The position numbers were made by a program, and so were the translations under genes. A DNA stretch of 64,000 nucleotides from Halovenus rubra. GTDB taxonomy: Archaea > Halobacteriota > Halobacteria > Halobacteriales > Haloarculaceae. Below are positions 1 through 64,000 of this stretch, piece after piece. Each line of letters opens with the position of its first letter. The stretch's first letter is position 1. The stretch is from the NCBI RefSeq assembly GCF_026586665.1, contig NZ_JAODIY010000009.1:372001-436000 (forward strand), read 5' to 3'. Below the pieces are notes generated by a model. It saw nothing but the letters and a program-made list of their open reading frames with translations, did no database searches and was not told the DNA's origin.

Positions 1-577
1 GCGTCAACTTCTGTAGCTCCGGGCCGGGCGCTTCCGAACGCATCAACTCGGCACCGTTGACAGCCACTTCAGGAAGAATCGCAATCATCAACACGATAAT
101 TCCCATCCCGCCCAGCCACTGAGTGAGCTGTCGCCACATTAACACCGCATGCGAGTGTTGTTCGAGACTAATATCGCCAAGAACTGTGGCCCCTGTCGTC
201 GTGAACCCACTCGTCGATTCGAACAATGCGTTGACAACCGATGTAGTCAAAGCGTTGAACGACCCTGTCTGCAATCCAATCGTCGAATCCGTCCCGATGC
301 CTGCAAGCAAAAATGGAATTGTTCCCACAATTGGAGCAGCTATCCAAGCGAGAGAGACCAACAATAGTGCTTCCTGTGGCCCGAGGTCTGGATCAGGGTC
401 AAGACGTTTGAGTCCGAGACCAATGAACACGGTAATGATAATAGAGAGAATAAAAACCCAGATATCTTCCATATATACGACCGAAACCATCAGCGGAACC
501 AGCATCGTCAAGGCGAGATATGTGAGAATCGTCCCAAGCACGCCAAAGCTCGCTCGCCAATCAATTCGCCATGTCAT
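1..577 (-). CDS. trkH: Trk-type potassium uptake membrane subunit TrkH (C-terminus beyond the window)
   Basis: Membrane pore of the Trk K+ uptake system. I read 192 residues from an ATG at 577; the reading frame runs off the left edge, so the C-terminal part is missing. Hydrophobic helices lie at about residues 10-35, 40-55, 68-95 and 150-170. The segment around residues 119-132 (FESTSGFTTTGATVL) is the first selectivity-filter P-loop of the TrkH/KtrB family, and the following QWLGGMG is also typical. It lies 107 bases downstream of trkA on the same strand, so the pair is probably co-transcribed, with TrkA gating this channel from the cytoplasm. No closer in-frame start was seen upstream. Family assignment is firm. 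Confidence 0.93.
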   Translation of the reverse strand, partial: MTWRIDWRASFGVLGTILTYLALTMLVPLMVSVVYMEDIWVFILSIIITVFIGLGLKRLDPDPDLGPQEALLLVSLAWIAAPIVGTIPFLLAGIGTDSTIGLQTGSFNALTTSVVNALFESTSGFTTTGATVLGDISLEQHSHAVLMWRQLTQWLGGMGIIVLMIAILPEVAVNGAELMRSEAPGPELQKLT

Positions 578-684
578 AATCGTCGGTAACTGTAGGAATT
601 GACCAATGGGAAGGGCTTGAGTATTACGATAGACGAGTTCTTCGCTAAGCCGGCGTCTTGTTCGGATAACCCAGACTGTGCCAG

Positions 685-2022
685 TCAGGCCAAGCAGGTG
701 AGATCGCTCACGTACTCTGTCTCGACGAAAACGACAATGTGGTCGCCTTCACGAAGTTTTGTCTCACCTCGGGGCGGAATGAGCCTGTTGTTACGCGTGA
801 CAGCGCCAATGACAAAAGGGAAAGAAATCTCGGCATCCAACTCCCGAATCGGAGTCTCGTCTAGTTCGCTGTCGGCGTCTAGTTCAAATTCGAGGACCTC
901 TGCCTGGTCGTGTTCGAGAACCGAAAGATTCTCAGCGACGCTTTCGAAACTAAATCGGATTATCTCTTCGGCTGTCACCTCGCGTGGATTGATAGCGACA
1001 TCGATGCCGATTTCTTCGAAAAGGTCGACGTACTGCAAGTTGTCCACCGTCGCGACGACGCGGTCAACGCCAAGACGTTTGGCAAGAACCGCAACGAGCA
1101 GGTCACGCTCGTCGGCATCGATTGCTGCGAGTAATACGTCGGCCTCGTCGATGTGCTCTCGCATCAGGAACTCCGTATCTGCCGGGTCGTGTTGCATCAC
1201 GAGTGTCTCAGGTAACTCCTCGGCAAGATGACGAGCGCGGTCTTTATCCTCTTCGATGAGTGTCGGTTCGAGCCCACGTTCTTCAAGCAATCTAGCGGCG
1301 TGATAGCCGATGTCGCTTCCCCCGACGATAACAATCTCGTCTGCACTGCCTGGAGTCTTGTCTGATGCAAGGTCCATGGCAAACGACTGGACACTCTCAG
1401 GGCTTCCAATGACGACGGCTCTGTCGCCCGCCTTGATACGCGTCTCCCCGCTGGGAATCAAGATATTGTCACCGCGAAATAGGCCAGCAAAGGTGAGCGA
1501 TTCGAACCGGTCTGCTTTTGCAATAGTTTGGCCGGTGATTGGGCTTTCCTCACAGATTTCGAACTCCGCCATCTGGACGATTCCTCCTGCGAACGGATCG
1601 ATGTCAATGGCTTCGGGTAACCCGATAACCCGGACAATATCCTCGGCGGTGAGCACGTCTGAACACACCATGAAATCGACGCCAAAGGCAGACCGGTTCT
1701 GTTCCCATGTCTTGAGATACTCGTTGCTTTTTGTCCGGGCTATCGTGAACGGGCTTCCGAGTGTCTTCGCGGTGCCACACGCGATAAGATTTGCTCTGTC
1801 GTCGTCAGTACAGGCAATAAAGAGATCTGCGTCTTCGGTTTCTGCGGTCTGTAATGTTTGCATTGACGTTCCATCGCCGCTCATCGTCAGCACATCGAGT
1901 TGGTATTTCAGGTCTTCAGCTCGGTCGGGGTCCTTGTCGACAATAGTAACATCATGGCTGGGAGCTAAATCCTCGGCTATCGCGGTTCCGACTTCCCCAG
2001 CGCCAATAATGACGATATCCAT
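685..2022 (-). CDS. trkA: Trk potassium uptake regulatory protein TrkA
   Basis: Cytoplasmic nucleotide-binding regulator of TrkH. The 445 residues form two RCK units in tandem. The first begins with the Rossmann motif GAGEVG at residues 7-12 and acidic DKDPDR at the end of beta 2. An RCK_C domain follows at about 140-215. The second Rossmann unit starts near residue 228 with GGSDIG, less canonical than the first, and a second RCK_C ends the protein (about 365-445). Length and domain order match full-length TrkA. It precedes trkH on the same strand. NAD(H)/ATP gating of the channel is family knowledge. Confidence 0.95.
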   Translation of the reverse strand: MDIVIIGAGEVGTAIAEDLAPSHDVTIVDKDPDRAEDLKYQLDVLTMSGDGTSMQTLQTAETEDADLFIACTDDDRANLIACGTAKTLGSPFTIARTKSNEYLKTWEQNRSAFGVDFMVCSDVLTAEDIVRVIGLPEAIDIDPFAGGIVQMAEFEICEESPITGQTIAKADRFESLTFAGLFRGDNILIPSGETRIKAGDRAVVIGSPESVQSFAMDLASDKTPGSADEIVIVGGSDIGYHAARLLEERGLEPTLIEEDKDRARHLAEELPETLVMQHDPADTEFLMREHIDEADVLLAAIDADERDLLVAVLAKRLGVDRVVATVDNLQYVDLFEEIGIDVAINPREVTAEEIIRFSFESVAENLSVLEHDQAEVLEFELDADSELDETPIRELDAEISFPFVIGAVTRNNRLIPPRGETKLREGDHIVVFVETEYVSDLTCLA

Positions 2023-2192
2023 TGCTCAGAACGTATCGGTGAGCAAACTAAGTGGTTTCCCATTAGAATACTACGACGGGGAACAGTTACGGGCCTCTAT
2101 GCCTCACAAGCACGAAACCAACGCATTGAACTCAGACAGCAGGCAAGTGGGTTGGTGCTGCTCAACCGACACTTGGGTGACTAGATTATCAG

Positions 2193-2876
2193 TTACGTAT
2201 CAGAGAGGTCTGTACCGCCTACGTCACGGTACAATCCGGAAACGGGTGGCTCAGACAACTCGTCTCCACCTGCGCCGACAGTTGCTAAGATTGTTAGGGC
2301 GTCGGGAACCGACATAGTTGTTTCAGTGACCTGTCCCTGCCGTACTGCGAGCAAGTGCCCACCAATGGTGGGATTCGGTGCGAGTGGAACAAACACCGTC
2401 ACACGTTCATCGTCATCTGTCCAGTTAGCTCCGCTTTGTCGACCAACGACGAACGCGAGAACATCGACACCATCTGTGAGTTCAATCGAGACTACGTCCC
2501 GAAATCCACTACCGTCTTCGAGCACGACTCGCCGTGACCGCCGGAGACTATTGTAGATTGGTCCGACTCCGGGAGCGCGAGTAATGAGCCTATCCACGGT
2601 GTCACCGAGTTGTCCCCCGTATCTGTGCCGTAATCCTGCCCCACAGACGACAAAGACGAGTGGTACCACGACGAGAGAGAGACCGATAGCAATGCTAGAG
2701 TGAACAGGGCCTTCGACACCTGCAATGTTCAAAAGCCCATACAGCTGTGAGCCAACGCCACGCAACAGTCCCGCAAGCCCATAGAGAACTACCGTGAGCA
2801 ACAGAAGTGGCAAGAAAAATGCGAGTCCGGCTAGCATGTCCTGACTGATACGACCCCAGAACGACTGTGCTGTCAT
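2193..2876 (-). CDS. DUF502 family membrane protein
   Basis: 227 residues. Two hydrophobic helices (about residues 14-36 and 60-85) flank a short loop. A cytoplasmic region follows with the family-typical PGVGPIYNSLRR segment (about 104-115) and then the VFVPLAPNPTIGGHLLAV stretch, both hallmarks of DUF502. The function of the family is not established. It is monocistronic-looking, on the same strand as trkA but 170 bases upstream of it, and 38 bases downstream of the methyltransferase gene. The start at 2876 gives a normal short polar N-terminus before the first helix. Confidence 0.85.
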   Translation of the reverse strand: MTAQSFWGRISQDMLAGLAFFLPLLLLTVVLYGLAGLLRGVGSQLYGLLNIAGVEGPVHSSIAIGLSLVVVPLVFVVCGAGLRHRYGGQLGDTVDRLITRAPGVGPIYNSLRRSRRVVLEDGSGFRDVVSIELTDGVDVLAFVVGRQSGANWTDDDERVTVFVPLAPNPTIGGHLLAVRQGQVTETTMSVPDALTILATVGAGGDELSEPPVSGLYRDVGGTDLSDT

Positions 2877-2914
2877 ACCAACTGGTATCAGGGGTTGTTT
2901 GTTAGCGTTCCGTC

Positions 2915-3781
2915 TCAGTCGGATGCCTCGGCAGTAATGAGGTAGTAGCCGATAACTCCGTTTTTGACAAAGTTGTGTATGTTTGAGTGTGCCTCGAACG
3001 CTTCGACCTGCACCGGTGACTCTTTTCCAAGTGTGTCAAGAACGCGCCCGACTGGGCTTGCTACCTTCGAAAAGCGACTGCGGCGCTTTGTCGACTGTAG
3101 AACTCCCCCAGACATATTCCTGATTTCGATGTTTCCATACCCAGTCGTTTCTAGCGCTTTCTCAAACAGTGTAATCGGCCCAACTCTGATACCTAGTGCG
3201 TCGTTTATCTGTTTTAGCTGACTTTTTTGTTCATCCGAGAGAGGGCCTGCGTTTGGGCGCAAGAAGATATCGGTAAACGCCACACGCCCGTCATCAACGA
3301 GTACCCGCTGTGCTTGCGCCAGTGCTTTCTGTCGGTCGGACGAGTGTGAAAGCGCTTCTAACCCCCAGACGACATCTATCGAAGTATCTGCAATTGTCTC
3401 AAGTTTATGGAAGTCATCGTAGCGAAACTCTGTTTCCTCCTCGACGCCGTGGTTGCTTGCGTGCTCACGGGCCAACTCAAGTTGTGCCTCGGAGATATTG
3501 ATACCAACAACAGTCGCATCATGGGCACGGGCGTTCCAGACGGAGTCCTCACCAGCACCACAACCGATGTTGAGAACCCGGTCCCCGTTGGAGATGTCCG
3601 CAGCGTCAGAGAGGATTCGCATCGTGTTCATCGCTGCTGGACCGGGCTCGTCGTGGTCGTCGTCGTAGTAGCCGAGATGGAGACTGCGATGACCCTGATA
3701 CTCCCACTGCTTTTCGTAGGTTTTCAGCAACTCGTCGTAAATCGCGGCAACTTCATCGGTATCGAGCGCGTTGTCACCCAT
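2915..3781 (-). CDS. SAM-dependent class I methyltransferase
   Basis: 288 residues. The SAM-binding motif I VLNIGCGAGEDS sits at residues 69-80, an acidic/hydrophobic motif II follows near VVGINIS, and DVVWGLEALSHSSD forms motif IV. The layout resembles the small-molecule methyltransferases related to cyclopropane-fatty-acid, tocopherol and sarcosine methyltransferases. The N-terminal YEKQWEYQGHRSLHLGYYD segment is typical of that group. The substrate cannot be read from the sequence. Its stop lies 38 bases before the DUF502 gene on the same strand, so the two may be co-transcribed. Confidence 0.85.
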   Translation of the reverse strand: MGDNALDTDEVAAIYDELLKTYEKQWEYQGHRSLHLGYYDDDHDEPGPAAMNTMRILSDAADISNGDRVLNIGCGAGEDSVWNARAHDATVVGINISEAQLELAREHASNHGVEEETEFRYDDFHKLETIADTSIDVVWGLEALSHSSDRQKALAQAQRVLVDDGRVAFTDIFLRPNAGPLSDEQKSQLKQINDALGIRVGPITLFEKALETTGYGNIEIRNMSGGVLQSTKRRSRFSKVASPVGRVLDTLGKESPVQVEAFEAHSNIHNFVKNGVIGYYLITAEASD

Positions 3782-3860
3782 TCATCACGGCGTAGTACTG
3801 TCACGAGAATAAGCGTTTGCACTGGACAAACAGTGGGACAAACACCTAAAACGTCAGTTG

Positions 3861-3868
3861 TTTACTAG
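3861..3868 (+). promoter_or_regulatory. TATA-like box of the rhodanese gene
   Basis: TTTACTAG lies 21-28 bases before the ATG at 3889, compatible with transcription starting at or just before the start codon. Inferred from spacing only. Confidence 0.4.
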
Positions 3869-3888
3869 CACAAAAATAAAGGATAGCC

Positions 3889-4248
3889 ATGGTTGACGAG
3901 ATACGCCCGTCGGAACTCGAACCCCTGCTAGAAACAGATGAGGAACCGGTCATCGTCGATATTCGAAACCAAATGTCGTTTAGACAGCATCACATCCCCG
4001 GAAGCCAGAACATCCCCTTTCAGCAGTTACCCCAAGAAGTCGAGGCAGTTCGGGGCGAAGACCACGTTGTCACAGTCTGTCCCCACGGGAAAGCGAGTAT
4101 CAAGGCAGCACGCCTCATCGCGTCGTTCGAGGGGTTCGATGGAGATGTTGAGAGTCTCGAAACTGGTATCACCGGTTGGGACGGGCCACTGGCGAGTGAT
4201 AGTGGGCAAACCGATGAACCTGACGAGTCCTCAGCTGCACCGTTTTAA
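3889..4248 (+). CDS. Rhodanese-like domain protein
   Basis: 119 residues, a single rhodanese domain. Features: VIVDIRNQMSFRQHHIPGSQNIPF (about residues 21-44; the family DxR and HIPGA/S motifs) and the active-site loop CPHGKAS with Cys64 as the probable persulfide-carrying residue. The last 20 residues are acidic and disordered-looking. Single-domain rhodaneses move sulfane sulfur or act in cyanide or thiol metabolism; the acceptor is unknown. It stands alone between a minus-strand methyltransferase gene and a small membrane protein gene. Confidence 0.88.
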   Translation: MVDEIRPSELEPLLETDEEPVIVDIRNQMSFRQHHIPGSQNIPFQQLPQEVEAVRGEDHVVTVCPHGKASIKAARLIASFEGFDGDVESLETGITGWDGPLASDSGQTDEPDESSAAPF

Positions 4249-4376
4249 CCCATATCGGCTCTGATGAATCACCATACATTGAGGGTGTCATAGAAGAGTC
4301 CCACACCGTGATTACGCTGTGACCAGAGTTCGCTGAGCCCCTTATTTTACCATAATTGAATAACATAATTGTCAAT

Positions 4377-4871
4377 GTGGAACGAGAGATCCCTGAAAAG
4401 TGGGTTGGTAACCCTGGCCCCCCATCGGGAGCACTGATCCAGAACCAGATTCTCAAACCACCCTATGGCTACGTAATTGGTATTATAATCTGGCCAATCT
4501 TTCTATCGATCATATCAGTGTCAATTGCGATGTCTTTGCAGATCGGCTTTTTCTTAATCACCAGTCTTATTGTAGTTGTAGGTGGGCCATTGACGATCAT
4601 AAGTTCGGCATGTGTACTGAGCATCACTGCTTGGAACACACCGGACAAGCAAATTCAGCAGTATGTCGCCGTCTTAACTGCGCTATTTTTTCTGTCAGTA
4701 CCGCTGTTCTATTTGTGGGCTACTACCGGAACGGTTTTCCTACAGGATAGAGGGTTGAGTGCCTTTGCAGCACACGAATTAATAAGGATTGTATTTCTCG
4801 GTCCGGCGATTGGTTTCGTGTTTGTGGTTTTTTCGCTGATGATTTTCGCTTCCCGGTATCGACGCAACTGA
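4377..4871 (+). CDS. Hypothetical four-helix membrane protein
   Basis: About 164 residues with hydrophobic segments at roughly residues 33-55, 57-80, 92-115 and 130-155, and a charged tail RYRRN. I do not recognise the family. The reading frame opens with a TTG at 4356. A TATA-like TTATTTTA at 4342-4349 is 27-35 bases before the in-frame GTG at 4377, so I prefer that GTG as a leaderless start (VERE...); the TTG would add seven residues. It ends 20 bases before the convergent DUF7260 gene. A genuine gene is likely given the clean membrane topology, but there is no functional clue. Confidence 0.6.
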   Translation: MEREIPEKWVGNPGPPSGALIQNQILKPPYGYVIGIIIWPIFLSIISVSIAMSLQIGFFLITSLIVVVGGPLTIISSACVLSITAWNTPDKQIQQYVAVLTALFFLSVPLFYLWATTGTVFLQDRGLSAFAAHELIRIVFLGPAIGFVFVVFSLMIFASRYRRN

Positions 4872-4891
4872 ATGTCCAGTCAAACGGTATC

Positions 4892-6019
4892 TCAACCCCG
4901 CTGAGAGAGTGTTCGTGCGAGGAGTGTCCGACGTTCATCGAGTTGTTCGATATGCGTAATTCCAGTACAAAGCGCCGGGAACGTAAACGGAGCATCCTTG
5001 TAGAGATACTCCTGTAAAAACCCTTCCTGACAGCTAAACCGATTGTTTGCAGCATGAATATCCTGCTGTCGTGTTTCGAGTACGGATTCACACTGCTCCT
5101 GTGCGTCTCGAAGTGTACTCTCTGTCTCAACGAGGGTATCGAAAGAGTACGCACGGAGGTCGGCCTTGCTGTGTGACCTGAGACAAGACCGTGTTGAGTC
5201 AAGTTTCGAGCGACTTCTTCGAAGTGAACGCTGTTCGGACCGAACTGAGTCGATGAGATTCTGGCGTTGTTTGGCTGACTGTCTCGCTTGCTCGACGAGC
5301 AACTGCTTGACTGGGTCACTGAACTGATGTCCGCTTATGATAACGCTCGCCACGTCAGACCCGAATTCGGCAGAGATGTGCTCGAAGAGCGTCTCGTCGT
5401 ACTCCCTCTGAAAATCGGGCAAAGCCAGAATCGTGTTGTGATATGTCTCTTTGACCTGTTCAAGCTGTTGCCGACCCTGACGTGTTTTCGAGACCCTGGC
5501 TGTTGTCGTCCCGTAGGTCGGTTGGTTCGCAGTAGACATCGACGCGACGGCGTCAGCAAACTCAATGAATGCGTCACGTTCGGCAGCCAGACTAGTCTGT
5601 TCTTCGTTGAGTTCGTCTTCTGCTGTCGATAGATAGCCACCAGCGACCGCTAGCCCCGCAAGCACGTCCGTATCGACTTTCAACCCAACCGCGTACGAGG
5701 CGAGACTCGTCGCGATGCTATGTAATGTAATCAATGGCAACAACATCGGGACCAACAGCAAAACGAAGAGTGCGCCGCCAGTAGACACAGCTACGACCCG
5801 TCGTTCAGCGGCGAGATAGGTGATTAGCTGACCGGCCCATCCCGAGTAAGACATTCGTTTGGCAGCATTATCTCGGTCAACTGGGCAAAAAGAGCGAACG
5901 GTCGTTAGTTTCTCATTATCTGCTGTGTTACCCTGACTCTTGTTCACAAATGCCCCGACAAGTAAACTCATACCGCAAAGACTAGAACGCGTTGACATTA
6001 ATCCTTTCGTATGAACCAA
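4892..6019 (-). CDS. DUF7260-like coiled-coil membrane protein
   Basis: Up to 375 residues. A hydrophobic hairpin lies at about residues 78-115, followed by a long helical, charged region rich in Glu, Arg and Gln, then the C-terminal signature YLYKDAPFTFPALCTGITHIEQLDERRTL. The EYLY..(F/Y)P.L pattern near the C-terminus matches haloarchaeal DUF7260 proteins as I know them. The start is uncertain: the first Met at 6019 adds about 55 residues of ordinary sequence, while MSYSGWAGQLITYLAAERR starts just before the membrane hairpin. Function is unknown. It is divergent from rqcH with 86 bases between. Confidence 0.65.
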   Translation of the reverse strand: MVHTKGLMSTRSSLCGMSLLVGAFVNKSQGNTADNEKLTTVRSFCPVDRDNAAKRMSYSGWAGQLITYLAAERRVVAVSTGGALFVLLLVPMLLPLITLHSIATSLASYAVGLKVDTDVLAGLAVAGGYLSTAEDELNEEQTSLAAERDAFIEFADAVASMSTANQPTYGTTTARVSKTRQGRQQLEQVKETYHNTILALPDFQREYDETLFEHISAEFGSDVASVIISGHQFSDPVKQLLVEQARQSAKQRQNLIDSVRSEQRSLRRSRSKLDSTRSCLRSHSKADLRAYSFDTLVETESTLRDAQEQCESVLETRQQDIHAANNRFSCQEGFLQEYLYKDAPFTFPALCTGITHIEQLDERRTLLARTLSQRG

Positions 6020-6074
6020 CAGGTTCAGCCATAATCAGTAGTTGATGGCACTGTCAATCAGGGGTCGAGTGACA

Positions 6075-6082
6075 CCTTTATC
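6075..6082 (+). promoter_or_regulatory. TATA-like box of rqcH
   Basis: CTTTATCA lies 24-31 bases before the ATG at 6106, the spacing of a leaderless archaeal transcript. Confidence 0.45.
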
Positions 6083-6105
6083 AGTCCCGTCGCGGAAAAA
6101 CGGTT

Positions 6106-8235
6106 ATGGAAGCTAAGCGGGAAATGACGAGCGTCGACATTGCGGCGTTCGTCGGGGAGTTCGCCGCCTACGAGGGCGCACGCCTCGACAAGGCGTACCT
6201 CTATGAGGATGGCATGGTTCGGTTGAAGCTCCGCCACTACGACCGCGGGCGAGTGGAGTTGCTTATCGATATCGGTGAGACAAAACACGTCCGCGTGGCA
6301 GACCCCGACCGTGTGCCACCGGCCCCGGAGCGACCACCGAACTTTGCGATGATGCTCCGGAACCGACTGCAAGGTGCCGAACTCGTCGGGATTAATCAGT
6401 TTGAGTTCGACCGTATCATCGAGATAGAGTTCGACCGCGAAGATGGTCGGACCACAATCGTTGCGGAGTTATTCGGTGATGGAAACATCGCTGTCCTCGA
6501 CGAAACGAGAACAGTAGTCGACTGTCTCGATACGGTCAGGCTGAAATCACGGACTGTTGCGCCGGGTTCACAGTACGATTTTCCCGACGCCAGATTCAAC
6601 CCACTTGCTATCGAGGAAGATGGGTTTATCACGCGGATGGACCAGTCAGACACTGATGTCGTTCGGACTCTCGCGACACAGTTGAATTTTGGTGGGCTGT
6701 GGGCAGAAGAAATCTGCACCCGAGCCGGCGTCGAGAAGACACTCGATATCAAAGAAGCCACCACAGATGACTACGGTCAATTGTACGACACTGTCCAGCA
6801 TTTGAGTGCCCGTCTCAGCCGTGGTGACCTCGATGCCAGAATCTACTTCGACGGTGAGAGCGAAGATGACGACGAAGACACAGATTGCGTCGATGTGACA
6901 CCAGTCTCACTGAAAGAACACCAAGCGCTGAAACGAGAACAGTACGATCAGTTCACCGAAGCACTCGATTCGTACTTCACGACGCTGGACGAGGAAGACG
7001 AGACACCGTCGAAAAGCACTCCGGACAGACCGGATTTTGAGGGAGAAATCGAGAAAAACGAACGGATTATCGAACAGCAGAAAGGCGCTATCGACAACTT
7101 CGACAGACAGGCAGAAACAGAACGAGAGAAAGCCGAAGCGCTGTACGCAGAGTATGACCTCGTAGATGCGATTCTGACGACGGTCCGAGAGGCGCGTGCC
7201 GAGAGTACCCCTTGGGACGATATCGAAGCACGGTTCGACGAAGGCAAAGAACGCGATATTGAGGAGGCCAAAGCAGTCAACTCTCTTGACGGAAGTGAGG
7301 GAACAGTAACCATCTCAGTTGGCGACCACAACGTAACGCTCCGAGTCCGAGACGGCGTGGAGAAAAATGCTGACCGGCTATACAAAGAGGCGAAACGAAT
7401 CGAAGGGAAAAAGGAGGGTGCACAGGAGGCAATTGCGAATACACGAGAGGAGCTAGAAGCGGTCAAAAAACGACGGGAGGAGTGGGAAGTCGATGACCAC
7501 GAATCAACATCTGAACCGGACGAAGAGTCCGAAAATGTCGATTGGCTCACGCGCGACTCGATTCCAATCAGGTCTTCCGAGAAGTGGTACGAGGCGTACC
7601 GGTGGTTCCATACCAGCGACGGGTACCTCGTCATTGGGGGACGAAACGCCGACCAGAACGAAGAGCTTGTCAAGAAATATCTCGACCGTGGGGACCTGTT
7701 TTTCCACACGCAAGCACACGGAGGTCCAGCGACGATACTGAAAGCGACAGGACCGAGCGAATCCTACGACGAGAGTATCGAAGTGTCCGACCAGGCAAAA
7801 CAGGAAGCCGCGGAGTTTGCGGTATCGTACTCCTCTATCTGGAAAGGCGGAAAGTTTGCAGCCGATGTCTACATGGTCAACCACGACCAAGTCTCGAAAA
7901 CGCCCGAAAGTGGTGAGTACCTAGAGAAAGGCGGATTTGCGATACGTGGAGACCGAACGTATTTCGAGGATACTGCTGTTGGGGTAGCAGTCGGATTGAC
8001 TTGTGAACCTGAGACGCGAGTCATCGGTGGACCACCCGCTGTAATCACCGAGAGAGCAGAGGCAGCCATCGAAGTTGAGCCCGGAAAATACGCCCAAAAC
8101 GACATTGCAAAGCGCCTCTACAGAGAGTTCAAGCAGAAATTTGTCGATAACTCCTTTGTCAGGAAGATAGCGAGTCCGGACCTCATTCAGGAGTTTCTCC
8201 CACCGGGGCAGAGTTCGATGACACACACCGACTGA
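6106..8235 (+). CDS. rqcH: Ribosome rescue protein RqcH (NFACT family)
   Basis: 709 residues, full length for the archaeal Rqc2/NEMF-like family formerly called fibronectin-binding proteins. The NFACT-N domain (about 1-200) begins with MTSVDIAAFVGEFAAYEGARLDK. A helix-hairpin-helix/coiled-coil central region rich in Glu and Lys follows (about 230-470). The NFACT-R domain begins near SSEKWYEAYRWFHTSDGYLVIGGR (about 490), with the FFHTQAHGGPATILK segment typical of the family. Relatives bind stalled 50S subunits and tRNA and add C-terminal tails to nascent chains. It is preceded by a leaderless-type promoter and stands alone. The assignment is strong; tail-adding activity here is inference. Confidence 0.92.
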   Translation: MEAKREMTSVDIAAFVGEFAAYEGARLDKAYLYEDGMVRLKLRHYDRGRVELLIDIGETKHVRVADPDRVPPAPERPPNFAMMLRNRLQGAELVGINQFEFDRIIEIEFDREDGRTTIVAELFGDGNIAVLDETRTVVDCLDTVRLKSRTVAPGSQYDFPDARFNPLAIEEDGFITRMDQSDTDVVRTLATQLNFGGLWAEEICTRAGVEKTLDIKEATTDDYGQLYDTVQHLSARLSRGDLDARIYFDGESEDDDEDTDCVDVTPVSLKEHQALKREQYDQFTEALDSYFTTLDEEDETPSKSTPDRPDFEGEIEKNERIIEQQKGAIDNFDRQAETEREKAEALYAEYDLVDAILTTVREARAESTPWDDIEARFDEGKERDIEEAKAVNSLDGSEGTVTISVGDHNVTLRVRDGVEKNADRLYKEAKRIEGKKEGAQEAIANTREELEAVKKRREEWEVDDHESTSEPDEESENVDWLTRDSIPIRSSEKWYEAYRWFHTSDGYLVIGGRNADQNEELVKKYLDRGDLFFHTQAHGGPATILKATGPSESYDESIEVSDQAKQEAAEFAVSYSSIWKGGKFAADVYMVNHDQVSKTPESGEYLEKGGFAIRGDRTYFEDTAVGVAVGLTCEPETRVIGGPPAVITERAEAAIEVEPGKYAQNDIAKRLYREFKQKFVDNSFVRKIASPDLIQEFLPPGQSSMTHTD

Positions 8236-8256
8236 GTTTAGAAGAACACATAAAAG

Positions 8257-8398
8257 GTGACACCAGTCTGGACCGCTGGTGGCACGGCGGACAAGTCGGA
8301 GCCCGCAGCTAGCCGGGCATGTGTAAGCAGGGAACTACCCGGCAACCTAATATAGCAAGCCTAGGCGAATGAACGATTCCCCGGACGTCTGTGGCCAC
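8257..8398 (+). ncRNA. Candidate structured RNA or palindromic element downstream of rqcH
   Basis: The gap between rqcH and the acyl-CoA dehydrogenase gene holds unusually GC-rich, foldable sequence. A hairpin at 8257-8285 pairs GTG.CACCAG with CTGGTG.CAC around a 9-base loop. A second pairs GCCCG (8301-8305) with CGGGC (8314-8318). GTGGC (8279-8283) can alternatively pair with GCCAC (8394-8398), closing the whole segment. A short GAAT/ATTC hairpin lies near 8368-8380. No long reading frame fits. I cannot match it to tRNA, RNase P or SRP RNA: it lacks the RNase P core and the SRP GGAAGGAAGC segment. Strand is uncertain. Treat as a candidate only. Confidence 0.3.
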
Positions 8399-8438
8399 TT
8401 AAAAAGAGAGGAGCGACTGAGTAGCTACCGGTGTGGAT

Positions 8439-8447
8439 AAAAAAAAA
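8439..8447 (-). terminator. Oligo-T terminator of the acyl-CoA dehydrogenase gene
   Basis: Nine consecutive A on the plus strand read as T9 on the minus strand, beginning 13 bases after the stop codon of the gene at 8460. Archaeal termination at T-rich tracts is well known. Confidence 0.6.
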
Positions 8448-8459
8448 GAGAGAGCCGAG

Positions 8460-9620
8460 TTAGACCATACCTTTGCCCTGCAGTTCGCGGGCGATGATGT
8501 TTTTCTGGATTTCTGTCGTCCCTTCGTAAATCTGGGTGATTTTCGCGTCGCGATAGAGTCGTTCGATATCGAAGTCATCGACAAAGCCAGCGCCGCCGTG
8601 AATCTGGAGTGCTTCGTCGACAACGTCAACAGCAATACGGGAACCGTACTCTTTTGCCATCGACGCAAGCATCGTTAGGTTCTCGTCGTTATCGTGTTCT
8701 TGCCCCCAGGCTGCCTTATGCGTGAGCGTCCGGGCAGCCTCAATTTTCGTGAACATGTCGGCAATTTTGTGCTGGATTGCCTGAAACTCGCCGATAGAGC
8801 GACCAAATTGCTCGCGCTCCTCAGCATAATCGAGGGCGCGCTCTGCTGCCCCTCGCGCAATGCCAACACCCTGTGCCGCCACAGCGGTCCGGGTCTCGTC
8901 GAAAAACTGCATCTGTTGCAGGAAGCCTGCACCGCGGGTGCCCACAAGATTTTCCTCGGGAACACGGACATCGTCTAAGATGAGTTCTGCGGTGTCGGAA
9001 GCTCTAATACCTAGCTTTCCAGTGATTTTCTCCGCTGAAAAGCCATCACGATCCGTCTCAATAATAAGCTGTGAGAAGCCGTTGTAACGACCCTCTGCGT
9101 CGGGGTCTGTCTCACAGAGGGCAACAACGTAATCTGCGACTGTGCCGTTGGTAATCCACATCTTGTTCCCATTGATGACCCACTCGTCACCATCTTTCTC
9201 TGCGCGCGTCGAGATCGAAGAGACATCAGACCCAGCGTGTGGCTCACTGATTGCAGCGCCAGTGATTGCCTCCCCTTTTGCGACTGGTGGGAGATACTCT
9301 TCTTTTTGCTCTTCAGTGCCGAACTCGATGATATTCTCCATCCCGAATGATGTTGAGATAATACAGAGGGCAATCCCCGGGTCCGCGGCGAACAACTCTT
9401 CTGTTACAAGCATCGTTTCGAGCGGTGAGTAGCCCGCACCGCCGTACTCCAATGGGATGTTCGACCCTGTCAATCCCATGTCAGCCGCCTTGTCGACGAC
9501 CTCGTGTGGGTATTTCTCTTCGCGGTCGTACTCGCCGGCAACCGGAATAACCTCGTTTTCGGCAAACTCTCGGACCGTCTTCTGTACTTGCTGTTGTTCT
9601 TGTGTCAGACCAAAGTCCAT
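8460..9620 (-). CDS. Acyl-CoA dehydrogenase
   Basis: 386 residues, the normal length for this FAD enzyme that introduces the alpha-beta double bond in acyl-CoA. Visible are the GAAISEPHAGSDVSSI and WVINGNKMWITNG FAD/substrate-binding segments in the middle domain, and the C-terminal helical domain ending with ALQIHGGAGFVDDFDIERLYRDAKITQIYEGTTEIQ. The Glu in IYEGTTEIQ is at the family catalytic-base position. It is divergent from the fused hydroxyacyl-CoA dehydrogenase/hydratase gene with a 120-base shared promoter region, so the two encode successive steps of beta-oxidation. Chain-length preference is not readable. Confidence 0.93.
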   Translation of the reverse strand: MDFGLTQEQQQVQKTVREFAENEVIPVAGEYDREEKYPHEVVDKAADMGLTGSNIPLEYGGAGYSPLETMLVTEELFAADPGIALCIISTSFGMENIIEFGTEEQKEEYLPPVAKGEAITGAAISEPHAGSDVSSISTRAEKDGDEWVINGNKMWITNGTVADYVVALCETDPDAEGRYNGFSQLIIETDRDGFSAEKITGKLGIRASDTAELILDDVRVPEENLVGTRGAGFLQQMQFFDETRTAVAAQGVGIARGAAERALDYAEEREQFGRSIGEFQAIQHKIADMFTKIEAARTLTHKAAWGQEHDNDENLTMLASMAKEYGSRIAVDVVDEALQIHGGAGFVDDFDIERLYRDAKITQIYEGTTEIQKNIIARELQGKGMV

Positions 9621-9740
9621 GTAACACAGTTACAAACACTGAGCATTAACTATTTGCATACTTAAATAAACTTCATAAAAGTTTCTTACTTGGCAAACGG
9701 AAACGTTGATGACCTGTGCGTGTGAGTAACTAGGTGAACT
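9621..9740. promoter_or_regulatory. Divergent promoter region of two beta-oxidation genes
   Basis: This AT-rich gap separates divergent acyl-CoA dehydrogenase and 3-hydroxyacyl-CoA dehydrogenase genes. AAATAAA at about 9664-9670 and CATAAAAG at 9674-9681 are TATA-like. On the minus strand GTTAATG at 9643-9649 is 23-29 bases before the acd start. The plus-strand gene has no TATA at leaderless spacing, but GGTGA lies 5-9 bases before its ATG, so it may have a leader with a Shine-Dalgarno-like site. A shared operator is possible; I see no clear palindrome. Confidence 0.4.
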
Positions 9741-11708
9741 ATGCAACTGGAGGATATCGAGATCATAACGGTTCTGGGCGCAGGAACGATGGGTCATGGC
9801 ATCGCCGAGGTTGCCGCACTTGCAGGGTATGAAGTCCGGCTTCGTGATATAAACGAGGAGCTGGTTGAAGACGGATACGAACAGATTGCGTGGAGTCTGG
9901 ACAAGCTAGCAGAGAAAGACCGCATTAGCGAAGAGACGCGTGACGAGGCAAAAGAGAGTGTCACACCCGTTGTCGATGTAGAATCGGCAGTCGATGAGGC
10001 TGATATCGTTATCGAAGCAATTGTCGAGAATATGGATATCAAACAGGACGTGTACGAAGAGGTATCCGAGCATGCTCCTGAGCAGACAATTTTCGCTTCA
10101 AATACGTCGAGCCTCTCAATCTCTGATCTGTCGGAGGCAACCGACCGCCCAGAGCAGTTCTGTGGCATGCACTTTTTCAACCCGCCTGTTCGGATGGATC
10201 TCATTGAAGTTATTCGAGGCGACCACACATCTGACGAGACGATGGATGTAATCGAGGCGCTTGCGGAGGACTTCGACAAGTCACCCGTTCGCGTTCGCAA
10301 GGACGTTCCAGGGTTCATCGTCAACCGGATTCTTGTCCCGCTGATGAACGAAGCGTGCTGGATTGTCGAAAACGGTGACGCGACAGTCGCCGAAGTCGAC
10401 TCGACGACAAAGTACGACCTCGGACTCCCGATGGGTGCATTCGAACTTGGCGATCAAGTTGGTATCGACGTTACCTACCACGTTCTCGAATATATGCATG
10501 AGGTGCTCGGTGAACCGTACGAGCCGTGCCCGCTACTTGAAGAGAAAGTTGACAACGAGAACCTAGGCCAGAAAACTGGGAAAGGGTTCTATGATTACGA
10601 GGATGACGGTGCAAATGTCCCCGCAGATGCGGGTCGTGACGACGTTCAGGACCGCCTCAACGCCGTCTTGGCCAACGAAACCGGAAAGCTTCTCGGTGGC
10701 GACGTTGCCCCAATCGAAGATATCGACGAAGCGGTCAAGCTCGGCGGCCGCTGGCCCGACGGCCCCGGTAAGCTCTGTGACGACGCTGGTCTTGGTACGC
10801 TCGTCGAAACGCTCGAAGCACACAACGAGAAAACCGGACACGGTCGCTACGAGGTCTCCGATGGACTGCGTGCTGCTGCCGAGGATGGCGGGTTCTACGG
10901 TGAAGACGACGAGGATGAGGGTGTCGACTTCGAGAACATTCGAATCGAGTACCCCGGAGAGATGGTCGGCCATATCGTTCTTGACCGTCCCCATCAGCTG
11001 AACACAGTCAGCCTAGAGATGATCGAAGAGTTCAGTACGGCAGTAGACCTGCTGGAAGATGACGAGGATATCCGTGCTATTCTTGTAACCGGTGCAGGCG
11101 ACCGTGCGTTCAGTGCCGGTGCTGATGCGATGGGCATGGCAAGTAAGGCCAACCCGATCGACGCAGTAGATCTCTCTCGCGCGGGGCAGGAAGCGTGGGG
11201 GAAACTTGAGTCTTGCTCGATGCCGACAGTCGCAGCAATTGACGGATTCTGTCTCGGTGGTGGCATGGAGCTTGCGACGTGTGCAGACATGCGAGTGGCA
11301 ACCGAACGGTCGACCTTCGGCCAGCCCGAATTTAATCTCGGACTTCTGCCCGGCTGGGGCGGGACCCAACGGCTGAAACATCTTATTGGTGAAAGCCGTG
11401 CGAAAGAGATTATTTTCACAGCAGACCACTACGACGCCGAGACGTTGCAGGACTGGGGATTCGTCAACCGGCTTGTTGACAACGACGAACTGGAGGAAGC
11501 GGCGCTTGATCTTGCCTCGGACCTCGCTGCCGGGCCGCCTCTGGCAATGGAGTACGCAAAGAAAGCGATGCTCGCTGGTCGCGATGATACAGAGTCCGGA
11601 CTCGAAACCGAAGCGTTCGCCTTCGGTCACCTCATTGCGACTGAAGACGTAATGGAAGGCGTCTCGAAGATTCAAAGCGACGAGGATCCGGAGTTCAAAG
11701 GGAAGTAA
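9741..11708 (+). CDS. Fused 3-hydroxyacyl-CoA dehydrogenase / enoyl-CoA hydratase
   Basis: 655 residues with two enzymes in one chain. Residues 1 to about 290 are an NAD-dependent 3-hydroxyacyl-CoA dehydrogenase: GAGTMGHGIA Rossmann motif near residue 14, ASNTSSLSIS, the HFFNPP motif, and FIVNRILVPLMNEA. A short HCDH_C-like segment follows to about 390. The C-terminal 260 residues are a crotonase-fold hydratase with HIVLDRP..LNT, the oxyanion-hole segment FSAGADAMGM, GGGMELA and FGQPEFNLGLLPGWGGTQRL. The order is dehydrogenase first, the reverse of bacterial FadB. A T6 run at 11731-11736 follows the stop. It works with the divergent acyl-CoA dehydrogenase in fatty-acid degradation. Confidence 0.93.
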   Translation: MQLEDIEIITVLGAGTMGHGIAEVAALAGYEVRLRDINEELVEDGYEQIAWSLDKLAEKDRISEETRDEAKESVTPVVDVESAVDEADIVIEAIVENMDIKQDVYEEVSEHAPEQTIFASNTSSLSISDLSEATDRPEQFCGMHFFNPPVRMDLIEVIRGDHTSDETMDVIEALAEDFDKSPVRVRKDVPGFIVNRILVPLMNEACWIVENGDATVAEVDSTTKYDLGLPMGAFELGDQVGIDVTYHVLEYMHEVLGEPYEPCPLLEEKVDNENLGQKTGKGFYDYEDDGANVPADAGRDDVQDRLNAVLANETGKLLGGDVAPIEDIDEAVKLGGRWPDGPGKLCDDAGLGTLVETLEAHNEKTGHGRYEVSDGLRAAAEDGGFYGEDDEDEGVDFENIRIEYPGEMVGHIVLDRPHQLNTVSLEMIEEFSTAVDLLEDDEDIRAILVTGAGDRAFSAGADAMGMASKANPIDAVDLSRAGQEAWGKLESCSMPTVAAIDGFCLGGGMELATCADMRVATERSTFGQPEFNLGLLPGWGGTQRLKHLIGESRAKEIIFTADHYDAETLQDWGFVNRLVDNDELEEAALDLASDLAAGPPLAMEYAKKAMLAGRDDTESGLETEAFAFGHLIATEDVMEGVSKIQSDEDPEFKGK

Positions 11709-11806
11709 GCGATTCCCAGCCCGGAGAAGTTTTTTACCCAACAGAAACGCGTCGAAACGCAGGTATGTGCTAATTTGCTTGCGATTCAGTGATTCGTTGA
11801 GTCTGG

Positions 11807-12538
11807 TCAGGATGTGGCGTCAAAGGTAACCTGAACGCTGTATGATACAGAGACCTCGCCGGTCTGAATGCTCGTTTTCGAAGTACCTGCACCGTCCTCT
11901 CCAACAGGTGCCGAAGAGAAGCTGACGGGCTGATAATGACGCTGAGCGGCATCAACATTGGTGACGCCAGTAATAACGAGGTCGCTAGTGCTTGCGATGG
12001 TATCCGCTTGGTCGCGTGCGTCATCCATCGCTGTCTCGATAGCTTCATCGCGGAGATCTTGGCGCGTCTCTTCGGAAAGAGTCATTCTAAGATTGGTTAC
12101 TTCTGCTCCGGCACCGGTTGCGACACTGACAATATTCTCGACCTCATCCGGGTTGTCGACCGTAATTTCGAAGCCGTGCACTCCGACAAGCTCGGGTCCG
12201 TCGGACTTCTCTCTGTATGGCTTGCGAATCTCATAGCTTGTCGTCTTGTACTCCGCATTCGTTTCGTCCAAAGCGTCTTCGAGTTCAGCACTCTGTCCAG
12301 CAATCTTATCACGGATTGCTGCAGCCTCTTCACCCTCAGCTCGCAGGGCAATGTTGATTATCGCTTTGTCAGGTTGTGCCTGAGAGTCTCCAACTGCATC
12401 GACCGATATCTGCTGGTTTTCGTTTGATTCCTGTACCGAGTCGGCACCCACAGCACCCGAAACAGCCATCGCTCCGGTGAGCGCGACTGCAAGCACTGTC
12501 AGACCGACGAGCAGGGCAGCAAGGTAGTTCTGTTTCAT
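11807..12538 (-). CDS. SIMPL (DUF541) domain protein, exported
   Basis: 243 residues. The N-terminal signal (KQNYLAALLVGLTVLAVALTGAM) is a single hydrophobic helix followed by an Ala/Gly-rich cleavage region. The remainder fits the SIMPL/DUF541 fold: ISVDAVGDSQAQPDKAIINIALRAEGEEAAA at the start of the mature part and ATGAGAEVTNLRMTLSEETRQDLRDEAIETAMDDARDQAD in the middle, ending in the VSVSYSVQVTFDA strand. Bacterial relatives are periplasmic proteins linked to oxidative stress or signalling; the archaeal role is unknown. It has a leaderless-type promoter on its own strand. Confidence 0.88.
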   Translation of the reverse strand: MKQNYLAALLVGLTVLAVALTGAMAVSGAVGADSVQESNENQQISVDAVGDSQAQPDKAIINIALRAEGEEAAAIRDKIAGQSAELEDALDETNAEYKTTSYEIRKPYREKSDGPELVGVHGFEITVDNPDEVENIVSVATGAGAEVTNLRMTLSEETRQDLRDEAIETAMDDARDQADTIASTSDLVITGVTNVDAAQRHYQPVSFSSAPVGEDGAGTSKTSIQTGEVSVSYSVQVTFDATS

Positions 12539-12545
12539 ACACTGT

Positions 12546-12561
12546 CTGCTTGAACAGGCAG
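12546..12561. promoter_or_regulatory. Near-palindrome between TATA box and start of the SIMPL gene
   Basis: CTGCTTGAACAGGCAG is a 16-base near-perfect inverted repeat (CTGC.TG AA CA.GCAG) lying between the TATA-like box and the start codon at 12538, where a repressor could sit. Function is inferred from position. Confidence 0.3.
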
Positions 12562-12565
12562 GGGG

Positions 12566-12572
12566 TTATAAA
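12566..12572 (-). promoter_or_regulatory. TATA box of the SIMPL gene
   Basis: TTTATAA on the minus strand, 28-34 bases upstream of the ATG at 12538; a good archaeal TATA match. Confidence 0.5.
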
Positions 12573-12881
12573 CACGGCAGGCACAAACAGCCATTTGAAC
12601 GAACCTACTACAACTCAACCGTCTCGAGGTCACTGGTTTTACAGAGTTTGTCTCTCGTCATCACAGAAATCAGAGCTTTCGGTACGCCTGCGAGACTCGC
12701 CAGTAGACGGGTGTTCTACCCGACTAACTTGGTAGCCGTGTTATCGCCGTTCACTCTATACCCACAACCCACCCAGTCGAACTGCTTGTCGTCGCGGTTG
12801 TTCTCGTATCTAAATTCACAGCGAATCGACCGTGAATTCGCCGGACTATTTGTTAACATTTCAAGGAATCTGTTGTGGAAA
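12573..12881. other. Intergenic stretch without a recognisable gene
   Basis: About 310 bases between divergent genes. Short open frames lack start signals and protein-like composition. The right third is AT-rich and leads into the promoter of the AAA ATPase gene. I see no RNA gene. Confidence 0.5.
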
Positions 12882-12891
12882 AATAATTAAG
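12882..12891 (+). promoter_or_regulatory. TATA box of the AAA ATPase gene
   Basis: AATAATTAAG is centred 28 bases before the ATG at 12915, consistent with a leaderless transcript. Confidence 0.5.
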
Positions 12892-12914
12892 CAGTACTGC
12901 ATAACGTACACGAG

Positions 12915-13991
12915 ATGGACGGGGACAAGAACGGGATGAAATCCACTAACGTCGACGGGTTTCAGGGGAAAGACAAGAACGGGGGTTCTAAGACCGACGA
13001 ACGACCGAACCGGTTCGTCGAGATGATGGCGGGCGACTACGAGAAAGAGGGTGTCTTCAGCAGCCGGTTCGCTGAAATTAAACCAATTCTGTTATCATTC
13101 GGTCGTGCTCTCGGTGGCCAACCAGAACATCTCGACGACCTGCCGTTCACCGAGGAATCGGGGACTGAAAAAATGCCAGAGCCGTTGTACGTCCGTCACG
13201 ACGAAGAGATGCTGACACAGCTGACGAGTTGGCTCTTGCAGGGACAACATATCGGGCTTGTCAGTCCGTATGGAACGGGCAAGACCGCACTCCGAGAAAT
13301 TGCAGCTCGTGACCTCGGTGACCGAGACGATTTTGTCGTCGCAAACGTGAAAAACCCAAACGCGACGACTGAACGTGGTCTCTACGAGGGCGTTATCAAG
13401 GCTGCCCGCGACGCCGGCTACAAAATCGACCCAGAGAATTACTGGCAGGTTCGCAACGGGATTCCATGGGCAACTGCTGAGACACGGGATGCAGTCCGAG
13501 AGACCAGTCAAAAGGCAAGAAAAGACGACACGACAGTGCTTCTTATCGTCGACGAAATCGAAGACCTTCCTACAAAACTACTCTCTCCGCTCCAGACAAC
13601 GGGTGACCTCGGCGTGCGGCTTTTTCTCTCTGGCACGCCGGAAGGCAAAGAGCGACTACATGAGTTCCGTGAGACACTTGATTCACGGGTCCGCTACTAT
13701 GAAGAAATCAATCCATTCTCGCCAGCAGACATTGCCGAGTACATCGCACGGTCGTTTGCATACTTCTGTGATGAATCGTACGATGGACAGCAGCCACCGC
13801 TATTCACTGCTGAAGCCATCAAGTGGATTCACGACCAAACAGATGGGAATCCTCGGGAGGTGCGGCTAGAGTGTATGGACCTCTTTGCGCGTGCTGCTTT
13901 CGTCTGGCATCGTTCCGGTCATGATATCGGACGCATCAATATTACACCGGCGCTGCGTCATAGAAATATCTCGATGGCCCCGCCGGACTGA
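12915..13991 (+). CDS. AAA+ ATPase (ORC/ExeA-like), unassigned role
   Basis: 358 residues. After a charged, disordered N-terminus (about 1-90) comes a P-loop ATPase: Walker A GLVSPYGTGKT at 114-124, Walker B VLLIVDEIED at about 209-218, a sensor-1-like LFLSGTPEG, and a C-terminal helical lid with IKWIHDQTDGNPREVRLECMDLF, where GNPR is the sensor-2-like motif also seen in Cdc6/ExeA-type proteins. It lacks the winged-helix domain expected for a replication initiator, so it is more likely an ORC-related or ExeA-like regulatory ATPase. It is monocistronic. The partner is not evident from neighbours. Confidence 0.75.
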   Translation: MDGDKNGMKSTNVDGFQGKDKNGGSKTDERPNRFVEMMAGDYEKEGVFSSRFAEIKPILLSFGRALGGQPEHLDDLPFTEESGTEKMPEPLYVRHDEEMLTQLTSWLLQGQHIGLVSPYGTGKTALREIAARDLGDRDDFVVANVKNPNATTERGLYEGVIKAARDAGYKIDPENYWQVRNGIPWATAETRDAVRETSQKARKDDTTVLLIVDEIEDLPTKLLSPLQTTGDLGVRLFLSGTPEGKERLHEFRETLDSRVRYYEEINPFSPADIAEYIARSFAYFCDESYDGQQPPLFTAEAIKWIHDQTDGNPREVRLECMDLFARAAFVWHRSGHDIGRINITPALRHRNISMAPPD

Positions 13992-14084
13992 AATATAAAA
14001 TCGCTATTAAATAGCCGCCCTGACTCCAGCGTCAGGTACGTATCAATTTCTACTGGCTAGGTGTGGTTACCGCTTAGAATATTG

Positions 14085-14576
14085 CTATACTTTCTCAAGG
14101 AACGGAAACATCGCACCGAGGACGAGTCCATACAACGCGTGCCACCCAACCAGTGATGTCGTCACATATGGCATCGATTCAATTGTCGAAACGCCGACAA
14201 AATCGACCCAAACAGGCATAATAAACCCTGTAGCAACCAGCGAGAGTACCAGACCGTAGACAACACCAGCAAGTGCCGTCTTCCAGAGTGAGTTTGTTAC
14301 TTTAGCCAGACTTGGGTCTGTGAGTACGAGCGCAAATATAGCCCCGAATACTGTTCCGTGGACTAAGTGTGTGGCCAGACCAATTGCCAGCGCGTTCTGA
14401 AACCCGTACATCCCAGCGATTGTATCACTCAACATTGAGATATCGACTGCCACAATTGCGATGCTTGTTAGCAACGTGGCTATGAATCCAGCTACTGTCC
14501 CTCCACGAACTGCTGGGCCATCTTCAAACGGCGATATCTCGTCAGGCTCTGCTCCGTAGTAGTCTGAGATTGCCAT
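14085..14576 (-). CDS. Small membrane protein (DUF6789-like), function unknown
   Basis: About 163 residues with four membrane helices (roughly residues 27-47, 62-84, 100-122 and 140-160 from MAISDYYG). Similar small haloarchaeal membrane proteins are sometimes labelled DUF6789 or histidine-kinase-like, but I see no kinase motif. The frame extends to a Met at 14600, but CTATTTT about 25-31 bases upstream of the Met at 14576 supports the latter as a leaderless start, and the extension is only eight residues. It lies next to the left edge of the AT-rich island. Confidence 0.65.
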   Translation of the reverse strand: MAISDYYGAEPDEISPFEDGPAVRGGTVAGFIATLLTSIAIVAVDISMLSDTIAGMYGFQNALAIGLATHLVHGTVFGAIFALVLTDPSLAKVTNSLWKTALAGVVYGLVLSLVATGFIMPVWVDFVGVSTIESMPYVTTSLVGWHALYGLVLGAMFPFLEKV

Positions 14577-14803
14577 GTTAAATAATAACACCCACAGCAC
14601 AAAATAGCTATCTCTACTTCATATCAGTTCGACAATTCTGCACAAAGCCAACTGAAACTGTGTGAGTGTCTATATCGGCCAACTTCGTTACGTCTCTTTT
14701 TTCGGTCGGGGTAGTCAGACACAGTCTGACGCGCAGCAAAATTGTACGAGATTTTGTGACGGCGTGGAACGTTTTTTCGCGGACTCACTAAACTAGGAGT
14801 AGG
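14577..14803. other. Intergenic stretch at the left island edge
   Basis: Holds the promoter of the membrane-protein gene, a perfect 7-base inverted repeat GTCAGAC-aca-GTCTGAC near 14715-14731, and a CAAAAT...ATTTTG repeat just to its right. No coding frame is convincing. Confidence 0.4.
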
Positions 14804-14902
14804 TCACTCCGAAGGAACGTCCTGGAAGTAGGAAATCTCTGCCTCAAGAAACAATCGGGTCTCGTCGCGGGTGAGTAGATAGAAGAAGTCTACGTGAGCG
14901 TA
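14804..14902 (-). pseudogene. C-terminal fragment of a truncated gene
   Basis: In the third minus-strand frame, beginning just after an in-frame TGA and ending at a TGA at 14804-14806, lies a 32-residue segment with very protein-like composition (FFYLLTRDETRLFLEAEI, then SYFQDVPSE). It has no start codon of its own and overlaps the end of the ParB-like gene in another frame. It therefore looks like the tail of a gene whose body was lost when the island was inserted or rearranged. I cannot name the parent family. Confidence 0.45.
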
Positions 14903-15663
14903 TCAATTAGATCAGGATGATCTGCCGACTGCTGGTCACCAGATTGAATTGTCTCTCTGGTCTGTTGCCATTCTGTGTGCCGAACTGCAACTCGCACCGG
15001 AATTTTATCGAGGTTCAATACCTTTGCAATTGCCAGTCTGTTTTGACCAACCCGTCGCCAAAGCAGTTGCCCATCCCGACCAATGTCCACATTTACTTCG
15101 TGTATGTTTGGATGAAGTCCATCATTATTTTTTGCGTGGGCACGGCTTCGATTTTGCCGATATACCTCTCTGTTGGTCAAATAGCCATCAGTTGCTATCG
15201 AATTATATAAATTTTCAATTTCTTCACATCTCTTTTCGAAGTCGCTCATAGACTTATATCCCCATGCGTCTCCCCTCGTATTCAGTTCCTGTTGAAATAC
15301 GCTATACAATGGCGTCTCACGCCAAGGTACGCTGTTTTCAAAATGCAGCTTGATAGATTGTGCGACAGGGTTTTCTTCGATGAATTTTTTTGTCGATTGG
15401 TCCCAATCCCCTGACCGAACTTCACCGCTATGTCCAAAGTCGAGTCCCGAGATATTCTCAATCTTGTCCGGGTTAACCTGGATTATTTTGAAAGGATCTG
15501 CATCGGTATGTGTCCCCCATATTTTCAAGCGATACTTGGTATAGATGTTCGTACCTTCTCGAAAGAGGTAGAAAATAATATCATTGAATATGGGCTTTTG
15601 ATTAATTCGTTTTCCTACGATGCTGAAAAATAGCAGGTGCCGAATTGCTCGCCAAAAGATCAT
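14890..15663 (-). CDS. ParB/sulfiredoxin-like-fold protein in a surface-polysaccharide island
   Basis: 257 residues, AT-rich codon use. The C-terminal 70 residues carry HEVNVDIGRDGQLLWRRVGQNR and LAIAKVLNLDKIPVRVAVRHTEW (about 188-232), the ParB N-domain-like pattern G(Q/R)(N/H)RLAIAK seen in haloarchaeal proteins beside glycosyltransferases. The family also includes small-molecule kinases such as the free-serine kinases, so a phosphotransferase role is possible rather than DNA binding. The N-terminus is hydrophobic (IRHLLFFSIVG) but not a clear signal peptide. It is co-oriented with the next four island genes. Confidence 0.6.
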   Translation of the reverse strand: MIFWRAIRHLLFFSIVGKRINQKPIFNDIIFYLFREGTNIYTKYRLKIWGTHTDADPFKIIQVNPDKIENISGLDFGHSGEVRSGDWDQSTKKFIEENPVAQSIKLHFENSVPWRETPLYSVFQQELNTRGDAWGYKSMSDFEKRCEEIENLYNSIATDGYLTNREVYRQNRSRAHAKNNDGLHPNIHEVNVDIGRDGQLLWRRVGQNRLAIAKVLNLDKIPVRVAVRHTEWQQTRETIQSGDQQSADHPDLIDTLT

Positions 15664-15701
15664 CTGTTTGTCTCGTTAGGGGTTTTCAGCCATATGAATA
15701 T

Positions 15702-15899
15702 TCACAAATTTTTCTCTTCTCTGAGTTGCAATAGAGCGTCTTCGGTGGCATCTGCGAACTCTTGAAACTCTTTTTCGGAACACTCAATGCGAAGAGGGCC
15801 AGCATGGATATGAATTATATCGCCTTCGTTATACTCGACCGTATACTCGGTACCATCAGAAAGTTCAAATTCCGACAGAGCCGATTCAACAATTCCCAT
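15702..15899 (-). CDS. Small acidic protein, paralogue of its upstream neighbour
   Basis: 65 residues, strongly acidic. The core GDIIHIHAGPLRIECSEKEF (about 26-45) aligns with GESIHIHWRNLRLEMTVDDY of the adjacent 74-residue protein, followed in both by a helix with FA and E..L. The fold looks like a short beta hairpin plus helix. I do not recognise a named family, though IHIHxxxLRLE-type small domains occur beside haloarchaeal surface-polysaccharide genes. Its ATG at 15899 overlaps the end of the upstream gene by 14 bases, implying translational coupling. Confidence 0.6.
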   Translation of the reverse strand: MGIVESALSEFELSDGTEYTVEYNEGDIIHIHAGPLRIECSEKEFQEFADATEDALLQLREEKNL

Positions 15900-16110
15900 T
15901 GTTTAATTCCTCCGATGCTTTTATAATTTCAGTCGCAAACAGTTCATAATCGTCAACAGTCATTTCGAGGCGTAGGTTTCGCCAGTGGATATGAATCGAC
16001 TCCCCGATGTTATCTTCTATAGCCAGCTTGGTGCTTGCCAAATCCGGCTCAGAGTCAATCTGTGTCTGTTTGAGATCCCGGACAAATACATTCATTAGCG
16101 GCATTAGCAT
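15886..16110 (-). CDS. Small acidic protein with IHIHxxxLRLE motif
   Basis: 74 residues from the first Met at 16110; MNVFVRDLKQ at residue 6 is an alternative start. The core IHIHWRNLRLEMTVDDYELFA is shared with the downstream 65-residue protein, so the two are tandem duplicates. The 14-base overlap suggests coupled translation and perhaps a hetero-oligomer. Function is unknown. The position between an NTase-fold gene and a ParB-like gene points to the same polysaccharide-related job. Confidence 0.6.
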   Translation of the reverse strand: MLMPLMNVFVRDLKQTQIDSEPDLASTKLAIEDNIGESIHIHWRNLRLEMTVDDYELFATEIIKASEELNNGNC

Positions 16111-16146
16111 TCCAAGAGTAGATTAGTGTTTTGATCGTCAGAATGG

Positions 16147-16920
16147 CTAGTAACCAGAAAACGAAATCAGCGCTGGTTTGATTTGATTGTATCGACTATC
16201 TTCAATATGGCTGAGGACAGTATCATCGGCTTCGAAGAACAGGAGAGAGAGTAGTTGCGTAAACGCTTGGTGCGACTCCGGGTTCGAGAGTACATCTTGC
16301 TTCAACTTGTCGCACTGATTGATATAATAATCCGGAAACTTTCCTTCGTATTTGAACACTCCGCGACAAACGAGATGTGCTAATTCATCTGGCGGAGCAG
16401 GGATTGGAACACCTTCGACGTATTCCGATCGTTTGTACAACAGATCCTCAACAAGAGGGTTAACGCGGACTTTTCTACCATTCTTTGGTGATTTGTATGC
16501 AAGATGGTTCATAAAGTGGAATATAACATTGCCCTGCTCTCGTTTTTTTTCGGAGTATTCGGCTGCAAGTTCATCGAAATCGTCTCTATCGGGAAGCAGT
16601 GCATCCTTAATAGATGAATAAACAATTGTTGGGTCTGAGCGGATTAATCGAATAGTTTCTTGTGGGTACTCCAGTACCCTTCGTGCAAGCCCTTTTATAC
16701 GACTGACTGCCGTCGATCGCCGCTCGAACCCATATCTCTCGGAAATCTCTACTGCAGCGCCCAAGTCGTCAGGCCGGATTACAATATCAATATCACCGCC
16801 ATCAACGCGTTCTGGAAGTTGTTGATAATTGCGTGGAATAACAAAATCAACACCAGCGTCTTTGAAATCTGAAAAGATAGATCGAATTATCTGCTGTTCG
16901 GTCTCAGAATACTCAACCAT
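16147..16920 (-). CDS. Nucleotidyltransferase-fold protein of the polysaccharide island
   Basis: 257 residues. The N-terminal segment VDFVIPRNYQQLPERVDGGDIDIVIRPDDL (about 24-53) carries the nucleotidyltransferase-superfamily signature, a Gly-Gly followed by DxD (GGDIDIV at 41-47), preceded by a helix and strand as in the minimal NTase fold. The rest, with HFMNHLAYKSPKNGRKVRVNP and a helical C-terminus, resembles uncharacterised proteins of capsule and teichoic-acid type loci. The likely role is nucleotidyl or phosphoryl transfer to a sugar or polyol; the substrate is unknown. A TATA-like TTTATATG lies about 30 bases upstream, giving a probable leaderless start at 16920. Confidence 0.65.
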   Translation of the reverse strand: MVEYSETEQQIIRSIFSDFKDAGVDFVIPRNYQQLPERVDGGDIDIVIRPDDLGAAVEISERYGFERRSTAVSRIKGLARRVLEYPQETIRLIRSDPTIVYSSIKDALLPDRDDFDELAAEYSEKKREQGNVIFHFMNHLAYKSPKNGRKVRVNPLVEDLLYKRSEYVEGVPIPAPPDELAHLVCRGVFKYEGKFPDYYINQCDKLKQDVLSNPESHQAFTQLLSLLFFEADDTVLSHIEDSRYNQIKPALISFSGY

Positions 16921-17323
16921 TTATATAATACTATCGTGTCCAACATTCATATAAACATTTGTTTTTATACGCATCAACCCGGATATCGGCAGGCCCTTCG
17001 CAGATTGATTGGTTCGAGTCCTGACCGAGTTCCTGATTTGAACTTATTTTGAGATGAAATATCACTCTAAGTGCCAATTTTAGCTGTCGCCAGCAGTCCC
17101 CTGTTAGGTTGAACGTCGCTGCTCCTGTTGTGAGCTACTAGTGCCTATTTGAGTCTTTGCCGCCATAGAAACGTCGCATGAATATTCTGTGCGGTGATTT
17201 ATCTGATGACGAGTTTATTGAATATGAAGAAGATCATTCTACCAGTTAAGTGTGTGAAGAATCGAAATTTGTCATAAGAGACTGATATTTTCACAGTCGA
17301 TGTTCTGGGGAATATAGAAGCGG
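16921..17323. other. AT-rich gap inside the island
   Basis: About 400 bases with no convincing gene on either strand. It holds the promoter of the NTase-fold gene at its left end. A stretch near 17005-17035 (GGTTCGAGTCCTGACCGAG) resembles the 3-prime end of a tRNA but does not form a proper T-stem. Nothing else is recognised. Confidence 0.4.
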
Positions 17324-18751
17324 TTAACGGAAGAGTTCCTGCTCAAGTACCGAGCACTGCTTTTGTATCGCGTCTTGTAATCTTTCGCCTGATTTATTAT
17401 TCAGACTTGGATAACTCTCATGGAAGATTGCAGTGAGATACTTGATTAGTTCAGACTCGTACTCATCGGTATGTCTGTGCTCTGAAAGGGCGTCATAGAG
17501 TACAGCAGGTAAGCCTTTGGGATCACCTGCTTCATATACCTGTGGAAGTTTGCTATAATTTGGTTCCCCGAAAGTGAGAACAGGCTTCTTATAAAACACA
17601 CCTTCTAGACCAGCCGTTCCTGTGACAGTAGTGACTGCATCAGAACTTTTGATTAGCTCATGAGAGTCAACATGTGGGTGAATCAGGACAGTGTTTGGGA
17701 GTTTATCAATCTCTTTGTAGTACCTTGGCCGTCGGATTTTGTATTTATACAACGCAGGATGTTCTTTCACGTACAGGTTGTAATCGACAGGCAAGCTCTT
17801 AGATAGATCTCGAATCACGTCTGGCAACTCAACATACATCGGTGCTTTAACCATTGTAGACGCCTCCGGTTGCAAATGAAGCGGGAAATAAACGTAGTTG
17901 CTGTTGTAGTTTGGCCGTTGGAACAGATCACGGTAGTCGACGTATTTTCTCCATAAGAGCTGTTTGACTGACTCTTTGATTCGACGCTGTGTGCTGTCGT
18001 GATAGAAATCGTCATTATAGTATCCCAACTTCTTCTGATACCAGTAGTTTACCAGCTCATAGAGTTTAGATGGATCTCCTGTTTGCGAGGAGTCACTGTC
18101 CGTATATTCTGGAGTGACACCTTCTTTACGGAATTTTCTCAGAAAGGTCGTCGCTTCCTGATAAGATTCAGAATACACGGTTTCGACATCAGATCCCATC
18201 TTCTCGTATCGGTCCCAGATTGTGTTGAACCGACCAGCCACTGTTTTTTGCAGCACTTCCCTATCAAGTACTCTCGTGTGCGCTCTTTGTACGGCAGTTC
18301 CGTACTCTTCATTCACAATCCGGAATGGTATCCAGGTATAGGCTGAATCTACCGCAGAAGTTAGATATATATCCGGATTGAAACTATCGAACAGTTCAAT
18401 GAAAAAGTCAAACCATCCTTGAACTAGCCGTTTTTGTTTCTCCGGTGTATACTCAATGTACTTCCGATCTGCCCAGAGTGCGGGCCATAAGTTGGGAGCC
18501 CCATATCGGTTCTCAAGCTCGCTAATTCTTTCTGGGTCGTATTGGTTTTCAACGATATTCTGATGAACGTCTTGTACACAGTACAGTGGATCGTAATTGA
18601 TATTGTTTTGTTCTTTGAGGAATTTGTAGGGTTTCCGTCCGACAACAGTGGCTCCAATAGTATCTATACTGGTCTGTTTAAGTAACTCACAGGTTACACG
18701 ATGGTAGATTTCTGTTGAATTCCAATTGTAGTTTAAAAAGAGATCGGTCAT
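17324..18751 (-). CDS. KpsS/LipB-like capsular polysaccharide glycosyltransferase
   Basis: 475 residues, AT-rich. The C-terminal half fits the capsule polysaccharide biosynthesis family (KpsS/LipB, GT-B-like): YFPLHLQPEAST at 288-299, YVKEHP at 327-332, TVTGTAGLEG at 375-384 and KKPVLTFG at 388-395. These are the conserved blocks of that family, with the HP and GTxGLE motifs forming the likely nucleotide-sugar pocket. The N-terminal half (about 1-210) is a separate less conserved domain. Bacterial relatives add Kdo linkers to capsule lipids; in an archaeon the acceptor is probably different. An AATATTTT box at 18774-18781 is 23-30 bases upstream of the start. Confidence 0.75.
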   Translation of the reverse strand: MTDLFLNYNWNSTEIYHRVTCELLKQTSIDTIGATVVGRKPYKFLKEQNNINYDPLYCVQDVHQNIVENQYDPERISELENRYGAPNLWPALWADRKYIEYTPEKQKRLVQGWFDFFIELFDSFNPDIYLTSAVDSAYTWIPFRIVNEEYGTAVQRAHTRVLDREVLQKTVAGRFNTIWDRYEKMGSDVETVYSESYQEATTFLRKFRKEGVTPEYTDSDSSQTGDPSKLYELVNYWYQKKLGYYNDDFYHDSTQRRIKESVKQLLWRKYVDYRDLFQRPNYNSNYVYFPLHLQPEASTMVKAPMYVELPDVIRDLSKSLPVDYNLYVKEHPALYKYKIRRPRYYKEIDKLPNTVLIHPHVDSHELIKSSDAVTTVTGTAGLEGVFYKKPVLTFGEPNYSKLPQVYEAGDPKGLPAVLYDALSEHRHTDEYESELIKYLTAIFHESYPSLNNKSGERLQDAIQKQCSVLEQELFR

Positions 18752-18773
18752 GATTTATCGATTTTTGGGCACG

Positions 18774-18781
18774 AATATTTT
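18774..18781 (-). promoter_or_regulatory. TATA-like box of the KpsS-like gene
   Basis: AAAATATT on the minus strand, 23-30 bases upstream of the ATG at 18751. Confidence 0.4.
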
Positions 18782-18985
18782 CTGTTGAGTTGATTGGTGG
18801 GTGCGCCGTCGGTTTTTGTGAACAGATGTGCCGTCATATCAATGAAGAGCAGCTGTACACCTATTAGCTAGTATCAAAAGACTATACATAATTGTCACGG
18901 TTTGAGCAGTCTACATTTTATACAGGGTGCCATAGATTCCTTCTCAAACTGTGGCGGAGAATATTTCTTGGAGTCTATATCATAA

Positions 18986-19513
18986 ATTGCCCGCGTCGGT
19001 AGAGATAGCCACGGGGTTGGTTTGGATGTTGTGAAGCACCAGCGGACACCCAAGCAGGTAATGAAGCTTGGTGTTTGGATCCACATAGCTGGCCTATCTT
19101 TCTCAAAGACCATCTCTATCCTTGAGAAGTTGGATGCCTAGTGATGTCGGAATGCTGTCCACGCTTGGGGCTGATTTACAACCGACCAGCGGCAAGACTG
19201 TGAATAGATTACGGTTGACGAAACTGTGATTCGAGTCGACGACTAGTAGTACTGCCTGTACGCCGCTGCTGATCTGGAATCGACCAAATTACGTCATTTC
19301 CGGCTGTTTTCCACGACAACAACCGCTCTCACAGATTACTTTCTTAAAGAACTCCGGAATGCTGTCGAGCATATCTCTAGAGAAGTAAAACACCGACTCT
19401 CTTCGTTCTTAAACTGTTTTGGTCACGTTGAACGGGCGACCGCTGAAGATTACCCGCAGAGAATGCTTTTTCGATACAATATGACAAGAATAAAAACTAC
19501 AACGAAGCCGTAA
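18986..19513 (+). pseudogene. Decayed IS6-type haloarchaeal transposase
   Basis: Translating all three plus frames gives successive pieces of a DDE transposase of the haloarchaeal IS6-like type. RTPKQVMKLGVWIHIAGLS and SKTISILEKL come first, then two stops. CRNAVHAWG follows, then ADLQPTSGKTVN in a shifted frame. The piece VDETVIRVDD with the first catalytic Asp starts at 19214, then two stops, then LYAAADLE, RLFSTTTTALT and FLKELR. An internal deletion removes the second Asp region. The remainder, with the EVKHRLSSF and ATAED segments and the YNM end, closes at a stop at 19511-19513. Stops, frameshifts and the deletion make it inactive. I could not identify terminal repeats. Confidence 0.75.
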
Positions 19514-19560
19514 AACGAGATAACTGGCTCAGTTCCATCTGTGATAATGACTGACAGAGG

Positions 19561-19570
19561 TTTATATAAT
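19561..19570 (+). promoter_or_regulatory. TATA box of the S8 protease gene
   Basis: TTTATATAAT ends 20 bases before the in-frame GTG at 19591 and begins 30 before it. It decides the start: a leaderless GTG rather than the TTG at 19585. Confidence 0.5.
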
Positions 19571-19590
19571 TCAAATACTGTGTCTTGTTC

Positions 19591-22500
19591 GTGGACCGAC
19601 ATACACATTCGCCGAACCGGCGGGAGTTCATCGCCGGCACGGTTGGGGTCGGTGTAGCAGGATGGGGGATTGAGTCTGGTGTTGGCACGGCATTTGCTGA
19701 GTATCCAGAAACCGAAGACACAGCCGGCACAGCCCAAGTTGTCGTCCGGTTTGAACCGGCAGAAGGTGCCGGAAAGGCGATGCTACAACGTCACGCACGC
19801 ACAACTCAGCGTCCTTTCAAACAGTTCGTCGCTGAACAGTCAGGTGTCAGTATCGAGCGAACATTCTGGGCGGCAAACGCCGCACTGGTGTCTGTCAACC
19901 CCAAGAGGGTCAGCCGGAACGCAATCCTAGCAATCGAGCACGTCACCACAGTACACACGAACGCTGCTGTCGGGGTACACGGCACCGCCAACGGGACAGA
20001 CACGGCGGCGACTGGCCTGGGCCCCAGCCAGAGCGAGGAGAGCGGCGTTGCATACCACTTGGAAGAAATGGACGTACCACAGGCGTGGGATGTATACGGA
20101 ACCCAAGGTGAGGGCGTAGATGTTGCAGTTATCGACACTGGGATTGATACCACCGGGCACGAGGAACTGGCAGCCTCCCTGGAGCGTGGCGGATGGGCGG
20201 AGTTCGACGAGAGTGGTAACCGGATTGACTCAGAGCCAAATGCCAAAACAGAGTTCCCACAGGCTGGCCACGGAACGGCCGTCAGCGGAGCCATCGCGGG
20301 CGGTGCCACTGATGATGGAACCAAGTACGGCGTCGCACCCGGGGTAAATCTCTACAAGGCCCAGATGGTCAGCCAACCACCCGAGGGAATTCGGACCCTC
20401 GCGGTGTTCGCGGGCATCGAATGGGCTATCGAACAGGATGTCGATATCATCTCGATGAGTCTCGGACTTCCAATTTACAATCAGGCAATCGTGGAGCCAA
20501 TCCGAAACGCCATCGAGAGCGGACTTCTTGTCGTCAGCGCCGTCGGGAACTCCGGACAATACACGGGTTTTTCGCCAGCGAATATTCCGGGCGTGCTCTC
20601 GGTCGGTGGTATCGACGACAATCGGGAACTGTATGAAAATACTAGCGGTGAACGTATCGACACCGACCGGTACTGGGGAGACACTACGGCCGACTGGTGG
20701 CCGGAGGAGTTCACCGTTCCTGACGTGACTGCTCCCGCCGTCGATACGCTGGGGCCGGTACTCGACGGCCAGTTCGACCGTAATTCTGGCACAAGTTTTG
20801 CAGCACCCTGTGTCGCCGGCGTCGCTGCGCTCGCCATGGCTGTGACCGACGCCGACAACGACGCTATTAAAAATGCGATTACCGAAACAGCTCGCCATCC
20901 AGCCGCCGAGGACGCGTTCGACATCGACCCCGGGCACGACGACAGATACGGGCAAGGCATCGTCTCAGCACTTTCGGCTATCAGTCAACTCGAAGCCAGT
21001 GAGACTGTTTCTGGAACGGTCACAGATGCGTCCGGTCGCCCACTCGACAGTGTGACAGTCGCTTCGGAAGTTGGACTCACAACCGAGACAGACACTCAGG
21101 GCAGGTACGAACTCACAGTCCCACCGGGGACGCAGCCAATCGGCGCTATTGGTCCCGGTTTCGACACGACAGCGACGCGTATCGACCCAGCGGATACTGA
21201 CACCCAAGCGTTCCAGCTCAATCAGACAGATGACCTCGATGTCAAGATGGCTGACCGGATGTCGACACGGATAGACACAGGAGAAGAGGTGACGGCGACG
21301 TTCGACGTTGCGAACGCCCAAACGGTTGTCATCGAGATGAGAGCCGATGGGCCGTTCGATCCCAAAGAGTTAGAACTCAGCGTCGCCGGTACTGCGGCGG
21401 CGCTTGGAGAACCGGTCAGTATCGACCCGGACCAGACACAGCTTACGGTTGGCATCAACGTCGCTGAATCAGTCTTGGTCGCACAGTTCCAACTCTCTTA
21501 TGAGTTCACGGGCGGCGGTAAGTCAGTCAGCGGCAAGGGTCATCTGGTGTACGCACACCCTGACCCATTTGTCATCTCTCCGGGTGACCCACCGACACTG
21601 CAGGTCCCAATCGACTTGGTTGCGCCTCGAACGACAATTGAACTCATGGACGGACAAGGGGACGCAGTCGCCACGTCAGATGACGGTGCCGGAATTGTTA
21701 TTGATAAACCACTGACCTTGACAGCCACAGACGGAGCCACACCCGAGGTTCAGTTCTCTAACGAGGGAGCCCAGAAGCCTGCAGCCGTGTTGGTCAACGC
21801 TAACGACGTGACTATCTCGGGGCTTGTCGTCGACGGGACAGGTGCCAGAACGGGTGTTCAGGTAGCCCGTACGGGGGCCATCGCGAAGGGGTTACCACAG
21901 CCGTCCGGTGTGACGGTCCACGACCTTGCCGTAGCCGGAGCAGACACAGCCGTCCGTGCGGGCCAAGCCCCGGCACTCCGAATCGTGGACAACGAGTTGA
22001 CCGCGAACACAACAGCCGTCGGCGTCGGTCGCCAGGTGGATTTCCAGAACACGACTACCGTCACCAGCCGGGCAAAGACGACGGTCCGAGGGAATGCAAT
22101 CACCGACGTTGAGACGGGTATCGACGTAGCCGGTCAGGTGGGGGCTATCGAAGGAAATTCGCTCTCGAACATCGACACTGTGGGAATCCATCTCGGGACA
22201 CCGCGGTTCCTGAGTCGCCACTGGGGGCAGGATGTTGGCCCTATCCGCTCAAACACGATTACGGGTGCGAACCGCGGGATTGTGGTCTCGGGGAGTATGA
22301 CTCGCCCGGTCGAGTCGAACACGCTATCTGACATCACGGAAACAGCATTCGTCGTCGACGGGGCCATTCTCGCCCCGATTCGGGCCAACAGTGTTGATGG
22401 CGCACAGAGGGGGCTCGACATTGCTAACGATGCAGAGGTTGCGAAGGTGACCGACAACGAGTTTGTGAACATTCAGCAACCGGGCGACGAGGAAGGTTCG

Positions 22501-22746
22501 GAGGATGCAGACGAAGCCGAAACGAGTGAGCAAGACAACACAGACGAGGAGACAATGTCTGGAGACGACACCGAATCGACGGCTGACCCGGAAGACGACA
22601 TGGCAACCAAGACAGACGAAGCCGGCGAATCAGAGTCAGATGCTTCTGGTCCCGGGTTTGGCATCGGCAGCGCGCTTGTCAGCCTCGGTGGCGTAGGCTA
22701 CCTACTGCAACGGCGATTGTCAGATGAAGACACAGAATCAGGGTAG
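19591..22746 (+). CDS. Tat-exported subtilisin-like protease with beta-helix and PGF-CTERM anchor
   Basis: About 1051 residues. A Tat signal with RREF and an Ala/Gly-rich core is followed by a pro-region (to about 125) and an S8 catalytic domain with Asp in VIDTGID (about 182), His in GHGTAVSG (about 227), the oxyanion Asn in AVGNSG and Ser in GTSFAAP (about 402). A carboxypeptidase-regulatory-like repeat follows (about 475-530), then a right-handed beta-helix of NosD type (about 690-975; VRGNAITDVETGIDVAG and similar coils). An acidic Thr/Glu linker leads to PGFGIGSALVSLGGVGYLLQRR, the archaeosortase PGF-CTERM signal. It is therefore a lipid-anchored surface protease. The start is the GTG at 19591, chosen from the TATA spacing. 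It flanks the island. Confidence 0.88.
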   Translation: MDRHTHSPNRREFIAGTVGVGVAGWGIESGVGTAFAEYPETEDTAGTAQVVVRFEPAEGAGKAMLQRHARTTQRPFKQFVAEQSGVSIERTFWAANAALVSVNPKRVSRNAILAIEHVTTVHTNAAVGVHGTANGTDTAATGLGPSQSEESGVAYHLEEMDVPQAWDVYGTQGEGVDVAVIDTGIDTTGHEELAASLERGGWAEFDESGNRIDSEPNAKTEFPQAGHGTAVSGAIAGGATDDGTKYGVAPGVNLYKAQMVSQPPEGIRTLAVFAGIEWAIEQDVDIISMSLGLPIYNQAIVEPIRNAIESGLLVVSAVGNSGQYTGFSPANIPGVLSVGGIDDNRELYENTSGERIDTDRYWGDTTADWWPEEFTVPDVTAPAVDTLGPVLDGQFDRNSGTSFAAPCVAGVAALAMAVTDADNDAIKNAITETARHPAAEDAFDIDPGHDDRYGQGIVSALSAISQLEASETVSGTVTDASGRPLDSVTVASEVGLTTETDTQGRYELTVPPGTQPIGAIGPGFDTTATRIDPADTDTQAFQLNQTDDLDVKMADRMSTRIDTGEEVTATFDVANAQTVVIEMRADGPFDPKELELSVAGTAAALGEPVSIDPDQTQLTVGINVAESVLVAQFQLSYEFTGGGKSVSGKGHLVYAHPDPFVISPGDPPTLQVPIDLVAPRTTIELMDGQGDAVATSDDGAGIVIDKPLTLTATDGATPEVQFSNEGAQKPAAVLVNANDVTISGLVVDGTGARTGVQVARTGAIAKGLPQPSGVTVHDLAVAGADTAVRAGQAPALRIVDNELTANTTAVGVGRQVDFQNTTTVTSRAKTTVRGNAITDVETGIDVAGQVGAIEGNSLSNIDTVGIHLGTPRFLSRHWGQDVGPIRSNTITGANRGIVVSGSMTRPVESNTLSDITETAFVVDGAILAPIRANSVDGAQRGLDIANDAEVAKVTDNEFVNIQQPGDEEGSEDADEAETSEQDNTDEETMSGDDTESTADPEDDMATKTDEAGESESDASGPGFGIGSALVSLGGVGYLLQRRLSDEDTESG

Positions 22747-22830
22747 CACACCTACGCGGAGTCTTTTCGCGGTAGTGACGAAAACCAGTGGCACTAACCG
22801 AATTTCTCATACGGGTTACAATAACACCAG

Positions 22831-22880
22831 CATGTCAACTACCTCGGGGTCAAGCCCCGTAGCATCCGCCTTGATTCTTC
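22831..22880. repeat. Palindromic element, possibly an IS200/IS605 end
   Basis: Between two convergent genes: CTA(22839-22841)..CGGGG(22845-22849)-tcaag-CCCCG(22855-22859)TAG(22860-22862) forms a stable hairpin, flanked by CATGTCAA and GCATCCGCCTTGATTC. It could be a shared terminator (a T5 tract follows about 30 bases later) or the end of a transposable element. No transposase frame is present nearby. Confidence 0.3.
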
Positions 22881-22982
22881 TGTGAATATTGTTTTTAGAT
22901 GACTATTTTATAAAATACGCAAGGGATTGCAGAGAGACCGAAAATAGCACCATAGACAACTGGTCCTCTCACCCTGTGGGCC

Positions 22983-24038
22983 TCACTCAGAGTGGTCGTC
23001 GATTCGAACGAGCACCTTGATTTCCTCGCGTTCGTCCATCGCCCGGTACCCCTCAGACACACCGTCGAGGTCTACTGTCTTTGTGAATATCGGCGACGGG
23101 TCAAGTGTGCCGTCGAGGACATCTGCGAGCAAGTCATCAGCGTACGCCCGCACTGGTGCGACCCCACCACAGAGAGAGATATTATCACTAAACAGGGAGA
23201 ATACGTCGAGCCCTGCCTCCTCTACGCCATGAGGAACGCCAACATATCCGACAGTTCCGCCGGGTCGACAGATGTCGATTGCCGTCTCCATGGCTGAGGC
23301 TGCACCGACACATTCGAGGACATGGTCAGTGCCTCCTCCGGTCAGTTCACGTGCCCGTTTGACGCCTGCCTCACCGCGTTCGGCCACCGTTTCTGTCGCG
23401 CCGAACTCGGCGGCAAGTGAGAGTCGGTCCTCGTGGTGGCCCATCGCGACAATTTGCTTTGCGCCGAGACGGCGGGCCGCGAGTACACCACAGAGCCCGA
23501 CAGCCCCATCACCGACGACGACACAGGTGTCGCCCTCTCCGACACCGGCATTGACTGCCGCGTGGTGCCCGGTACCCATCACGTCGGTCAGCGGAAGTAT
23601 TGACTTCAATGTCTCCTCGTCGTTAGCGTACCTATCGGGCACACGCACAAGTGTCCCGTCTGCTTCGGGTACTCGGACGTACTCGCCCTGTCCGCCACCG
23701 TTTTCGCCGCCCCAAGAGCCGCCATTCGTACAGGATGTGTGCAGGCCGCGCCGGCAGAACTCACACCGGCCACAGCTGATGACAAACGGCGCGAACACGC
23801 GGTCGCCGGGCTTGAGGCTGGTAACATCTGTCCCGGTTTCTTCGACGATTCCCATCGGCTCGTGTCCGACCGCCGAACCCGTCTCGCGGTCACTCTCGCC
23901 GCGGTAGAACCACAGGTCGGAGCCACAGATAGCAGTATGTGTGACCCGAATCAGCGCACCGCGAGGGGAGTCAAGCGCCGGCTTTGGTACCTCCTCAACT
24001 GCAATCTCGCCCGGGCCGTTGTACATTGCTGCGCGCAT
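22983..24038 (-). CDS. Zinc-dependent alcohol dehydrogenase (MDR family)
   Basis: 351 residues from the Met at 24038 (MRAAMYNGPGEIAVEEVP). The frame opens 16 residues earlier, but TTTTGAGTA about 25-32 bases upstream of 24038 and the family N-terminus support the inner Met. Catalytic zinc ligands are seen in TAICGSDLW and GHEPMG. The structural zinc loop is CGRCEFCRRGLHTSC. The Rossmann segment is VVVGDGAVGLCGVLAARRLGA. The sequence resembles glutathione-independent formaldehyde/threonine-type dehydrogenases with a GGENGGGQGEYVRVPEAD insert. The substrate is not determined. The gene is single and points toward the protease gene. Confidence 0.9.
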   Translation of the reverse strand: MRAAMYNGPGEIAVEEVPKPALDSPRGALIRVTHTAICGSDLWFYRGESDRETGSAVGHEPMGIVEETGTDVTSLKPGDRVFAPFVISCGRCEFCRRGLHTSCTNGGSWGGENGGGQGEYVRVPEADGTLVRVPDRYANDEETLKSILPLTDVMGTGHHAAVNAGVGEGDTCVVVGDGAVGLCGVLAARRLGAKQIVAMGHHEDRLSLAAEFGATETVAERGEAGVKRARELTGGGTDHVLECVGAASAMETAIDICRPGGTVGYVGVPHGVEEAGLDVFSLFSDNISLCGGVAPVRAYADDLLADVLDGTLDPSPIFTKTVDLDGVSEGYRAMDEREEIKVLVRIDDHSE

Positions 24039-24118
24039 ACCGGTCAATTGGGTTCGGTACTCAAAACGGTTCTCGCCTAGAGACACAGATTACGACTGTG
24101 GCGACCATACAGGAGGGG

Positions 24119-24811
24119 TCAACAGCCTGAACACGTACAGTACGCGTCACAGACAGGGTTGTCACAGTCTGGGTTCCGGGCTGTACAATAGGTGCGACCG
24201 TGACGGATTAGTAGTACGTGCAGCGGGTAGGTCAGTTCGTCCGGAACAAGATTTCCGAGTTGGTCGTGTGCATGCTCGTTTGTGGCGGAGTCCGAGACAA
24301 GTCCAAACCGCTTAGAGACGCGCTCGACGTGCGTATCGACAGCCATGGTTGGCTTACCGAAATGGAAGTTCAACACCACACTCGCCGTCTTTGGCCCGAC
24401 GCCTTTGATATCTGTCAGCCAGCCTTTTGCGTCGTCTGTCGACATAGCGTCGAGAAATGCTAGCGAATATGCGCCACCGGTCTCGTCGCGGATAGCCGCG
24501 AGTGCCCGCTGAATTCGCGCCGACTTCTGTGTGGGCAGGCCAGCGACCCGAATCGTCTCTTCGAGTTCCGCTTGTTCGGCGGCTTCGATGTCAGCAAAGG
24601 TGTCGTACCGCTCAAACAGGCTGTCTGCAGCCCGCCGGGTGTTCTGGTCGGCGACGTTCTGTGAAAGGATTGTGGTCAACAACTGCCGAACCCCAGCGCC
24701 AGGGTTCGCATCTGGATCAGCGCCGTGTGCTTCCTCGCGGTCGACCGGTTCGTACAGTGTGACGAGATCATCGTGTAGGTCTCGAACGCGTGATTGTGTC
24801 CACTCAGTCAT
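24119..24811 (-). CDS. nth: Endonuclease III (base-excision DNA repair glycosylase/AP lyase)
   Basis: 230 residues. The helix-hairpin-helix IKGVGPKTASVVLNF (about 135-149) has the catalytic Lys141, and VDTHVERVSKRFGLV holds the catalytic Asp159. A C-terminal Cys cluster (Cys209, 216, 221, 225, 227 and 230) accommodates the 4Fe-4S cluster of the family. The N-terminal LLTTILSQNVADQNTRRA is also conserved. It removes oxidised pyrimidines. The Cys spacing (six, four, three between the first four) is slightly different from the E. coli CX6CX2CX5C pattern, so which four ligate iron is open. Stands alone. Confidence 0.9.
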   Translation of the reverse strand: MTEWTQSRVRDLHDDLVTLYEPVDREEAHGADPDANPGAGVRQLLTTILSQNVADQNTRRAADSLFERYDTFADIEAAEQAELEETIRVAGLPTQKSARIQRALAAIRDETGGAYSLAFLDAMSTDDAKGWLTDIKGVGPKTASVVLNFHFGKPTMAVDTHVERVSKRFGLVSDSATNEHAHDQLGNLVPDELTYPLHVLLIRHGRTYCTARNPDCDNPVCDAYCTCSGC

Positions 24812-24968
24812 GCCCGAGTCTTTGACTCGACGGATATGAATGCGGTGACAGCTTCGTCTCCATGGCGTCGCCGGCCAACAGCAACCACCCGTCAGCGGTT
24901 ACGGCAACAAACTCACACAGTTCCTGCCAGACCGTGTTGCGGTCACTGTTTGAGCGAGTTCTGTATTA

Positions 24969-25835
24969 CTATGGCTCCCCAATAGTCACGACAGGAACTG
25001 GCGCCGAGCGCACAGTTTTTTCAGCAACACTACCAAACAGAATCCGGTCCGTTCCCTGTCTCCCTGTCGTTCCCATCCCGACTGCATGGATATCGTTCGA
25101 TTCGATACAGTCAAGCAGTGTCTCGATTGGTGTCCCGTGTTCGACGTGACGGGTGATATCGGTAATCCCACGCGCGTTTGCCTCCGAGGCAATAGCTTCG
25201 ACAGCTTCGGTCGCGGCCTGTTCGCTTTCGTTGCTGTCAACTGTCGACCGGACATCTAACCCGAGTGCAGCATCGTCGACAACAGAGAGGATATGCACAG
25301 TTGCATCACTCGACGCCGCAAGTGAGAGCGTGTGTTTGGCAGCGCGTGTCGCTGCGTCACTTCCATCAGTCGGGATGAGGATATGTTCATACGGGAACTG
25401 AAGCGTCTCATCTGGCTGCATGCGGACCGTCAGAACAGGGACCGAGGAGAGACGGACGACCTTCTCGGAGACACTTCCGAGAAGGTGGCGTGGAAGTCCT
25501 GTACGCCCATGCGTTGGCATTACGACCAAGTCTTGGTCGTATCGTTCAGCGTAATCGACGATTGTCGGTGCTGGATTCCCTTGAACGACATCGGTTTCGT
25601 ATGAAAGGCCAACTGTATCCAGCGTTTTTGCAGCTTCCTCAACGATGTCGTAGCCCTTCTCAACAAGCACGTCGATAGTGTCATTCTCGACAACAGTGAC
25701 ACTGTCACGCGCTGTATCAGCAACGTACAGCACATGAATGGTCGCGTCAGACCAATGAGCGACCTCGCTTGCGTGGTGGAGGATTTCTGTTGAACCATCG
25801 CTACCGTCGAAGGGGAGAAGGATATTCTCGTACAT
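24969..25835 (-). CDS. Universal stress protein with two UspA domains
   Basis: 288 residues made of two tandem UspA folds. The first is residues 1 to about 140 (NILLPFDGSDGSTEILHHA ... MPTHGRTGLPRHLLGSVSEKVVR). The second is about 147-288 (HILIPTDGSDAATRAAKHTL ... GMGTTGRQGTDRILFGSVAEKTVR). Each has the Gly-rich ATP-binding loop (GxxGx9G(S/T)), so both halves may bind ATP. Soluble cytoplasmic stress-response protein; target unknown. It is monocistronic, with an upstream gap before the CNNM gene. Confidence 0.9.
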   Translation of the reverse strand: MYENILLPFDGSDGSTEILHHASEVAHWSDATIHVLYVADTARDSVTVVENDTIDVLVEKGYDIVEEAAKTLDTVGLSYETDVVQGNPAPTIVDYAERYDQDLVVMPTHGRTGLPRHLLGSVSEKVVRLSSVPVLTVRMQPDETLQFPYEHILIPTDGSDAATRAAKHTLSLAASSDATVHILSVVDDAALGLDVRSTVDSNESEQAATEAVEAIASEANARGITDITRHVEHGTPIETLLDCIESNDIHAVGMGTTGRQGTDRILFGSVAEKTVRSAPVPVVTIGEP

Positions 25836-25921
25836 GGCTGGATAGGCAGTCCTAGAACTGTCGAGACCCTAATAACCCTGCCACGTTCTCAAAGTACGAC
25901 AGCCGACTGTGATACTGTCCG

Positions 25922-27319
25922 TTAGTTTGTTTCACCGTCGCCAGTTGAAGATGTCTCGGGATCAGAACCAACAGTCTCAGCGTCGATGGTAACTCTGACC
26001 TTTTGTATGCGAGTATCATCTACTTGTTCGGCTCGCAACGTCATATTCTCGTAGTCGAACTCCTCACCCTGCTTGACGAGGCGGCCAGCGCGGTTGAAAA
26101 TGAAGCCTGCAATAGTCTCGAACTCTTCACCTTCAGGGAGATAGATATCGAGTACTTCATTGACCTCATCAATGTTCACGTCGCCACGAACGAGCATTTC
26201 AGTGTCGTCGATGTACTCGATTGGATGGGCTTCGTCATCCATCAGTATCTCGCCAACAATCTCTTCGACAATATCTTCAATCGTAATAAGCCCCTCAGTT
26301 GCGCCGAATTCGTCGACAACAATGACCATATGTAGTCGGTTTTCGCGCATCTCCACGAGCAAATCATCGACATTCTTTGATTCGGGTATCTGGCGTGTCG
26401 GAGTGACCACGTCACCCACAGCCCGGTCTGCAGTGGTATCGTAATCTGCGTCCCGATCTAGGTCACGGATATCAAAGACACCGACGATGTTGTCAAGCGA
26501 ACCCTCGTAGACAGGGAGACGAGCATGTCCCGACTGCATACATTCCTCAATGCCTTCTTCGACTGTCGTCTCCTTGGAGATGCCCTTAACATCGAGACGT
26601 GGCGTCATTGCTTCTTTGGCAACAGTATTCCTGAATCGCAGGGTGCGATGAATCATCTGACGCTCCTCTTCGTCAAGAATACCTTCGCGCTCGCCCGTCT
26701 TGATCATGTTTCGAATTTCGTCACGGCTGACGTACGATGATTCCATAGCAGAGTTCCCAGGAGTGACTTTGTTGACGAGTCTCGTCAAGTAATAAAAGAG
26801 TGTGATAAGTGGCCAGAGCAGTTTTCCAACGACTTTCAGGAGGGGTGCAACGGTTCGTGCCCACGTGTCGGTGTTGTCGACAGCGTAGGATTTAGGCGCG
26901 CTCTCACCGAATAACAGGACCATCGACGTGATACCAAACGACGAGACGAGCACTGCCGTGCCTGCATCGAGGTAGAACCCGACAATGGTCGTCGAAATAG
27001 ATGACATCGTAATATTGACCAGGTTGTTTCCGACCAGAATCGTTACGAGCAATCGATGTGGGTCCGATTTAAGCGACTTAATCGCCCGCGCACCGCGTTT
27101 CCCCTCCTCAACCATCGCGTCAATCTGGTGGGGCGACAGTGAAAACATCGCGATTTCCGACGAGGAAAAGAACCCAGACCCCATGATGAGTAGCAGAATC
27201 ATCACAACACCGGTTGCGGTGATAGCCGTCTGCCCTAGTTCAAAACCGATAACCGAGAAAGTGGACAGGGTTGTACTGACCTCAGCTACTGCTGTGAGCA
27301 CGGAGAACATCATCAACAC
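25922..27319 (-). CDS. CNNM/CorC-type transporter with CBS pair
   Basis: 465 residues. The N-terminal DUF21 membrane domain has helices at about 20-55, 95-120 and 125-150 and the FFSSSEIAMFSLSPHQID segment. Two CBS domains lie at about 230-350 (EAMTPRLDVKGISKE; LVEMRENRLHMVIVVDEFGATEGLITIEDIVEEIVGEI), then a CorC_HlyC domain (about 370-445) with LPEGEEFETIAGFIFNRAGRL. Relatives export or regulate Mg2+ or other divalent cations. The start is not certain; several Met codons lie in the first four residues. The gene is single. Confidence 0.88.
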   Translation of the reverse strand: MLMMFSVLTAVAEVSTTLSTFSVIGFELGQTAITATGVVMILLLIMGSGFFSSSEIAMFSLSPHQIDAMVEEGKRGARAIKSLKSDPHRLLVTILVGNNLVNITMSSISTTIVGFYLDAGTAVLVSSFGITSMVLLFGESAPKSYAVDNTDTWARTVAPLLKVVGKLLWPLITLFYYLTRLVNKVTPGNSAMESSYVSRDEIRNMIKTGEREGILDEEERQMIHRTLRFRNTVAKEAMTPRLDVKGISKETTVEEGIEECMQSGHARLPVYEGSLDNIVGVFDIRDLDRDADYDTTADRAVGDVVTPTRQIPESKNVDDLLVEMRENRLHMVIVVDEFGATEGLITIEDIVEEIVGEILMDDEAHPIEYIDDTEMLVRGDVNIDEVNEVLDIYLPEGEEFETIAGFIFNRAGRLVKQGEEFDYENMTLRAEQVDDTRIQKVRVTIDAETVGSDPETSSTGDGETN

Positions 27320-27868
27320 CTCTGATTATGAGGGTGGCACAGTAACCCTTGGGGAACCGAGAGTGAGTGCATGTTGGGTCAACAGTCTCTGTATTAGCTG
27401 AGACATGATACGTTTGTTTCTGTGACTGTGTTCTTTGTCTTCGTGTCTGTTCTGGACGTATAGTCAAAACCCGCAGGACAGAGCGTTTCAACGATATCCC
27501 GCGACGAAAAGCGACCGTACGCTCAACAAGACCAGCACACGCAGCATTCACACGAAGACTTCAGTCCGTGGCTGGTCTTGATGTGCGTGTTTGTCGATTG
27601 ACGACTCGTCTTTGAGTACGACAGTCAAAATCAAGCAAACACACAAAAAACTCACCGATATATCGACCACGTCGCCAGCACATCTTGCGTGGTAGCTACT
27701 GCATTATGCGACAAAAACAGTTCAAAACTCAAAACAAAGCTACAGTATTTTGCTCGTCGAATGAGTCGTGAGATCGAGTATCACGCTATAGTATGGCGAA
27801 TTTGGACCAAAACATCGATCCAAATGACAGGGTTTATTACCAACAGATTCCCAGTGTCTAATGCGTTC
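27320..27868. other. Intergenic stretch upstream of tRNA-Glu
   Basis: About 550 bases between the CNNM gene and tRNA-Glu. Short open frames exist on both strands but none has a promoter, family resemblance or acidic haloarchaeal composition. The right end carries a TATA-like TTTATTA at 27833-27839, about 30 bases before the tRNA. I see no further RNA gene. Confidence 0.5.
27833..27839 (+). promoter_or_regulatory. TATA-like box of tRNA-Glu
   Basis: TTTATTA, 30-36 bases upstream of the first tRNA base at 27869. Confidence 0.35.
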
Positions 27869-27943
27869 GCTCGGTTGGTGTAGTCCGGCCAATCATTTTG
27901 GCCTTTCGAGCCGAAGACCAGGGTTCAAATCCCTGACCGAGCA
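27869..27943 (+). tRNA. tRNA-Glu (anticodon UUC)
   Basis: Acceptor GCTCGGT (27869-27875) pairs with ACCGAGC (27936-27942), discriminator A at 27943. The anticodon stem TTGGC/GCCGA (27898-27902/27910-27914) encloses a 7-base loop with TTC at 27905-27907. T-arm GGGTTCAAATCCC. The extra arm is short. No CCA is encoded and no intron is seen. All four arms can be drawn, with one G.U pair in the anticodon stem. Confidence 0.95.
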
Positions 27944-28018
27944 TTTTGTTGAATAACATACTGAGCCTAAGCTCAAGAGGAGTGCACTTATCGTTGCACG
28001 GCGTGTAGTAGGTCATGC

Positions 28019-28306
28019 ATGCCTGAAGAAGTCTTGTTCAAATCAGAAAGCGACCAGAGTCGAGAAGATATCGCAGCGTACCTGCGCCGTATCGCCGAGA
28101 AGCTTGACCAAGGCGACGGGATAACGCTGAAGTCGGGCTCTGAATCTGTGACGATGGAACCGCCAGCCCATCCAACGTTTGAGGTCAAGGCTGAACGTGA
28201 GGGGCCAACCGACGGGCCAAATGAGTTGAGTCTCGAATTCGAGCTTGAGTGGGATGCAAACGCCAGTGAACAGAGTGACGAGACTGGCCAGTTGAAAATA
28301 GAGTGA
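28019..28306 (+). CDS. Amphi-Trp domain protein
   Basis: 95 residues. It begins MPEEVLFKSESDQSREDIAAYLRRIAEKLDQGDGITLKSGSESVTMEPP, the consensus opening of the amphi-Trp domain, then a beta strand VKAEREG and an acidic LEFELEWD strand. The domain is small and widespread in archaea; its function is not established. The last 15 residues are an acidic tail. It lies 75 bases after tRNA-Glu and converges on the histidine kinase gene with 24 bases between. Confidence 0.85.
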   Translation: MPEEVLFKSESDQSREDIAAYLRRIAEKLDQGDGITLKSGSESVTMEPPAHPTFEVKAEREGPTDGPNELSLEFELEWDANASEQSDETGQLKIE

Positions 28307-28330
28307 GGCTGTGAGACATTCAGTGAGGCA

Positions 28331-29425
28331 TTAATCAAGGAATTCGACGCCAGTTACGTCGAATCGTGCCCCGCCCATCTTGCTTTCAGTTACCGACACA
28401 TCCCACCCATGTGCAGCCGCGAATTCTTGGACAATATTGAGGCCAAACCCTGTGCCGTCGGTTGCTGTTGAGTGTCCTCGGTCGAAGACTCGGTTTTGTT
28501 TCGCCGACGGAATACCGGGACCGTCGTCTGCGACGAAAAATCCATCTGCTGTCGTTCCGACTGTGACTTCGACAGAACCGTCACTGTGTACAACAGCATT
28601 CGTCAGGAGATTTTCGAATATCTGCCGGAGGAACCGACGGTCTGCACGGACCAGCCGGTCAGTCTGCTCCGAGAGAGTTGCGGTCTCGGAGTCGAGATGC
28701 GTCCAGCAGTGGTCAATCATCTGCCCGAGGCTCACCGGCTCCATTTCGGGGTTTGTTGTATCACTGCGAATCATGGCGAGCAGGTCGTCGACGAGTGCTT
28801 CCATCTGGTCGGTTGCATCTTGAATCGCATCCAGATGGGGGTCCGGGTCCTCACGCGCAAGCTTTGCTCGTGCTTTGACAACCTGGAGTGGATTCCTCAG
28901 GTCGTGGGAAAGAGCTCCGGCAAGCTGTGTAATACGCTCGTTTTGGGACCGGAGTCTCTCTTCGCGCTGGTGGCGTTCAAGCACTGTTCCCAATGACATA
29001 CAGAGCAACTCTGCCCAGTTAATATCGCGGCTGTCGAACGTATTTGTCTCGGCCGACATAGCATGAAACACACCCCAGTCACCGACAGCAATCGTTAGAG
29101 CCGACTTGATTGTGTTATCTGTGGGCTTTGCCCGGTCAGAACCAGTTACGTCGTCGATACAGCGCGTCTCCTTCGTTCGATACACGTATCCAGCAACTCC
29201 TTTCTCAACACCAAACACACGCTCACCGGGTTCAGCTGTTCCTGCCTCCGAGATTGCTTTTATCTCGAAAACGTCTGCTTCGTCTGATGGCGCGACGAGC
29301 GAACACCAATCCATGCCGATTACATCGACTGCTGCATTAATCGTTATCTCGTAGCAGTCTTCGATAGAATCTGCTCCGTACATTCGGTTGGCAGCACGAT
29401 GTAGTTCTTTGAGTCCACTACTCAT
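28331..29425 (-). CDS. GAF-domain sensor histidine kinase
   Basis: 364 residues, no membrane segment. An N-terminal GAF-type sensor (about 15-150) with MDWCSLVAPS and GVAGYVYRTKETRCIDD precedes the H-box LSHDLRNPLQVVK (His174). An ATPase domain follows with the N box FENLLTNAVVHS, the G1 box DDGPGIP and the G2 box GTGFGLNIV. It should autophosphorylate on His174, but no response-regulator gene is adjacent, so its partner is encoded elsewhere. The GAF ligand is unknown. Confidence 0.9.
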   Translation of the reverse strand: MSSGLKELHRAANRMYGADSIEDCYEITINAAVDVIGMDWCSLVAPSDEADVFEIKAISEAGTAEPGERVFGVEKGVAGYVYRTKETRCIDDVTGSDRAKPTDNTIKSALTIAVGDWGVFHAMSAETNTFDSRDINWAELLCMSLGTVLERHQREERLRSQNERITQLAGALSHDLRNPLQVVKARAKLAREDPDPHLDAIQDATDQMEALVDDLLAMIRSDTTNPEMEPVSLGQMIDHCWTHLDSETATLSEQTDRLVRADRRFLRQIFENLLTNAVVHSDGSVEVTVGTTADGFFVADDGPGIPSAKQNRVFDRGHSTATDGTGFGLNIVQEFAAAHGWDVSVTESKMGGARFDVTGVEFLD

Positions 29426-29786
29426 TCTTACGTTCTTAGCTAGAGGATAACACGCACAGGCTTTGTAAACCTAGGTTCAGACACCAGTACGAATAACAGA
29501 GGTCCGAACACATCAAACGCAAATTAGGACGAAGACAGCCATGAATCACAACGAAACGTGGCCTGAAAAACAACCTTCAAGAAGTGATTATCTACGGTCC
29601 AGAGAAGTCAGACCGAGTCATATCCATGCAAAAGACACATAGCGTGACAATCTGAATGCGTGGGTAACCTGTAATATTTCGTTAGTCAGAAAACGAGTCA
29701 TTGTGTTGGTGAACAAGACAGCAACGCAATCTATTAGAGCCCCTTGGGAGACACCCAATGTAAGGTATTTCGACAACAAAAAGACA
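29426..29786. other. Intergenic stretch before the MFS gene
   Basis: About 360 bases with no supported gene. It contains the divergent promoters of the histidine kinase and MFS transporter. No hairpin or RNA stands out. The MFS frame is open from a GTG at 29703, but the first residues look non-coding. Confidence 0.45.
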
Positions 29787-31154
29787 ATGAAAAAACAGGA
29801 ACAAGCGCAACCCACAGAAGAGACCCCAGACCTATTTGACCCATTCAGGCAGTTCTTCTCGTTTCGTCGAGACGTTTTGGTTCTTTCAGCCGCAATGTTT
29901 GCGTTTAGTCTTGGCTTCCAAATGACTAGTCGGTACATCCCCCGGTACCTAGAAGTTCTCGGTGCAGGTGGACTGACTATCGGGCTGTTTGGAACGGTCC
30001 AAAACGTTATCAGTGCAACGTATCCGTATCCGGGTGGAATTATCTCTGACCGTATTGGGTCCAGATACGCACTCACGCTCTTTGGGTTACTTTCGAGTCT
30101 GGGTTTTCTTTTCTGGGTTGTTGCTCCCGAGATTGGAACACTCTCTATTATTGGTGTTAGTATCGAACCGTGGTTTTGGATTTTTGTTGGGCTCTTTCTT
30201 GCACAGGCGTGGAAATCATTCGGTCTGGGGGCTTCTTTCGCTATTATCAAACAGTCTGTCCCTCCCTCCCAACTGGCTCGTGGCTTCGCGAGCACCGAAG
30301 TGTTCCGCCGGACGGCATTTCTGTTCGGACCACTGGTAGCAGCGGTCATTCTGTTTGTATTTGCTGATTTCCGTCTCGGATTTCAGGTAATCCTCGCTGT
30401 CGCAATGGTATTCGGTGTCGTCGCCACACTGATACAGCATTATCTCTACAAACCAGAGGATACCTCACTCGGAAAAGAATTTCAGGGAATACAATCAATT
30501 CGAGACGACTTGCGGACACTCCCTGCAGAACTCAAGCCGCTTTTGATTGCTGATACGCTCGTCCGTTTTGCTAACGGGATGGTCTATGTTTTCTTTGTGA
30601 TTGTCGTGACTGATTTTCTGGAGGTCAGTCTTTCCCTTGGCTCTGTGACACTCAGTCCAGATGTCTTCTTTGGCGTGTTGCTCGCTGTTGAGATGGTTGT
30701 CGCGCTCGTTTCAATGCCCATAGCAGCCAAGGTCTCAGAGCAGGTGGGGTTGAAACCTGTCGTCACATTCGGGTTTTTCATCTATGCAATATTCCCAATC
30801 TTGCTGATTTCAGTTCCGGAAGAAACTCCTGTCACAGCAGCCCTTGTTATCGTTTTATTTGCCTTTTCGGGCCTTCGGTTTGCAGGACTGCCAGCTCATA
30901 AGGCCCTTATCGTCGGGCCAGCACAAAAGGAAACCGGCGGGCGCGTCTCTGGGTCGTACTACCTTGCAAGGAACACAGTTGTCATTCCAAGTGCAGCGCT
31001 TGGCGGCGTGATATACGGTGGGATAACCGTTCCGGGTATTCAACTTGAATTTACTGGAAGTCCACCACTGACATTCGCAGTAGCCTCGATGATTGGCCTC
31101 GTCGGCGTTGGGTATTTCGTCGTGTACGGAAAGGAGTTCACTGCTTACGAGTAG
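29787..31154 (+). CDS. Major facilitator superfamily transporter
   Basis: 455 residues from the ATG at 29787; the frame is open from a GTG at 29703, but the extra 28 residues are unlike a transporter N-terminus. About twelve hydrophobic helices are visible. The loop 2-3 motif GGIISDRIGSRYAL, the MFS signature G(x)3DRxG(x)R, is at about residues 85-98. Its substrate cannot be told. The gene is single and converges on the geranylgeranyl reductase gene. Confidence 0.8.
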   Translation: MKKQEQAQPTEETPDLFDPFRQFFSFRRDVLVLSAAMFAFSLGFQMTSRYIPRYLEVLGAGGLTIGLFGTVQNVISATYPYPGGIISDRIGSRYALTLFGLLSSLGFLFWVVAPEIGTLSIIGVSIEPWFWIFVGLFLAQAWKSFGLGASFAIIKQSVPPSQLARGFASTEVFRRTAFLFGPLVAAVILFVFADFRLGFQVILAVAMVFGVVATLIQHYLYKPEDTSLGKEFQGIQSIRDDLRTLPAELKPLLIADTLVRFANGMVYVFFVIVVTDFLEVSLSLGSVTLSPDVFFGVLLAVEMVVALVSMPIAAKVSEQVGLKPVVTFGFFIYAIFPILLISVPEETPVTAALVIVLFAFSGLRFAGLPAHKALIVGPAQKETGGRVSGSYYLARNTVVIPSAALGGVIYGGITVPGIQLEFTGSPPLTFAVASMIGLVGVGYFVVYGKEFTAYE

Positions 31155-31172
31155 GCAAAAAATACGTGGTGG

Positions 31173-32558
31173 TCAATACTTGCGCTCTGCGCCCGTAACA
31201 TCGTAAACGTCGTCCATCAACCCATCACGACGAGTTTGCCAGGATTCGAACCCGTCGGGAGTCGTTGGATACTCGTTATAAATTTCTTTCAGGTCAGCAG
31301 CAAAATGATTGACTGTGTAGGCTTCTCGGAGCGTTCTCCAGTTGCCTCGCGTTTCGATTGCAGTAACAATTGCTGCCTTGATTTTTTCTGTAAATGACAT
31401 CGAGACTGCGCCCTTTTTCCCCATTAGGTCGACAAGCATTTCGCCGGGTAATGCCGTCACAATATTAGTCAAGACTTCGACACTATGTGCTCCACCGAAG
31501 ATATTGTAGAGGTCCATCGCGGCGAATTTTTTGCCAAATCCTGTCTGGACCAAATGGTTGTACTCCCACAGTGCTGCTTCGCTGACGGTCCCATCGCTGA
31601 TAGCTTCTGTCGCAACTTCGGCAGCCCAGTGGCCAGCCTTGGCAGCACCGGGAATCCCGCCACCTGTTGTGGGGTTAACGTGTGCTGCAGCGTCTCCGAC
31701 AGACATGAACCCGGGTGCAACCGCTGAATCGTATGGACGGCGAGTCGGAAGTGCTGCACCCAACTTATCTTTCACTTCAGCGCCTCGGAACTCCGGTTGG
31801 TTTTCGAGGTCATCTTTGAGTACCGAGACCAGTTCAATCGGCGGTTTGTTCATCTGAAACCCGAGTCCGGCGTTAATTTCCGTTTTTGTCCGGGGGAAAT
31901 ACCAGAGATATCCTAGTTCAGCAGTGGGCTTGAACACGATAGCGTCGTCGTACTCCACTGGCTCAGGAACCTCAATAACCTCACGGTAGGCCGAGCAAAA
32001 CTGTTGGTAGTTGACGTTCGTATCGTACCTGCTTCCATCGAAGTCAACCTTATCCTGTAGCAATGAGAGCGTTCCTGCTGCGTCAATGACGATATCTGCT
32101 CTATATTCAACAGGGTCGTCGTTCCGGATGGCCTTGACTCCCTCAACGCTGCCGTTTTGTATCACATCCTGAACAACAGTGTTATACTCAATCTCGGCAC
32201 CGACGCGGTCAGCTTCCTCAAGCAATATCTCGCCGTACCGCTTCCTGTCGACGACCGCCCCACTTTCGCCTTCAAAGGGGATGGTATAGTCGTCTCCCCG
32301 CGGATTCATGAAGAGGGCGCGCTGAATATTCTCGTTTGTGAACGATTCTTCCCGAAGATAGTCACGGTCAATAACGTCCGGAAACGTACTCGTTCCTTTG
32401 ATAGCGTCACCACAAGCAATGTGCCCACCGTCTTCCTCGCTTTTTCGCTCAAGGAGAGTCACATCGAGTCCCTTCTGGGCGGCTGTCGCCGCCGCAAAAC
32501 ACCCCGCTGTTCCACCACCTACAATGATTATGTCGCGGGTTATTGTTGTCATCGACAA
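31173..32558 (-). CDS. Geranylgeranyl reductase family flavoprotein
   Basis: 461 residues. The FAD-binding Rossmann motif DIIIVGGGTAGCFAA is at about 9-23. The GDAAAHVNPTTGGGIPGAAKAG segment (about 288-309) is the family signature. The pattern ADIVIDAAGTLS is also typical of digeranylgeranylglycerophospholipid reductases, which saturate the isoprenoid chains of archaeal lipids; other family members act on menaquinone or dolichol. Which substrate applies cannot be decided. It shares the neighbourhood of GGGP-synthase-like and phytoene desaturase genes. It is divergent from the unknown DDVDD protein gene with a 92-base gap. Confidence 0.85.
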   Translation of the reverse strand: MSMTTITRDIIIVGGGTAGCFAAATAAQKGLDVTLLERKSEEDGGHIACGDAIKGTSTFPDVIDRDYLREESFTNENIQRALFMNPRGDDYTIPFEGESGAVVDRKRYGEILLEEADRVGAEIEYNTVVQDVIQNGSVEGVKAIRNDDPVEYRADIVIDAAGTLSLLQDKVDFDGSRYDTNVNYQQFCSAYREVIEVPEPVEYDDAIVFKPTAELGYLWYFPRTKTEINAGLGFQMNKPPIELVSVLKDDLENQPEFRGAEVKDKLGAALPTRRPYDSAVAPGFMSVGDAAAHVNPTTGGGIPGAAKAGHWAAEVATEAISDGTVSEAALWEYNHLVQTGFGKKFAAMDLYNIFGGAHSVEVLTNIVTALPGEMLVDLMGKKGAVSMSFTEKIKAAIVTAIETRGNWRTLREAYTVNHFAADLKEIYNEYPTTPDGFESWQTRRDGLMDDVYDVTGAERKY

Positions 32559-32650
32559 AAGGGTACACCCGGGTTAATTAAAAAACCTCATATTGATTTG
32601 CGGGTTGAGACCGACAAGATAAACACGCTAGGTTGCTCACTATCACCAGA

Positions 32651-33709
32651 ATGTTCGCACGGAGTGCACGATGGCTCGCTCGCCGCCGGACTCTCCCAAC
32701 GTCAGCCCGTGCAGTCTTTGGCTACTACGCCGATTCGGGAGAGTTCGATATCGGAAGTCTTCGGCTCAAACGACGGGTCGACGAATTCGTTGAGCAGGTC
32801 GTGCGAGATGCGTTCAGCGAAGTCGAACAGGCAATAGCCTCGGAATTTGGGTATCAATATGTCTCCTTCGAGTACGATACGAAACTGCTTTTACCGGCAA
32901 ATCTGACGCTTGGTTATCTCTATCGTCATGCTGAGGAGGCTGACCACAGGAAGGCTGAAGAGGTGACTCGCTTGGCTGTCGAAGCCCTCCTCGATGGCGA
33001 TATGCGGGATGCGATTAACGATGGCGAGTACGAAGACTTTTCGGTCGATTTTGCCGCTGATAGGGAAGACTGTAAACGAGTTGCAAAGATCGCACAGGGA
33101 GTCCTCGAAAAACGGGTCGAAACGGAGTTCGCAAATCACCCTGACCAAGTCAAGGAGGCGTACGACTGGGCAGTCGGTATCTCCGAGCAACATCAGTCAG
33201 AAGACCCCCACTTTCGGGACCTCATGCAGCGAGCACGGACCGGCGAGGAAACCGCTCTTAGTGCGGTTCAACGCGAGTATAAGTACGCAACATTTGATGA
33301 TGAGCCCGCTCTGTTCACAGATGAAGAGCTATCGCTTCCCTACCTCAAGACGCAGTACGACCGGGTAGGTGTTATCTACGACGCGATGATAGAGATGTAC
33401 GAACACGAAGGGCTCCCGGTCGAAGACGAGTTCCGCCGGTCGATTGTCCTTTCGATAATCGGTGCGCAAGTCTGGCTGGACGACGTTGATGATTACCCTG
33501 CCGATAGAACGGAGGGCCAACTAACACCAGTTACAGCGGAATATCTCTTGAATGACTCTGACAGCGAGGCCAAACAGGCAACCATAGATATCAGCTACGA
33601 GTACCTCAACCGGGCAAAAAAGCAAGCAAAAGCAGCAGACTCGACACTGACGGGAATCGCAACAGAGTATATTGCTCGCGATGGGGACCCGAGCGTATTA
33701 CGCAGTTGA
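32651..33709 (+). CDS. Unknown protein with a DDVDD motif in a lipid-gene neighbourhood
   Basis: 352 residues from the ATG at 32651; the frame also has a TTG at 32633. Mostly alpha-helical and acidic. Residues 261-300 read FRRSIVLSIIGAQVWLDDVD followed by DYPADRTEGQLTPVTAEYLL. DDVDDYPADR is reminiscent of the second Asp-rich motif (DDxxD) of all-trans isoprenyl diphosphate synthases, which also sits on a helix after a hydrophobic stretch. The first Asp-rich motif is not evident. I do not recognise the family, so this is an inference from motif and location beside a GGGP-synthase-like gene 67 bases downstream. Confidence 0.7.
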   Translation: MFARSARWLARRRTLPTSARAVFGYYADSGEFDIGSLRLKRRVDEFVEQVVRDAFSEVEQAIASEFGYQYVSFEYDTKLLLPANLTLGYLYRHAEEADHRKAEEVTRLAVEALLDGDMRDAINDGEYEDFSVDFAADREDCKRVAKIAQGVLEKRVETEFANHPDQVKEAYDWAVGISEQHQSEDPHFRDLMQRARTGEETALSAVQREYKYATFDDEPALFTDEELSLPYLKTQYDRVGVIYDAMIEMYEHEGLPVEDEFRRSIVLSIIGAQVWLDDVDDYPADRTEGQLTPVTAEYLLNDSDSEAKQATIDISYEYLNRAKKQAKAADSTLTGIATEYIARDGDPSVLRS

Positions 33710-33776
33710 CATTGGTGCCCAGTGGGTCCGAGAAGATACTTTTATCCATTCCAACAGAGTCGTGTAGTATACTAGG

Positions 33777-35051
33777 ATGTCGCTACCGGACATCGCGAGC
33801 AAGTTGGAACGCGTCTCGTCGACTGTGTCGATTGCTGGCCGGTCGCTGCTGGGTCTAGATACGAACCCCGTTTCTGACGACTGGTCGCATATCACCAAAG
33901 TCGACCCAGAAGGAGAAAAACAGCTACCGCTTTGCTTCCCGCTATATCTCTCACAGACAAGCGCTATCTCCGTCGGCGGGTCGCGTGACGTTACCGGCCC
34001 ACGAACCGAGGAAGCGTTCGAGCTTCTTGAATACGCCCCTGTGCCTGCGTTTCACGAACCGAGCGCGGCACAGCATGTTACTGAAAAAACACGAGACCAT
34101 GCTGAGTTTCTCGCAATTCCCGAAGTTCTCAACGGCGATAGCGAGGCACTTGTGGGCACACTTGGGCAGGGAATCGAGTATATTCAAGAGGACCTGGGAC
34201 CCTCGATGATAGAGGAAAAGCTCGGCTTCTCGCTCGATGGCGGCGTCGGCAAGCGACTGACCGCGTTCGGAGCAGGCTACATGTTGCAAGATGCAGTGTT
34301 CGAGGCATACATCATCATGAACCCTGACAGCGCTGCTGCACGAGAGGCTTCTGTTACTGAAGATGACCTCCTGACGCCACAGGAGGCAAAACAGCGCGCC
34401 CTTGCAGCCGAGTACCACCTCGAAAGCGAGGTAATCTATCTGGAATACTCCGGCACATACGGCGGTGAAGAAGCCACCGACATACTGGAGACCATCAGTG
34501 ACAGTGTCACGTGGTCACGACTCTGGTATGGCGGTGGACTTGACAACCGCAACCATGCCAAAGAAGTGCTTGAGGCAGGGGCAGATGCTGTCATCGTTGG
34601 AGACATATTCCACGAGATTGCAAACGAGGAAGCCGATCTGGTCGAGCAGGCACGCGGTGAGTTTGATTCTATCCCCAGCAGAGACGAGTTAGCAGACTGG
34701 ATTGAACAAACAGTGGCTATTAATGAAACAAGCGCGGCGCGGTTCCTCTCGACGATTGTTACCGTTCCTGACCCGCAGGCCCGCGCGCTTAGTTACCTTG
34801 CGGCGGGCGTCGAGATGGCGCTCGAATTGGACGCGTTAGCCGAGACAGCCGACGAGCCAACTACAGATGAGGTGGCGCACATGGTTCAAGATGAGACGCT
34901 CTCTATCGAAGCAGACTTTGGAGACGTTCTCGACGGACGAGATGCAACCGCCGCGGCCGAGGCAATTTCAGAGGCCCTCCTTGCAGAGCGATACGAATTA
35001 GGCGAGGAAACAATAGTTTCGGCTCGGCAGGTTGGTCTCTCACTGTCGTAA
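33777..35051 (+). CDS. GGGP-synthase (PcrB) family protein with extra N- and C-terminal parts
   Basis: 424 residues, against about 230-250 for the usual geranylgeranylglyceryl phosphate synthases. The core at about 35-285 keeps the family order: DDWSHITKVDP at the start, AYIIMNPDS, VIYLEYSGTYGG, then LWYGGGLDNR and VIVGDIFHE, which form the phosphate- and prenyl-binding sites of the TIM barrel. An insertion around LAIPEVLNGDSEALVGTL and a 130-residue acidic helical C-terminus are extra. It forms the first ether bond of archaeal lipids if active; it could equally be a paralogue. A TATA-like CTTTTATC precedes the start by about 30-38 bases. Confidence 0.8.
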   Translation: MSLPDIASKLERVSSTVSIAGRSLLGLDTNPVSDDWSHITKVDPEGEKQLPLCFPLYLSQTSAISVGGSRDVTGPRTEEAFELLEYAPVPAFHEPSAAQHVTEKTRDHAEFLAIPEVLNGDSEALVGTLGQGIEYIQEDLGPSMIEEKLGFSLDGGVGKRLTAFGAGYMLQDAVFEAYIIMNPDSAAAREASVTEDDLLTPQEAKQRALAAEYHLESEVIYLEYSGTYGGEEATDILETISDSVTWSRLWYGGGLDNRNHAKEVLEAGADAVIVGDIFHEIANEEADLVEQARGEFDSIPSRDELADWIEQTVAINETSAARFLSTIVTVPDPQARALSYLAAGVEMALELDALAETADEPTTDEVAHMVQDETLSIEADFGDVLDGRDATAAAEAISEALLAERYELGEETIVSARQVGLSLS

Positions 35052-35117
35052 GTCGTTATCGACCCTGTAGAGGTTTGAGAGGGGCTCAAAGCGCTCCGTT
35101 CGGCACAGCACCGTCGC

Positions 35118-36602
35118 CTACCGCTTTTCGTTAATCAACGCCTCAGCGGTATTTTCGCCGCTGATAAGACACATCGGGACGCCGATACCCGGCGTTGTGA
35201 ACGACCCAGTATAGTAAAGACCGTCTACTTCACTAGAGCGGTTGGACGGCCGCAATAACGAAGTCTGTCGGAGTGTGTGTGCGAGTCCAAGCGCCGTTCC
35301 GCGAGTTGCATTGTACCGTTCGGCAAAGTCTCGGACACAGAAATGTTCCTCAACGACGATACGATCCCGCAATTCGACGCCGGTGTTTTCGGCGATATCA
35401 TCGAGTAACGTCTCTCGATATCGCTCGCGAAGTGCGTCCGTATCAGGAAGCCCCGGTGCGAGGGGGACCAGCACGAAGAGATTGCTGTGTCCTTCGGGCG
35501 CGACGGTATCGTCAGTTCTGGACGGAACGCAGATATAATACGCTGGATTGTCAGGCCAAGACGGCAACTCGAAAATCTGCTCGAAGTGTTCGTCCCAGTC
35601 TTCGGGGAGCACGAGCGTGTGATGTTCGAGTGGCTCAACATCACCTTCGACGCCAAGATACATCAGGAACGCAGACGGTGCATACGTCCGTGAATCCCAG
35701 TATTCGTCGTCGTACTCCTGTTCGTGCTCAGGTAAAAGTTCCCGCTCAACGTGTGCGTAGTCAGCGTTTGCTACGACTCGGTCCGGACGATATTTACCTG
35801 TTTCCGAATCAACAATAAACCCATCACGACCCCGGGTGAGGCTGTTGACCTCGCTATCAGTAACGTACTCGACCCCAAGTTCCTCACCGAGCTCGACAAG
35901 CCCGTCGACGACGCTACTCATGCCGCCATCAGGATACCACACGCCGAGGTTGAAATCAACGTGACTCATGATGTTGTACAGTGCGGGCGTGTTCTTTGGC
36001 GAGCCACCGAGGAAAACGAGGGTGTACTGGAGTAACTGCTGTAGTTTCGGGTGGTCGACGTATTTTCCCACGTGACTGTCCATCGAGCCAAGCAGTTGGA
36101 GACCAATCGGTGCCTCAGTCATTACGTCTGTATCAACCCAGTCCCGAACACGAGTACGGTCTTCGTAGACGAATTTCTCCATTGCCGTCTCGTAATGGTT
36201 TTTGCTGGTGTCGAGGTACTCCTCAAAGGCCTCTCCTGCACCCGGTTCGTACGACTCGAAGACCTCCTTCATCGCTTCGGGGTCGCCGCGAGCGTCTACC
36301 CTATCACCGTCCTTGAAGAAGACGCGGTAATGTGGGTCCAACTGTTCAAGTTCGTAGTAGTCAGCTTGATTTCTGTCGAAATGGTCAAAGAAACGCTCAA
36401 ACACATCCGGCATCATGTACCAAGACGGACCCATATCGAATTTGAAGCCGTCCTGTTTAAGAACAGAGGCGCGACCGCCGAGCCCCTCATTCTTTTCGAG
36501 GACACGAACATCAGCTCCTGCGTCAGCGAGATAACAGGCGGTCGACAGCCCGCCGAATCCACTGCCGACAACAGTCACGTCTGTGTCTGCGAGTTTTGAC
36601 AT
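35118..36602 (-). CDS. crtI: Phytoene desaturase (carotenoid synthesis)
   Basis: 494 residues. The N-terminal FAD motif VVGSGFGGLSTACYLADAGADVRVLEKNEGLGGRA is followed by the DMGPSWY segment. The C-terminal signature GLYYTGSFTTPGIGVPMCLISGENTA matches CrtI-type carotenoid desaturases. Haloarchaea use such enzymes on the way to lycopene and bacterioruberin. A carotenoid 3,4-desaturase (CrtD-like) is the main alternative, but no lycopene elongase or hydratase gene is adjacent here. It converges with the GGGP-synthase-like gene and belongs to the same isoprenoid neighbourhood. Confidence 0.82.
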   Translation of the reverse strand: MSKLADTDVTVVGSGFGGLSTACYLADAGADVRVLEKNEGLGGRASVLKQDGFKFDMGPSWYMMPDVFERFFDHFDRNQADYYELEQLDPHYRVFFKDGDRVDARGDPEAMKEVFESYEPGAGEAFEEYLDTSKNHYETAMEKFVYEDRTRVRDWVDTDVMTEAPIGLQLLGSMDSHVGKYVDHPKLQQLLQYTLVFLGGSPKNTPALYNIMSHVDFNLGVWYPDGGMSSVVDGLVELGEELGVEYVTDSEVNSLTRGRDGFIVDSETGKYRPDRVVANADYAHVERELLPEHEQEYDDEYWDSRTYAPSAFLMYLGVEGDVEPLEHHTLVLPEDWDEHFEQIFELPSWPDNPAYYICVPSRTDDTVAPEGHSNLFVLVPLAPGLPDTDALRERYRETLLDDIAENTGVELRDRIVVEEHFCVRDFAERYNATRGTALGLAHTLRQTSLLRPSNRSSEVDGLYYTGSFTTPGIGVPMCLISGENTAEALINEKR

Positions 36603-36625
36603 TATACGGGAGTAACCACGGAACA

Positions 36626-36635
36626 GATATAAAAT
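36626..36635 (-). promoter_or_regulatory. TATA box of the phytoene desaturase gene
   Basis: ATTTTATATC on the minus strand, 24-33 bases upstream of the ATG at 36602; one of the clearest TATA boxes in the window. Confidence 0.5.
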
Positions 36636-36664
36636 GGATGCCTACGTTATCCGGTTTTGTTCAC

Positions 36665-37807
36665 TTATTCTAATAGTTCGTCGGCGATGGTGTTTCGGAG
36701 TATCTCGCTTGTCCCTTCGTAGATTTCGTTGAGCTTGGCGTCTCGGTAGAATCGTTCGGCTGGGAAATCTTTCGTGTAGCCGTAGCCGCCATGAATCTGG
36801 ATACCTTCGTTTGCAACTTCACGAGAGACTTCCGAGGCGTGTAGTTTGGCCTGTGCCGCGTCTTTGACGAATTTCTCGCCGCGCATCTTTTTGTCCGCGG
36901 CTTTATGCATTAGCATGCGCGCGGCCTGAATTTTTGTATCCATGTCAGCGAGCTTGTGCTGGATAGACTGGAAGTCACTGACTGGCTTATCGAACTGCTC
37001 GCGGTCTTGTGAATACGAGAGAGCCTCGTCAAGCGCGGCCTGTGCGATGCCGACCCCACGAGCCGCGATAGTAATGCGACCTCCATTAAGCGTTTTAAGT
37101 GCATGAACGAGGCCGCGATTTTCCTCGCCAAGTCGCCTGTCTTCGTGAATCCGCAACCCATCAAAACGAAGCTCTGCGGTTGGACATCCTTTATCTCCAA
37201 GTTTGTGTTCGGTCCCTTCGACGATGAACCCATCATCTTCTTGTGGTCGTACAATGAACGAGGAGATACCTTTTCCACCTGCATCGGGGTCGGTCTTTGC
37301 GAAGACAACGACGGTGTCTGCGACCGAACCGTTGGAAATCCAGAGTTTGTTACCGTCGATGACGTATTCGTCGCCATCTTTCTCAGCGGTTGTTTCCATT
37401 GAGGGGACGTCACTCCCTGCCCCAGCCTCAGAAAGCCCAAACGCACCGACTTCCTCGCCTTCTGCAAGCGGTGTCAGGAACTCCGACTTCTGTTTTTCGT
37501 CACCGAAGTCATAAATCATGTTACATGCCAGTGAGATATGAGCGGCGACGATAGTTCCCAGACCGCCGCTGCCGCGTGAAATCTCTTCGAGTGCCATCGC
37601 ATAGGAGTGGTAATCCAATCCTGCACCGCCGTACTCCTCGGGAATCGGCATCCCCATCAGTCCGAGGTCGGCCATTTTATCGACAAGGTCCCACGGGAAG
37701 TCGTCAGTCTCGTCGATTTCGCTGGCGCGTGGTTTAATCTCCTCATCGGCAAACTCCGCAACCATCTCCTGTATTTGGCGTTGCTCGGTCGTGCGGCTGA
37801 AGTCCAT
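36665..37807 (-). CDS. Acyl-CoA dehydrogenase (second copy)
   Basis: 380 residues. It has the same plan as the enzyme at 8460-9620: [42 protein letters not shown], and [41 protein letters not shown] at the C-terminus. The two are clearly paralogous but differ enough to suggest different acyl-CoA substrates, for example short-branched versus longer chains. Its promoter has CATTATTA at 37831-37838 on its strand. No electron-transfer flavoprotein gene is nearby. Confidence 0.92.
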
Positions 37808-37830
37808 ACGTCATTGTTGGTGTTCCGTCG

Positions 37831-37838
37831 TAATAATG
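37831..37838 (-). promoter_or_regulatory. TATA-like box of the second acyl-CoA dehydrogenase gene
   Basis: CATTATTA on the minus strand, 24-31 bases before the ATG at 37807. Confidence 0.4.
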
Positions 37839-38012
37839 ACTGTCTTGTGTTGTTGAACGACAAACCCGTGAAACAGTACCGCGTGCTCACTAACGGATGG
37901 CACGCCGATTGAACTATAAGCATATTAGCAACAACTGGGGCAACGAGTGACATAGCCAAGCGAATGAGCAATCACAAAGCTAACCTGACGGCGGGTGAAA
38001 TCGAAGTAATCC

Positions 38013-38810
38013 ATGGACATACCTGAACAGTGGTCAGCTGACACAGTTTCGACGAACGGTATCGACATCCAGTACTACCGAGTGGGGTCTGGCCAGCCGA
38101 TTGTCATGGCGCATGGGATGTACGATAGCGGACAGCGATGGATTCCTCTCGGTGAGGAGCTTACCGACGACTACGAAGTTATCACGTACGACGCTCGAGG
38201 GCACGGCCATACCGACGCACCGGAGACTGGCTATGACCTCGACAGTCGCGTCGCCGACCTTCTGGGCCTCATCGAAGCACTCGATATCTCGGACCCAATT
38301 CTACTTGGCCACTCGATGGGTGCGGCAACAGTAGCGTGGGCTGGCGCTACCACTCCCGAGTTGCCCCGGGGTATCGTCCTCGCAGATCCGTCACGTTTCC
38401 ACGATAATCCTGATATTGACCCTGACGAGATAGCTGCGTTGACACGAAAGAAACTCGAAGAGAGCCAGTCTCGGCCAATTGAAGAGCGTGTCACCGAGCA
38501 GGTCGAAGAAGCGGAGGTTTCGTCTGAACACGCTCGACGCCTCGTCGCCAGTACAGACCAGTGTAGCCCCCACATTGGCCAGATTGGGCAAGAACACACC
38601 CCGGTTGCAGAAGCGTTCGACGATATTACCTGCCCGACACTCGTGTTACGCCATGATGCGGATGTGTCCGACCGCGTGACAGATCTTCGGGCGGCCAAGC
38701 GATTAGCGACTGGTCGCCTCGTTCACCTCTCTGGAGCCGGTCATTACGTCTTTCGCGACGAGTACGAAGCTGCGTACACAGAACTGCAAACGTTTTTGCA
38801 AAGGCTGTAA
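38013..38810 (+). CDS. Alpha/beta hydrolase
   Basis: 265 residues. The nucleophile elbow LLGHSMGAA holds Ser101. The HGMYDSG oxyanion segment is at 34-40, the acid is probably Asp in LVLRHDADV (about 218), and the base is His in GAGHYVF (about 245). All three catalytic residues are in place and the length is normal. Esterase, haloperoxidase-like or thioesterase activity are possible. It is divergent from the acyl-CoA dehydrogenase gene with a 200-base gap, so a role on an acyl-CoA product is only a guess. It converges on htpX. Confidence 0.85.
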   Translation: MDIPEQWSADTVSTNGIDIQYYRVGSGQPIVMAHGMYDSGQRWIPLGEELTDDYEVITYDARGHGHTDAPETGYDLDSRVADLLGLIEALDISDPILLGHSMGAATVAWAGATTPELPRGIVLADPSRFHDNPDIDPDEIAALTRKKLEESQSRPIEERVTEQVEEAEVSSEHARRLVASTDQCSPHIGQIGQEHTPVAEAFDDITCPTLVLRHDADVSDRVTDLRAAKRLATGRLVHLSGAGHYVFRDEYEAAYTELQTFLQRL

Positions 38811-38839
38811 GAACTATTTCGGGCAACCTGAAATCGACG

Positions 38840-39742
38840 TTAGGACTCCATGTCAACCGAAAGCGACTGAAGTTTCTCAACCCGGTCCTCGACAGCTGGG
38901 TGTGTTCGGAACAGTCGCCCAAGCCGAGTTTCGCGGACTTCGGCAGCCAGTAACGCGTTTGCACGCTCGGCCTCCCGGAGGTCGTCTTCTGGGACCGAAT
39001 CAAGCTCATCAGAAATCGTTTCGAGTGCGCTGACCATCGCTGTTGGGTCGCCAGTCAGCGTTGCAGCGCCGCGGTCTGCGGCATACTCTCGATACCGCGA
39101 GATGAGTCTGCCGACGACGAATGCACCAACCCAGACAAACAGCGCAGCGACATACCCGGCAAACAGCTGTGCGCCACCACCCTCGCTGCCACCCCCGTCA
39201 CCGAACAGGAACCCCCAGCGAACAATCCATCCGGCCATAATCGACAGCGCCGTAATACCTGTCATCAGCTGGAAATCCCGGTTGACAATGTGAGAGAGTT
39301 CGTGTGCAAGCACCGCGTCAAGTTCGTCGTTGTCAAGTTCCGAGAGCAGTCCAGTGGTGACACAGATGACTGCATCGCTCTGTTTGCGCCCGGCTGCAAA
39401 CGCATTTGGCGTCTCATTCTCGGCTACAGCGACACGCGGTTTCGAAACGTTCGCTTGCTGTGCAAGCGAGGTGACCCGGCTGTGCAACTCGGGATACTCT
39501 TCGCGCTCAACGATACGCCCGCCGAGTGTCCGCAAAGCCAGATTTGCACCGTAGTAGTACTGGCCGCCAACGAGTAACAGGACTGCAGTGGCGATTCCAA
39601 TGAAGTGGCCCAGACCAGCCGGCCCAAGGAAGAAGCCAAACAGCATCGCCACACCGTATCCCAGGCCGAGATACAGTCCGCCCAAAGCGAGCAGCGTCAG
39701 AACCATCCTGACACCAAGCCCAAAGCTATACCGTTGTTTCAT
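38840..39742 (-). CDS. htpX: Membrane zinc metalloprotease HtpX
   Basis: 300 residues, M48B family. Two N-terminal helices (about 12-35 and 42-65) and two more after the active site (about 165-180 and 190-215) anchor it in the membrane. The zinc motif HELSH lies at 147-151, with the third ligand probably Glu in YREYAADRGAATLTGDP. It degrades misfolded membrane proteins. A CAAATAATTAC TATA sequence at 39765-39775 is 23-33 bases before the start. Regulation by heat or membrane stress is family knowledge only. Confidence 0.93.
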   Translation of the reverse strand: MKQRYSFGLGVRMVLTLLALGGLYLGLGYGVAMLFGFFLGPAGLGHFIGIATAVLLLVGGQYYYGANLALRTLGGRIVEREEYPELHSRVTSLAQQANVSKPRVAVAENETPNAFAAGRKQSDAVICVTTGLLSELDNDELDAVLAHELSHIVNRDFQLMTGITALSIMAGWIVRWGFLFGDGGGSEGGGAQLFAGYVAALFVWVGAFVVGRLISRYREYAADRGAATLTGDPTAMVSALETISDELDSVPEDDLREAERANALLAAEVRETRLGRLFRTHPAVEDRVEKLQSLSVDMES

Positions 39743-39764
39743 ATTAGCGACTATGGATTCCAGA

Positions 39765-39775
39765 CAAATAATTAC
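39765..39775 (-). promoter_or_regulatory. TATA-like box of htpX
   Basis: GTAATTATTTG on the minus strand, 23-33 bases upstream of the ATG at 39742. Confidence 0.4.
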
Positions 39776-39923
39776 TTGACCCAGTCGCTATCTGAGAAGC
39801 AACGAAGTGTTGCCACAGTGAGTTGTGTAGGCAGTTGCCAGTTAACGAGACACCGATGCAATCGTTACAGAACGGCAGTCCCCCAACAACCAAGCCACTC
39901 CAGTCCTACCTCTCGGACAGAGG

Positions 39924-42731
39924 ATGGGGCCAGCAGAGCACTTGAGTGACAATGAGTCGTTCGACCCGGAGACTGTTGCTGTCGATTTTACAGAGATGGC
40001 CGTCGACCCAACAGCAACAGCTATCGACGATGGGCACGTCCTTTCGTTGCTTGACCCTGTTGTTCAGGAGTGGTGGGTTGAGCAGTTCGGCGAGTTCATT
40101 CCCCAAAACCAGGGGTTCTTTACGCCGCCACAGAAAGAAGCCATTCCGCTCATTAACGATGGAGCGAATGCGCTCATCTGCTCGCCGACTGGTAGCGGAA
40201 AGACGCTTTCGGCGTTTACTGGCATTTTCAACGAGCTCTTCGGTCGTGACCGGACCGATGACGGCCTCGATAATAGCGTCTACTGTCTGTACATCTCTCC
40301 GCTCAAATCACTCGCCAACGACATTCACCGAAATCTGGAGGTCCCGCTGAGCGAGATAACCGAAAGGCTTGAAGCGCGCGGCGAAACTGTCGACATCCGC
40401 CACGCAATTCGGCACGGCGACACCAGTGACAGCGAACGTCAGGCGATGCTTCGGGAGACGCCACACATCCTGAACACGACCCCTGAAACACTTGCAATCC
40501 TCCTCAACTCCCCGAAATTTCGGGAGAAACTCCGAACTGTCGAGTATGTTATTGTCGACGAGATTCACAGCCTCGCCGAGAACAAGCGGGGAACCCACCT
40601 CTCGGTCTCGCTCGAACGACTCGAATCCCTCGCAAACGGCTCCCCAACTCGAATCGGCTGCTCGGCCACTGTCGAGCCGTTAGACAAAATGGGCGAGTTT
40701 CTTGTCGGCTCGAAACACGACCACAACGTGGGGCCAGACGAACCGAACGCCGAATCTCGAAGCGACTGGAAGCCCCGAGAGTACGAACTCGTCGACACGC
40801 GTTTTGTCAGAGATTTCGATATCGAACTGACCTGTCCGACCGATGACCTGATACATACCCCCGGCGGAGAGGTCCACGAACGATTCTACCGTGAGCTTCA
40901 CGACCTGATTCAAGACCACACGAATACACTTGTCTTTACGAACACCCGCTCGGGTGCCGAACGGGTGTTGCACAACCTTCGGGAGCGATTCGACGAGTAC
41001 GACACAACAAACGCCGGCTGTCACCATGGGAGCCTCTCAAAAGAGCGCCGGCAAGATATTGAGGAGTCACTAAAGTCCGGGACGCTCGACGTAGTGACGA
41101 CATCGACATCACTTGAACTAGGTATTGACATGCCACATCTCGACCTTGTTGTGCAAGTTGGCTCCCCGAAATCAGTTGCCTCATTGCTCCAGCGCGTCGG
41201 TCGAGCCGGCCACCAGCTTGGTGAGACAGTGACAGGACGGGTCGTCGCTCTTGACCGGGATGAACTTGTCGAGTGTGCAGTGATGCTCAAGCGTGCCAAA
41301 GAGGGATTTGTCGACCGCGTGTTCATCCCCGATAATCCACAGGATGTCGCGACACAGCACGTCTACGGAATGGCTATTAACGGGCCACGCCCCGAATCGG
41401 AGATTCGTCGTATCCTCCAGTCGGCATATCCGTACAGAGAGTACGGAGACGCCGATTGGGAGCAGCTACTTCGGTATCTTACGGCTGACTACGAGGGTAT
41501 GGAGGATAAGAACGTCTACGCAAAAGTCTGGCGTGACACTAATGACCCGCCTGAGGGAGAGCATCATTACGATGAGTATCCCGTTGGCGAACCACTCATC
41601 GGGAAACGGGGCAGACTGGCGCGTGTTATCTATATGACTAATATTGGGACGATTCCTGATTCATTCACCTGTGACGTGATAACCCGTTCAAGCGACCAGT
41701 GGGTCGGAAACCTCGACGAGGAGTATCTCGACACACTCGAATCGGGCGATGTGTTCGTATTGGGCGGTGATAGATTCGAGTACCAGTACCGACGAGGGTC
41801 GAAGGTGTACGTTGATAGGACGAGCTCGCGCCCAACTGTCCCGTCGTGGTTTTCCGAGCGTCTGCCTCTGTCGTATGACCTCGGTCAGGAGATACTGACG
41901 TTCCAACGTGAGCTGCTGGAACGCCTTGAGGGCGGTGGGCGATCAGAAACTCGACTGTGGCTCCGGCAGTTTCCACTCGACGAAAACAGCATCCGTGCTA
42001 TCGTCAGAATCTTTGACGAACAGCGTAAGTATACTGGAGCAGAGAGCATCAGCACAGACCACAGACTCATTATCGAAGAAGAGATGGACCGCGAGGAGTA
42101 CGAGCGCCGCTACTATGTCCACTCGAACTACGGTCGGCGATTCAATGATGGGTTCTCTCGTCTGCTTGCCTACGAGTGTGCCCAACAGGTCAACGCTAAC
42201 GTGAAAGTGGCCGTCGCTGACCACGGCTTCTCACTGTCACTGCCGTTGAACCGGAAAGTCGATCTCACTGGATTACTGGAGAACATCGACCCGACAGACG
42301 CTCGAAAAAAGCTACGGGATAGCCTCGATGGGACTGACCTACTCCAGCGGTATTTCCGTATCAATGCGACGCGAGCGTTGATGATTCTGAAACGGTACAA
42401 GGGGTACGAAAAATCAGCAAGCGAGCAGCAAGTCAACAGCGAGATGTTACTGAGCTTTGCCGAGGAACTGGGCGAGTTTGCGGTAATCGAAGAAACGTAC
42501 CGCGAGATTCTCGAAGACAAACTCAACGTCGCAGGTATCGAGACAGCGTTGCACGAACTCGCTGATGGCGACCTGAAGATTGTTTCGAGACGGGTTGACT
42601 CACCATCACCGAAGGCGTTTGGACTGGCGACACTGATGGCGTCAGACGTGGTACTCGCGAAAGACGAGTCAGAGATGCTTCAGGAGTTCCACCAGCGGGT
42701 AATGGCCGAAATCGACGATGCCAGAGGATAG
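39924..42731 (+). CDS. Lhr-type superfamily 2 DNA helicase
   Basis: 935 residues. After a 55-residue acidic lead, the Q-motif FFTPPQKEAIP precedes Walker A SPTGSGKT (87-94). Motif II is DEIH (about 213-216), motif III SATV, motif V TSTSLELGIDM and motif VI QRVGRAGHQ. A long C-terminal region (about 560-935) follows, as in Lhr-core helicases, with the YDLGQEILTFQ-like segment. The domain set and length fit the archaeal Lhr group involved in replication-coupled repair. It is the first of two co-directional genes; the YyaL-like gene starts 63 bases downstream. Confidence 0.9.
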   Translation: MGPAEHLSDNESFDPETVAVDFTEMAVDPTATAIDDGHVLSLLDPVVQEWWVEQFGEFIPQNQGFFTPPQKEAIPLINDGANALICSPTGSGKTLSAFTGIFNELFGRDRTDDGLDNSVYCLYISPLKSLANDIHRNLEVPLSEITERLEARGETVDIRHAIRHGDTSDSERQAMLRETPHILNTTPETLAILLNSPKFREKLRTVEYVIVDEIHSLAENKRGTHLSVSLERLESLANGSPTRIGCSATVEPLDKMGEFLVGSKHDHNVGPDEPNAESRSDWKPREYELVDTRFVRDFDIELTCPTDDLIHTPGGEVHERFYRELHDLIQDHTNTLVFTNTRSGAERVLHNLRERFDEYDTTNAGCHHGSLSKERRQDIEESLKSGTLDVVTTSTSLELGIDMPHLDLVVQVGSPKSVASLLQRVGRAGHQLGETVTGRVVALDRDELVECAVMLKRAKEGFVDRVFIPDNPQDVATQHVYGMAINGPRPESEIRRILQSAYPYREYGDADWEQLLRYLTADYEGMEDKNVYAKVWRDTNDPPEGEHHYDEYPVGEPLIGKRGRLARVIYMTNIGTIPDSFTCDVITRSSDQWVGNLDEEYLDTLESGDVFVLGGDRFEYQYRRGSKVYVDRTSSRPTVPSWFSERLPLSYDLGQEILTFQRELLERLEGGGRSETRLWLRQFPLDENSIRAIVRIFDEQRKYTGAESISTDHRLIIEEEMDREEYERRYYVHSNYGRRFNDGFSRLLAYECAQQVNANVKVAVADHGFSLSLPLNRKVDLTGLLENIDPTDARKKLRDSLDGTDLLQRYFRINATRALMILKRYKGYEKSASEQQVNSEMLLSFAEELGEFAVIEETYREILEDKLNVAGIETALHELADGDLKIVSRRVDSPSPKAFGLATLMASDVVLAKDESEMLQEFHQRVMAEIDDARG

Positions 42732-42794
42732 ACAACGAGACGGCCTGTGGGAGAGATTCCAAGCTTTACCTGTTCGTGGCTGCTAAGCAGAGAC

Positions 42795-44912
42795 ATGACA
42801 GACACTGCTGGAGGGAACCGTCTCGATGAAGAAGAGAGTCCGTACCTCCTCGACCACGCAGATAACCCGGTAAACTGGCAACCGTGGGATGAGCAGGCAC
42901 TGGCAGAAGCCAAAGAACGCGATGTCCCAATCTTTCTCTCGGTGGGGTATTCGGCCTGTCACTGGTGTCATGTGATGGCCGACGAGAGCTTTGAGGACGA
43001 AACTGTCGCGGAGGTCCTCAACGAGAACTTTGTTCCTATCAAAGTCGACCGTGAGGAGCGACCTGATGTCGACCGCATCTACCAGACGACGTGCCAGCAG
43101 GTCAGCGGGCGCGGCGGCTGGCCGCTGTCGGCGTGGTTGACACCTAACCAGAAGCCGTTCTACATTGGGACCTACTTCCCCAAGGAGCCACGGCGCGGGA
43201 TGCCAGGATTTGGTGAGTTGCTCAACGATATCAGCAACTCTTGGAATGACCCATCGGAACGTAAGGAGATGGAACAGCGTGCAGAGAAGTGGACTGATGG
43301 CGTCGAAGACGAACTAGAATCGGTGCCCGACCAAACCCACGAACCTGACAAAGAACTCGTTGAGCAGGCCGCAAAGGCGGCAGTTAGGGCCGCAGACCGC
43401 GAGCACGGTGGGTGGGCATCGGGACCGAAGTTCCCACAAACTGGACGGATCCACCTCCTCTTACGAGCCTACAGCGTAACTGAACGTGACGTATATCTCG
43501 ACGTCGTTGAGGAAACACTCGATGCGATGGCAAACGGTGGAATGTACGACCACATCGGCGGTGGCTTCCACCGATACGCGACTGACCGTGATTGGACTGT
43601 CCCGCACTTCGAGAAGATGTTGTACGATAACGCAGAGTTACCGGTTGCGTACCTAGCAGGGTATCAAGTGACAGGAAACGACCGATACGCGACTGTTGCC
43701 GGTGAAACACTCGATTTCGTCCAGCGAGAACTCACGCACGAGGATGGTGGCTTTTTCAGCACGCTCGACGCACAGAGCGCAACAGCAGACGGCGAGCGCG
43801 AGGAAGGGACATACTACGTCTGGACGCCTGAGGAAGTCCACGAGGCCATCGAAGACGAGGACGATGCAACCCTATTCTGTGAGCGGTACGGGGTCACAGA
43901 ACGAGGGAATTTTGAAGGCGAGACAGTGTTAACGTTCGACCGCCCGCTCGATTCGTTCACGTCGGAGGATGGCCGCGATATGGATGAAGTCAAGGATGCA
44001 CTCGACCGGGCGCGCCAGCAGGTCGCAGCATCCCGCAACGAGCGACCGCGGCCGCCACGGGACGAAAAGGTACTTGCAGGCTGGAACGGTCTCATGATAC
44101 GAGCATTCGCCAACGCCGCCATCGTGCTCGACGAAGAGTACGCGACGCCGGCTATCGAGGCCACCGAGTTTGTTCTTGACAACCTCTGGGACGAAGAAAC
44201 AAACCGGCTTCAGCGGCGGTACAAGGATGGCGTGGCAAAAGTCGACGGCTATCTCGACGACTACGCGTTCCTCGCGCGGGGAACGTTCGAACTGTATCAG
44301 GCGACCAGCGACGTGCGGTGGCTCGAAGTGACAATGGACCTCGCAGAAGCAATCGTCGAGCAGTTCCACGATGATACTGCCGACACTCTGTACTACACCC
44401 CGGTAGACGGAGATTCCCTAATCACGCGGCCACAGGAGTTGACCGACCAGTCGACACCATCAAGCATCGGCGTCGCCACCGAGTTGCTCGACCAACTCAA
44501 TCACTTCCGTAACGACGATACGTTCGGGACCATTGCTGCGTCTGTCGTCGAAACCCACGGGAACCGAACGAAGGCAAACCCTCTCCAGCACGCGTCTCTC
44601 TCTTTGGCAAGCGATACCGTTACTGCGGGAACACTTGAGGTGGCACTTGTGACAGATGACCCACCAGAACGCTGGAATGTCGAACTCAAAGACACCTATC
44701 TCGGGTCCCGAATCCTTGCGTGGCGTCCCCCAGAAGAACAAGCGCTAGAAGAGTGGCTCGACACGCTCGGTTTCGAGCACGCGCCGCCGATATGGGCTGA
44801 CCGCAACCAGCCGACAGACAGAGCGACGGTCTACGTCTGTCAAAACAAGACGTGCTCACCGCCACGGAACCAACTCTCGACGGCGCTTGCCTGGGCAGAC
44901 CGGATGGTCTAG
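42795..44912 (+). CDS. YyaL/SPATA20-like protein (DUF255 thioredoxin-like plus helical barrel)
   Basis: 705 residues from the Met at 42795; the frame opens 16 residues earlier at a poor start. The N-terminal DUF255 domain carries [24 protein letters not shown] and the CHWCH motif in [13 protein letters not shown] (about 45-57), the site of the thioredoxin-like fold. The remaining two thirds form an (alpha/alpha)6 barrel of the N-acyl-glucosamine-epimerase type with [16 protein letters not shown] and [15 protein letters not shown]. Biochemical function is not settled for the family. It is followed by a convergent thioredoxin-family gene. Confidence 0.9.
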
Positions 44913-44925
44913 AGCGTCCTCAGCG

Positions 44926-45303
44926 TTACTCTGGCATTCCGAGTTCTGCCTGTGCCTTCTCGGCGACAAAGACAGCTATCGGAACATTCTCGCTTTCGAC
45001 GAATCGACAGAGTTCCTCGCCGTTCTGTTCGACCACCACAGTCGGAATGAACTCGATGCCGTACTCGTCGACTCCGGGACCGTTCTTTTCAGCATCCACC
45101 TCATAGTGTTCGATTCGTTCTGCAGGGACCTCTGCTGCGTCGAGTGCTGCACCGAAGTCAGGAAGCTGTGACCGGCAGTCAGAACACCAGTCTCCACCCC
45201 AGACTTTGTATACGAGGTCATCAAATGCTTCCAGTGTGTCGACAGTTTCTTCATATGCCCCAGCAGCCCATGCAGGATTCGGTTCGAGTGTTTTCAGTTC
45301 CAT
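44926..45303 (-). CDS. Thioredoxin family protein
   Basis: 125 residues from the Met at 45303; the frame starts eight residues earlier at 45327. The active site is WCSDC in KVWGGDWCSDCRSQLP (about residues 35-50), differing from the usual WCGPC. The cis-Pro loop FIPTVVV is present (about 83-89). Similar CxDC proteins are thought to act as thiol-disulfide or peroxide-related reductases. It is convergent with the YyaL-like gene (13-base gap) and divergent from the cysteine-synthase-like gene, making a small thiol-related group. Confidence 0.85.
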   Translation of the reverse strand: MELKTLEPNPAWAAGAYEETVDTLEAFDDLVYKVWGGDWCSDCRSQLPDFGAALDAAEVPAERIEHYEVDAEKNGPGVDEYGIEFIPTVVVEQNGEELCRFVESENVPIAVFVAEKAQAELGMPE

Positions 45304-45353
45304 ATTAAAACGATGATACCGACTCACCTTACACTACCGGTCCAAAGCCACCG

Positions 45354-45363
45354 CATATTTAAC
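45354..45363 (+). promoter_or_regulatory. TATA box of the cysteine-synthase-like gene
   Basis: CATATTTAAC is 24-33 bases before the GTG at 45387, supporting that GTG as a leaderless start. Confidence 0.5.
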
Positions 45364-45386
45364 ACCGAACGCCTGATTTCGAGAGT

Positions 45387-46301
45387 GTGAAGGGTTCGAT
45401 ACTGGAGACGCTTGGATCGCCGCTTGTCAGTGTCGACAGCCCGCAAGGAACAACGATAGCGGCGAAAGTCGAATCGTTCAATCCAAGCGGGTCGGCAAAA
45501 GCGCGACCAGCCGTTGCGATGGTTAAGCGGGCCCAAGAGTGTGGCGACCTCAAGCCCGGCGACACAATCGTAGAACCAACGAGTGGTAATACAGGTATCG
45601 GGCTGGCAATGGTCGGCGCTGCAAAAGGATACGATGTGTGCCTTATCATGCCACGTTCACGCTCGCCCGAACGCCGCCGACTGATGGCTGCGTACGGGGC
45701 TGAAATCGAACTCGTCGACGGTGACATCTCAGTTGCTCGGGAACGTGCCGACGAGTATGAACAGCAGGACGGGTATTTTTGTGTCCATCAGTTCGAGAAC
45801 CCCGCTAACCCGGAGAGTCATTATCAAACGACTGGCACGGAGATACGTGAACAGGTTGATGGGCCAGTCAACGCCCTTGTGGCTGGCGTTGGGACTGGTG
45901 GCACTATCAGCGGTGTCAGCCGGCGGCTGACCGAAGCGTTCCCCAAAATGGAGACAGTTGCTGTCGAGCCCGTCAAGAACGCGGTCCTATCAGACGACAA
46001 CGAAAGTGACGGTGAAGACGAGTTTCAGGGGATGGGTCCCGGATTCGTGGCTGACAACCTCGACACGGAACTGCTGGACGATGTTGAAACAGTATCACTC
46101 GATGACGCAGAAGCCGAGTGTCGCCGTCTTGCACAGAACGAGGGCATTCTTGTTGGACAGTCCTCAGGAGCCTCACTATGTGGGGCAAAGCGAGTCGCCC
46201 GACGGCTCAGAGAAGAGACAGACAACCCACGGGTTGTGACTGTATTCTGGGATTCCGGTGAGCGGTATCTGACGACTGGCATGTTCGATGCGTCTGAGTG
46301 A
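45387..46301 (+). CDS. PLP-dependent cysteine synthase family protein
   Basis: 304 residues from a leaderless GTG. The PLP lysine is Lys38 in FNPSGSAKARPA. The substrate loop TSGNTGIGLA, the phosphate-binding GTGGTISG and a Ser in GQSSGAS are present. The sequence is of the CysK/CysM/OPSS type making cysteine from sulfide with O-acetyl- or O-phosphoserine. In place of the common SVKDR it has SAKAR, a departure from most characterised enzymes, so the exact substrate is open. Its C-terminus TVFWDSGERYLTTGMFD is typical. Confidence 0.85.
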   Translation: MKGSILETLGSPLVSVDSPQGTTIAAKVESFNPSGSAKARPAVAMVKRAQECGDLKPGDTIVEPTSGNTGIGLAMVGAAKGYDVCLIMPRSRSPERRRLMAAYGAEIELVDGDISVARERADEYEQQDGYFCVHQFENPANPESHYQTTGTEIREQVDGPVNALVAGVGTGGTISGVSRRLTEAFPKMETVAVEPVKNAVLSDDNESDGEDEFQGMGPGFVADNLDTELLDDVETVSLDDAEAECRRLAQNEGILVGQSSGASLCGAKRVARRLREETDNPRVVTVFWDSGERYLTTGMFDASE

Positions 46302-46488
46302 GGAATGTGCACAAATAACCCAGCAACGTAACAAAGGCGCGTCTCGTCGACAGTAATACAACCAGAGTAGCATTTATGAGCAACATTATTTTTTCATTCG
46401 AAACTCTGCTTGACTGATTCGTATGCAGACGCGGATACAGTGAGAACAAGAAAAACCTACTTGTGTAAGTGGACTGAATATACTGGTA

Positions 46489-47310
46489 ATGGACGACGAG
46501 ACCCCTCCCGAACGACGCTCTGGAGTTCTCCGTAGCAAGCGAGACGCAACCAAATACCAGATTCTCGTCGAGATAGCCGAACGCCAGCCTGCAGTCAGTC
46601 AACAGGAGATTGCCGATACAATCGGCGTGACATCACAGGCAGTGAGCAACTACTTACAGGAGTTAGTTGAGGAAGACGCCGTCAACAAGCTCGGGCGCGG
46701 TCGATACAAGGTGACAAAAGAGGGGGTTGACTGGCTCATCTCCGAAACCGACGCGCTTGAAGCGTTCGCCACACACGTCTCCGAGGAGGTCATCGGGCCA
46801 GCAGATATTGGGAGTGCACTGGCGAGTGGCGATATCGCGGAGGGTGACCGCGTTTCCTTGACGATGCGCGACGGCTACTCCTACGCAACGCCAGGGAGTG
46901 CAGGTGATGCGACTGGGGTTGCCGTCACCAGTGCCAAGGCTGGGCAGGATGTCGGCGTCACCGATTTTGAAGGTGTCGTAGACCACGAACTCGGGGCAGT
47001 CACAGTCATGTCAGTCCCGTTGGTACAGGATGGCGGAAGCCAAGAAGTTGATAACGCCGTCGTTTCCGAGCAAGCGGCTGACCACGACCGTCTGGCAACT
47101 GCTGGCCCCGAAGCCGTAGCAACGGTCAGAGATGTCGACCTCTCACCAGATATCCAGTTCGGAACTGCCGAAGCTGTCCGTGAGGCTGCAGTCAAAGGGC
47201 TCGATGTATTTCTCGTCGTCGTTGCTAACCAGCTCTCGGTCCATACTGATAAGCTCCGAGATAGTAACATTGCCTACGAGGTTATCGACGGTGCAAGCCA
47301 CGAGATGTAG
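46489..47310 (+). CDS. MarR/winged-helix regulator with C-terminal ligand-like domain
   Basis: 273 residues. Residues 15-80 form a winged helix-turn-helix (YQILVEIAERQPAVSQQEIADTIGVTSQAVSNYLQEL ... GRGRYKVTKEG). The remaining 190 residues are a separate acidic alpha/beta domain (DUF7839-like), with DGYSYATPGSAGDATGVAVTSAKAG and a final SNIAYEVIDG. Small-molecule sensing is plausible. No operator palindrome is obvious in front of it. It stands between the cysteine-synthase-like gene and the Lrp gene; targets are not evident. Confidence 0.8.
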   Translation: MDDETPPERRSGVLRSKRDATKYQILVEIAERQPAVSQQEIADTIGVTSQAVSNYLQELVEEDAVNKLGRGRYKVTKEGVDWLISETDALEAFATHVSEEVIGPADIGSALASGDIAEGDRVSLTMRDGYSYATPGSAGDATGVAVTSAKAGQDVGVTDFEGVVDHELGAVTVMSVPLVQDGGSQEVDNAVVSEQAADHDRLATAGPEAVATVRDVDLSPDIQFGTAEAVREAAVKGLDVFLVVVANQLSVHTDKLRDSNIAYEVIDGASHEM

Positions 47311-47334
47311 CAAATCTGTTTGCCGGTGGCGTGT

Positions 47335-47748
47335 TCACCCAAGCCACTCATCCAGAATCAGTCTCGTCGTCGTGCTCACAACATCATCCATCTCACGGGC
47401 GCGAGCAATTAGCTCGTTGAGGCTGCGTGTGTCAGTCGTATCGACGACAAGCACAATATCTTCGTCACCAGAAACTTGCCAGACAAAGTCGACCTGCTCC
47501 CACTCGGCCATCTGTTCAGTTAGACCGCCAGTGTGGACGTTGACATCGACGGTAATCTCTACCATCGCTTTCACATTGCCAGTCCGTGTTGCGACGGTAA
47601 AGCGCTCAATGACACCAGATTCGACCATCCCCTCTACTCGGTTTCGGATGGTCCCTTCCGATGTCCCGACCTCTTTGGCAATTTCGGTGTAGGGTGTCCG
47701 CGCATCTCGGCGGAGAATCTCAAGTATTTCGCGGTCCAGTTCGTCCAT
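47335..47748 (-). CDS. Lrp/AsnC family transcriptional regulator
   Basis: 137 residues. The N-terminal helix-turn-helix (DELDREILEILRRDARTPYTEIAKEVGTSEGTIRNRVEGM) and a RAM ligand/oligomerisation domain (about 60-135) are complete. It is divergent from carA with 102 bases in between, and a palindrome in that gap suggests autoregulation and control of carA. The effector, perhaps an amino acid or a pyrimidine signal, is not readable. Confidence 0.9.
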   Translation of the reverse strand: MDELDREILEILRRDARTPYTEIAKEVGTSEGTIRNRVEGMVESGVIERFTVATRTGNVKAMVEITVDVNVHTGGLTEQMAEWEQVDFVWQVSGDEDIVLVVDTTDTRSLNELIARAREMDDVVSTTTRLILDEWLG

Positions 47749-47785
47749 CGGGATACGAATGTATCTGCTGACACTACTTGAACGC

Positions 47786-47798
47786 TACGAATTTCGTA
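47786..47798. promoter_or_regulatory. Palindromic operator candidate between lrp and carA
   Basis: TACGAA-T-TTCGTA is a perfect inverted repeat in the divergent gap, 38 bases from the lrp start and 53 from the carA start. TACGAA occurs once more at 47755-47760 close to the lrp start. The position suits binding of the adjacent Lrp protein. Confidence 0.45.
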
Positions 47799-47817
47799 AC
47801 TCAACTTCGAAAGCAAC

Positions 47818-47825
47818 GCTTATGA
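47818..47825 (+). promoter_or_regulatory. TATA-like box of carA
   Basis: GCTTATGA lies 26-33 bases before the ATG at 47851 and decides that start over the GTG at 47830. Confidence 0.35.
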
Positions 47826-47850
47826 GCGGGTGTTTCGTACGCATCTCGTA

Positions 47851-48897
47851 ATGAACGATGCATACATCGCCGTTGAAGGCGACCGTATAATCGAAGCACG
47901 GGCGCGGTCTCAGGGGACCACACGTGGCGAGTTAGTGTTTACAACAGCATACACAGGATACGAGGAAAGTCTGACCGATCCGAGTTATGAGGAACAGCTA
48001 TTGACCTTTTCGTATCCTCTCATCGGAAACTACGGCGTTCGCAAAGAACGGTTTGAGTCCGATCGCGTTCATCCACGTGGTGTACTTGCTCGTGAGATGA
48101 CTGAAGACGTTGCCCAGTGGCTCCAGAGTCAAGATGTCCCCGCTGTCGACCATCTTGACACCCGTGATATCGTCACGGAAATCCGTGATGAGGGGGCGAT
48201 GAAAGCCGGTATTGCCGCCGGACCGGACGCCACAGAAGCGGACGCACTTGCAGAGCTCGACGAGTGTAGTCATATGTCGAGTCATACCGATATCGGTGCA
48301 CAGGTCTCTGTCGACGAACCAACCATCCACAATCCGGACGGAGACGGAACACGTGTTGCACTGCTTGACTGTGGTGCAAAAGGGTCGATTATCGACTCAC
48401 TTGTCGCGCGCGACGCAACTGTCCACTCGCTCCCGTATGATGCGTCGGTGAGCGATGTCGAGTCAACAGAGCCGGATGTGCTATTTGTCTCGAACGGTCC
48501 AGGCGACCCAGAAAACTTCGAACAAGCTGGTGAGGTTGTCAGTGCGCTTGTCGGAGACGTCCCACTCGCCGGTATCTGTCTTGGACAGCAGGTCGTCGCG
48601 AACGCCCTCGGTGGTCGGACAGAGAAAATGGAGTTCGGCCATCGTGGAGTAAACCAGCCTGTCCGTGACCTCCGTAGCGACCAAGTCATCATGACTACGC
48701 AAAACCATGGTTATACCGTCGCTGACCCTGGTGACAAGCTCAACGTCACGCAGGTGAATGTTAACGACGAAACGCCCGAGGGACTAGATAATGACAGTCT
48801 CAATATCATAACCAGACAGTACCACCCTGAAGCAAATCCCGGCCCCAACGACTCGCTATCGTTCTTCGACGATGTCGTTGCGATGGCCGAAAAGTAA
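47851..48897 (+). CDS. carA: Carbamoyl-phosphate synthase small (glutaminase) subunit
   Basis: 348 residues from the ATG at 47851. The N-terminal CPSase small-subunit domain runs to about 150 (VFTTAYTGYEESLTDPSYEEQLLTF). The class I glutaminase follows: GxG segment NGPGDPE, nucleophile Cys in GICLGQQ and His-Glu in YHPEANPGP. It supplies ammonia from glutamine for carbamoyl phosphate in arginine and pyrimidine synthesis. The large-subunit gene carB is not adjacent here. It is preceded by an Lrp gene and followed by a hairpin terminator. Confidence 0.93.
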   Translation: MNDAYIAVEGDRIIEARARSQGTTRGELVFTTAYTGYEESLTDPSYEEQLLTFSYPLIGNYGVRKERFESDRVHPRGVLAREMTEDVAQWLQSQDVPAVDHLDTRDIVTEIRDEGAMKAGIAAGPDATEADALAELDECSHMSSHTDIGAQVSVDEPTIHNPDGDGTRVALLDCGAKGSIIDSLVARDATVHSLPYDASVSDVESTEPDVLFVSNGPGDPENFEQAGEVVSALVGDVPLAGICLGQQVVANALGGRTEKMEFGHRGVNQPVRDLRSDQVIMTTQNHGYTVADPGDKLNVTQVNVNDETPEGLDNDSLNIITRQYHPEANPGPNDSLSFFDDVVAMAEK

Positions 48898-48978
48898 CGG
48901 CTTTTCAGCGACAGATATCTTCGACAGCACAGACCAGCGACAGGCATAACGTCCGTTTAGTACGACGTTTTCTGGAAC

Positions 48979-49007
48979 CGTGTCTCTTCTCTGAGACACG
49001 TTTCTTT
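48979..49007 (+). terminator. Hairpin terminator of carA
   Basis: CGTGTCTC (48979-48986) pairs with GAGACACG (48993-49000), a perfect 8-base stem, followed by TTTCTTT. It could alternatively be the left hairpin of the adjacent palindromic element. Confidence 0.45.
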
Positions 49008-49041
49008 ATCATGTCTCAATTATGCCGACCGAAGCATCTAC

Positions 49042-49161
49042 AGTATCATTCAAAAACGGAAATGGAAAGCGTCCGTGCGTGAAAAAGCGCACGGACGCTT
49101 GCCGCCCTGAATTGGTCCCCGCTGACGCTTCGGCCCTCCAGACGAAGCGTCAACTGATACT
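49042..49161. mobile_element. Palindrome-rich non-autonomous element, IS200/IS605-end-like
   Basis: AGTATCA at 49042-49048 is inversely repeated as TGATACT at 49155-49161. Within are two perfect hairpins: a 13-base stem at 49067-49079/49088-49100 with an 8-base loop, and a 9-base stem at 49124-49132/49143-49151. The motif GACGCTT occurs in both. No coding frame is present. The dual subterminal hairpins resemble IS200/IS605-derived palindrome-associated elements of haloarchaea. No target duplication was established. Confidence 0.45.
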
Positions 49162-49197
49162 ATTTGGGTACAGTGTTATAAATGTATTGGCTTCGGC

Positions 49198-49344
49198 TTA
49201 CATATGCTCTTCTTCAAGCACCCATCCAAGCGCACGTTTGTAGTAAGTAAACATCTGTTTGACACCTTCGTGGTTCATATCTTCCGATTCTAGTTCCTCT
49301 GTAAGGAACTCGTATTGCTCCCGTATTTCTTCCTCGTCTCGCAT
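49198..49344 (-). CDS. Small conserved-looking protein, unknown function
   Basis: 48 residues from the Met at 49344 (MRDEEEIREQYEFLTEELE ... KRALGWVLEEEHM). It is acidic and fully helical, with two predicted helices. The frame is open for 47 more codons upstream, but that part is basic and unlike a haloarchaeal protein. I recall similar short proteins in other haloarchaea, but have no family name. It is divergent from a UspA gene with a 110-base gap, which may share its regulation. Confidence 0.6.
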   Translation of the reverse strand: MRDEEEIREQYEFLTEELESEDMNHEGVKQMFTYYKRALGWVLEEEHM

Positions 49345-49421
49345 AGATGGTAGTTGGACTCGATAGGCCAAAGCGTTTCGTCGTCGTGTGAACAGCTCTC
49401 TAGTCTGTGTGATATTCGTAG

Positions 49422-49430
49422 ATACTTTTA
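49422..49430 (+). promoter_or_regulatory. TATA-like box of the UspA gene
   Basis: TACTTTTAG, 24-32 bases before the ATG at 49454; supports the inner Met as start. Confidence 0.45.
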
Positions 49431-49453
49431 GAGATGCCTGTAAACAAAGCGGT

Positions 49454-49909
49454 ATGGATCGAGCACTTGCTGTTGTCGAAGCCAAAGAAGCGACAAAAGA
49501 CCTCGTAGCTGAAGCCGGAAAGCTGGCTGCGGGAGTGGACGCGGAGCTGGTTCTTTTACACGTAACAACCGAAGAAGAGTTTCAGGGACGTCGGAGCACA
49601 CTGGAAAATGTTGCGGGTCTAGATACTGAGTACAATGTCGATAACGCGAGGGCAGGTGCCCAGCGGTTTGCCGAAAAGGTCGGCATTCAGGTCCTCGATG
49701 ACGGCATTGAGTACTCAGCACTCGGTCGCATCGGCAACCCTCAGGAACTGATACTCGATACGGCTGAGCAAGAAGAGATTGACCATATCTTCGTCCACGG
49801 GAAACAGCGATCGCCAACCGGGAAAGCTGTCTTTGGCGACACGGCCCAAGCGATTATCTTGAATTTTGACGGCCCCGTAACTGTCACAACGAGCAAAGAA
49901 GAAGAGTAA
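49454..49909 (+). CDS. Universal stress protein family protein
   Basis: 151 residues from the Met at 49454 (MDRALAVVEAKEATKDLVAEAG); the frame starts 22 residues earlier at 49388. Single UspA domain: DAELVLLHVTTEEEF, then GNPQELILDTAEQEEIDHIFVHGKQRSPTGKAVFGDTAQAIILN. The ATP-binding Gly motif is only loosely kept (GKQRSPTGKAVFGDTA), so it may be a non-ATP-binding type. A TATA box at leaderless distance precedes it. It is divergent from the 48-residue protein gene. Confidence 0.88.
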   Translation: MDRALAVVEAKEATKDLVAEAGKLAAGVDAELVLLHVTTEEEFQGRRSTLENVAGLDTEYNVDNARAGAQRFAEKVGIQVLDDGIEYSALGRIGNPQELILDTAEQEEIDHIFVHGKQRSPTGKAVFGDTAQAIILNFDGPVTVTTSKEEE

Positions 49910-49982
49910 GGCCCATGCAGTAAGCAACGATAGCTCAGAACGTTTAGATGGTTGTCAGGCTGGGTGAAAGTTCGATTACTTC

Positions 49983-51209
49983 TTGAGGGTACGCACAAAC
50001 CACGATGTAGTGTCACGACGCGAACTGTTTGGGTCGCTCTGTTCGATGGTGTTTTTGGTCAATCTTGCACGCCTTATTTTTGCACCGCTTGTGCAGCCAG
50101 CCGCTGCAGATTTCAACAACGTGTCAGCAACTGAGCTTGGTATTGTCGCTACCGCCGCCTGGCTCGGCAGTGCGTCACCACGGCTCCCGACTGGGTATCT
50201 GCTTACCTGGCTTCCTCGTCATTACATTATCGCGACGACCGGGGGTCTGCTTGTTGGGACCTCCTTCTTTACAGCGCTGTCTCAATCGGTGACTCATCTC
50301 ACGGTCGGTGCGTTCCTGATGGGACTCTCCAGTGGGATGTACTTCATCGCGGCAAATCCGCTCGTCAGCGAACTGTTTCCAACAAAAGTCGGAACTGCAC
50401 TGGGTGTCCACGGGACGATGAGTCAGGTCGCGGCCGTTCTCGCTCCACTCTTTGTCAGTGCAATTCTGATAGTGGACAACTGGCGGACCACGTTCTACCT
50501 GATTGCTGTCGTCGCTGCGGTAGCGACTGTTGGCCTACTCGTCGCAACTCGACGAACAGAGCTTCCCACAGCAGGAACTGAAGACCGTAGCCTCATGTCT
50601 GCCGGAAAGGCCCAATGGAAACTCATCATTACTGGTGTCGTGTTCGTTGGGGTGACCGGTTTCCTTTGGAACGGGTTGTTCAACCTCTATGGAACTTATC
50701 TCGACACATCGAAAGGAGTCGATGCCGGGACAGGCCGATTACTTCTCTCGCTCATGTTCGCGGCAGGCGTCCCTGCTTTCTTCATTACCGGCCGCCTTGC
50801 TGACCGTATCCCGAATGTCCCACTCATCATCAGTATCATCTCTAGTTTTTCGGTGCTGGTGCTCGTGTTGACATTCGTTGAGGGTATTGTTACCATCGCT
50901 GTTGTAAGCGTAGTCATGGGGTACGTGATTCACTCGATGTTTCCGGCAGTGGATACGTATATGCTGTCGTCGCTTCCAGACCACCATCGAGGCAGCGCGT
51001 ACGCACTCTTTTCAGCAACGATGATGCTCATTCAGGCCTGGGGTGCAGGTGCTATTGGCACTGCAGTCTCTCAAGGAATTAGCTACGATGCTGTCTTTCG
51101 TGCACTCGCGGTACTTGTCGCAGCAATCGTGTTTGGAATGTTCCTTCTCTACCGGGGTGGCCGTCTCCCGACCGGCGGCAACCCGGGGACGACACCCGGT
51201 GAGACCTGA
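49983..51209 (+). CDS. MFS transporter
   Basis: Up to 408 residues with about twelve membrane helices; helix 1 is at about 18-38. Loop 2-3 carries GSASPRLPTGYLLTWLPRHY, which retains the (G)R.P.G pattern of MFS motif A, and the mid-loop has FFITGRLADRIPNV. The frame begins with a TTG at 49983. The GTG at 50010 (VSRRELFGSL) has GATTACTT 31-38 bases upstream and is an alternative start that removes nine residues. The substrate is unknown; the gene is single, with a C-terminal Gly/Pro-rich tail. Confidence 0.8.
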   Translation: MRVRTNHDVVSRRELFGSLCSMVFLVNLARLIFAPLVQPAAADFNNVSATELGIVATAAWLGSASPRLPTGYLLTWLPRHYIIATTGGLLVGTSFFTALSQSVTHLTVGAFLMGLSSGMYFIAANPLVSELFPTKVGTALGVHGTMSQVAAVLAPLFVSAILIVDNWRTTFYLIAVVAAVATVGLLVATRRTELPTAGTEDRSLMSAGKAQWKLIITGVVFVGVTGFLWNGLFNLYGTYLDTSKGVDAGTGRLLLSLMFAAGVPAFFITGRLADRIPNVPLIISIISSFSVLVLVLTFVEGIVTIAVVSVVMGYVIHSMFPAVDTYMLSSLPDHHRGSAYALFSATMMLIQAWGAGAIGTAVSQGISYDAVFRALAVLVAAIVFGMFLLYRGGRLPTGGNPGTTPGET

Positions 51210-51224
51210 CAGCCGAAGGCTGAG

Positions 51225-52325
51225 TCAAAACTTGTCTTCCCACCGGAAGAAACCATTGCGCTGTATTAGGTCACCGTCGACAGTAAGCTCAGTTCCTGCC
51301 TCACGCATATCGGTAATAAGGTCAACGTGGACCGCGCTGTTGTTACCCGACTCACCATCTGGAAGGTTCGCATCGTACGCACGGCCCAATGCGAGATGTA
51401 CTGTCCCACCCATTTTCTCGTCGAAGAGAATCTGGTCAGTCACGCGGTCGATACCGTGATTCATCCCGATACCGAGTTCGCCAAGGCGACTCGCTCCGTC
51501 GTCTGTCTCGATAATACTAGAAAGAACGTCTGTGCCCTGTGAAGCCTTCCAGTCAACGACCTCACCATCCTCGAAGGCCAGCCACGCGTCCCGAAGCTGT
51601 GTGCCACGAACAGTCATCGGAACGTCGAACGTAACCTCGCCCTCAGTCGCACATGGCGCTGTGAACACCTCACCACTCGGAAGGTTATGAGAATTATAGG
51701 CGACGCTAGCGGCGCTATTGACTGCAGTGCGATTGTCAATTGACATGGTGAGTTCTGTCCCATCGCTTTCTTTCCGGATGGTAACCTCACGCCCGTCGTC
51801 AAGAATCGATTTCAATTTCGCCATCTCGTCGGCAAGAGTGGACCAATCTCGGAGAATTGCGTCATAGACAAAATTACAGTACGTCTCATAGCTCATCCCC
51901 GCCTGCTGGGCGAGTGCCCGCGTTGGGTGGACTGTCGAAACCCAGTCGGTGTCCATGCGAGCCTCCCTGAGTTCCCCACGTGCCTTTCCGTAGGCTTGCT
52001 GTGTGTCCTCAGAGACATCAGCGGCAGCGCTCGTGTTTCGTGTCCCGCGGAGCGAGAGGACGCTGTCGGCCTGTTTGTACAGTGAGTGCTTGAACGCTGG
52101 ACTCTCGTCAAATTCCCCATCGTGAGCACGAAGGTAGGCACGGTTCATCTCCGAAGAGCTGTATACAGCGTGATAATTTGCACCAACATCTCCCAGTTTC
52201 TCGGCGACTGCCACGCCGAGAGCATGTGCTCCTTCGCCGACGCTGACAACCACGTCGTCACCGGGTTCGATTCGTGCACTCCACTCGACTAACGTCTGGG
52301 CGTGTTCTCTGACACGTGGGTCCAT
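51225..52325 (-). CDS. M29 family aminopeptidase
   Basis: 366 residues from the Met at 52325 (MDPRVREHAQTLVEWSARIEPGDDVVV); nine extra residues are possible. The sequence matches thermophilic aminopeptidase M29 proteins: SLRGTRNTSA, GEVFTAPCATEGEVTFDVP, LGELGIGMN, FDEKMGGTVHLALGRAYD and SAVHVDLITDM. These contain the Glu, His and Asp metal ligands that hold a two-metal site. It cleaves N-terminal residues of peptides in the cytoplasm. It ends convergent with the MFS gene, 15 bases apart. Confidence 0.9.
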   Translation of the reverse strand: MDPRVREHAQTLVEWSARIEPGDDVVVSVGEGAHALGVAVAEKLGDVGANYHAVYSSSEMNRAYLRAHDGEFDESPAFKHSLYKQADSVLSLRGTRNTSAAADVSEDTQQAYGKARGELREARMDTDWVSTVHPTRALAQQAGMSYETYCNFVYDAILRDWSTLADEMAKLKSILDDGREVTIRKESDGTELTMSIDNRTAVNSAASVAYNSHNLPSGEVFTAPCATEGEVTFDVPMTVRGTQLRDAWLAFEDGEVVDWKASQGTDVLSSIIETDDGASRLGELGIGMNHGIDRVTDQILFDEKMGGTVHLALGRAYDANLPDGESGNNSAVHVDLITDMREAGTELTVDGDLIQRNGFFRWEDKF

Positions 52326-52382
52326 GCCCGGACGCTTGGACTGGTGGAACAAAGAGGTTGTTCACTTACGGGAGAAGATAGC

Positions 52383-52652
52383 TTATGACTCCAGGACAGC
52401 GATTCCACAACCAGTCATCGACTCGTATTTTTTCGGCCACTCGATGTCGACCCGGTGCCGGGAACGCGCACTATCGGTTGATGGAAGTTCTGTTAATCCT
52501 TCTAGTTCTGTCCATGAGCCGCCACCATCTGTCAAGCAGTACACAGCGAGACAGTCCACGCTGTATCCGACCAGCTGTTCACAGGCAGTCGGTGCTTCCT
52601 GAAGACTCGTAACGACAAGCACCCCGTCGTTGAGTGCTGCGAACGCGTCCAT
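52383..52652 (-). CDS. Hypothetical protein
   Basis: 89 residues from the Met at 52652 (MDAFAALNDGVLVVTSLQEAPTACEQLVGY); the frame is open for 39 more codons upstream with less convincing composition. The residues VLVVTSL, VDCLAVYCLTD and GIAVLES suggest alternating strands, and there are five Cys residues. I do not recognise a family. It lies divergently ahead of hemL (109 bases) and 57 bases upstream of the aminopeptidase gene on the same strand. Whether it is expressed cannot be judged. Confidence 0.45.
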   Translation of the reverse strand: MDAFAALNDGVLVVTSLQEAPTACEQLVGYSVDCLAVYCLTDGGGSWTELEGLTELPSTDSARSRHRVDIEWPKKYESMTGCGIAVLES

Positions 52653-52760
52653 CCGTTCGTTTCGTCCGTTGCTACACAAAGATAGCGAGGCAAGTGGTGA
52701 TGAGTTACCCGAACGGCGTGAGGCAGTACATTCTTTCTGTCCCACTGCAAAGGAACGAGT

Positions 52761-54098
52761 ATGAACCACGAGCAGTCACGGTCGCTGTACGACAGAGCGC
52801 TGTCAGTTATGCCTGGCGGCGTCAACTCTTCGGTCCGAGCCACCCGTCCCTACCCGTTTTTTGTTGACAGCGGTGACGGCGGGCACGTCGTCGACGCCGA
52901 CGGGAACAAATATCTTGATTTCGTCATGGGGTACGGGCCGCTGTTGCTTGGTCACGACCTCCCAAAGCAGGTCCAATCTGCCATCCAGCAACGGGCAAGC
53001 GAGGGGCCGATGTACGGCGCACCAACAGAAGTCGAAGTAGAACTGGCAGAGTTTGTCTCCCGTCACGTTCCAAGCGTGGAGATGACCCGCTTCGTTAACA
53101 GTGGAACTGAAGCAACAGTTTCGGCTGTCAGGCTTGCACGGGGGTACACCGGACGAGAGAAAATAGTCGTTATGCAATGTGGGTATCACGGCGCACAGGA
53201 GTCGACACTTGTTGAGGGGAAAGGAGACGACACCAGCCCCTCTAGCCCGGGTATTCCCTCGTCGTTTGCCGAGCACACCCTCACAGTCCCGTTCAACGAC
53301 AAAGCGGCTGTTCACAGCGTCTTCGAAGAGCATGGCGACGATATCGCGGCTGTCCTCACCGAGCCAATCCTAGGGAACTACGGTATCGTCCACCCGGTTG
53401 AAGGGTTCCACGAGACACTCCGAGACGTGACTGAAGAACACGGTGCATTGCTCATCTTTGACGAGGTTATTACAGGCTTTCGTGTCGGCGGCCTCAAATG
53501 TGCACAGGGAAAATTCGATATTGACCCTGATATAACGACCTTTGGGAAAATTGTGGGTGGTGGCTTCCCCGTCGGCGCTATCGGTGGCAAAGCTGAGATT
53601 ATCGAACAGTTCACTCCAGCCGGCGATGTATTCCAGTCCGGAACCTTCTCGGGCCACCCAGTAACGATGGCAGCGGGACTCGAAACGCTGCGCTACGCGG
53701 CCGAGCACGACGTGTACGACCACGTGAACACGCTGGGCGAACAGCTCAGGGCAGGCCTCACAGATATCGTGGCCGACCAGGCACCCGAATACACTGTGGC
53801 AGGCACAGACAGTATGTTCAAGGTGTTGTTCACGCGCGAGGGGCCAGATGATCAGACGGGCCACTGTGAGGCTGGCTGTAAACAGCGTCCGGACTGTCCC
53901 AGATACGAGTACTGTCCGAAAAATGGGAGTGATGTCAAGCAGACCGAGACCGAGCGATGGGAGCGGCTGTTCTGGCCAGCAATGAAAGAACAGGGAATCT
54001 TCCTCACGGCGAACCAGTTCGAATCACAGTTTATCTGCAATGCACATACGGAGGAAGATATCGAGAAAGCTCTAGACGCATACAAGGAGGCACTGTGA
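52761..54098 (+). CDS. hemL: Glutamate-1-semialdehyde 2,1-aminomutase
   Basis: 445 residues. It converts glutamate-1-semialdehyde to 5-aminolevulinate at the start of tetrapyrrole synthesis. [39 protein letters not shown] and the PLP lysine Lys263 in [14 protein letters not shown] are all in place. A Cys-rich insertion around residues 372-400 ([19 protein letters not shown]) is longer than in bacterial HemL, possibly a haloarchaeal feature or metal site. Its stop overlaps the next gene (TGATG), so the two are probably translated together. Gabaculine-type inhibition and dimerisation are family knowledge. Confidence 0.93.
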
Positions 54099-54988
54099 TG
54101 GCAGGACCGGATACTGAAGATGAGACAGACGGCGACAATGCCACAGACGAGCGGTCGCTGTTCGAAGAGCGGTACGGAGAGACAATCATCTACGTTGCAA
54201 GTGAGATTGGTGTTGTCCGCGTTGCGGTGTCGCGTGCCCGGGTCGGGGAATATGGACTCATCAAGCGCTGTACTGCGACCGATATCGCAACAGATGACGG
54301 AGGTGTTGTCGTTGGGTCTGAAGAGGATATCTTCGCAGGGACTGTCGAAGCAGACTCATTCACAGCGCTTGGATTCGGCTCCAAGGCGGCAGTCGGTTTC
54401 GACGACGACACGGTCTATGCTGCGAGAGCAGACGGTCGAGTCAGCCGGCTTGAAGATGTTTCGTTGGGTGAGTCACTGGAAAAGACCGACTGGGAGCAAA
54501 GCGGAGCTGTAGCAGGACCCAGTGAGTTCGATGGGTCCCTGCTGGCTGCCGACGATGGTGTCTTTCGTGTCGGTTTGGAAGCCAAGCAGGTTGGCGACCT
54601 CTCTGACGTAACTACTGTCGCTCGTGGTCCAGAAGAGGGCTGCCAACTTTTGGCGGGAACAACGAATGGTCTGTACGAGTATGTTGATGACTGGAAGCAA
54701 GTGCGAAGCTGTCCAGTTAGAACGGTTCTCACCGACGGTAACAGAAGCTGGGTACTAACCGAAAGCAGCGAGATACTCCGGCGTGACGGGCAAATGTGGA
54801 CGGAACTCGACACACCGAACACCGAACATATCGTCGACATTGCTCGGGGAGAGAGTCTTTATGCGGTCACAGAGGCTGGTGAATTGCTCGTCGCTGCGAG
54901 TGCCGATATGACGAGCGATGGTCACGAAGGGTGGCACTCACAGCGGATTGGCGCTCGCGGTATCCGGGCACTGAGTACACTGGCCTAA
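54098..54988 (+). CDS. HVO_0234-family beta-propeller protein
   Basis: 296 residues from the ATG that overlaps the hemL stop by one base. After an acidic lead come repeated blade-like units: IIYVASEIGVVRVAVS, VGSEEDIFAGTVEA, DDTVYAARADGRVSRLEDV, SLLAADDGVFRVGLE, LLAGTTNGLYEYVDDWKQV and SLYAVTEAGELLVAASAD. This fits a beta-propeller of the HVO_0234 family as I know it. Function is unknown. The tight linkage to hemL suggests a role in tetrapyrrole synthesis or in a HemL complex, by inference only. Confidence 0.82.
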   Translation: MAGPDTEDETDGDNATDERSLFEERYGETIIYVASEIGVVRVAVSRARVGEYGLIKRCTATDIATDDGGVVVGSEEDIFAGTVEADSFTALGFGSKAAVGFDDDTVYAARADGRVSRLEDVSLGESLEKTDWEQSGAVAGPSEFDGSLLAADDGVFRVGLEAKQVGDLSDVTTVARGPEEGCQLLAGTTNGLYEYVDDWKQVRSCPVRTVLTDGNRSWVLTESSEILRRDGQMWTELDTPNTEHIVDIARGESLYAVTEAGELLVAASADMTSDGHEGWHSQRIGARGIRALSTLA

Positions 54989-55109
54989 AAGCAGGCAACG
55001 AGAGATGACAGACAGACCAGCTGGACCCGAAGCGCCGTTTTCAACAACTAGCTGTCTGTGGAGAGTTACAATCGAAAAGGCATTCAATGCGGACAGCGAG
55101 TCCTCACAC

Positions 55110-55952
55110 ATGATTATTACTGGATCAGCCAGCCAAACGCTCGCCGCGTCACTGGCAAGCGAGACAGAGCACGAACTCGCATCGGTGGCGTTTGAGCGGT
55201 TTCCAGATGGCGAACAGAAAGTCCAGATTGAAGACACTGTGGACCACGCAATCGTCGTTGCTTCGACGCTCTCAGACAGCAGCCACGTCGAACTCCTCCA
55301 GCTTCAGGACGCCGCTCGGGAGGCGGGTGCAACAGAAGTGACAACCGTTATCCCCTACATGGGATACGCAAGACAGGACAAATCATTCCAAACAGGAGAC
55401 CCAGTCTCAGCGCGGGCGATGGCACGAGCACTCTCGACTGGGACAGACAGGGTGCTTACCGTTAACCCTCATGAGCGAGCGGTGTGTGACTTTTTCGACG
55501 TGCCAGCTACGCCGGTAGATGCCGCCTCACATCTTGCGACACCGCTTGACTCGCTCACTGACCCGCTGTTTCTTGCGCCAGACCACGGTGCAGTCGACCT
55601 AGCACAAACTGTGCGTGATGCCTACGGCAGTGGCGAGGCTGACCACTTTGAGAAGACACGGCACTCCGGCACTGACGTAGATATCGAACCAAGCGACGCT
55701 GCCGTTTCGGGACGGGATGTTGTTCTTGTCGACGATATCGTGGCTACTGGGGCCACAATGAGCGAATCTGTTGCTGTTCTCAATAAACGAGGGGCGAACC
55801 GGGTCACTGTTACCTGTGTACACCCACTTCTTGCCGGGACAGCCCAGCTACAACTCTTCCAAGCAGGTGTCGAAGCAATATATGCAACGGACACAATTGA
55901 ACGGACTGTCAGTGCAGTAAGCGCCGCACCTGCTATCGCCCAAAAGCTATAG
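55110..55952 (+). CDS. prs: Ribose-phosphate pyrophosphokinase
   Basis: 280 residues from the Met at 55110 (MIITGSASQTLAASLAS); the frame opens 35 codons earlier without a good start. The ATP flap YARQDKSFQTGDPVSARAMA, the metal-binding NPHERAV segment and the PRPP loop VVLVDDIVATGATMSES are intact. The product PRPP feeds nucleotide, histidine and tryptophan synthesis. It is about 10-12 percent shorter than bacterial enzymes, as usual for archaeal Prs. It lies between the beta-propeller gene and a convergent nucleoside phosphorylase. Confidence 0.92.
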   Translation: MIITGSASQTLAASLASETEHELASVAFERFPDGEQKVQIEDTVDHAIVVASTLSDSSHVELLQLQDAAREAGATEVTTVIPYMGYARQDKSFQTGDPVSARAMARALSTGTDRVLTVNPHERAVCDFFDVPATPVDAASHLATPLDSLTDPLFLAPDHGAVDLAQTVRDAYGSGEADHFEKTRHSGTDVDIEPSDAAVSGRDVVLVDDIVATGATMSESVAVLNKRGANRVTVTCVHPLLAGTAQLQLFQAGVEAIYATDTIERTVSAVSAAPAIAQKL

Positions 55953-56025
55953 ACGAGCAGTTAGTCTGGATTGTATCCGTTCTATTAGGACCTAGCACCC
56001 GACAGCTAGCTGTTGGGTATCCTGT

Positions 56026-56751
56026 TCAGAGATTGCTTGTGGCTTCAAGCGAGAGTTCGATTGCACGTTCGACATTGTTCTTTGCTTTTGGTGGGAGTTC
56101 CTCGTCTTCAGTTTCTCCTTTCTGTGTGCCTTCGACAAGGTTGCCGTCGACGGTACAGATAGCACCAGCTCGCATGTCTTTCCGACGAGCAAGCGTGAAC
56201 AGTGCAGCCGCTTCCATCTCGACGGCGAGCATTCCAGCCTCTTCCCAGCTTTTGACATACTCTTCGGTCTCGGCATAGAAGGCATCGTCAGTCGCGACTG
56301 GACCGACGTGGACAGTTTCGTCACGTGTCTTGGAGACCGAAACAAGCTCCGAGAGTACGTCGTGGTGAGGGACTGCAGGGAGTGTTGCGCGTTCGTACCG
56401 TTTTGTTGTCCCTTCATCTTTGGCTGCACCAGAGGCGACAATCATATCACCAATTTCGATTCCATGCTGCAGTGCGCCACAGGTCCCGACACGGATGACA
56501 GTCTCGACGCCAACCTGGTCAAGCTCTTCTATTGCAATAGCAGCCGAGGGTGCACCGATACCTGTCGAGCAAATTGTCAGTGGCCGTCCATCGTAAGAGG
56601 CGTTGACAACTTTGTACTCTCGGTTCTCAGCAATAGTCTCAACATCTGAGCAGTGGCTTGCGATGCGGTCGACACGCCCGGGGTCACCGGGGACAAGTGC
56701 GATATCGGTCAGGTCTCCATCTTCAACGAGCAGATGTGGCTGTTTTCCCAT
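56026..56751 (-). CDS. Nucleoside phosphorylase (uridine/purine type)
   Basis: 241 residues of the PNP/UDP family. The phosphate-binding GDPGRV (about 22-27) and VIRVGTCGALQHGIEIGDMIVASGAAKDEG (about 83-112) are conserved, and the ribose-contacting VEMEAAALFTLARRK is present. It could act as uridine phosphorylase or as a purine/methylthioadenosine enzyme; sequence alone does not settle it. With prs and deoC nearby it fits nucleoside salvage or pentose breakdown. It is convergent with prs. Confidence 0.85.
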   Translation of the reverse strand: MGKQPHLLVEDGDLTDIALVPGDPGRVDRIASHCSDVETIAENREYKVVNASYDGRPLTICSTGIGAPSAAIAIEELDQVGVETVIRVGTCGALQHGIEIGDMIVASGAAKDEGTTKRYERATLPAVPHHDVLSELVSVSKTRDETVHVGPVATDDAFYAETEEYVKSWEEAGMLAVEMEAAALFTLARRKDMRAGAICTVDGNLVEGTQKGETEDEELPPKAKNNVERAIELSLEATSNL

Positions 56752-56878
56752 ATCAGTAGCTTTCTGGTCGGATACTAAAAAACCGTCTTGTCCGGGGTAA
56801 CGACACCTCGCATAAGCCCTAACAGATAAGGCATACGTCTCATTTTTTCGTATCTGTTAAACAGAAGTAGAACAGCTT

Positions 56879-57502
56879 ATGGCCGCAAACCCAATCAGTG
56901 GCCTGCCTACCTATGTAGATACAGAAACGGGGCCACAAGAAAATGGAACCGAAGGCAGTGTTTCGGTGACTGAGCAGAAAATAATACTTTCTAGCTCGGA
57001 CGGAGAGACTACGTTCCCGTTATCTGCCGTGGCTGACATACGTGTTGGGCACGTACCGGATATTCTTGGACCGGTGCCATCAGAAAAAGTACCTGTCACA
57101 ATTGCGTTTTCAAGCGACAGTACGTTGTCAGTTGCACTCATTGCAAATCAGGAGGCTGTGGCAGAAAAATTTGCACTCCGTCTAATAAAAGAGATACTGG
57201 ACGGCACTACGATCCGGGTCAAACATCCGGCCCGGGTTGGCGATTCGGACCCCAAAAGCTCGTTTGAACAGGGCGTTGTCAGTGTATACCCGGATAGGTT
57301 ACATTTTGACACAGGACAAGATGCACAGATTGAGACAGACAATGTACGAGGGTTTAAACAGACACGAAAAACGGTTCAGGGAGCTCAAAAACCGTTGGTA
57401 GCGATTGACTTCGTTCGAGACGGCACCCTGTTTCGGTCGTTACTGCAAGCACATGACCCACAAATAACCTCAGTTCTTGGAAGATTCCTTCAGTACACCT
57501 GA
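56879..57502 (+). CDS. CheF-like archaeal chemotaxis/archaellum protein (short)
   Basis: 207 residues. VTEQKIILSSSDGETTFPLSAVADIRVGHVPDI ... VPVTIAF and later RVKHPARVGDSDPKSSFEQGVVSVYPDRLHFD resemble the CheF-arch family, which links CheY and CheD to the archaellum motor switch. Known CheF proteins are roughly 290 residues, so this one may lack part of the family fold, or be a degenerate paralogue. There are no che or arl genes in the window, which weakens the assignment. A TATA-like CTGTTAAA precedes the start. Confidence 0.55.
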   Translation: MAANPISGLPTYVDTETGPQENGTEGSVSVTEQKIILSSSDGETTFPLSAVADIRVGHVPDILGPVPSEKVPVTIAFSSDSTLSVALIANQEAVAEKFALRLIKEILDGTTIRVKHPARVGDSDPKSSFEQGVVSVYPDRLHFDTGQDAQIETDNVRGFKQTRKTVQGAQKPLVAIDFVRDGTLFRSLLQAHDPQITSVLGRFLQYT

Positions 57503-57519
57503 TGTGATGATGTCCTCAC

Positions 57520-58374
57520 TCACGGTGAGAGAATAAACAAAAAGAAATTGTGAGTGGCTGGACCGAACCCAAGCGCCGCCACGAATGCAAACAGCAAGTT
57601 AGTTGATGTCTCGTTGTCCTTGATACCTCTCGAAAAGTAGATAACGATGGCCGAAGCCAGAAACGTCTTGAAGATAACAAACAGCCACCCACTTCCGAGT
57701 AAGTCTGCTGTCGGAAGGCCACTGGAGAAGTCAAGAATAGCTCTTGGGATTGCCGACCGTTCGCCAGCATCAAGCACGTCCACTCCAATCGCTGTCGTAA
57801 CGGCGTCAAACATATGTGCAAAGATAACGAGTCCGCCAACGTACTTGGCTCGTGCGAGGATATAGGTTCGCCAGGCACCGATGCCAAAGTAGACGACGGC
57901 TGTAAAGACAAGAGAGAGAAGAAGGCCTAACATCGGCCAAAGCGGCTCCATTGGTGAAACCGCCGGGTCTAGACCCTGCCAGAAGACGAGAGCCACGAGT
58001 GGTATAGCGACACCAAGACCAGTCGCACTGAGATACTGTGGGACTCGCTTCCGAAGTTGGCTACTCGGGACAATTATGGTCGACATAATCCAAACGATAC
58101 CCATCCCAACAAATGTTGTCAGGTAGACCGCAGGTGCTCCAAACAGCGGTGCGACATCAGGCGGATATATCCGAACCTGAAATATTTCCCCAATCTGATA
58201 AAAAACGTGAAGAACGCTACCAGCAATCATCCACGGTAAAAACGAGAGTACTAATCGTTGATTAATCGGTGGTCTAATAGCAAAGAGGAAAGCAACAATA
58301 AACCCGCTACTAACGAGCAGAGCTGCCGATTGAACAAGTGAAGGTAAAGCGAAGTCTGCAAACGGTGCTGTCAT
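57520..58374 (-). CDS. DUF63 family membrane protein
   Basis: 284 residues with seven or eight membrane helices. The family signature HMFDAVTTAIGVDVLDAGERSAIPRAI is at about residues 187-213, followed by GWLFVIFKTFLASAIVIYF. The function of DUF63 is not established; the motif HxxDAxTTxIG suggests metal or lipid binding, but that is a guess. It is convergent with the CheF-like gene and divergent from deoC. Confidence 0.88.
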   Translation of the reverse strand: MTAPFADFALPSLVQSAALLVSSGFIVAFLFAIRPPINQRLVLSFLPWMIAGSVLHVFYQIGEIFQVRIYPPDVAPLFGAPAVYLTTFVGMGIVWIMSTIIVPSSQLRKRVPQYLSATGLGVAIPLVALVFWQGLDPAVSPMEPLWPMLGLLLSLVFTAVVYFGIGAWRTYILARAKYVGGLVIFAHMFDAVTTAIGVDVLDAGERSAIPRAILDFSSGLPTADLLGSGWLFVIFKTFLASAIVIYFSRGIKDNETSTNLLFAFVAALGFGPATHNFFLFILSP

Positions 58375-58427
58375 ATCAAATTCATCTCTGCCGTCGGGTC
58401 AAAACTGTTCCGAATCTCGAAGGGAAC

Positions 58428-58434
58428 TTTAACC
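58428..58434 (+). promoter_or_regulatory. TATA-like box of deoC
   Basis: TTTAACC is 21-27 bases before the ATG at 58455; it supports the inner Met start. Confidence 0.4.
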
Positions 58435-58454
58435 CTGGCGAGTTTGCAACCGGT

Positions 58455-59096
58455 ATGGAAGCGATTGCAGATAAAATTGAGCACACAGTCCTCGGTCCGG
58501 AGACAACCTGGACCGATGTCAAAACGGTCCTCGAAGAAGCGTCTCAGTACGAGATGCGGGCCTGTATTCCGCCATGTTATCTGGAACAAGCCAACGAATA
58601 CGAACCATCGGTCGATCTGACAACAGTTGTCGGGTTTCCACACGGTCAGCACCTGACCGAAACAAAATGTCAAGAGGCAAGTCACGCATGGGCCGCCGGA
58701 GCAGCTGAAATCGACGTGGTTGCCAATATCGGATACATCAAGTCCGGTCACTTTGACACACTCAAATCTGAGCTTGGAGAAGTAGTAGCTGCAGTGCCTG
58801 TTCCCGTCAAAGTAATTCTCGAAGCTCCGCTACTCACCGACGAGGAACTCAAAAATGCTTCTCGTGTGGCAGCTGAGGCAGATGTGGACTACCTGAAGAC
58901 AGCGACAGGTTTCAGCGAAGGCGGCGCAACGGTTCACGATGTCGAGCTAATGAGCCGACACAAACCAGTTAAAGCAAGCGGCGGCGTTGGCTCTTGGTCG
59001 TTTGCCAAGGAACTGTTCAACGCAGGAGCAACGCGTATCGGCGCATCAAGCGGGGTAGCAATTGTCGAAGGGTACCGAGAGAAGCATCGGGACTGA
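58455..59096 (+). CDS. deoC: Deoxyribose-phosphate aldolase
   Basis: 213 residues from the Met at 58455 (MEAIADKIEHTVLGPETTW); the frame is open 39 codons earlier. Family motifs: VGFPHGQHLTETKCQEA, AAEIDVVANIGYIKSG, VKVILEAPLLTDEE, the Schiff-base lysine in VDYLKTATGFS and the second lysine in VKASGGVGSW. It splits deoxyribose 5-phosphate to glyceraldehyde 3-phosphate and acetaldehyde. It works with nucleoside phosphorylase in deoxynucleoside catabolism. It converges on the lipoprotein gene with a 15-base gap. Confidence 0.93.
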   Translation: MEAIADKIEHTVLGPETTWTDVKTVLEEASQYEMRACIPPCYLEQANEYEPSVDLTTVVGFPHGQHLTETKCQEASHAWAAGAAEIDVVANIGYIKSGHFDTLKSELGEVVAAVPVPVKVILEAPLLTDEELKNASRVAAEADVDYLKTATGFSEGGATVHDVELMSRHKPVKASGGVGSWSFAKELFNAGATRIGASSGVAIVEGYREKHRD

Positions 59097-59111
59097 CTCT
59101 CCTCGTGTGTC

Positions 59112-60053
59112 TCAGGCCAGGTCCGCTGTGAAGCGCTCGCCATCAGCGTGTGTAACCACCACTTTCTCGGGGTCAAAGTCGCCAAGGTTGACTGTCGCTT
59201 CGTACTGAATTGTACCGGTACATTGTTGACAGACGCCATCTTCTGATTTTGTCGCCACGACAATCTCAAGGTCCCGGTCTTCAGTAGTCAGCTCTGAAAC
59301 AGTGGCTGTATGACACGGGTCGGCAGCGTTGATAGCTCCGTTGACCCGGAGCGTTGTCTCGTTGTGCATTGTATCGACAGTTTCATCGCCAGTCGCACAG
59401 CCGGTTTCAACCGTTTTTATCTCTTGTAGCCGTGGCTCAGCGCCGTCTGAAGAGTGACTGGTTTGGTCTTGTGTTTTACCCCCATTAGTAGCGTTGCCTC
59501 CTGTATTGGGTTGGTCAGGCAAGACGTCTGGGGCTTCATCAGCATCAACCGACGTCGTTGGGCCTCCATCAGCGTGTGAGGCTGTGATAGTTTCAACAGC
59601 ATCGCTCGACAGCTTGACCGTAGACTCGTATTCAATCGCACCAGTACACTGGATACACTCGGCATCACTATTATCCGGTTGGGCAGTGACAGTAATCGAC
59701 AGTTCTGTATCCGATACCGATGTGTCAACAGCTACTTTGTGACATGGTGTGGGCGCTTTTTTCACGCCGGTCACCGAAACGACGTTGTCCGACACTGCAA
59801 CTGTTATTGGGTTTCTATTTGGATTCAAGCAATTTGCCTCGATAGTCGTTGCTGAGACGTCTGTAACCGAAAGCTCCGCAGAATCGTCGGTGCCGGAACC
59901 GTCGGTGCCAGAATCGTCGCTATCGGAGCCGTCAGTCTCCTCATCAGATTCAGTACTGTCGTTTTCCGACAGTACGGCAAGACACCCAGCCAGGCCAGCG
60001 AAGCCTGCAGTTGTCAATGAACCGAGAGCCTTGCGTCGTGATAGTTCAGGCAT
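59112..60053 (-). CDS. Tat lipoprotein with a duplicated four-cysteine domain
   Basis: 313 residues. A Tat-type lipoprotein signal (SRRKALGSLTTAGFAGLAGC, lipobox Cys about 23) is followed by an acidic Ser/Asp/Gly linker (about 30-65). Two copies of one domain follow, each about 90-100 residues: copy 1 has Cys, then PCHKVAV, then CIQCTGAIEYESTV; copy 2 has Cys, then PCHTATV, then CQQCTGTIQYEATV. Both end in a V(.)TASHADG or VVVTHADG segment. The conserved Cys-PCH-CxxCTG set could bind metal or form disulfides. I do not recognise the family; it should be anchored outside the membrane. Confidence 0.7.
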   Translation of the reverse strand: MPELSRRKALGSLTTAGFAGLAGCLAVLSENDSTESDEETDGSDSDDSGTDGSGTDDSAELSVTDVSATTIEANCLNPNRNPITVAVSDNVVSVTGVKKAPTPCHKVAVDTSVSDTELSITVTAQPDNSDAECIQCTGAIEYESTVKLSSDAVETITASHADGGPTTSVDADEAPDVLPDQPNTGGNATNGGKTQDQTSHSSDGAEPRLQEIKTVETGCATGDETVDTMHNETTLRVNGAINAADPCHTATVSELTTEDRDLEIVVATKSEDGVCQQCTGTIQYEATVNLGDFDPEKVVVTHADGERFTADLA

Positions 60054-60183
60054 ATTCTAACCAACGGGTAGCACTGATAAACCACTCTTGAACACTCAAA
60101 TCACTGTTTAACCGTCAGAACGAATAGAGTGCACTGGGTCGAAGCGTCGGGTTTTAGTCGATGGTTCTCTGATAAACTGGTAG

Positions 60184-61440
60184 ATGGCCCGGTATCACAT
60201 CGAGACATATGGGTGTACATCGAATCGCGGGGAAAGCCGCCAGATAGAGCGGCAGTTACGCGACGGGGGACACCACCCGGTCGACGGTCCCGAGAACGCT
60301 GACGTTGCAATCCTTAACACCTGTACTGTCATCGAAAAAACCGAACGAAACATGCTCACACGGGCCAAGGAGCTTGACGAGGAGACGCCAGGTGATCTCG
60401 TTATCACAGGCTGTATGGCACTCGCACAAGGCGAGGAGTTCGAACAGGCAGGTATCGACGCCGAGGTGCTCCACTGGGATGACGTCCCCGAGCACGTCAG
60501 AAACGGCGAGTGTCCGACAACGACGCCAGATGCAGATCCGATACTTGATGGTGTTATCGGCATCCTCCCGATTGCCCGTGGCTGTATGAGCGACTGTTCG
60601 TACTGTATCACGAAACGCGCGACGGGGAAAATCGACTCACCACCTGTCGAGGAAAACCTGAAAAAGGCACGGGCATTGGTGCATGCGGGTGCCCGAGAAA
60701 TTCGCATCACAGGGCAGGATACTGGCGTGTATGGCTGGGACGACGGTGAACGAAAGCTGCACGTGTTGCTCGAACGAATCTGTGAAGAGATTGATGGGAC
60801 GTTTCGTGTTCGTGTCGGAATGGCGAACCCGAAAGGTGTCCACGGAATCCGAGAAGAGCTTGCAGCGGTGTTCGCCGAGCAAGAGAAAGTCTACAATTTC
60901 CTCCATGCTCCTGTCCAATCAGGAAGCAACGACGTGCTCGGCGACATGCGTCGCCAACACAACGTCGAGGAGTTCGTCGAGGTAGTCGACACGTTCGATG
61001 ACCATCTTGATGAGTGGACACTGGCGACCGATTTCATTGTTGGATTCCCATCCGAAACCGAAGACGACTACCAACAGACTCTCGAGTTACTCGAAGAGAC
61101 ACGGCCCGAAAAAATCAATATTACACGGTTCTCTAAGCGCCCCGGAACAGATGCGGCAGAGATGAAAGGCCATGGCGGCCAGATAAAAAAGGACCGCTCG
61201 TCCGAGATGACGGACCGAAAGATGTCCGTTGTTGGTGCAGTGTACGAATCGATGGTCGGAACTGAACGCGAGATTCTTATCGTCGAGAACGGAACCGACG
61301 ATTCGATGGTCGGCTACGACCAGTGCCACCGGAAAGTCGCGATTCCCGGTGCAGAATCCGACGGTGTTGAACGTGGTGACTTCGTTACCTGCCGGATTAC
61401 TGGCCACAACACGGTCTACGCACTCGCAGAACTTGCCTGA
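60184..61440 (+). CDS. tRNA methylthiotransferase (MiaB/e-MtaB type radical SAM enzyme)
   Basis: 418 residues. The N-terminal UPF0004 domain has three cluster cysteines (Cys11, Cys47, Cys77). The radical SAM motif is CMSDCSYC (Cys134, 138, 141). A TRAM domain closes the protein (about 350-418, REILIVENGTDDSMVGYDQCHRKVAIPGA). In archaea this enzyme type converts t6A37 of tRNA to ms2t6A37. All six cysteines are present. It overlaps the end of the convergent histidine kinase gene by 25 bases. Confidence 0.9.
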   Translation: MARYHIETYGCTSNRGESRQIERQLRDGGHHPVDGPENADVAILNTCTVIEKTERNMLTRAKELDEETPGDLVITGCMALAQGEEFEQAGIDAEVLHWDDVPEHVRNGECPTTTPDADPILDGVIGILPIARGCMSDCSYCITKRATGKIDSPPVEENLKKARALVHAGAREIRITGQDTGVYGWDDGERKLHVLLERICEEIDGTFRVRVGMANPKGVHGIREELAAVFAEQEKVYNFLHAPVQSGSNDVLGDMRRQHNVEEFVEVVDTFDDHLDEWTLATDFIVGFPSETEDDYQQTLELLEETRPEKINITRFSKRPGTDAAEMKGHGGQIKKDRSSEMTDRKMSVVGAVYESMVGTEREILIVENGTDDSMVGYDQCHRKVAIPGAESDGVERGDFVTCRITGHNTVYALAELA

Positions 61441-63167
61441 ACGACGGGAGGACTTGCTTCTTTCGGGAGTGTGATTGACACCGTTGTGCCACTTTCGCCT
61501 ATTTCGAAATTGACAGAGCCGCCGATCCGTGTCGTTCCCCATTTGACCAGCCAGAGTCCGAATCCACTACCGTGGTCGAGACTTGTTTCTTGTCCTTCCC
61601 GAAGTGACTGAACTTCGTGGTTAGGAATGCCCGGTCCGTCATCGACCACCTCGATAAGAAACTGGGAGTCACGTTCGGTCACGGACAGAGCAATGGCTGT
61701 GGATTCGCTGTCGTCGTGGTATGCTGCGTTATCAAGTAACTGCCAGAGAACCGACCGAAGAATGTCTGGATTCGTCTGGACTGTACTGCCAGTCTGATCA
61801 GTAGATACCTCCGCGTTTGGATACTCATCGACGAGCTTTTCTTCCAGTTCGTTGAACATCTTCCCAAGACTCACGGACCGGGAGTAATCTTCGGGCTCCG
61901 CAATCACTTTTTCAAACTCGCGAGCCATCTCACCCGTTTCGATGAGGTCGTTGACAGTCATCGACGCTTTATCGAGCATTCCCGCAACCGTTTCATCATC
62001 GGTGCGTTCGTCAGCGGCCGAGACGTAGCCAGCGACAACCGACAGGTCATTCCGGAGATTGTGACGGAGAATACGGTTCAAGACTGAAAGTCGTTCCTCC
62101 CGTCGAATCTCCTCAGTAATGTCCTGAAAGAGGAGTGTATAGCCGACCCGCTCACCAACGCCAGCGGTGAGAGGAGAAGACTGGACGACATATTCGGCAG
62201 TGTTTTGTCCTTTTTGAACAGTGATGTGCCAGTCCGTATTATTCCCCAGAGACTGTTCAACCATTTTTGTTCCGTCGGTCTCGTCGGCACTAATGCGTTC
62301 AAAAATTAGTGACAGTGGCTGCATGAGTGTCGCTGTCCGGTCAAGTTCAAGTTGTGTTTCAGCAGCAGCGTTTAGCTCGACGATTCGCCCTTCCTCTTCG
62401 ATAACAATAACAGGCGCACGGAAGTCAGATATTGCAGACTGCTTGGCAGCCCGGTTTGTCGCTGGCGAAACTTCGAACATGTCACTGCCAACAAACGCAT
62501 AGAGGTCAAACATGACATGTGCGATGAGCAACGGTGCCGCCCAGTTAAGTGGTGTTTCCGGAGTGAGCTGAAACAGCCACACAAGTAATCCAACAACGGG
62601 TAATGCGGGACTGAGTGCAACCGCCAATGCCTCCGACCGGAACAGGGAGCCGTAGTCCCAGACAGTATCGACGAGCAACAAGACACCGGCCATAGACCAG
62701 CCAAGCGCCCCGACCAGTGTAATATAAAATAGAACGTTAAACTCGTAAGTTGCAACAGCGGTCCCAAAGACAGATACAACCGAGAAATTATTCCAGAACA
62801 ACTCGTGCCAGAAATTAAGAGGCAAGAGAAGGGTCACACTAAGTGGAAAGACAAAGAGAATCCGGAAGTACCACGACCGACGGATACTCCGCCGACCAGT
62901 GTACTCTAAGGCAAACCCCAGAAACGGCACACCGAGCCAATGGAACGCAACCAGTCCAAATATCTCTATTGCCCATCGAATCTCTTGGTTGAAAACCGTG
63001 AGTCCAATGGCGTACGCGAAGACAAAAAGCGTCTGTGCAAATAATGCACCGGCAAGCCATAATGCACCGGGCTTGCCTCTATACCCGATGAGATACCGAA
63101 TGAGATACAGTCCACCGAAGCCCGCTACGAGACACAGGATAACAGGCCAGCTAACGAGGGCACTCAC
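61416..63167 (-). CDS. 7TM-sensor PAS histidine kinase
   Basis: 583 residues. An N-terminal seven-helix membrane sensor (HisKA_7TM, about 1-225) is followed by a PAS domain (about 240-355, APVIVIEEEGRIVELNAAAE). The H-box is ILRHNLRNDLSVVAGY (about 373-388), the haloarchaeal HNLRNDL type, and the ATPase has LLDNAAYHDD, DDGPGIP and GSGFGLWLVKW. The C-terminus overlaps the 3-prime end of the methylthiotransferase gene by 25 bases. No response regulator is adjacent. The signal sensed by the 7TM domain is unknown. Confidence 0.9.
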   Translation of the reverse strand: MSALVSWPVILCLVAGFGGLYLIRYLIGYRGKPGALWLAGALFAQTLFVFAYAIGLTVFNQEIRWAIEIFGLVAFHWLGVPFLGFALEYTGRRSIRRSWYFRILFVFPLSVTLLLPLNFWHELFWNNFSVVSVFGTAVATYEFNVLFYITLVGALGWSMAGVLLLVDTVWDYGSLFRSEALAVALSPALPVVGLLVWLFQLTPETPLNWAAPLLIAHVMFDLYAFVGSDMFEVSPATNRAAKQSAISDFRAPVIVIEEEGRIVELNAAAETQLELDRTATLMQPLSLIFERISADETDGTKMVEQSLGNNTDWHITVQKGQNTAEYVVQSSPLTAGVGERVGYTLLFQDITEEIRREERLSVLNRILRHNLRNDLSVVAGYVSAADERTDDETVAGMLDKASMTVNDLIETGEMAREFEKVIAEPEDYSRSVSLGKMFNELEEKLVDEYPNAEVSTDQTGSTVQTNPDILRSVLWQLLDNAAYHDDSESTAIALSVTERDSQFLIEVVDDGPGIPNHEVQSLREGQETSLDHGSGFGLWLVKWGTTRIGGSVNFEIGESGTTVSITLPKEASPPVVQASSASA

Positions 63168-63233
63168 AATCCCATCACAGTTTGACGTTTTTTCGCCTCG
63201 ATACTATTGAATGTTCCCCACAAGACGGGGGGA

Positions 63234-64000
63234 TCAGTTCTCTCCCGGCGGTTCACTTGCGTCTTTCCACTCTCCAAGCCCACCAGGGTCGAGATGGAGA
63301 TGAGCATCTCCAACATCTTCGATACTCTCGACAGATTGGACGAGAGTGCTCTCGATATCGTGGGCTTCTCTCAGCGTGAGATGGCCGTCGACTTCGATGT
63401 GGGCCTCGACTTCCAACATCGGCCCGTCGTAGAACACTGCGAGGTCGTGAACGCCGTGTGTTTTCGGGTGAGTGATTATCCTCTGGCGAATCTCGTCTCT
63501 TCGTGCTTCAGGGGCCGCCTCCCCAGCAAGGTACGACAGATTTTCGCGGCCGATTTCGACGCCTTGGTAAATAACGAGCACGCTGACCGCCAGTCCGGCT
63601 ACCGCATCGAACACCGGGTAACCCAGCGCGATTCCGACGACACCGACGACCGCTGCCACTGTCGTATACATATCGTTGAGACAGTCGACAGCAAGCGCCT
63701 TGAGAGCTGTTGACCCTACGCCATCATTCATTCGTATCGTATACCAGTAGACTAGATACATATCCACCATCGAGAACAAAAGCGCCCCGAGAAGGAGGTA
63801 ACTGAACTCAACGTGGCCACCGTCTAAAAGCCCCTGGCCGGATTCATAGAGTAGGTTCGCTCCGAGTACTACGATAACAGCCCCGACAAACAGTGCCGTC
63901 AGCGGTTCGATTCTGGCGTGGCCGTGGGGATGGTCAGCATCGGCACTCTCGAAGCGGCTGTCACCCCAGGCTAACACGACAATGCTGGCAACCAAGTCAC
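63234..64000 (-). CDS. Cation diffusion facilitator transporter (N-terminus beyond the window)
   Basis: Partial: 255 residues can be read, running off the right edge, so the first membrane helices are missing. Helices 2-6 and the cytoplasmic C-terminal domain are visible. DLVASIVVLAW resembles the TM2 segment, HPHGHARIEP is the His-rich cytoplasmic loop, and VDCLNDMYTTVAAVVGVVG in TM5 has DxxxD in the metal-site position. The C-terminal domain (about 165-255, HGVHDLAVFYDGPMLEVEAHIEVD) is the ferredoxin-like dimer domain. Zn2+, Mn2+ or Fe2+ efflux by proton exchange is the family role; the ion is not determined. Confidence 0.9.
   Translation of the reverse strand, partial: DLVASIVVLAWGDSRFESADADHPHGHARIEPLTALFVGAVIVVLGANLLYESGQGLLDGGHVEFSYLLLGALLFSMVDMYLVYWYTIRMNDGVGSTALKALAVDCLNDMYTTVAAVVGVVGIALGYPVFDAVAGLAVSVLVIYQGVEIGRENLSYLAGEAAPEARRDEIRQRIITHPKTHGVHDLAVFYDGPMLEVEAHIEVDGHLTLREAHDIESTLVQSVESIEDVGDAHLHLDPGGLGEWKDASEPPGEN

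Follow-up and report, generated by a model that had tools for sequence, protein, structure and literature searches.

The low-GC island and its genes

The window, that is, the whole stretch of 64,000 nucleotides of Halovenus rubra DNA that was analysed, contains a low-GC island with five unbroken open reading frames, all on the minus strand: a ParB-like gene, tinyB, tinyA, a nucleotidyltransferase (NTase)-fold gene and a KpsS-like gene (Table 1). A sequence-only reading of the window had described five co-directional genes in an island of lower GC, and on both points it was right. Sliding-window GC is 0.42-0.46 at about 14.6-19.5 kb versus 0.50-0.60 on either side; per gene, the five have GC 0.43-0.44 and GC3 0.39-0.48, versus 0.50-0.61 and 0.50-0.64 in the flanking genes. 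Low GC is by itself no proof of foreign origin, since glycan genes elsewhere in the genome are also AT-rich (GC 0.43-0.53 in the cluster on contig C34). The same reading took the island proteins to be less acidic, which fails for the set: D+E content is low only in the ParB-like (13%) and KpsS-like (14%) proteins, and is 17% in the NTase, 19% in tinyA and 26% in tinyB.

Table 1. Features of the island, with positions in the window.
Feature	Position	Strand	Basis
Low-GC island	14600..19513	.	sliding-window GC and per-gene GC/GC3
ParB/sulfiredoxin-like protein, 257 aa	14890..15663	-	profile homology to C-terminal domain of bacterial tinyA-ParB fusion
tinyB, 65 aa, small paralogous domain with HxH/HxQ motif	15702..15899	-	alignment A1
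tinyA, 74 aa, 'EDNIGESIHIHWRN' domain	15886..16110	-	alignment A3
Nucleotidyltransferase-fold protein, 257 aa, GGDIDI motif, PF14907 NTP_transf_5 relative	16147..16920	-	Pfam profile, AF2 model
KpsS-like Capsule_synth (PF05159) glycosyltransferase-type protein, 475 aa	17324..18751	-	Pfam profile
Decayed IS6-like transposase remnant, right edge of island	19028..19480	+	broken frames, tblastn

At the right edge, the decayed transposase proposed earlier is confirmed as broken pieces (19028-19138 and 19208-19480) that match an IS6-like transposase of another haloarchaeon (tblastn, 51% over 39 aa, E 4e-5; also E 2e-3). The match of the remnant to Pfam DDE_Tnp_IS240 (PF13610) is weak (E 0.13), and it is present as a single copy in the genome. 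At the other edge, positions 14804-14902 had been read as a truncated gene tail; this open stretch of 31 codons cannot be called a gene remnant, because it has no Pfam match and no second copy in the host genome. Synteny around the island site is disturbed.

The KpsS-like protein matches PF05159 with E 1.6e-12 (48 bits, above the cut-off of 20 bits), and a 67% identical paralogue lies in the full polysaccharide cluster on contig C34 of the same genome (G000:C34). In line with the sequence-only reading, the island itself is not a standard capsule operon: between 14.6 and 19.5 kb there are no flippase/polymerase or ABC exporter genes accompanied by glycosyltransferases.

A four-gene module in Bacteria, Archaea and phages

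Four of the five genes belong together as a conserved module: ParB-like, tinyA, tinyB and NTase. In every one of the 28 complete bacterial/DPANN loci found, and in 8/8 phage (viral) contigs, tinyB, NTase and tinyA are next to each other, and they occur together in haloarchaea; the same five of 146 genomes in the taxonomic family of the host are matched by both NTase and tinyA searches. Halorussus aquaticus, Natronorubrum thiooxidans and Mesonia algae are cultivable, non-pathogenic species that carry the trio, and one of the sets (L119) is from Omnitrophota. The KpsS-like gene was rejected as a module member, as none of the 17 other haloarchaeal module loci carries a copy, and on this comparison it appears to be a glycan gene co-located with the module. 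The "mixed gene set" of the sequence-only reading thus gives way, for four genes, to a recurring cross-domain module, with the KpsS-like gene as a separate glycan neighbour. The island could also be a patch of low GC in which unrelated, decaying genes have come together by chance, as transposase debris and an unassigned open stretch at its edges and the disturbed synteny might suggest. However, the same set recurs in distant phyla, which refutes this for the four-gene part (though not for the KpsS-like gene) and makes it an extremely improbable account of the island.

The ParB-like gene is tied to the trio because tinyA is fused to a ParB/sulfiredoxin-like domain in Bacteria: in most bacteria a single protein begins with tinyA and ends with the ParB/sulfiredoxin-like domain. 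In haloarchaea, 13 of 18 loci have the ParB-like gene no more than 7 kb from the trio, the distance in the window being 39 bp. The trio and the ParB-like protein might instead be two independent units, the trio having its own function and the ParB-like protein being a frequent neighbour at glycan loci without direct cooperation. The haloarchaeal ParB-like family is indeed far commoner than the trio (39 versus 5 of the 146 family genomes), and five of the 18 trio loci have no ParB-like gene nearby. However, tinyA and ParB-like are a single polypeptide in most of 25 aligned bacterial fusions, and for a gene at 1-2 copies per genome chance would give far less proximity than the 13/18 loci observed, so that independence is improbable. 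At one further locus (L108), a RIO-like kinase fills the slot after tinyA, with a weak match (E 0.006).

No significant family was found for tinyA, tinyB or the ParB-like protein in Pfam, NCBIfam, PHROGs or PADLOC, and PADLOC had no match for the five window proteins and three bacterial homologues. Searches of the open-access literature turned up no account of the four-gene set; an earlier description elsewhere is possible.

The module is rare and patchy. In the orders of two bacterial carriers (196 and 296 genomes), strong matches are found only in the carriers themselves. A phage-collection search with a viral NTase returned nothing, and a plasmid search gave nothing beyond a C-terminal ParB-like fragment from an EPS cluster of Lactiplantibacillus, with no trio genes recognised beside it. 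None of the 17 congeners searched has NTase or tinyA, so that gene order at the site is not conserved in close relatives, and haloarchaeal families are intermixed in the NTase tree. Together with the patchiness, these observations make acquisition by horizontal transfer likely, as the sequence-only reading had proposed.

Proteins of the module

The tinyA and tinyB genes overlap by 14 bp, and the two proteins are homologous (hhalign E 5e-13). The window tinyB matches the bacterial tinyB profile (E 2e-9), and tinyA occurs in bacteria, archaea and phages. Sequence searches of the PDB gave no relative for tinyB or the NTase.

The window NTase scores below the gathering cut-off of PF14907 (E 0.011, 15.8 bits versus 31.2 bits), and its bacterial homologue L127 scores above it (33.0 bits); on these profile scores, it is best classed as a relative of PF14907 rather than a member. 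The family is matched by 10 of 12 haloarchaeal homologues at E up to 1 (best 1.7e-6). A match to REase_AHJR-like (PF18743, E 3e-4) was set aside, as it is below cut-off, is seen in 1/12 members, and the model gives an NTase fold. In the AF2 model (pLDDT 91), the best PDB folds are ANT(2'')-Ia, TM1012 and MenT1, most matches to these and to LnuA having probability 0.98-1.00; ANT(2'')-Ia and LnuA are nucleotidyltransferases acting on sugar-containing antibiotics. D43 and D45 of the GxDxD motif are invariant across 42 NTase sequences. Motif and modelled fold thus both place the protein in the NTase-fold superfamily. The third catalytic carboxylate is His in the window NTase, in five further loci (L065, L066, L051, L099 and L071) and in some bacteria, and Asp in most other relatives.

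The window ParB-like protein appears by profile comparison to be a stand-alone form of the C-terminal domain of the bacterial fusion (hhalign E 3e-5; minimum in 30 shuffles 0.04). In PDB and viral libraries, the AF2 model of the fusion (pLDDT 89) matches ParB-N, Srx and ParB proteins; through this homology the window protein is predicted to share the ParB/Srx fold. It has no Pfam family at E up to 5, and so no PF02195; no HTH or dimerisation domain was found in it, and no parA was recognised among the genes listed around it. A chromosome-partition ParB identity was therefore rejected. SbnI, a ParB-fold serine kinase, is among the weak best matches of two independent profiles (A4, E 1.7; A5, E 0.26-0.27), and the protein is a candidate NTP-dependent phosphotransferase or switch. 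Its DGxHR motif reads GQNR. With this motif and the His at the third carboxylate, the ParB-like protein or the NTase could be non-catalytic in this genome.

Association with surface glycans

Most neighbours of the module are glycosyltransferases, nucleotide-sugar enzymes or flippases. Raw counts of Pfam matches among 119 scanned neighbours, drawn from module loci alone, are GT9 10, GDP-Man dehydratase 8, epimerase 8, RmlD 8, glycosyl transferase group 1 7, GT2 6, flippase 6 and UDP-sugar dehydrogenase 3. One protein from a planctomycete combines tinyA, ParB-like, GT9 and two GT2 domains, and in phage proteins a GT8-like region is fused to tinyA; in the bacterial fusions, NCBIfam and Pfam detect the glycosyltransferase parts and nothing else. 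An APH-type kinase as phage fusion partner at L138 was dropped, having no Pfam support. In Selenomonadaceae, the module is inside a flagellar operon, a location that would fit flagellin glycosylation. The conserved neighbourhoods, the glycosyltransferase fusions and the KpsS-like paralogue in a polysaccharide cluster support the surface-glycan link suggested earlier, and the association is very probable.

The glycan neighbourhood and the fusions also bear on whether the island is a toxin-antitoxin or defence system, with an NTase like the MenT1/MNT toxins and the tiny proteins as antitoxins. The NTase fold with MenT1 among its best structural matches, the small partner genes and the nearby transposase debris would suit this. 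However, PADLOC matches no component and conservation is of four parts, not a two-gene pair; with the glycan context, this makes a toxin or defence role very unlikely.

Proposed function

The island may well encode, beside the KpsS-like gene, a glycan-tailoring module that relies on NTPs for phosphoryl or nucleotidyl transfer and on tinyA and tinyB for docking, a proposal with an even chance of being correct. From the gene associations we infer a complex, in which tinyA and tinyB would act as paralogous docking domains assembling the NTase with a second, variable effector. The effector would usually be a ParB/Srx-fold protein and sometimes a kinase-like protein or glycosyltransferase. The NTase and the ParB-like protein would spend NTPs placing a phosphoryl or nucleotidyl group on the glycan of a surface polysaccharide or glycoprotein, or on a precursor or acceptor of that glycan. 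This transfer mechanism is plausible at somewhat short of even chances.

GlnD, which nucleotidylates PII, is the model for another reading, an NTP-responsive switch: the ParB-like protein would sense NTP and the NTase reversibly nucleotidylate the tiny proteins, gating the assembly of glycans or the length of their chains. Small proteins that stand alone and show invariant polar residues in their alignments would suit an acceptor role, and the glycosyltransferase fusions are compatible with control of those enzymes. ParB-CTPase folds act as switches of varied NTP specificity (PMC12704722). However, the alignments contain no invariant Tyr/Ser/Thr acceptor common to tinyA and tinyB, and a patchy, locus-bound module is more typical of structural modification than of core regulation; a switch is thus unlikely, if worth considering.

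Surface polysaccharide loci are rich in "hypothetical proteins", and the module makes three of these and one uncharacterised NTase family a defined, testable set spanning two domains of life and phages. Should NTP-dependent glycan tailoring prove correct, some of the chemistry still unassigned in O-antigens, capsules, archaeal surface glycans and perhaps flagella would be accounted for, and the ParB fold would gain a function in glycan biology; a recent survey of that fold never mentions "polysaccharide" (PMC12704722). The libraries searched contain no family for tinyA or tinyB, which would merit one. A bolder and rather doubtful generalisation is that tinyA/tinyB, the NTase and an exchangeable effector are a previously undescribed class of glycan-modifying complex in Bacteria, Archaea and phages. 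Here tinyA would be a universal docking domain for a ParB-fold kinase, RIO-like kinase or glycosyltransferase, and a phosphate- or nucleotide-containing group would be placed on surface polysaccharides and flagella.

Comparison with known systems

With ParB of ParABS systems, the module ParB-like protein has the fold of the NTP-binding domain in common. With SerK/SbnI kinases it shares the predicted ParB/Srx fold and a (D)Gx(H/N)R motif, but sequence similarity is at noise level, it is fused to or beside tinyA, and its context is glycans, whereas theirs is serine or siderophore metabolism. PF14907 NTP_transf_5, an uncharacterised nucleotidyltransferase family, has the fold region and GxDxD motif in common with the window NTase, but the module NTase is always paired with tinyA and tinyB, and in its subclade the third Asp is replaced by His. 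The KpsS-like protein passes the cut-off of the KpsS/KpsC Capsule_synth family, but unlike KpsS/KpsC systems the island has no KpsC, KpsM or KpsT gene. Phosphate-based tailoring of surface glycans is carried out by WbdD-type (kinase plus methyltransferase) and LicD-type enzymes. Theirs is a job similar to that proposed for the module, and LicD has an NTase fold as in the module, but the subunit make-up of the module is different.

A module shared by haloarchaea, bacteria and viruses

An alignment scan of one genome per species found 40 loci with tinyA, a tiny domain with an HxH-type motif, in haloarchaea, one DPANN archaeon and several bacterial phyla (Bacillota, Bacteroidota, Pseudomonadota, Campylobacterota, Planctomycetota, Omnitrophota and Spirochaetota); viral contigs hold 8 further loci. 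The paralogous tinyB and the nucleotidyltransferase-fold gene (NTase) adjoin tinyA, in permuted order, in 8/8 viral contigs and in 28/28 bacterial and DPANN loci with a long enough contig, a count that leaves out L133 and L134, which are cut off by contig ends. The module profiles were built from bacterial seeds, some drawn from the counted loci; the window and other haloarchaea, none used as seeds, match them significantly. In L071, tinyA and tinyB form a single ORF in which the HxH motif has become CxC (ICIC).

Most bacteria have tinyA not as a separate protein but as the N-terminal domain of a ~245-aa protein that carries an RDGQHRAA motif in its C-terminal part. Profile comparison shows homology between the C-terminal domain of this fusion and the ParB-like family that haloarchaea encode as a separate gene: hhalign gives E 3.2e-5 for this pair, whereas the lowest value among 30 column shuffles is 0.041, the reversed control gives 0.14 and unrelated alignments give 0.14-0.66. 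Fusion and homology together join all four window genes by a gene-fusion argument. The ParB-like gene lies within 7 kb of the trio (tinyA, tinyB and NTase) in 13 of 18 haloarchaeal loci. The haloarchaeal genome G129 has about nine matches to the family, several in tandem (contigs C29, C91 and C144), and in L131 a tinyA-ParB protein continues into a further, nucleotide-binding-like domain at its C-terminus, which weakly matches the NeuD/PglB family.

Coordinates of module genes and related features
Feature	Sequence	Position	Strand
KpsS-like gene, intact	window	17324-18751	minus
NTase, intact	window	16147-16920	minus
tinyA, intact	window	15886-16110	minus
tinyB, intact	window	15702-15899	minus
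ParB-like gene, intact	window	14890-15663	minus
Broken IS6-like transposase	window, right island edge		
Adjacent in G098	window	11807-12538; 29703-31154	
Missing in G098	window	12539-29702	
tRNA-Glu	window	27869-27943	
Flagellar-operon module copies, Selenomonadaceae	L111	7061-8606	
	L113	370-1915	
	L124	4044-5613	
RIO-like kinase ORF	L108	8083-8637	
tinyA+tinyB ORF	L071	8525-8923	
tinyA-ParB, extra domain	L131	7965-8870	
Polysaccharide cluster (L004)	G000:C34:40000-58000		

Predicted folds and proposed role

AlphaFold2 models of the bacterial fusion (pLDDT 89, pTM 0.83) and the window NTase (pLDDT 91) were compared with known structures. The fusion matches ParB-N, sulfiredoxin, Noc and PadC in the PDB and mostly ParB/Srx proteins in BFVD, while the NTase matches ANT(2'')-Ia, H. 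pylori nucleotidyltransferase JHP933, TM1012, MenT1 and LnuA. Foldseek E-values are modest, none being below 0.001 for either model; the predicted ParB/Srx and NTase folds are nevertheless sound, because the matches are consistent and the GxDID motif is present. In the window, the NTase has His at the third catalytic carboxylate, normally Asp, and the motif of the ParB-like protein is GQNR, so activity may have been lost locally. The His is common to an NTase subclade (window, L065, L066, L051, L099 and also L071) and also occurs in some bacterial copies.

A Pfam scan of 119 neighbour proteins of bacterial loci gave GT9 (10), GDP-mannose dehydratase (8), epimerase (8), RmlD (8), glycosyl transferase group 1 (7), GT2 (6), polysaccharide flippase (6) and UDP-sugar dehydrogenase (3), as raw counts without a random-locus baseline, a few members being counted in more than one related family. 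L101 encodes a single polypeptide of tinyA, ParB-like, GT9 and two GT2 domains, and viral contigs L139-L142 have tinyA as the last domain of a protein that also gives a weak GT8-like match. By eye, several haloarchaeal loci have sugar-synthesis, glycosyltransferase or flippase-like genes nearby.

A tailoring complex that would transfer a phosphoryl or nucleotidyl group is suggested by two NTP-using folds, by the glycan setting, and by small paralogous domains that stand alone in some proteins and are fused to one of several effectors in others. Its chief competitor is the reading of the module as an NTP-dependent switch for glycan assembly. For the tailoring complex, a kinase role of the ParB-like protein is favoured on three points, each weak alone: ParB-fold kinases such as SerK exist (PMC5120207), two separate ParB-like profiles weakly match SbnI, and in L108 a RIO-like kinase ORF (E 0.006) sits in the usual ParB-like slot, where it overlaps the tail of tinyA. 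L108 comes from an alphaproteobacterial single-cell genome.

Three Selenomonadaceae are an exception to the glycan setting: a flagellar operon contains or adjoins their NTase-tinyB-tinyA/ParB set, which in L111 and L124 lies between fliM/fliN/Y-like and cheY/fliO/fliP-like genes; flagellin glycosylation or a different role is possible there. The IMG/VR phage contigs L137-L144, which also encode a late sigma factor or ribonucleotide reductase, combine the trio with glycosyltransferases, which suggests phage-borne surface-glycan modification.

Composition and history of the island

Sliding-window GC drops to 0.42-0.46 at ~14.6-19.5 kb, versus 0.50-0.60 in the flanks, bearing out the low-GC island of the sequence-only reading. 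Its five co-directional genes are intact minus-strand ORFs (GC 0.43-0.44, GC3 0.39-0.48): the reading frames of tinyA and tinyB share 14 bp, ParB-like begins 39 bp beyond tinyB, and 403 bp without a long ORF separate NTase from the KpsS-like glycan gene (PF05159). The decayed transposase proposed at the right border was also recovered; no identity was found for the 'truncated gene tail' at the left border, and the proposed lower acidity of the proteins does not hold uniformly across the island. As other glycan genes of the genome are also AT-rich, the claim of transfer is based on patchiness and phylogeny, not on GC. One complete polysaccharide cluster (L004, GC 0.43-0.53) holds UDP-sugar dehydrogenase-like, flippase-like, glycosyltransferase and sulfatase-like genes plus a KpsS-like paralogue (67% identical).

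NTase and tinyA were found in the identical 5 of 146 genomes of the family, with no match in the 17 congeners included; the chance of drawing the same five twice independently is ~2e-9, kinship ignored. At order level, 12/293 genomes have NTase matches, 3 of them weak. Gene order at the site differs in a close relative: in congener G098 the flanking counterparts are adjacent (~330 bp between), and the intervening ~17 kb, tRNA-Glu included, is missing, its subtilase having a different context. The site has therefore been rearranged in the genus. The missing block exceeds the island, and the limits of a transferred segment, if there is one, can be placed only roughly.

In the NTase tree, the 16 haloarchaeal sequences cluster together (100/99) but do not sort by family: G016, from the window's family, for example pairs with Natronococcus of Natrialbaceae (100/96). 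Repeated exchange between haloarchaea would produce such a pattern. The four viral sequences also cluster (95/94). The window NTase shares just 42% identity with its nearest relative, which means that the donor is missing from the sample.

Relation to known families

PF14907 covers relatives of the NTase, while tinyA, tinyB and the ParB-like family have no Pfam family, and NCBIfam, PHROGs and PADLOC gave no significant match. The words polysaccharide and nucleotidyltransferase are both absent from a 2025 survey of the ParB-CTPase fold (PMC12704722). As far as checked, the composition of the module is undescribed in the open-access literature, and the module would be classed with glycan-tailoring gene sets.
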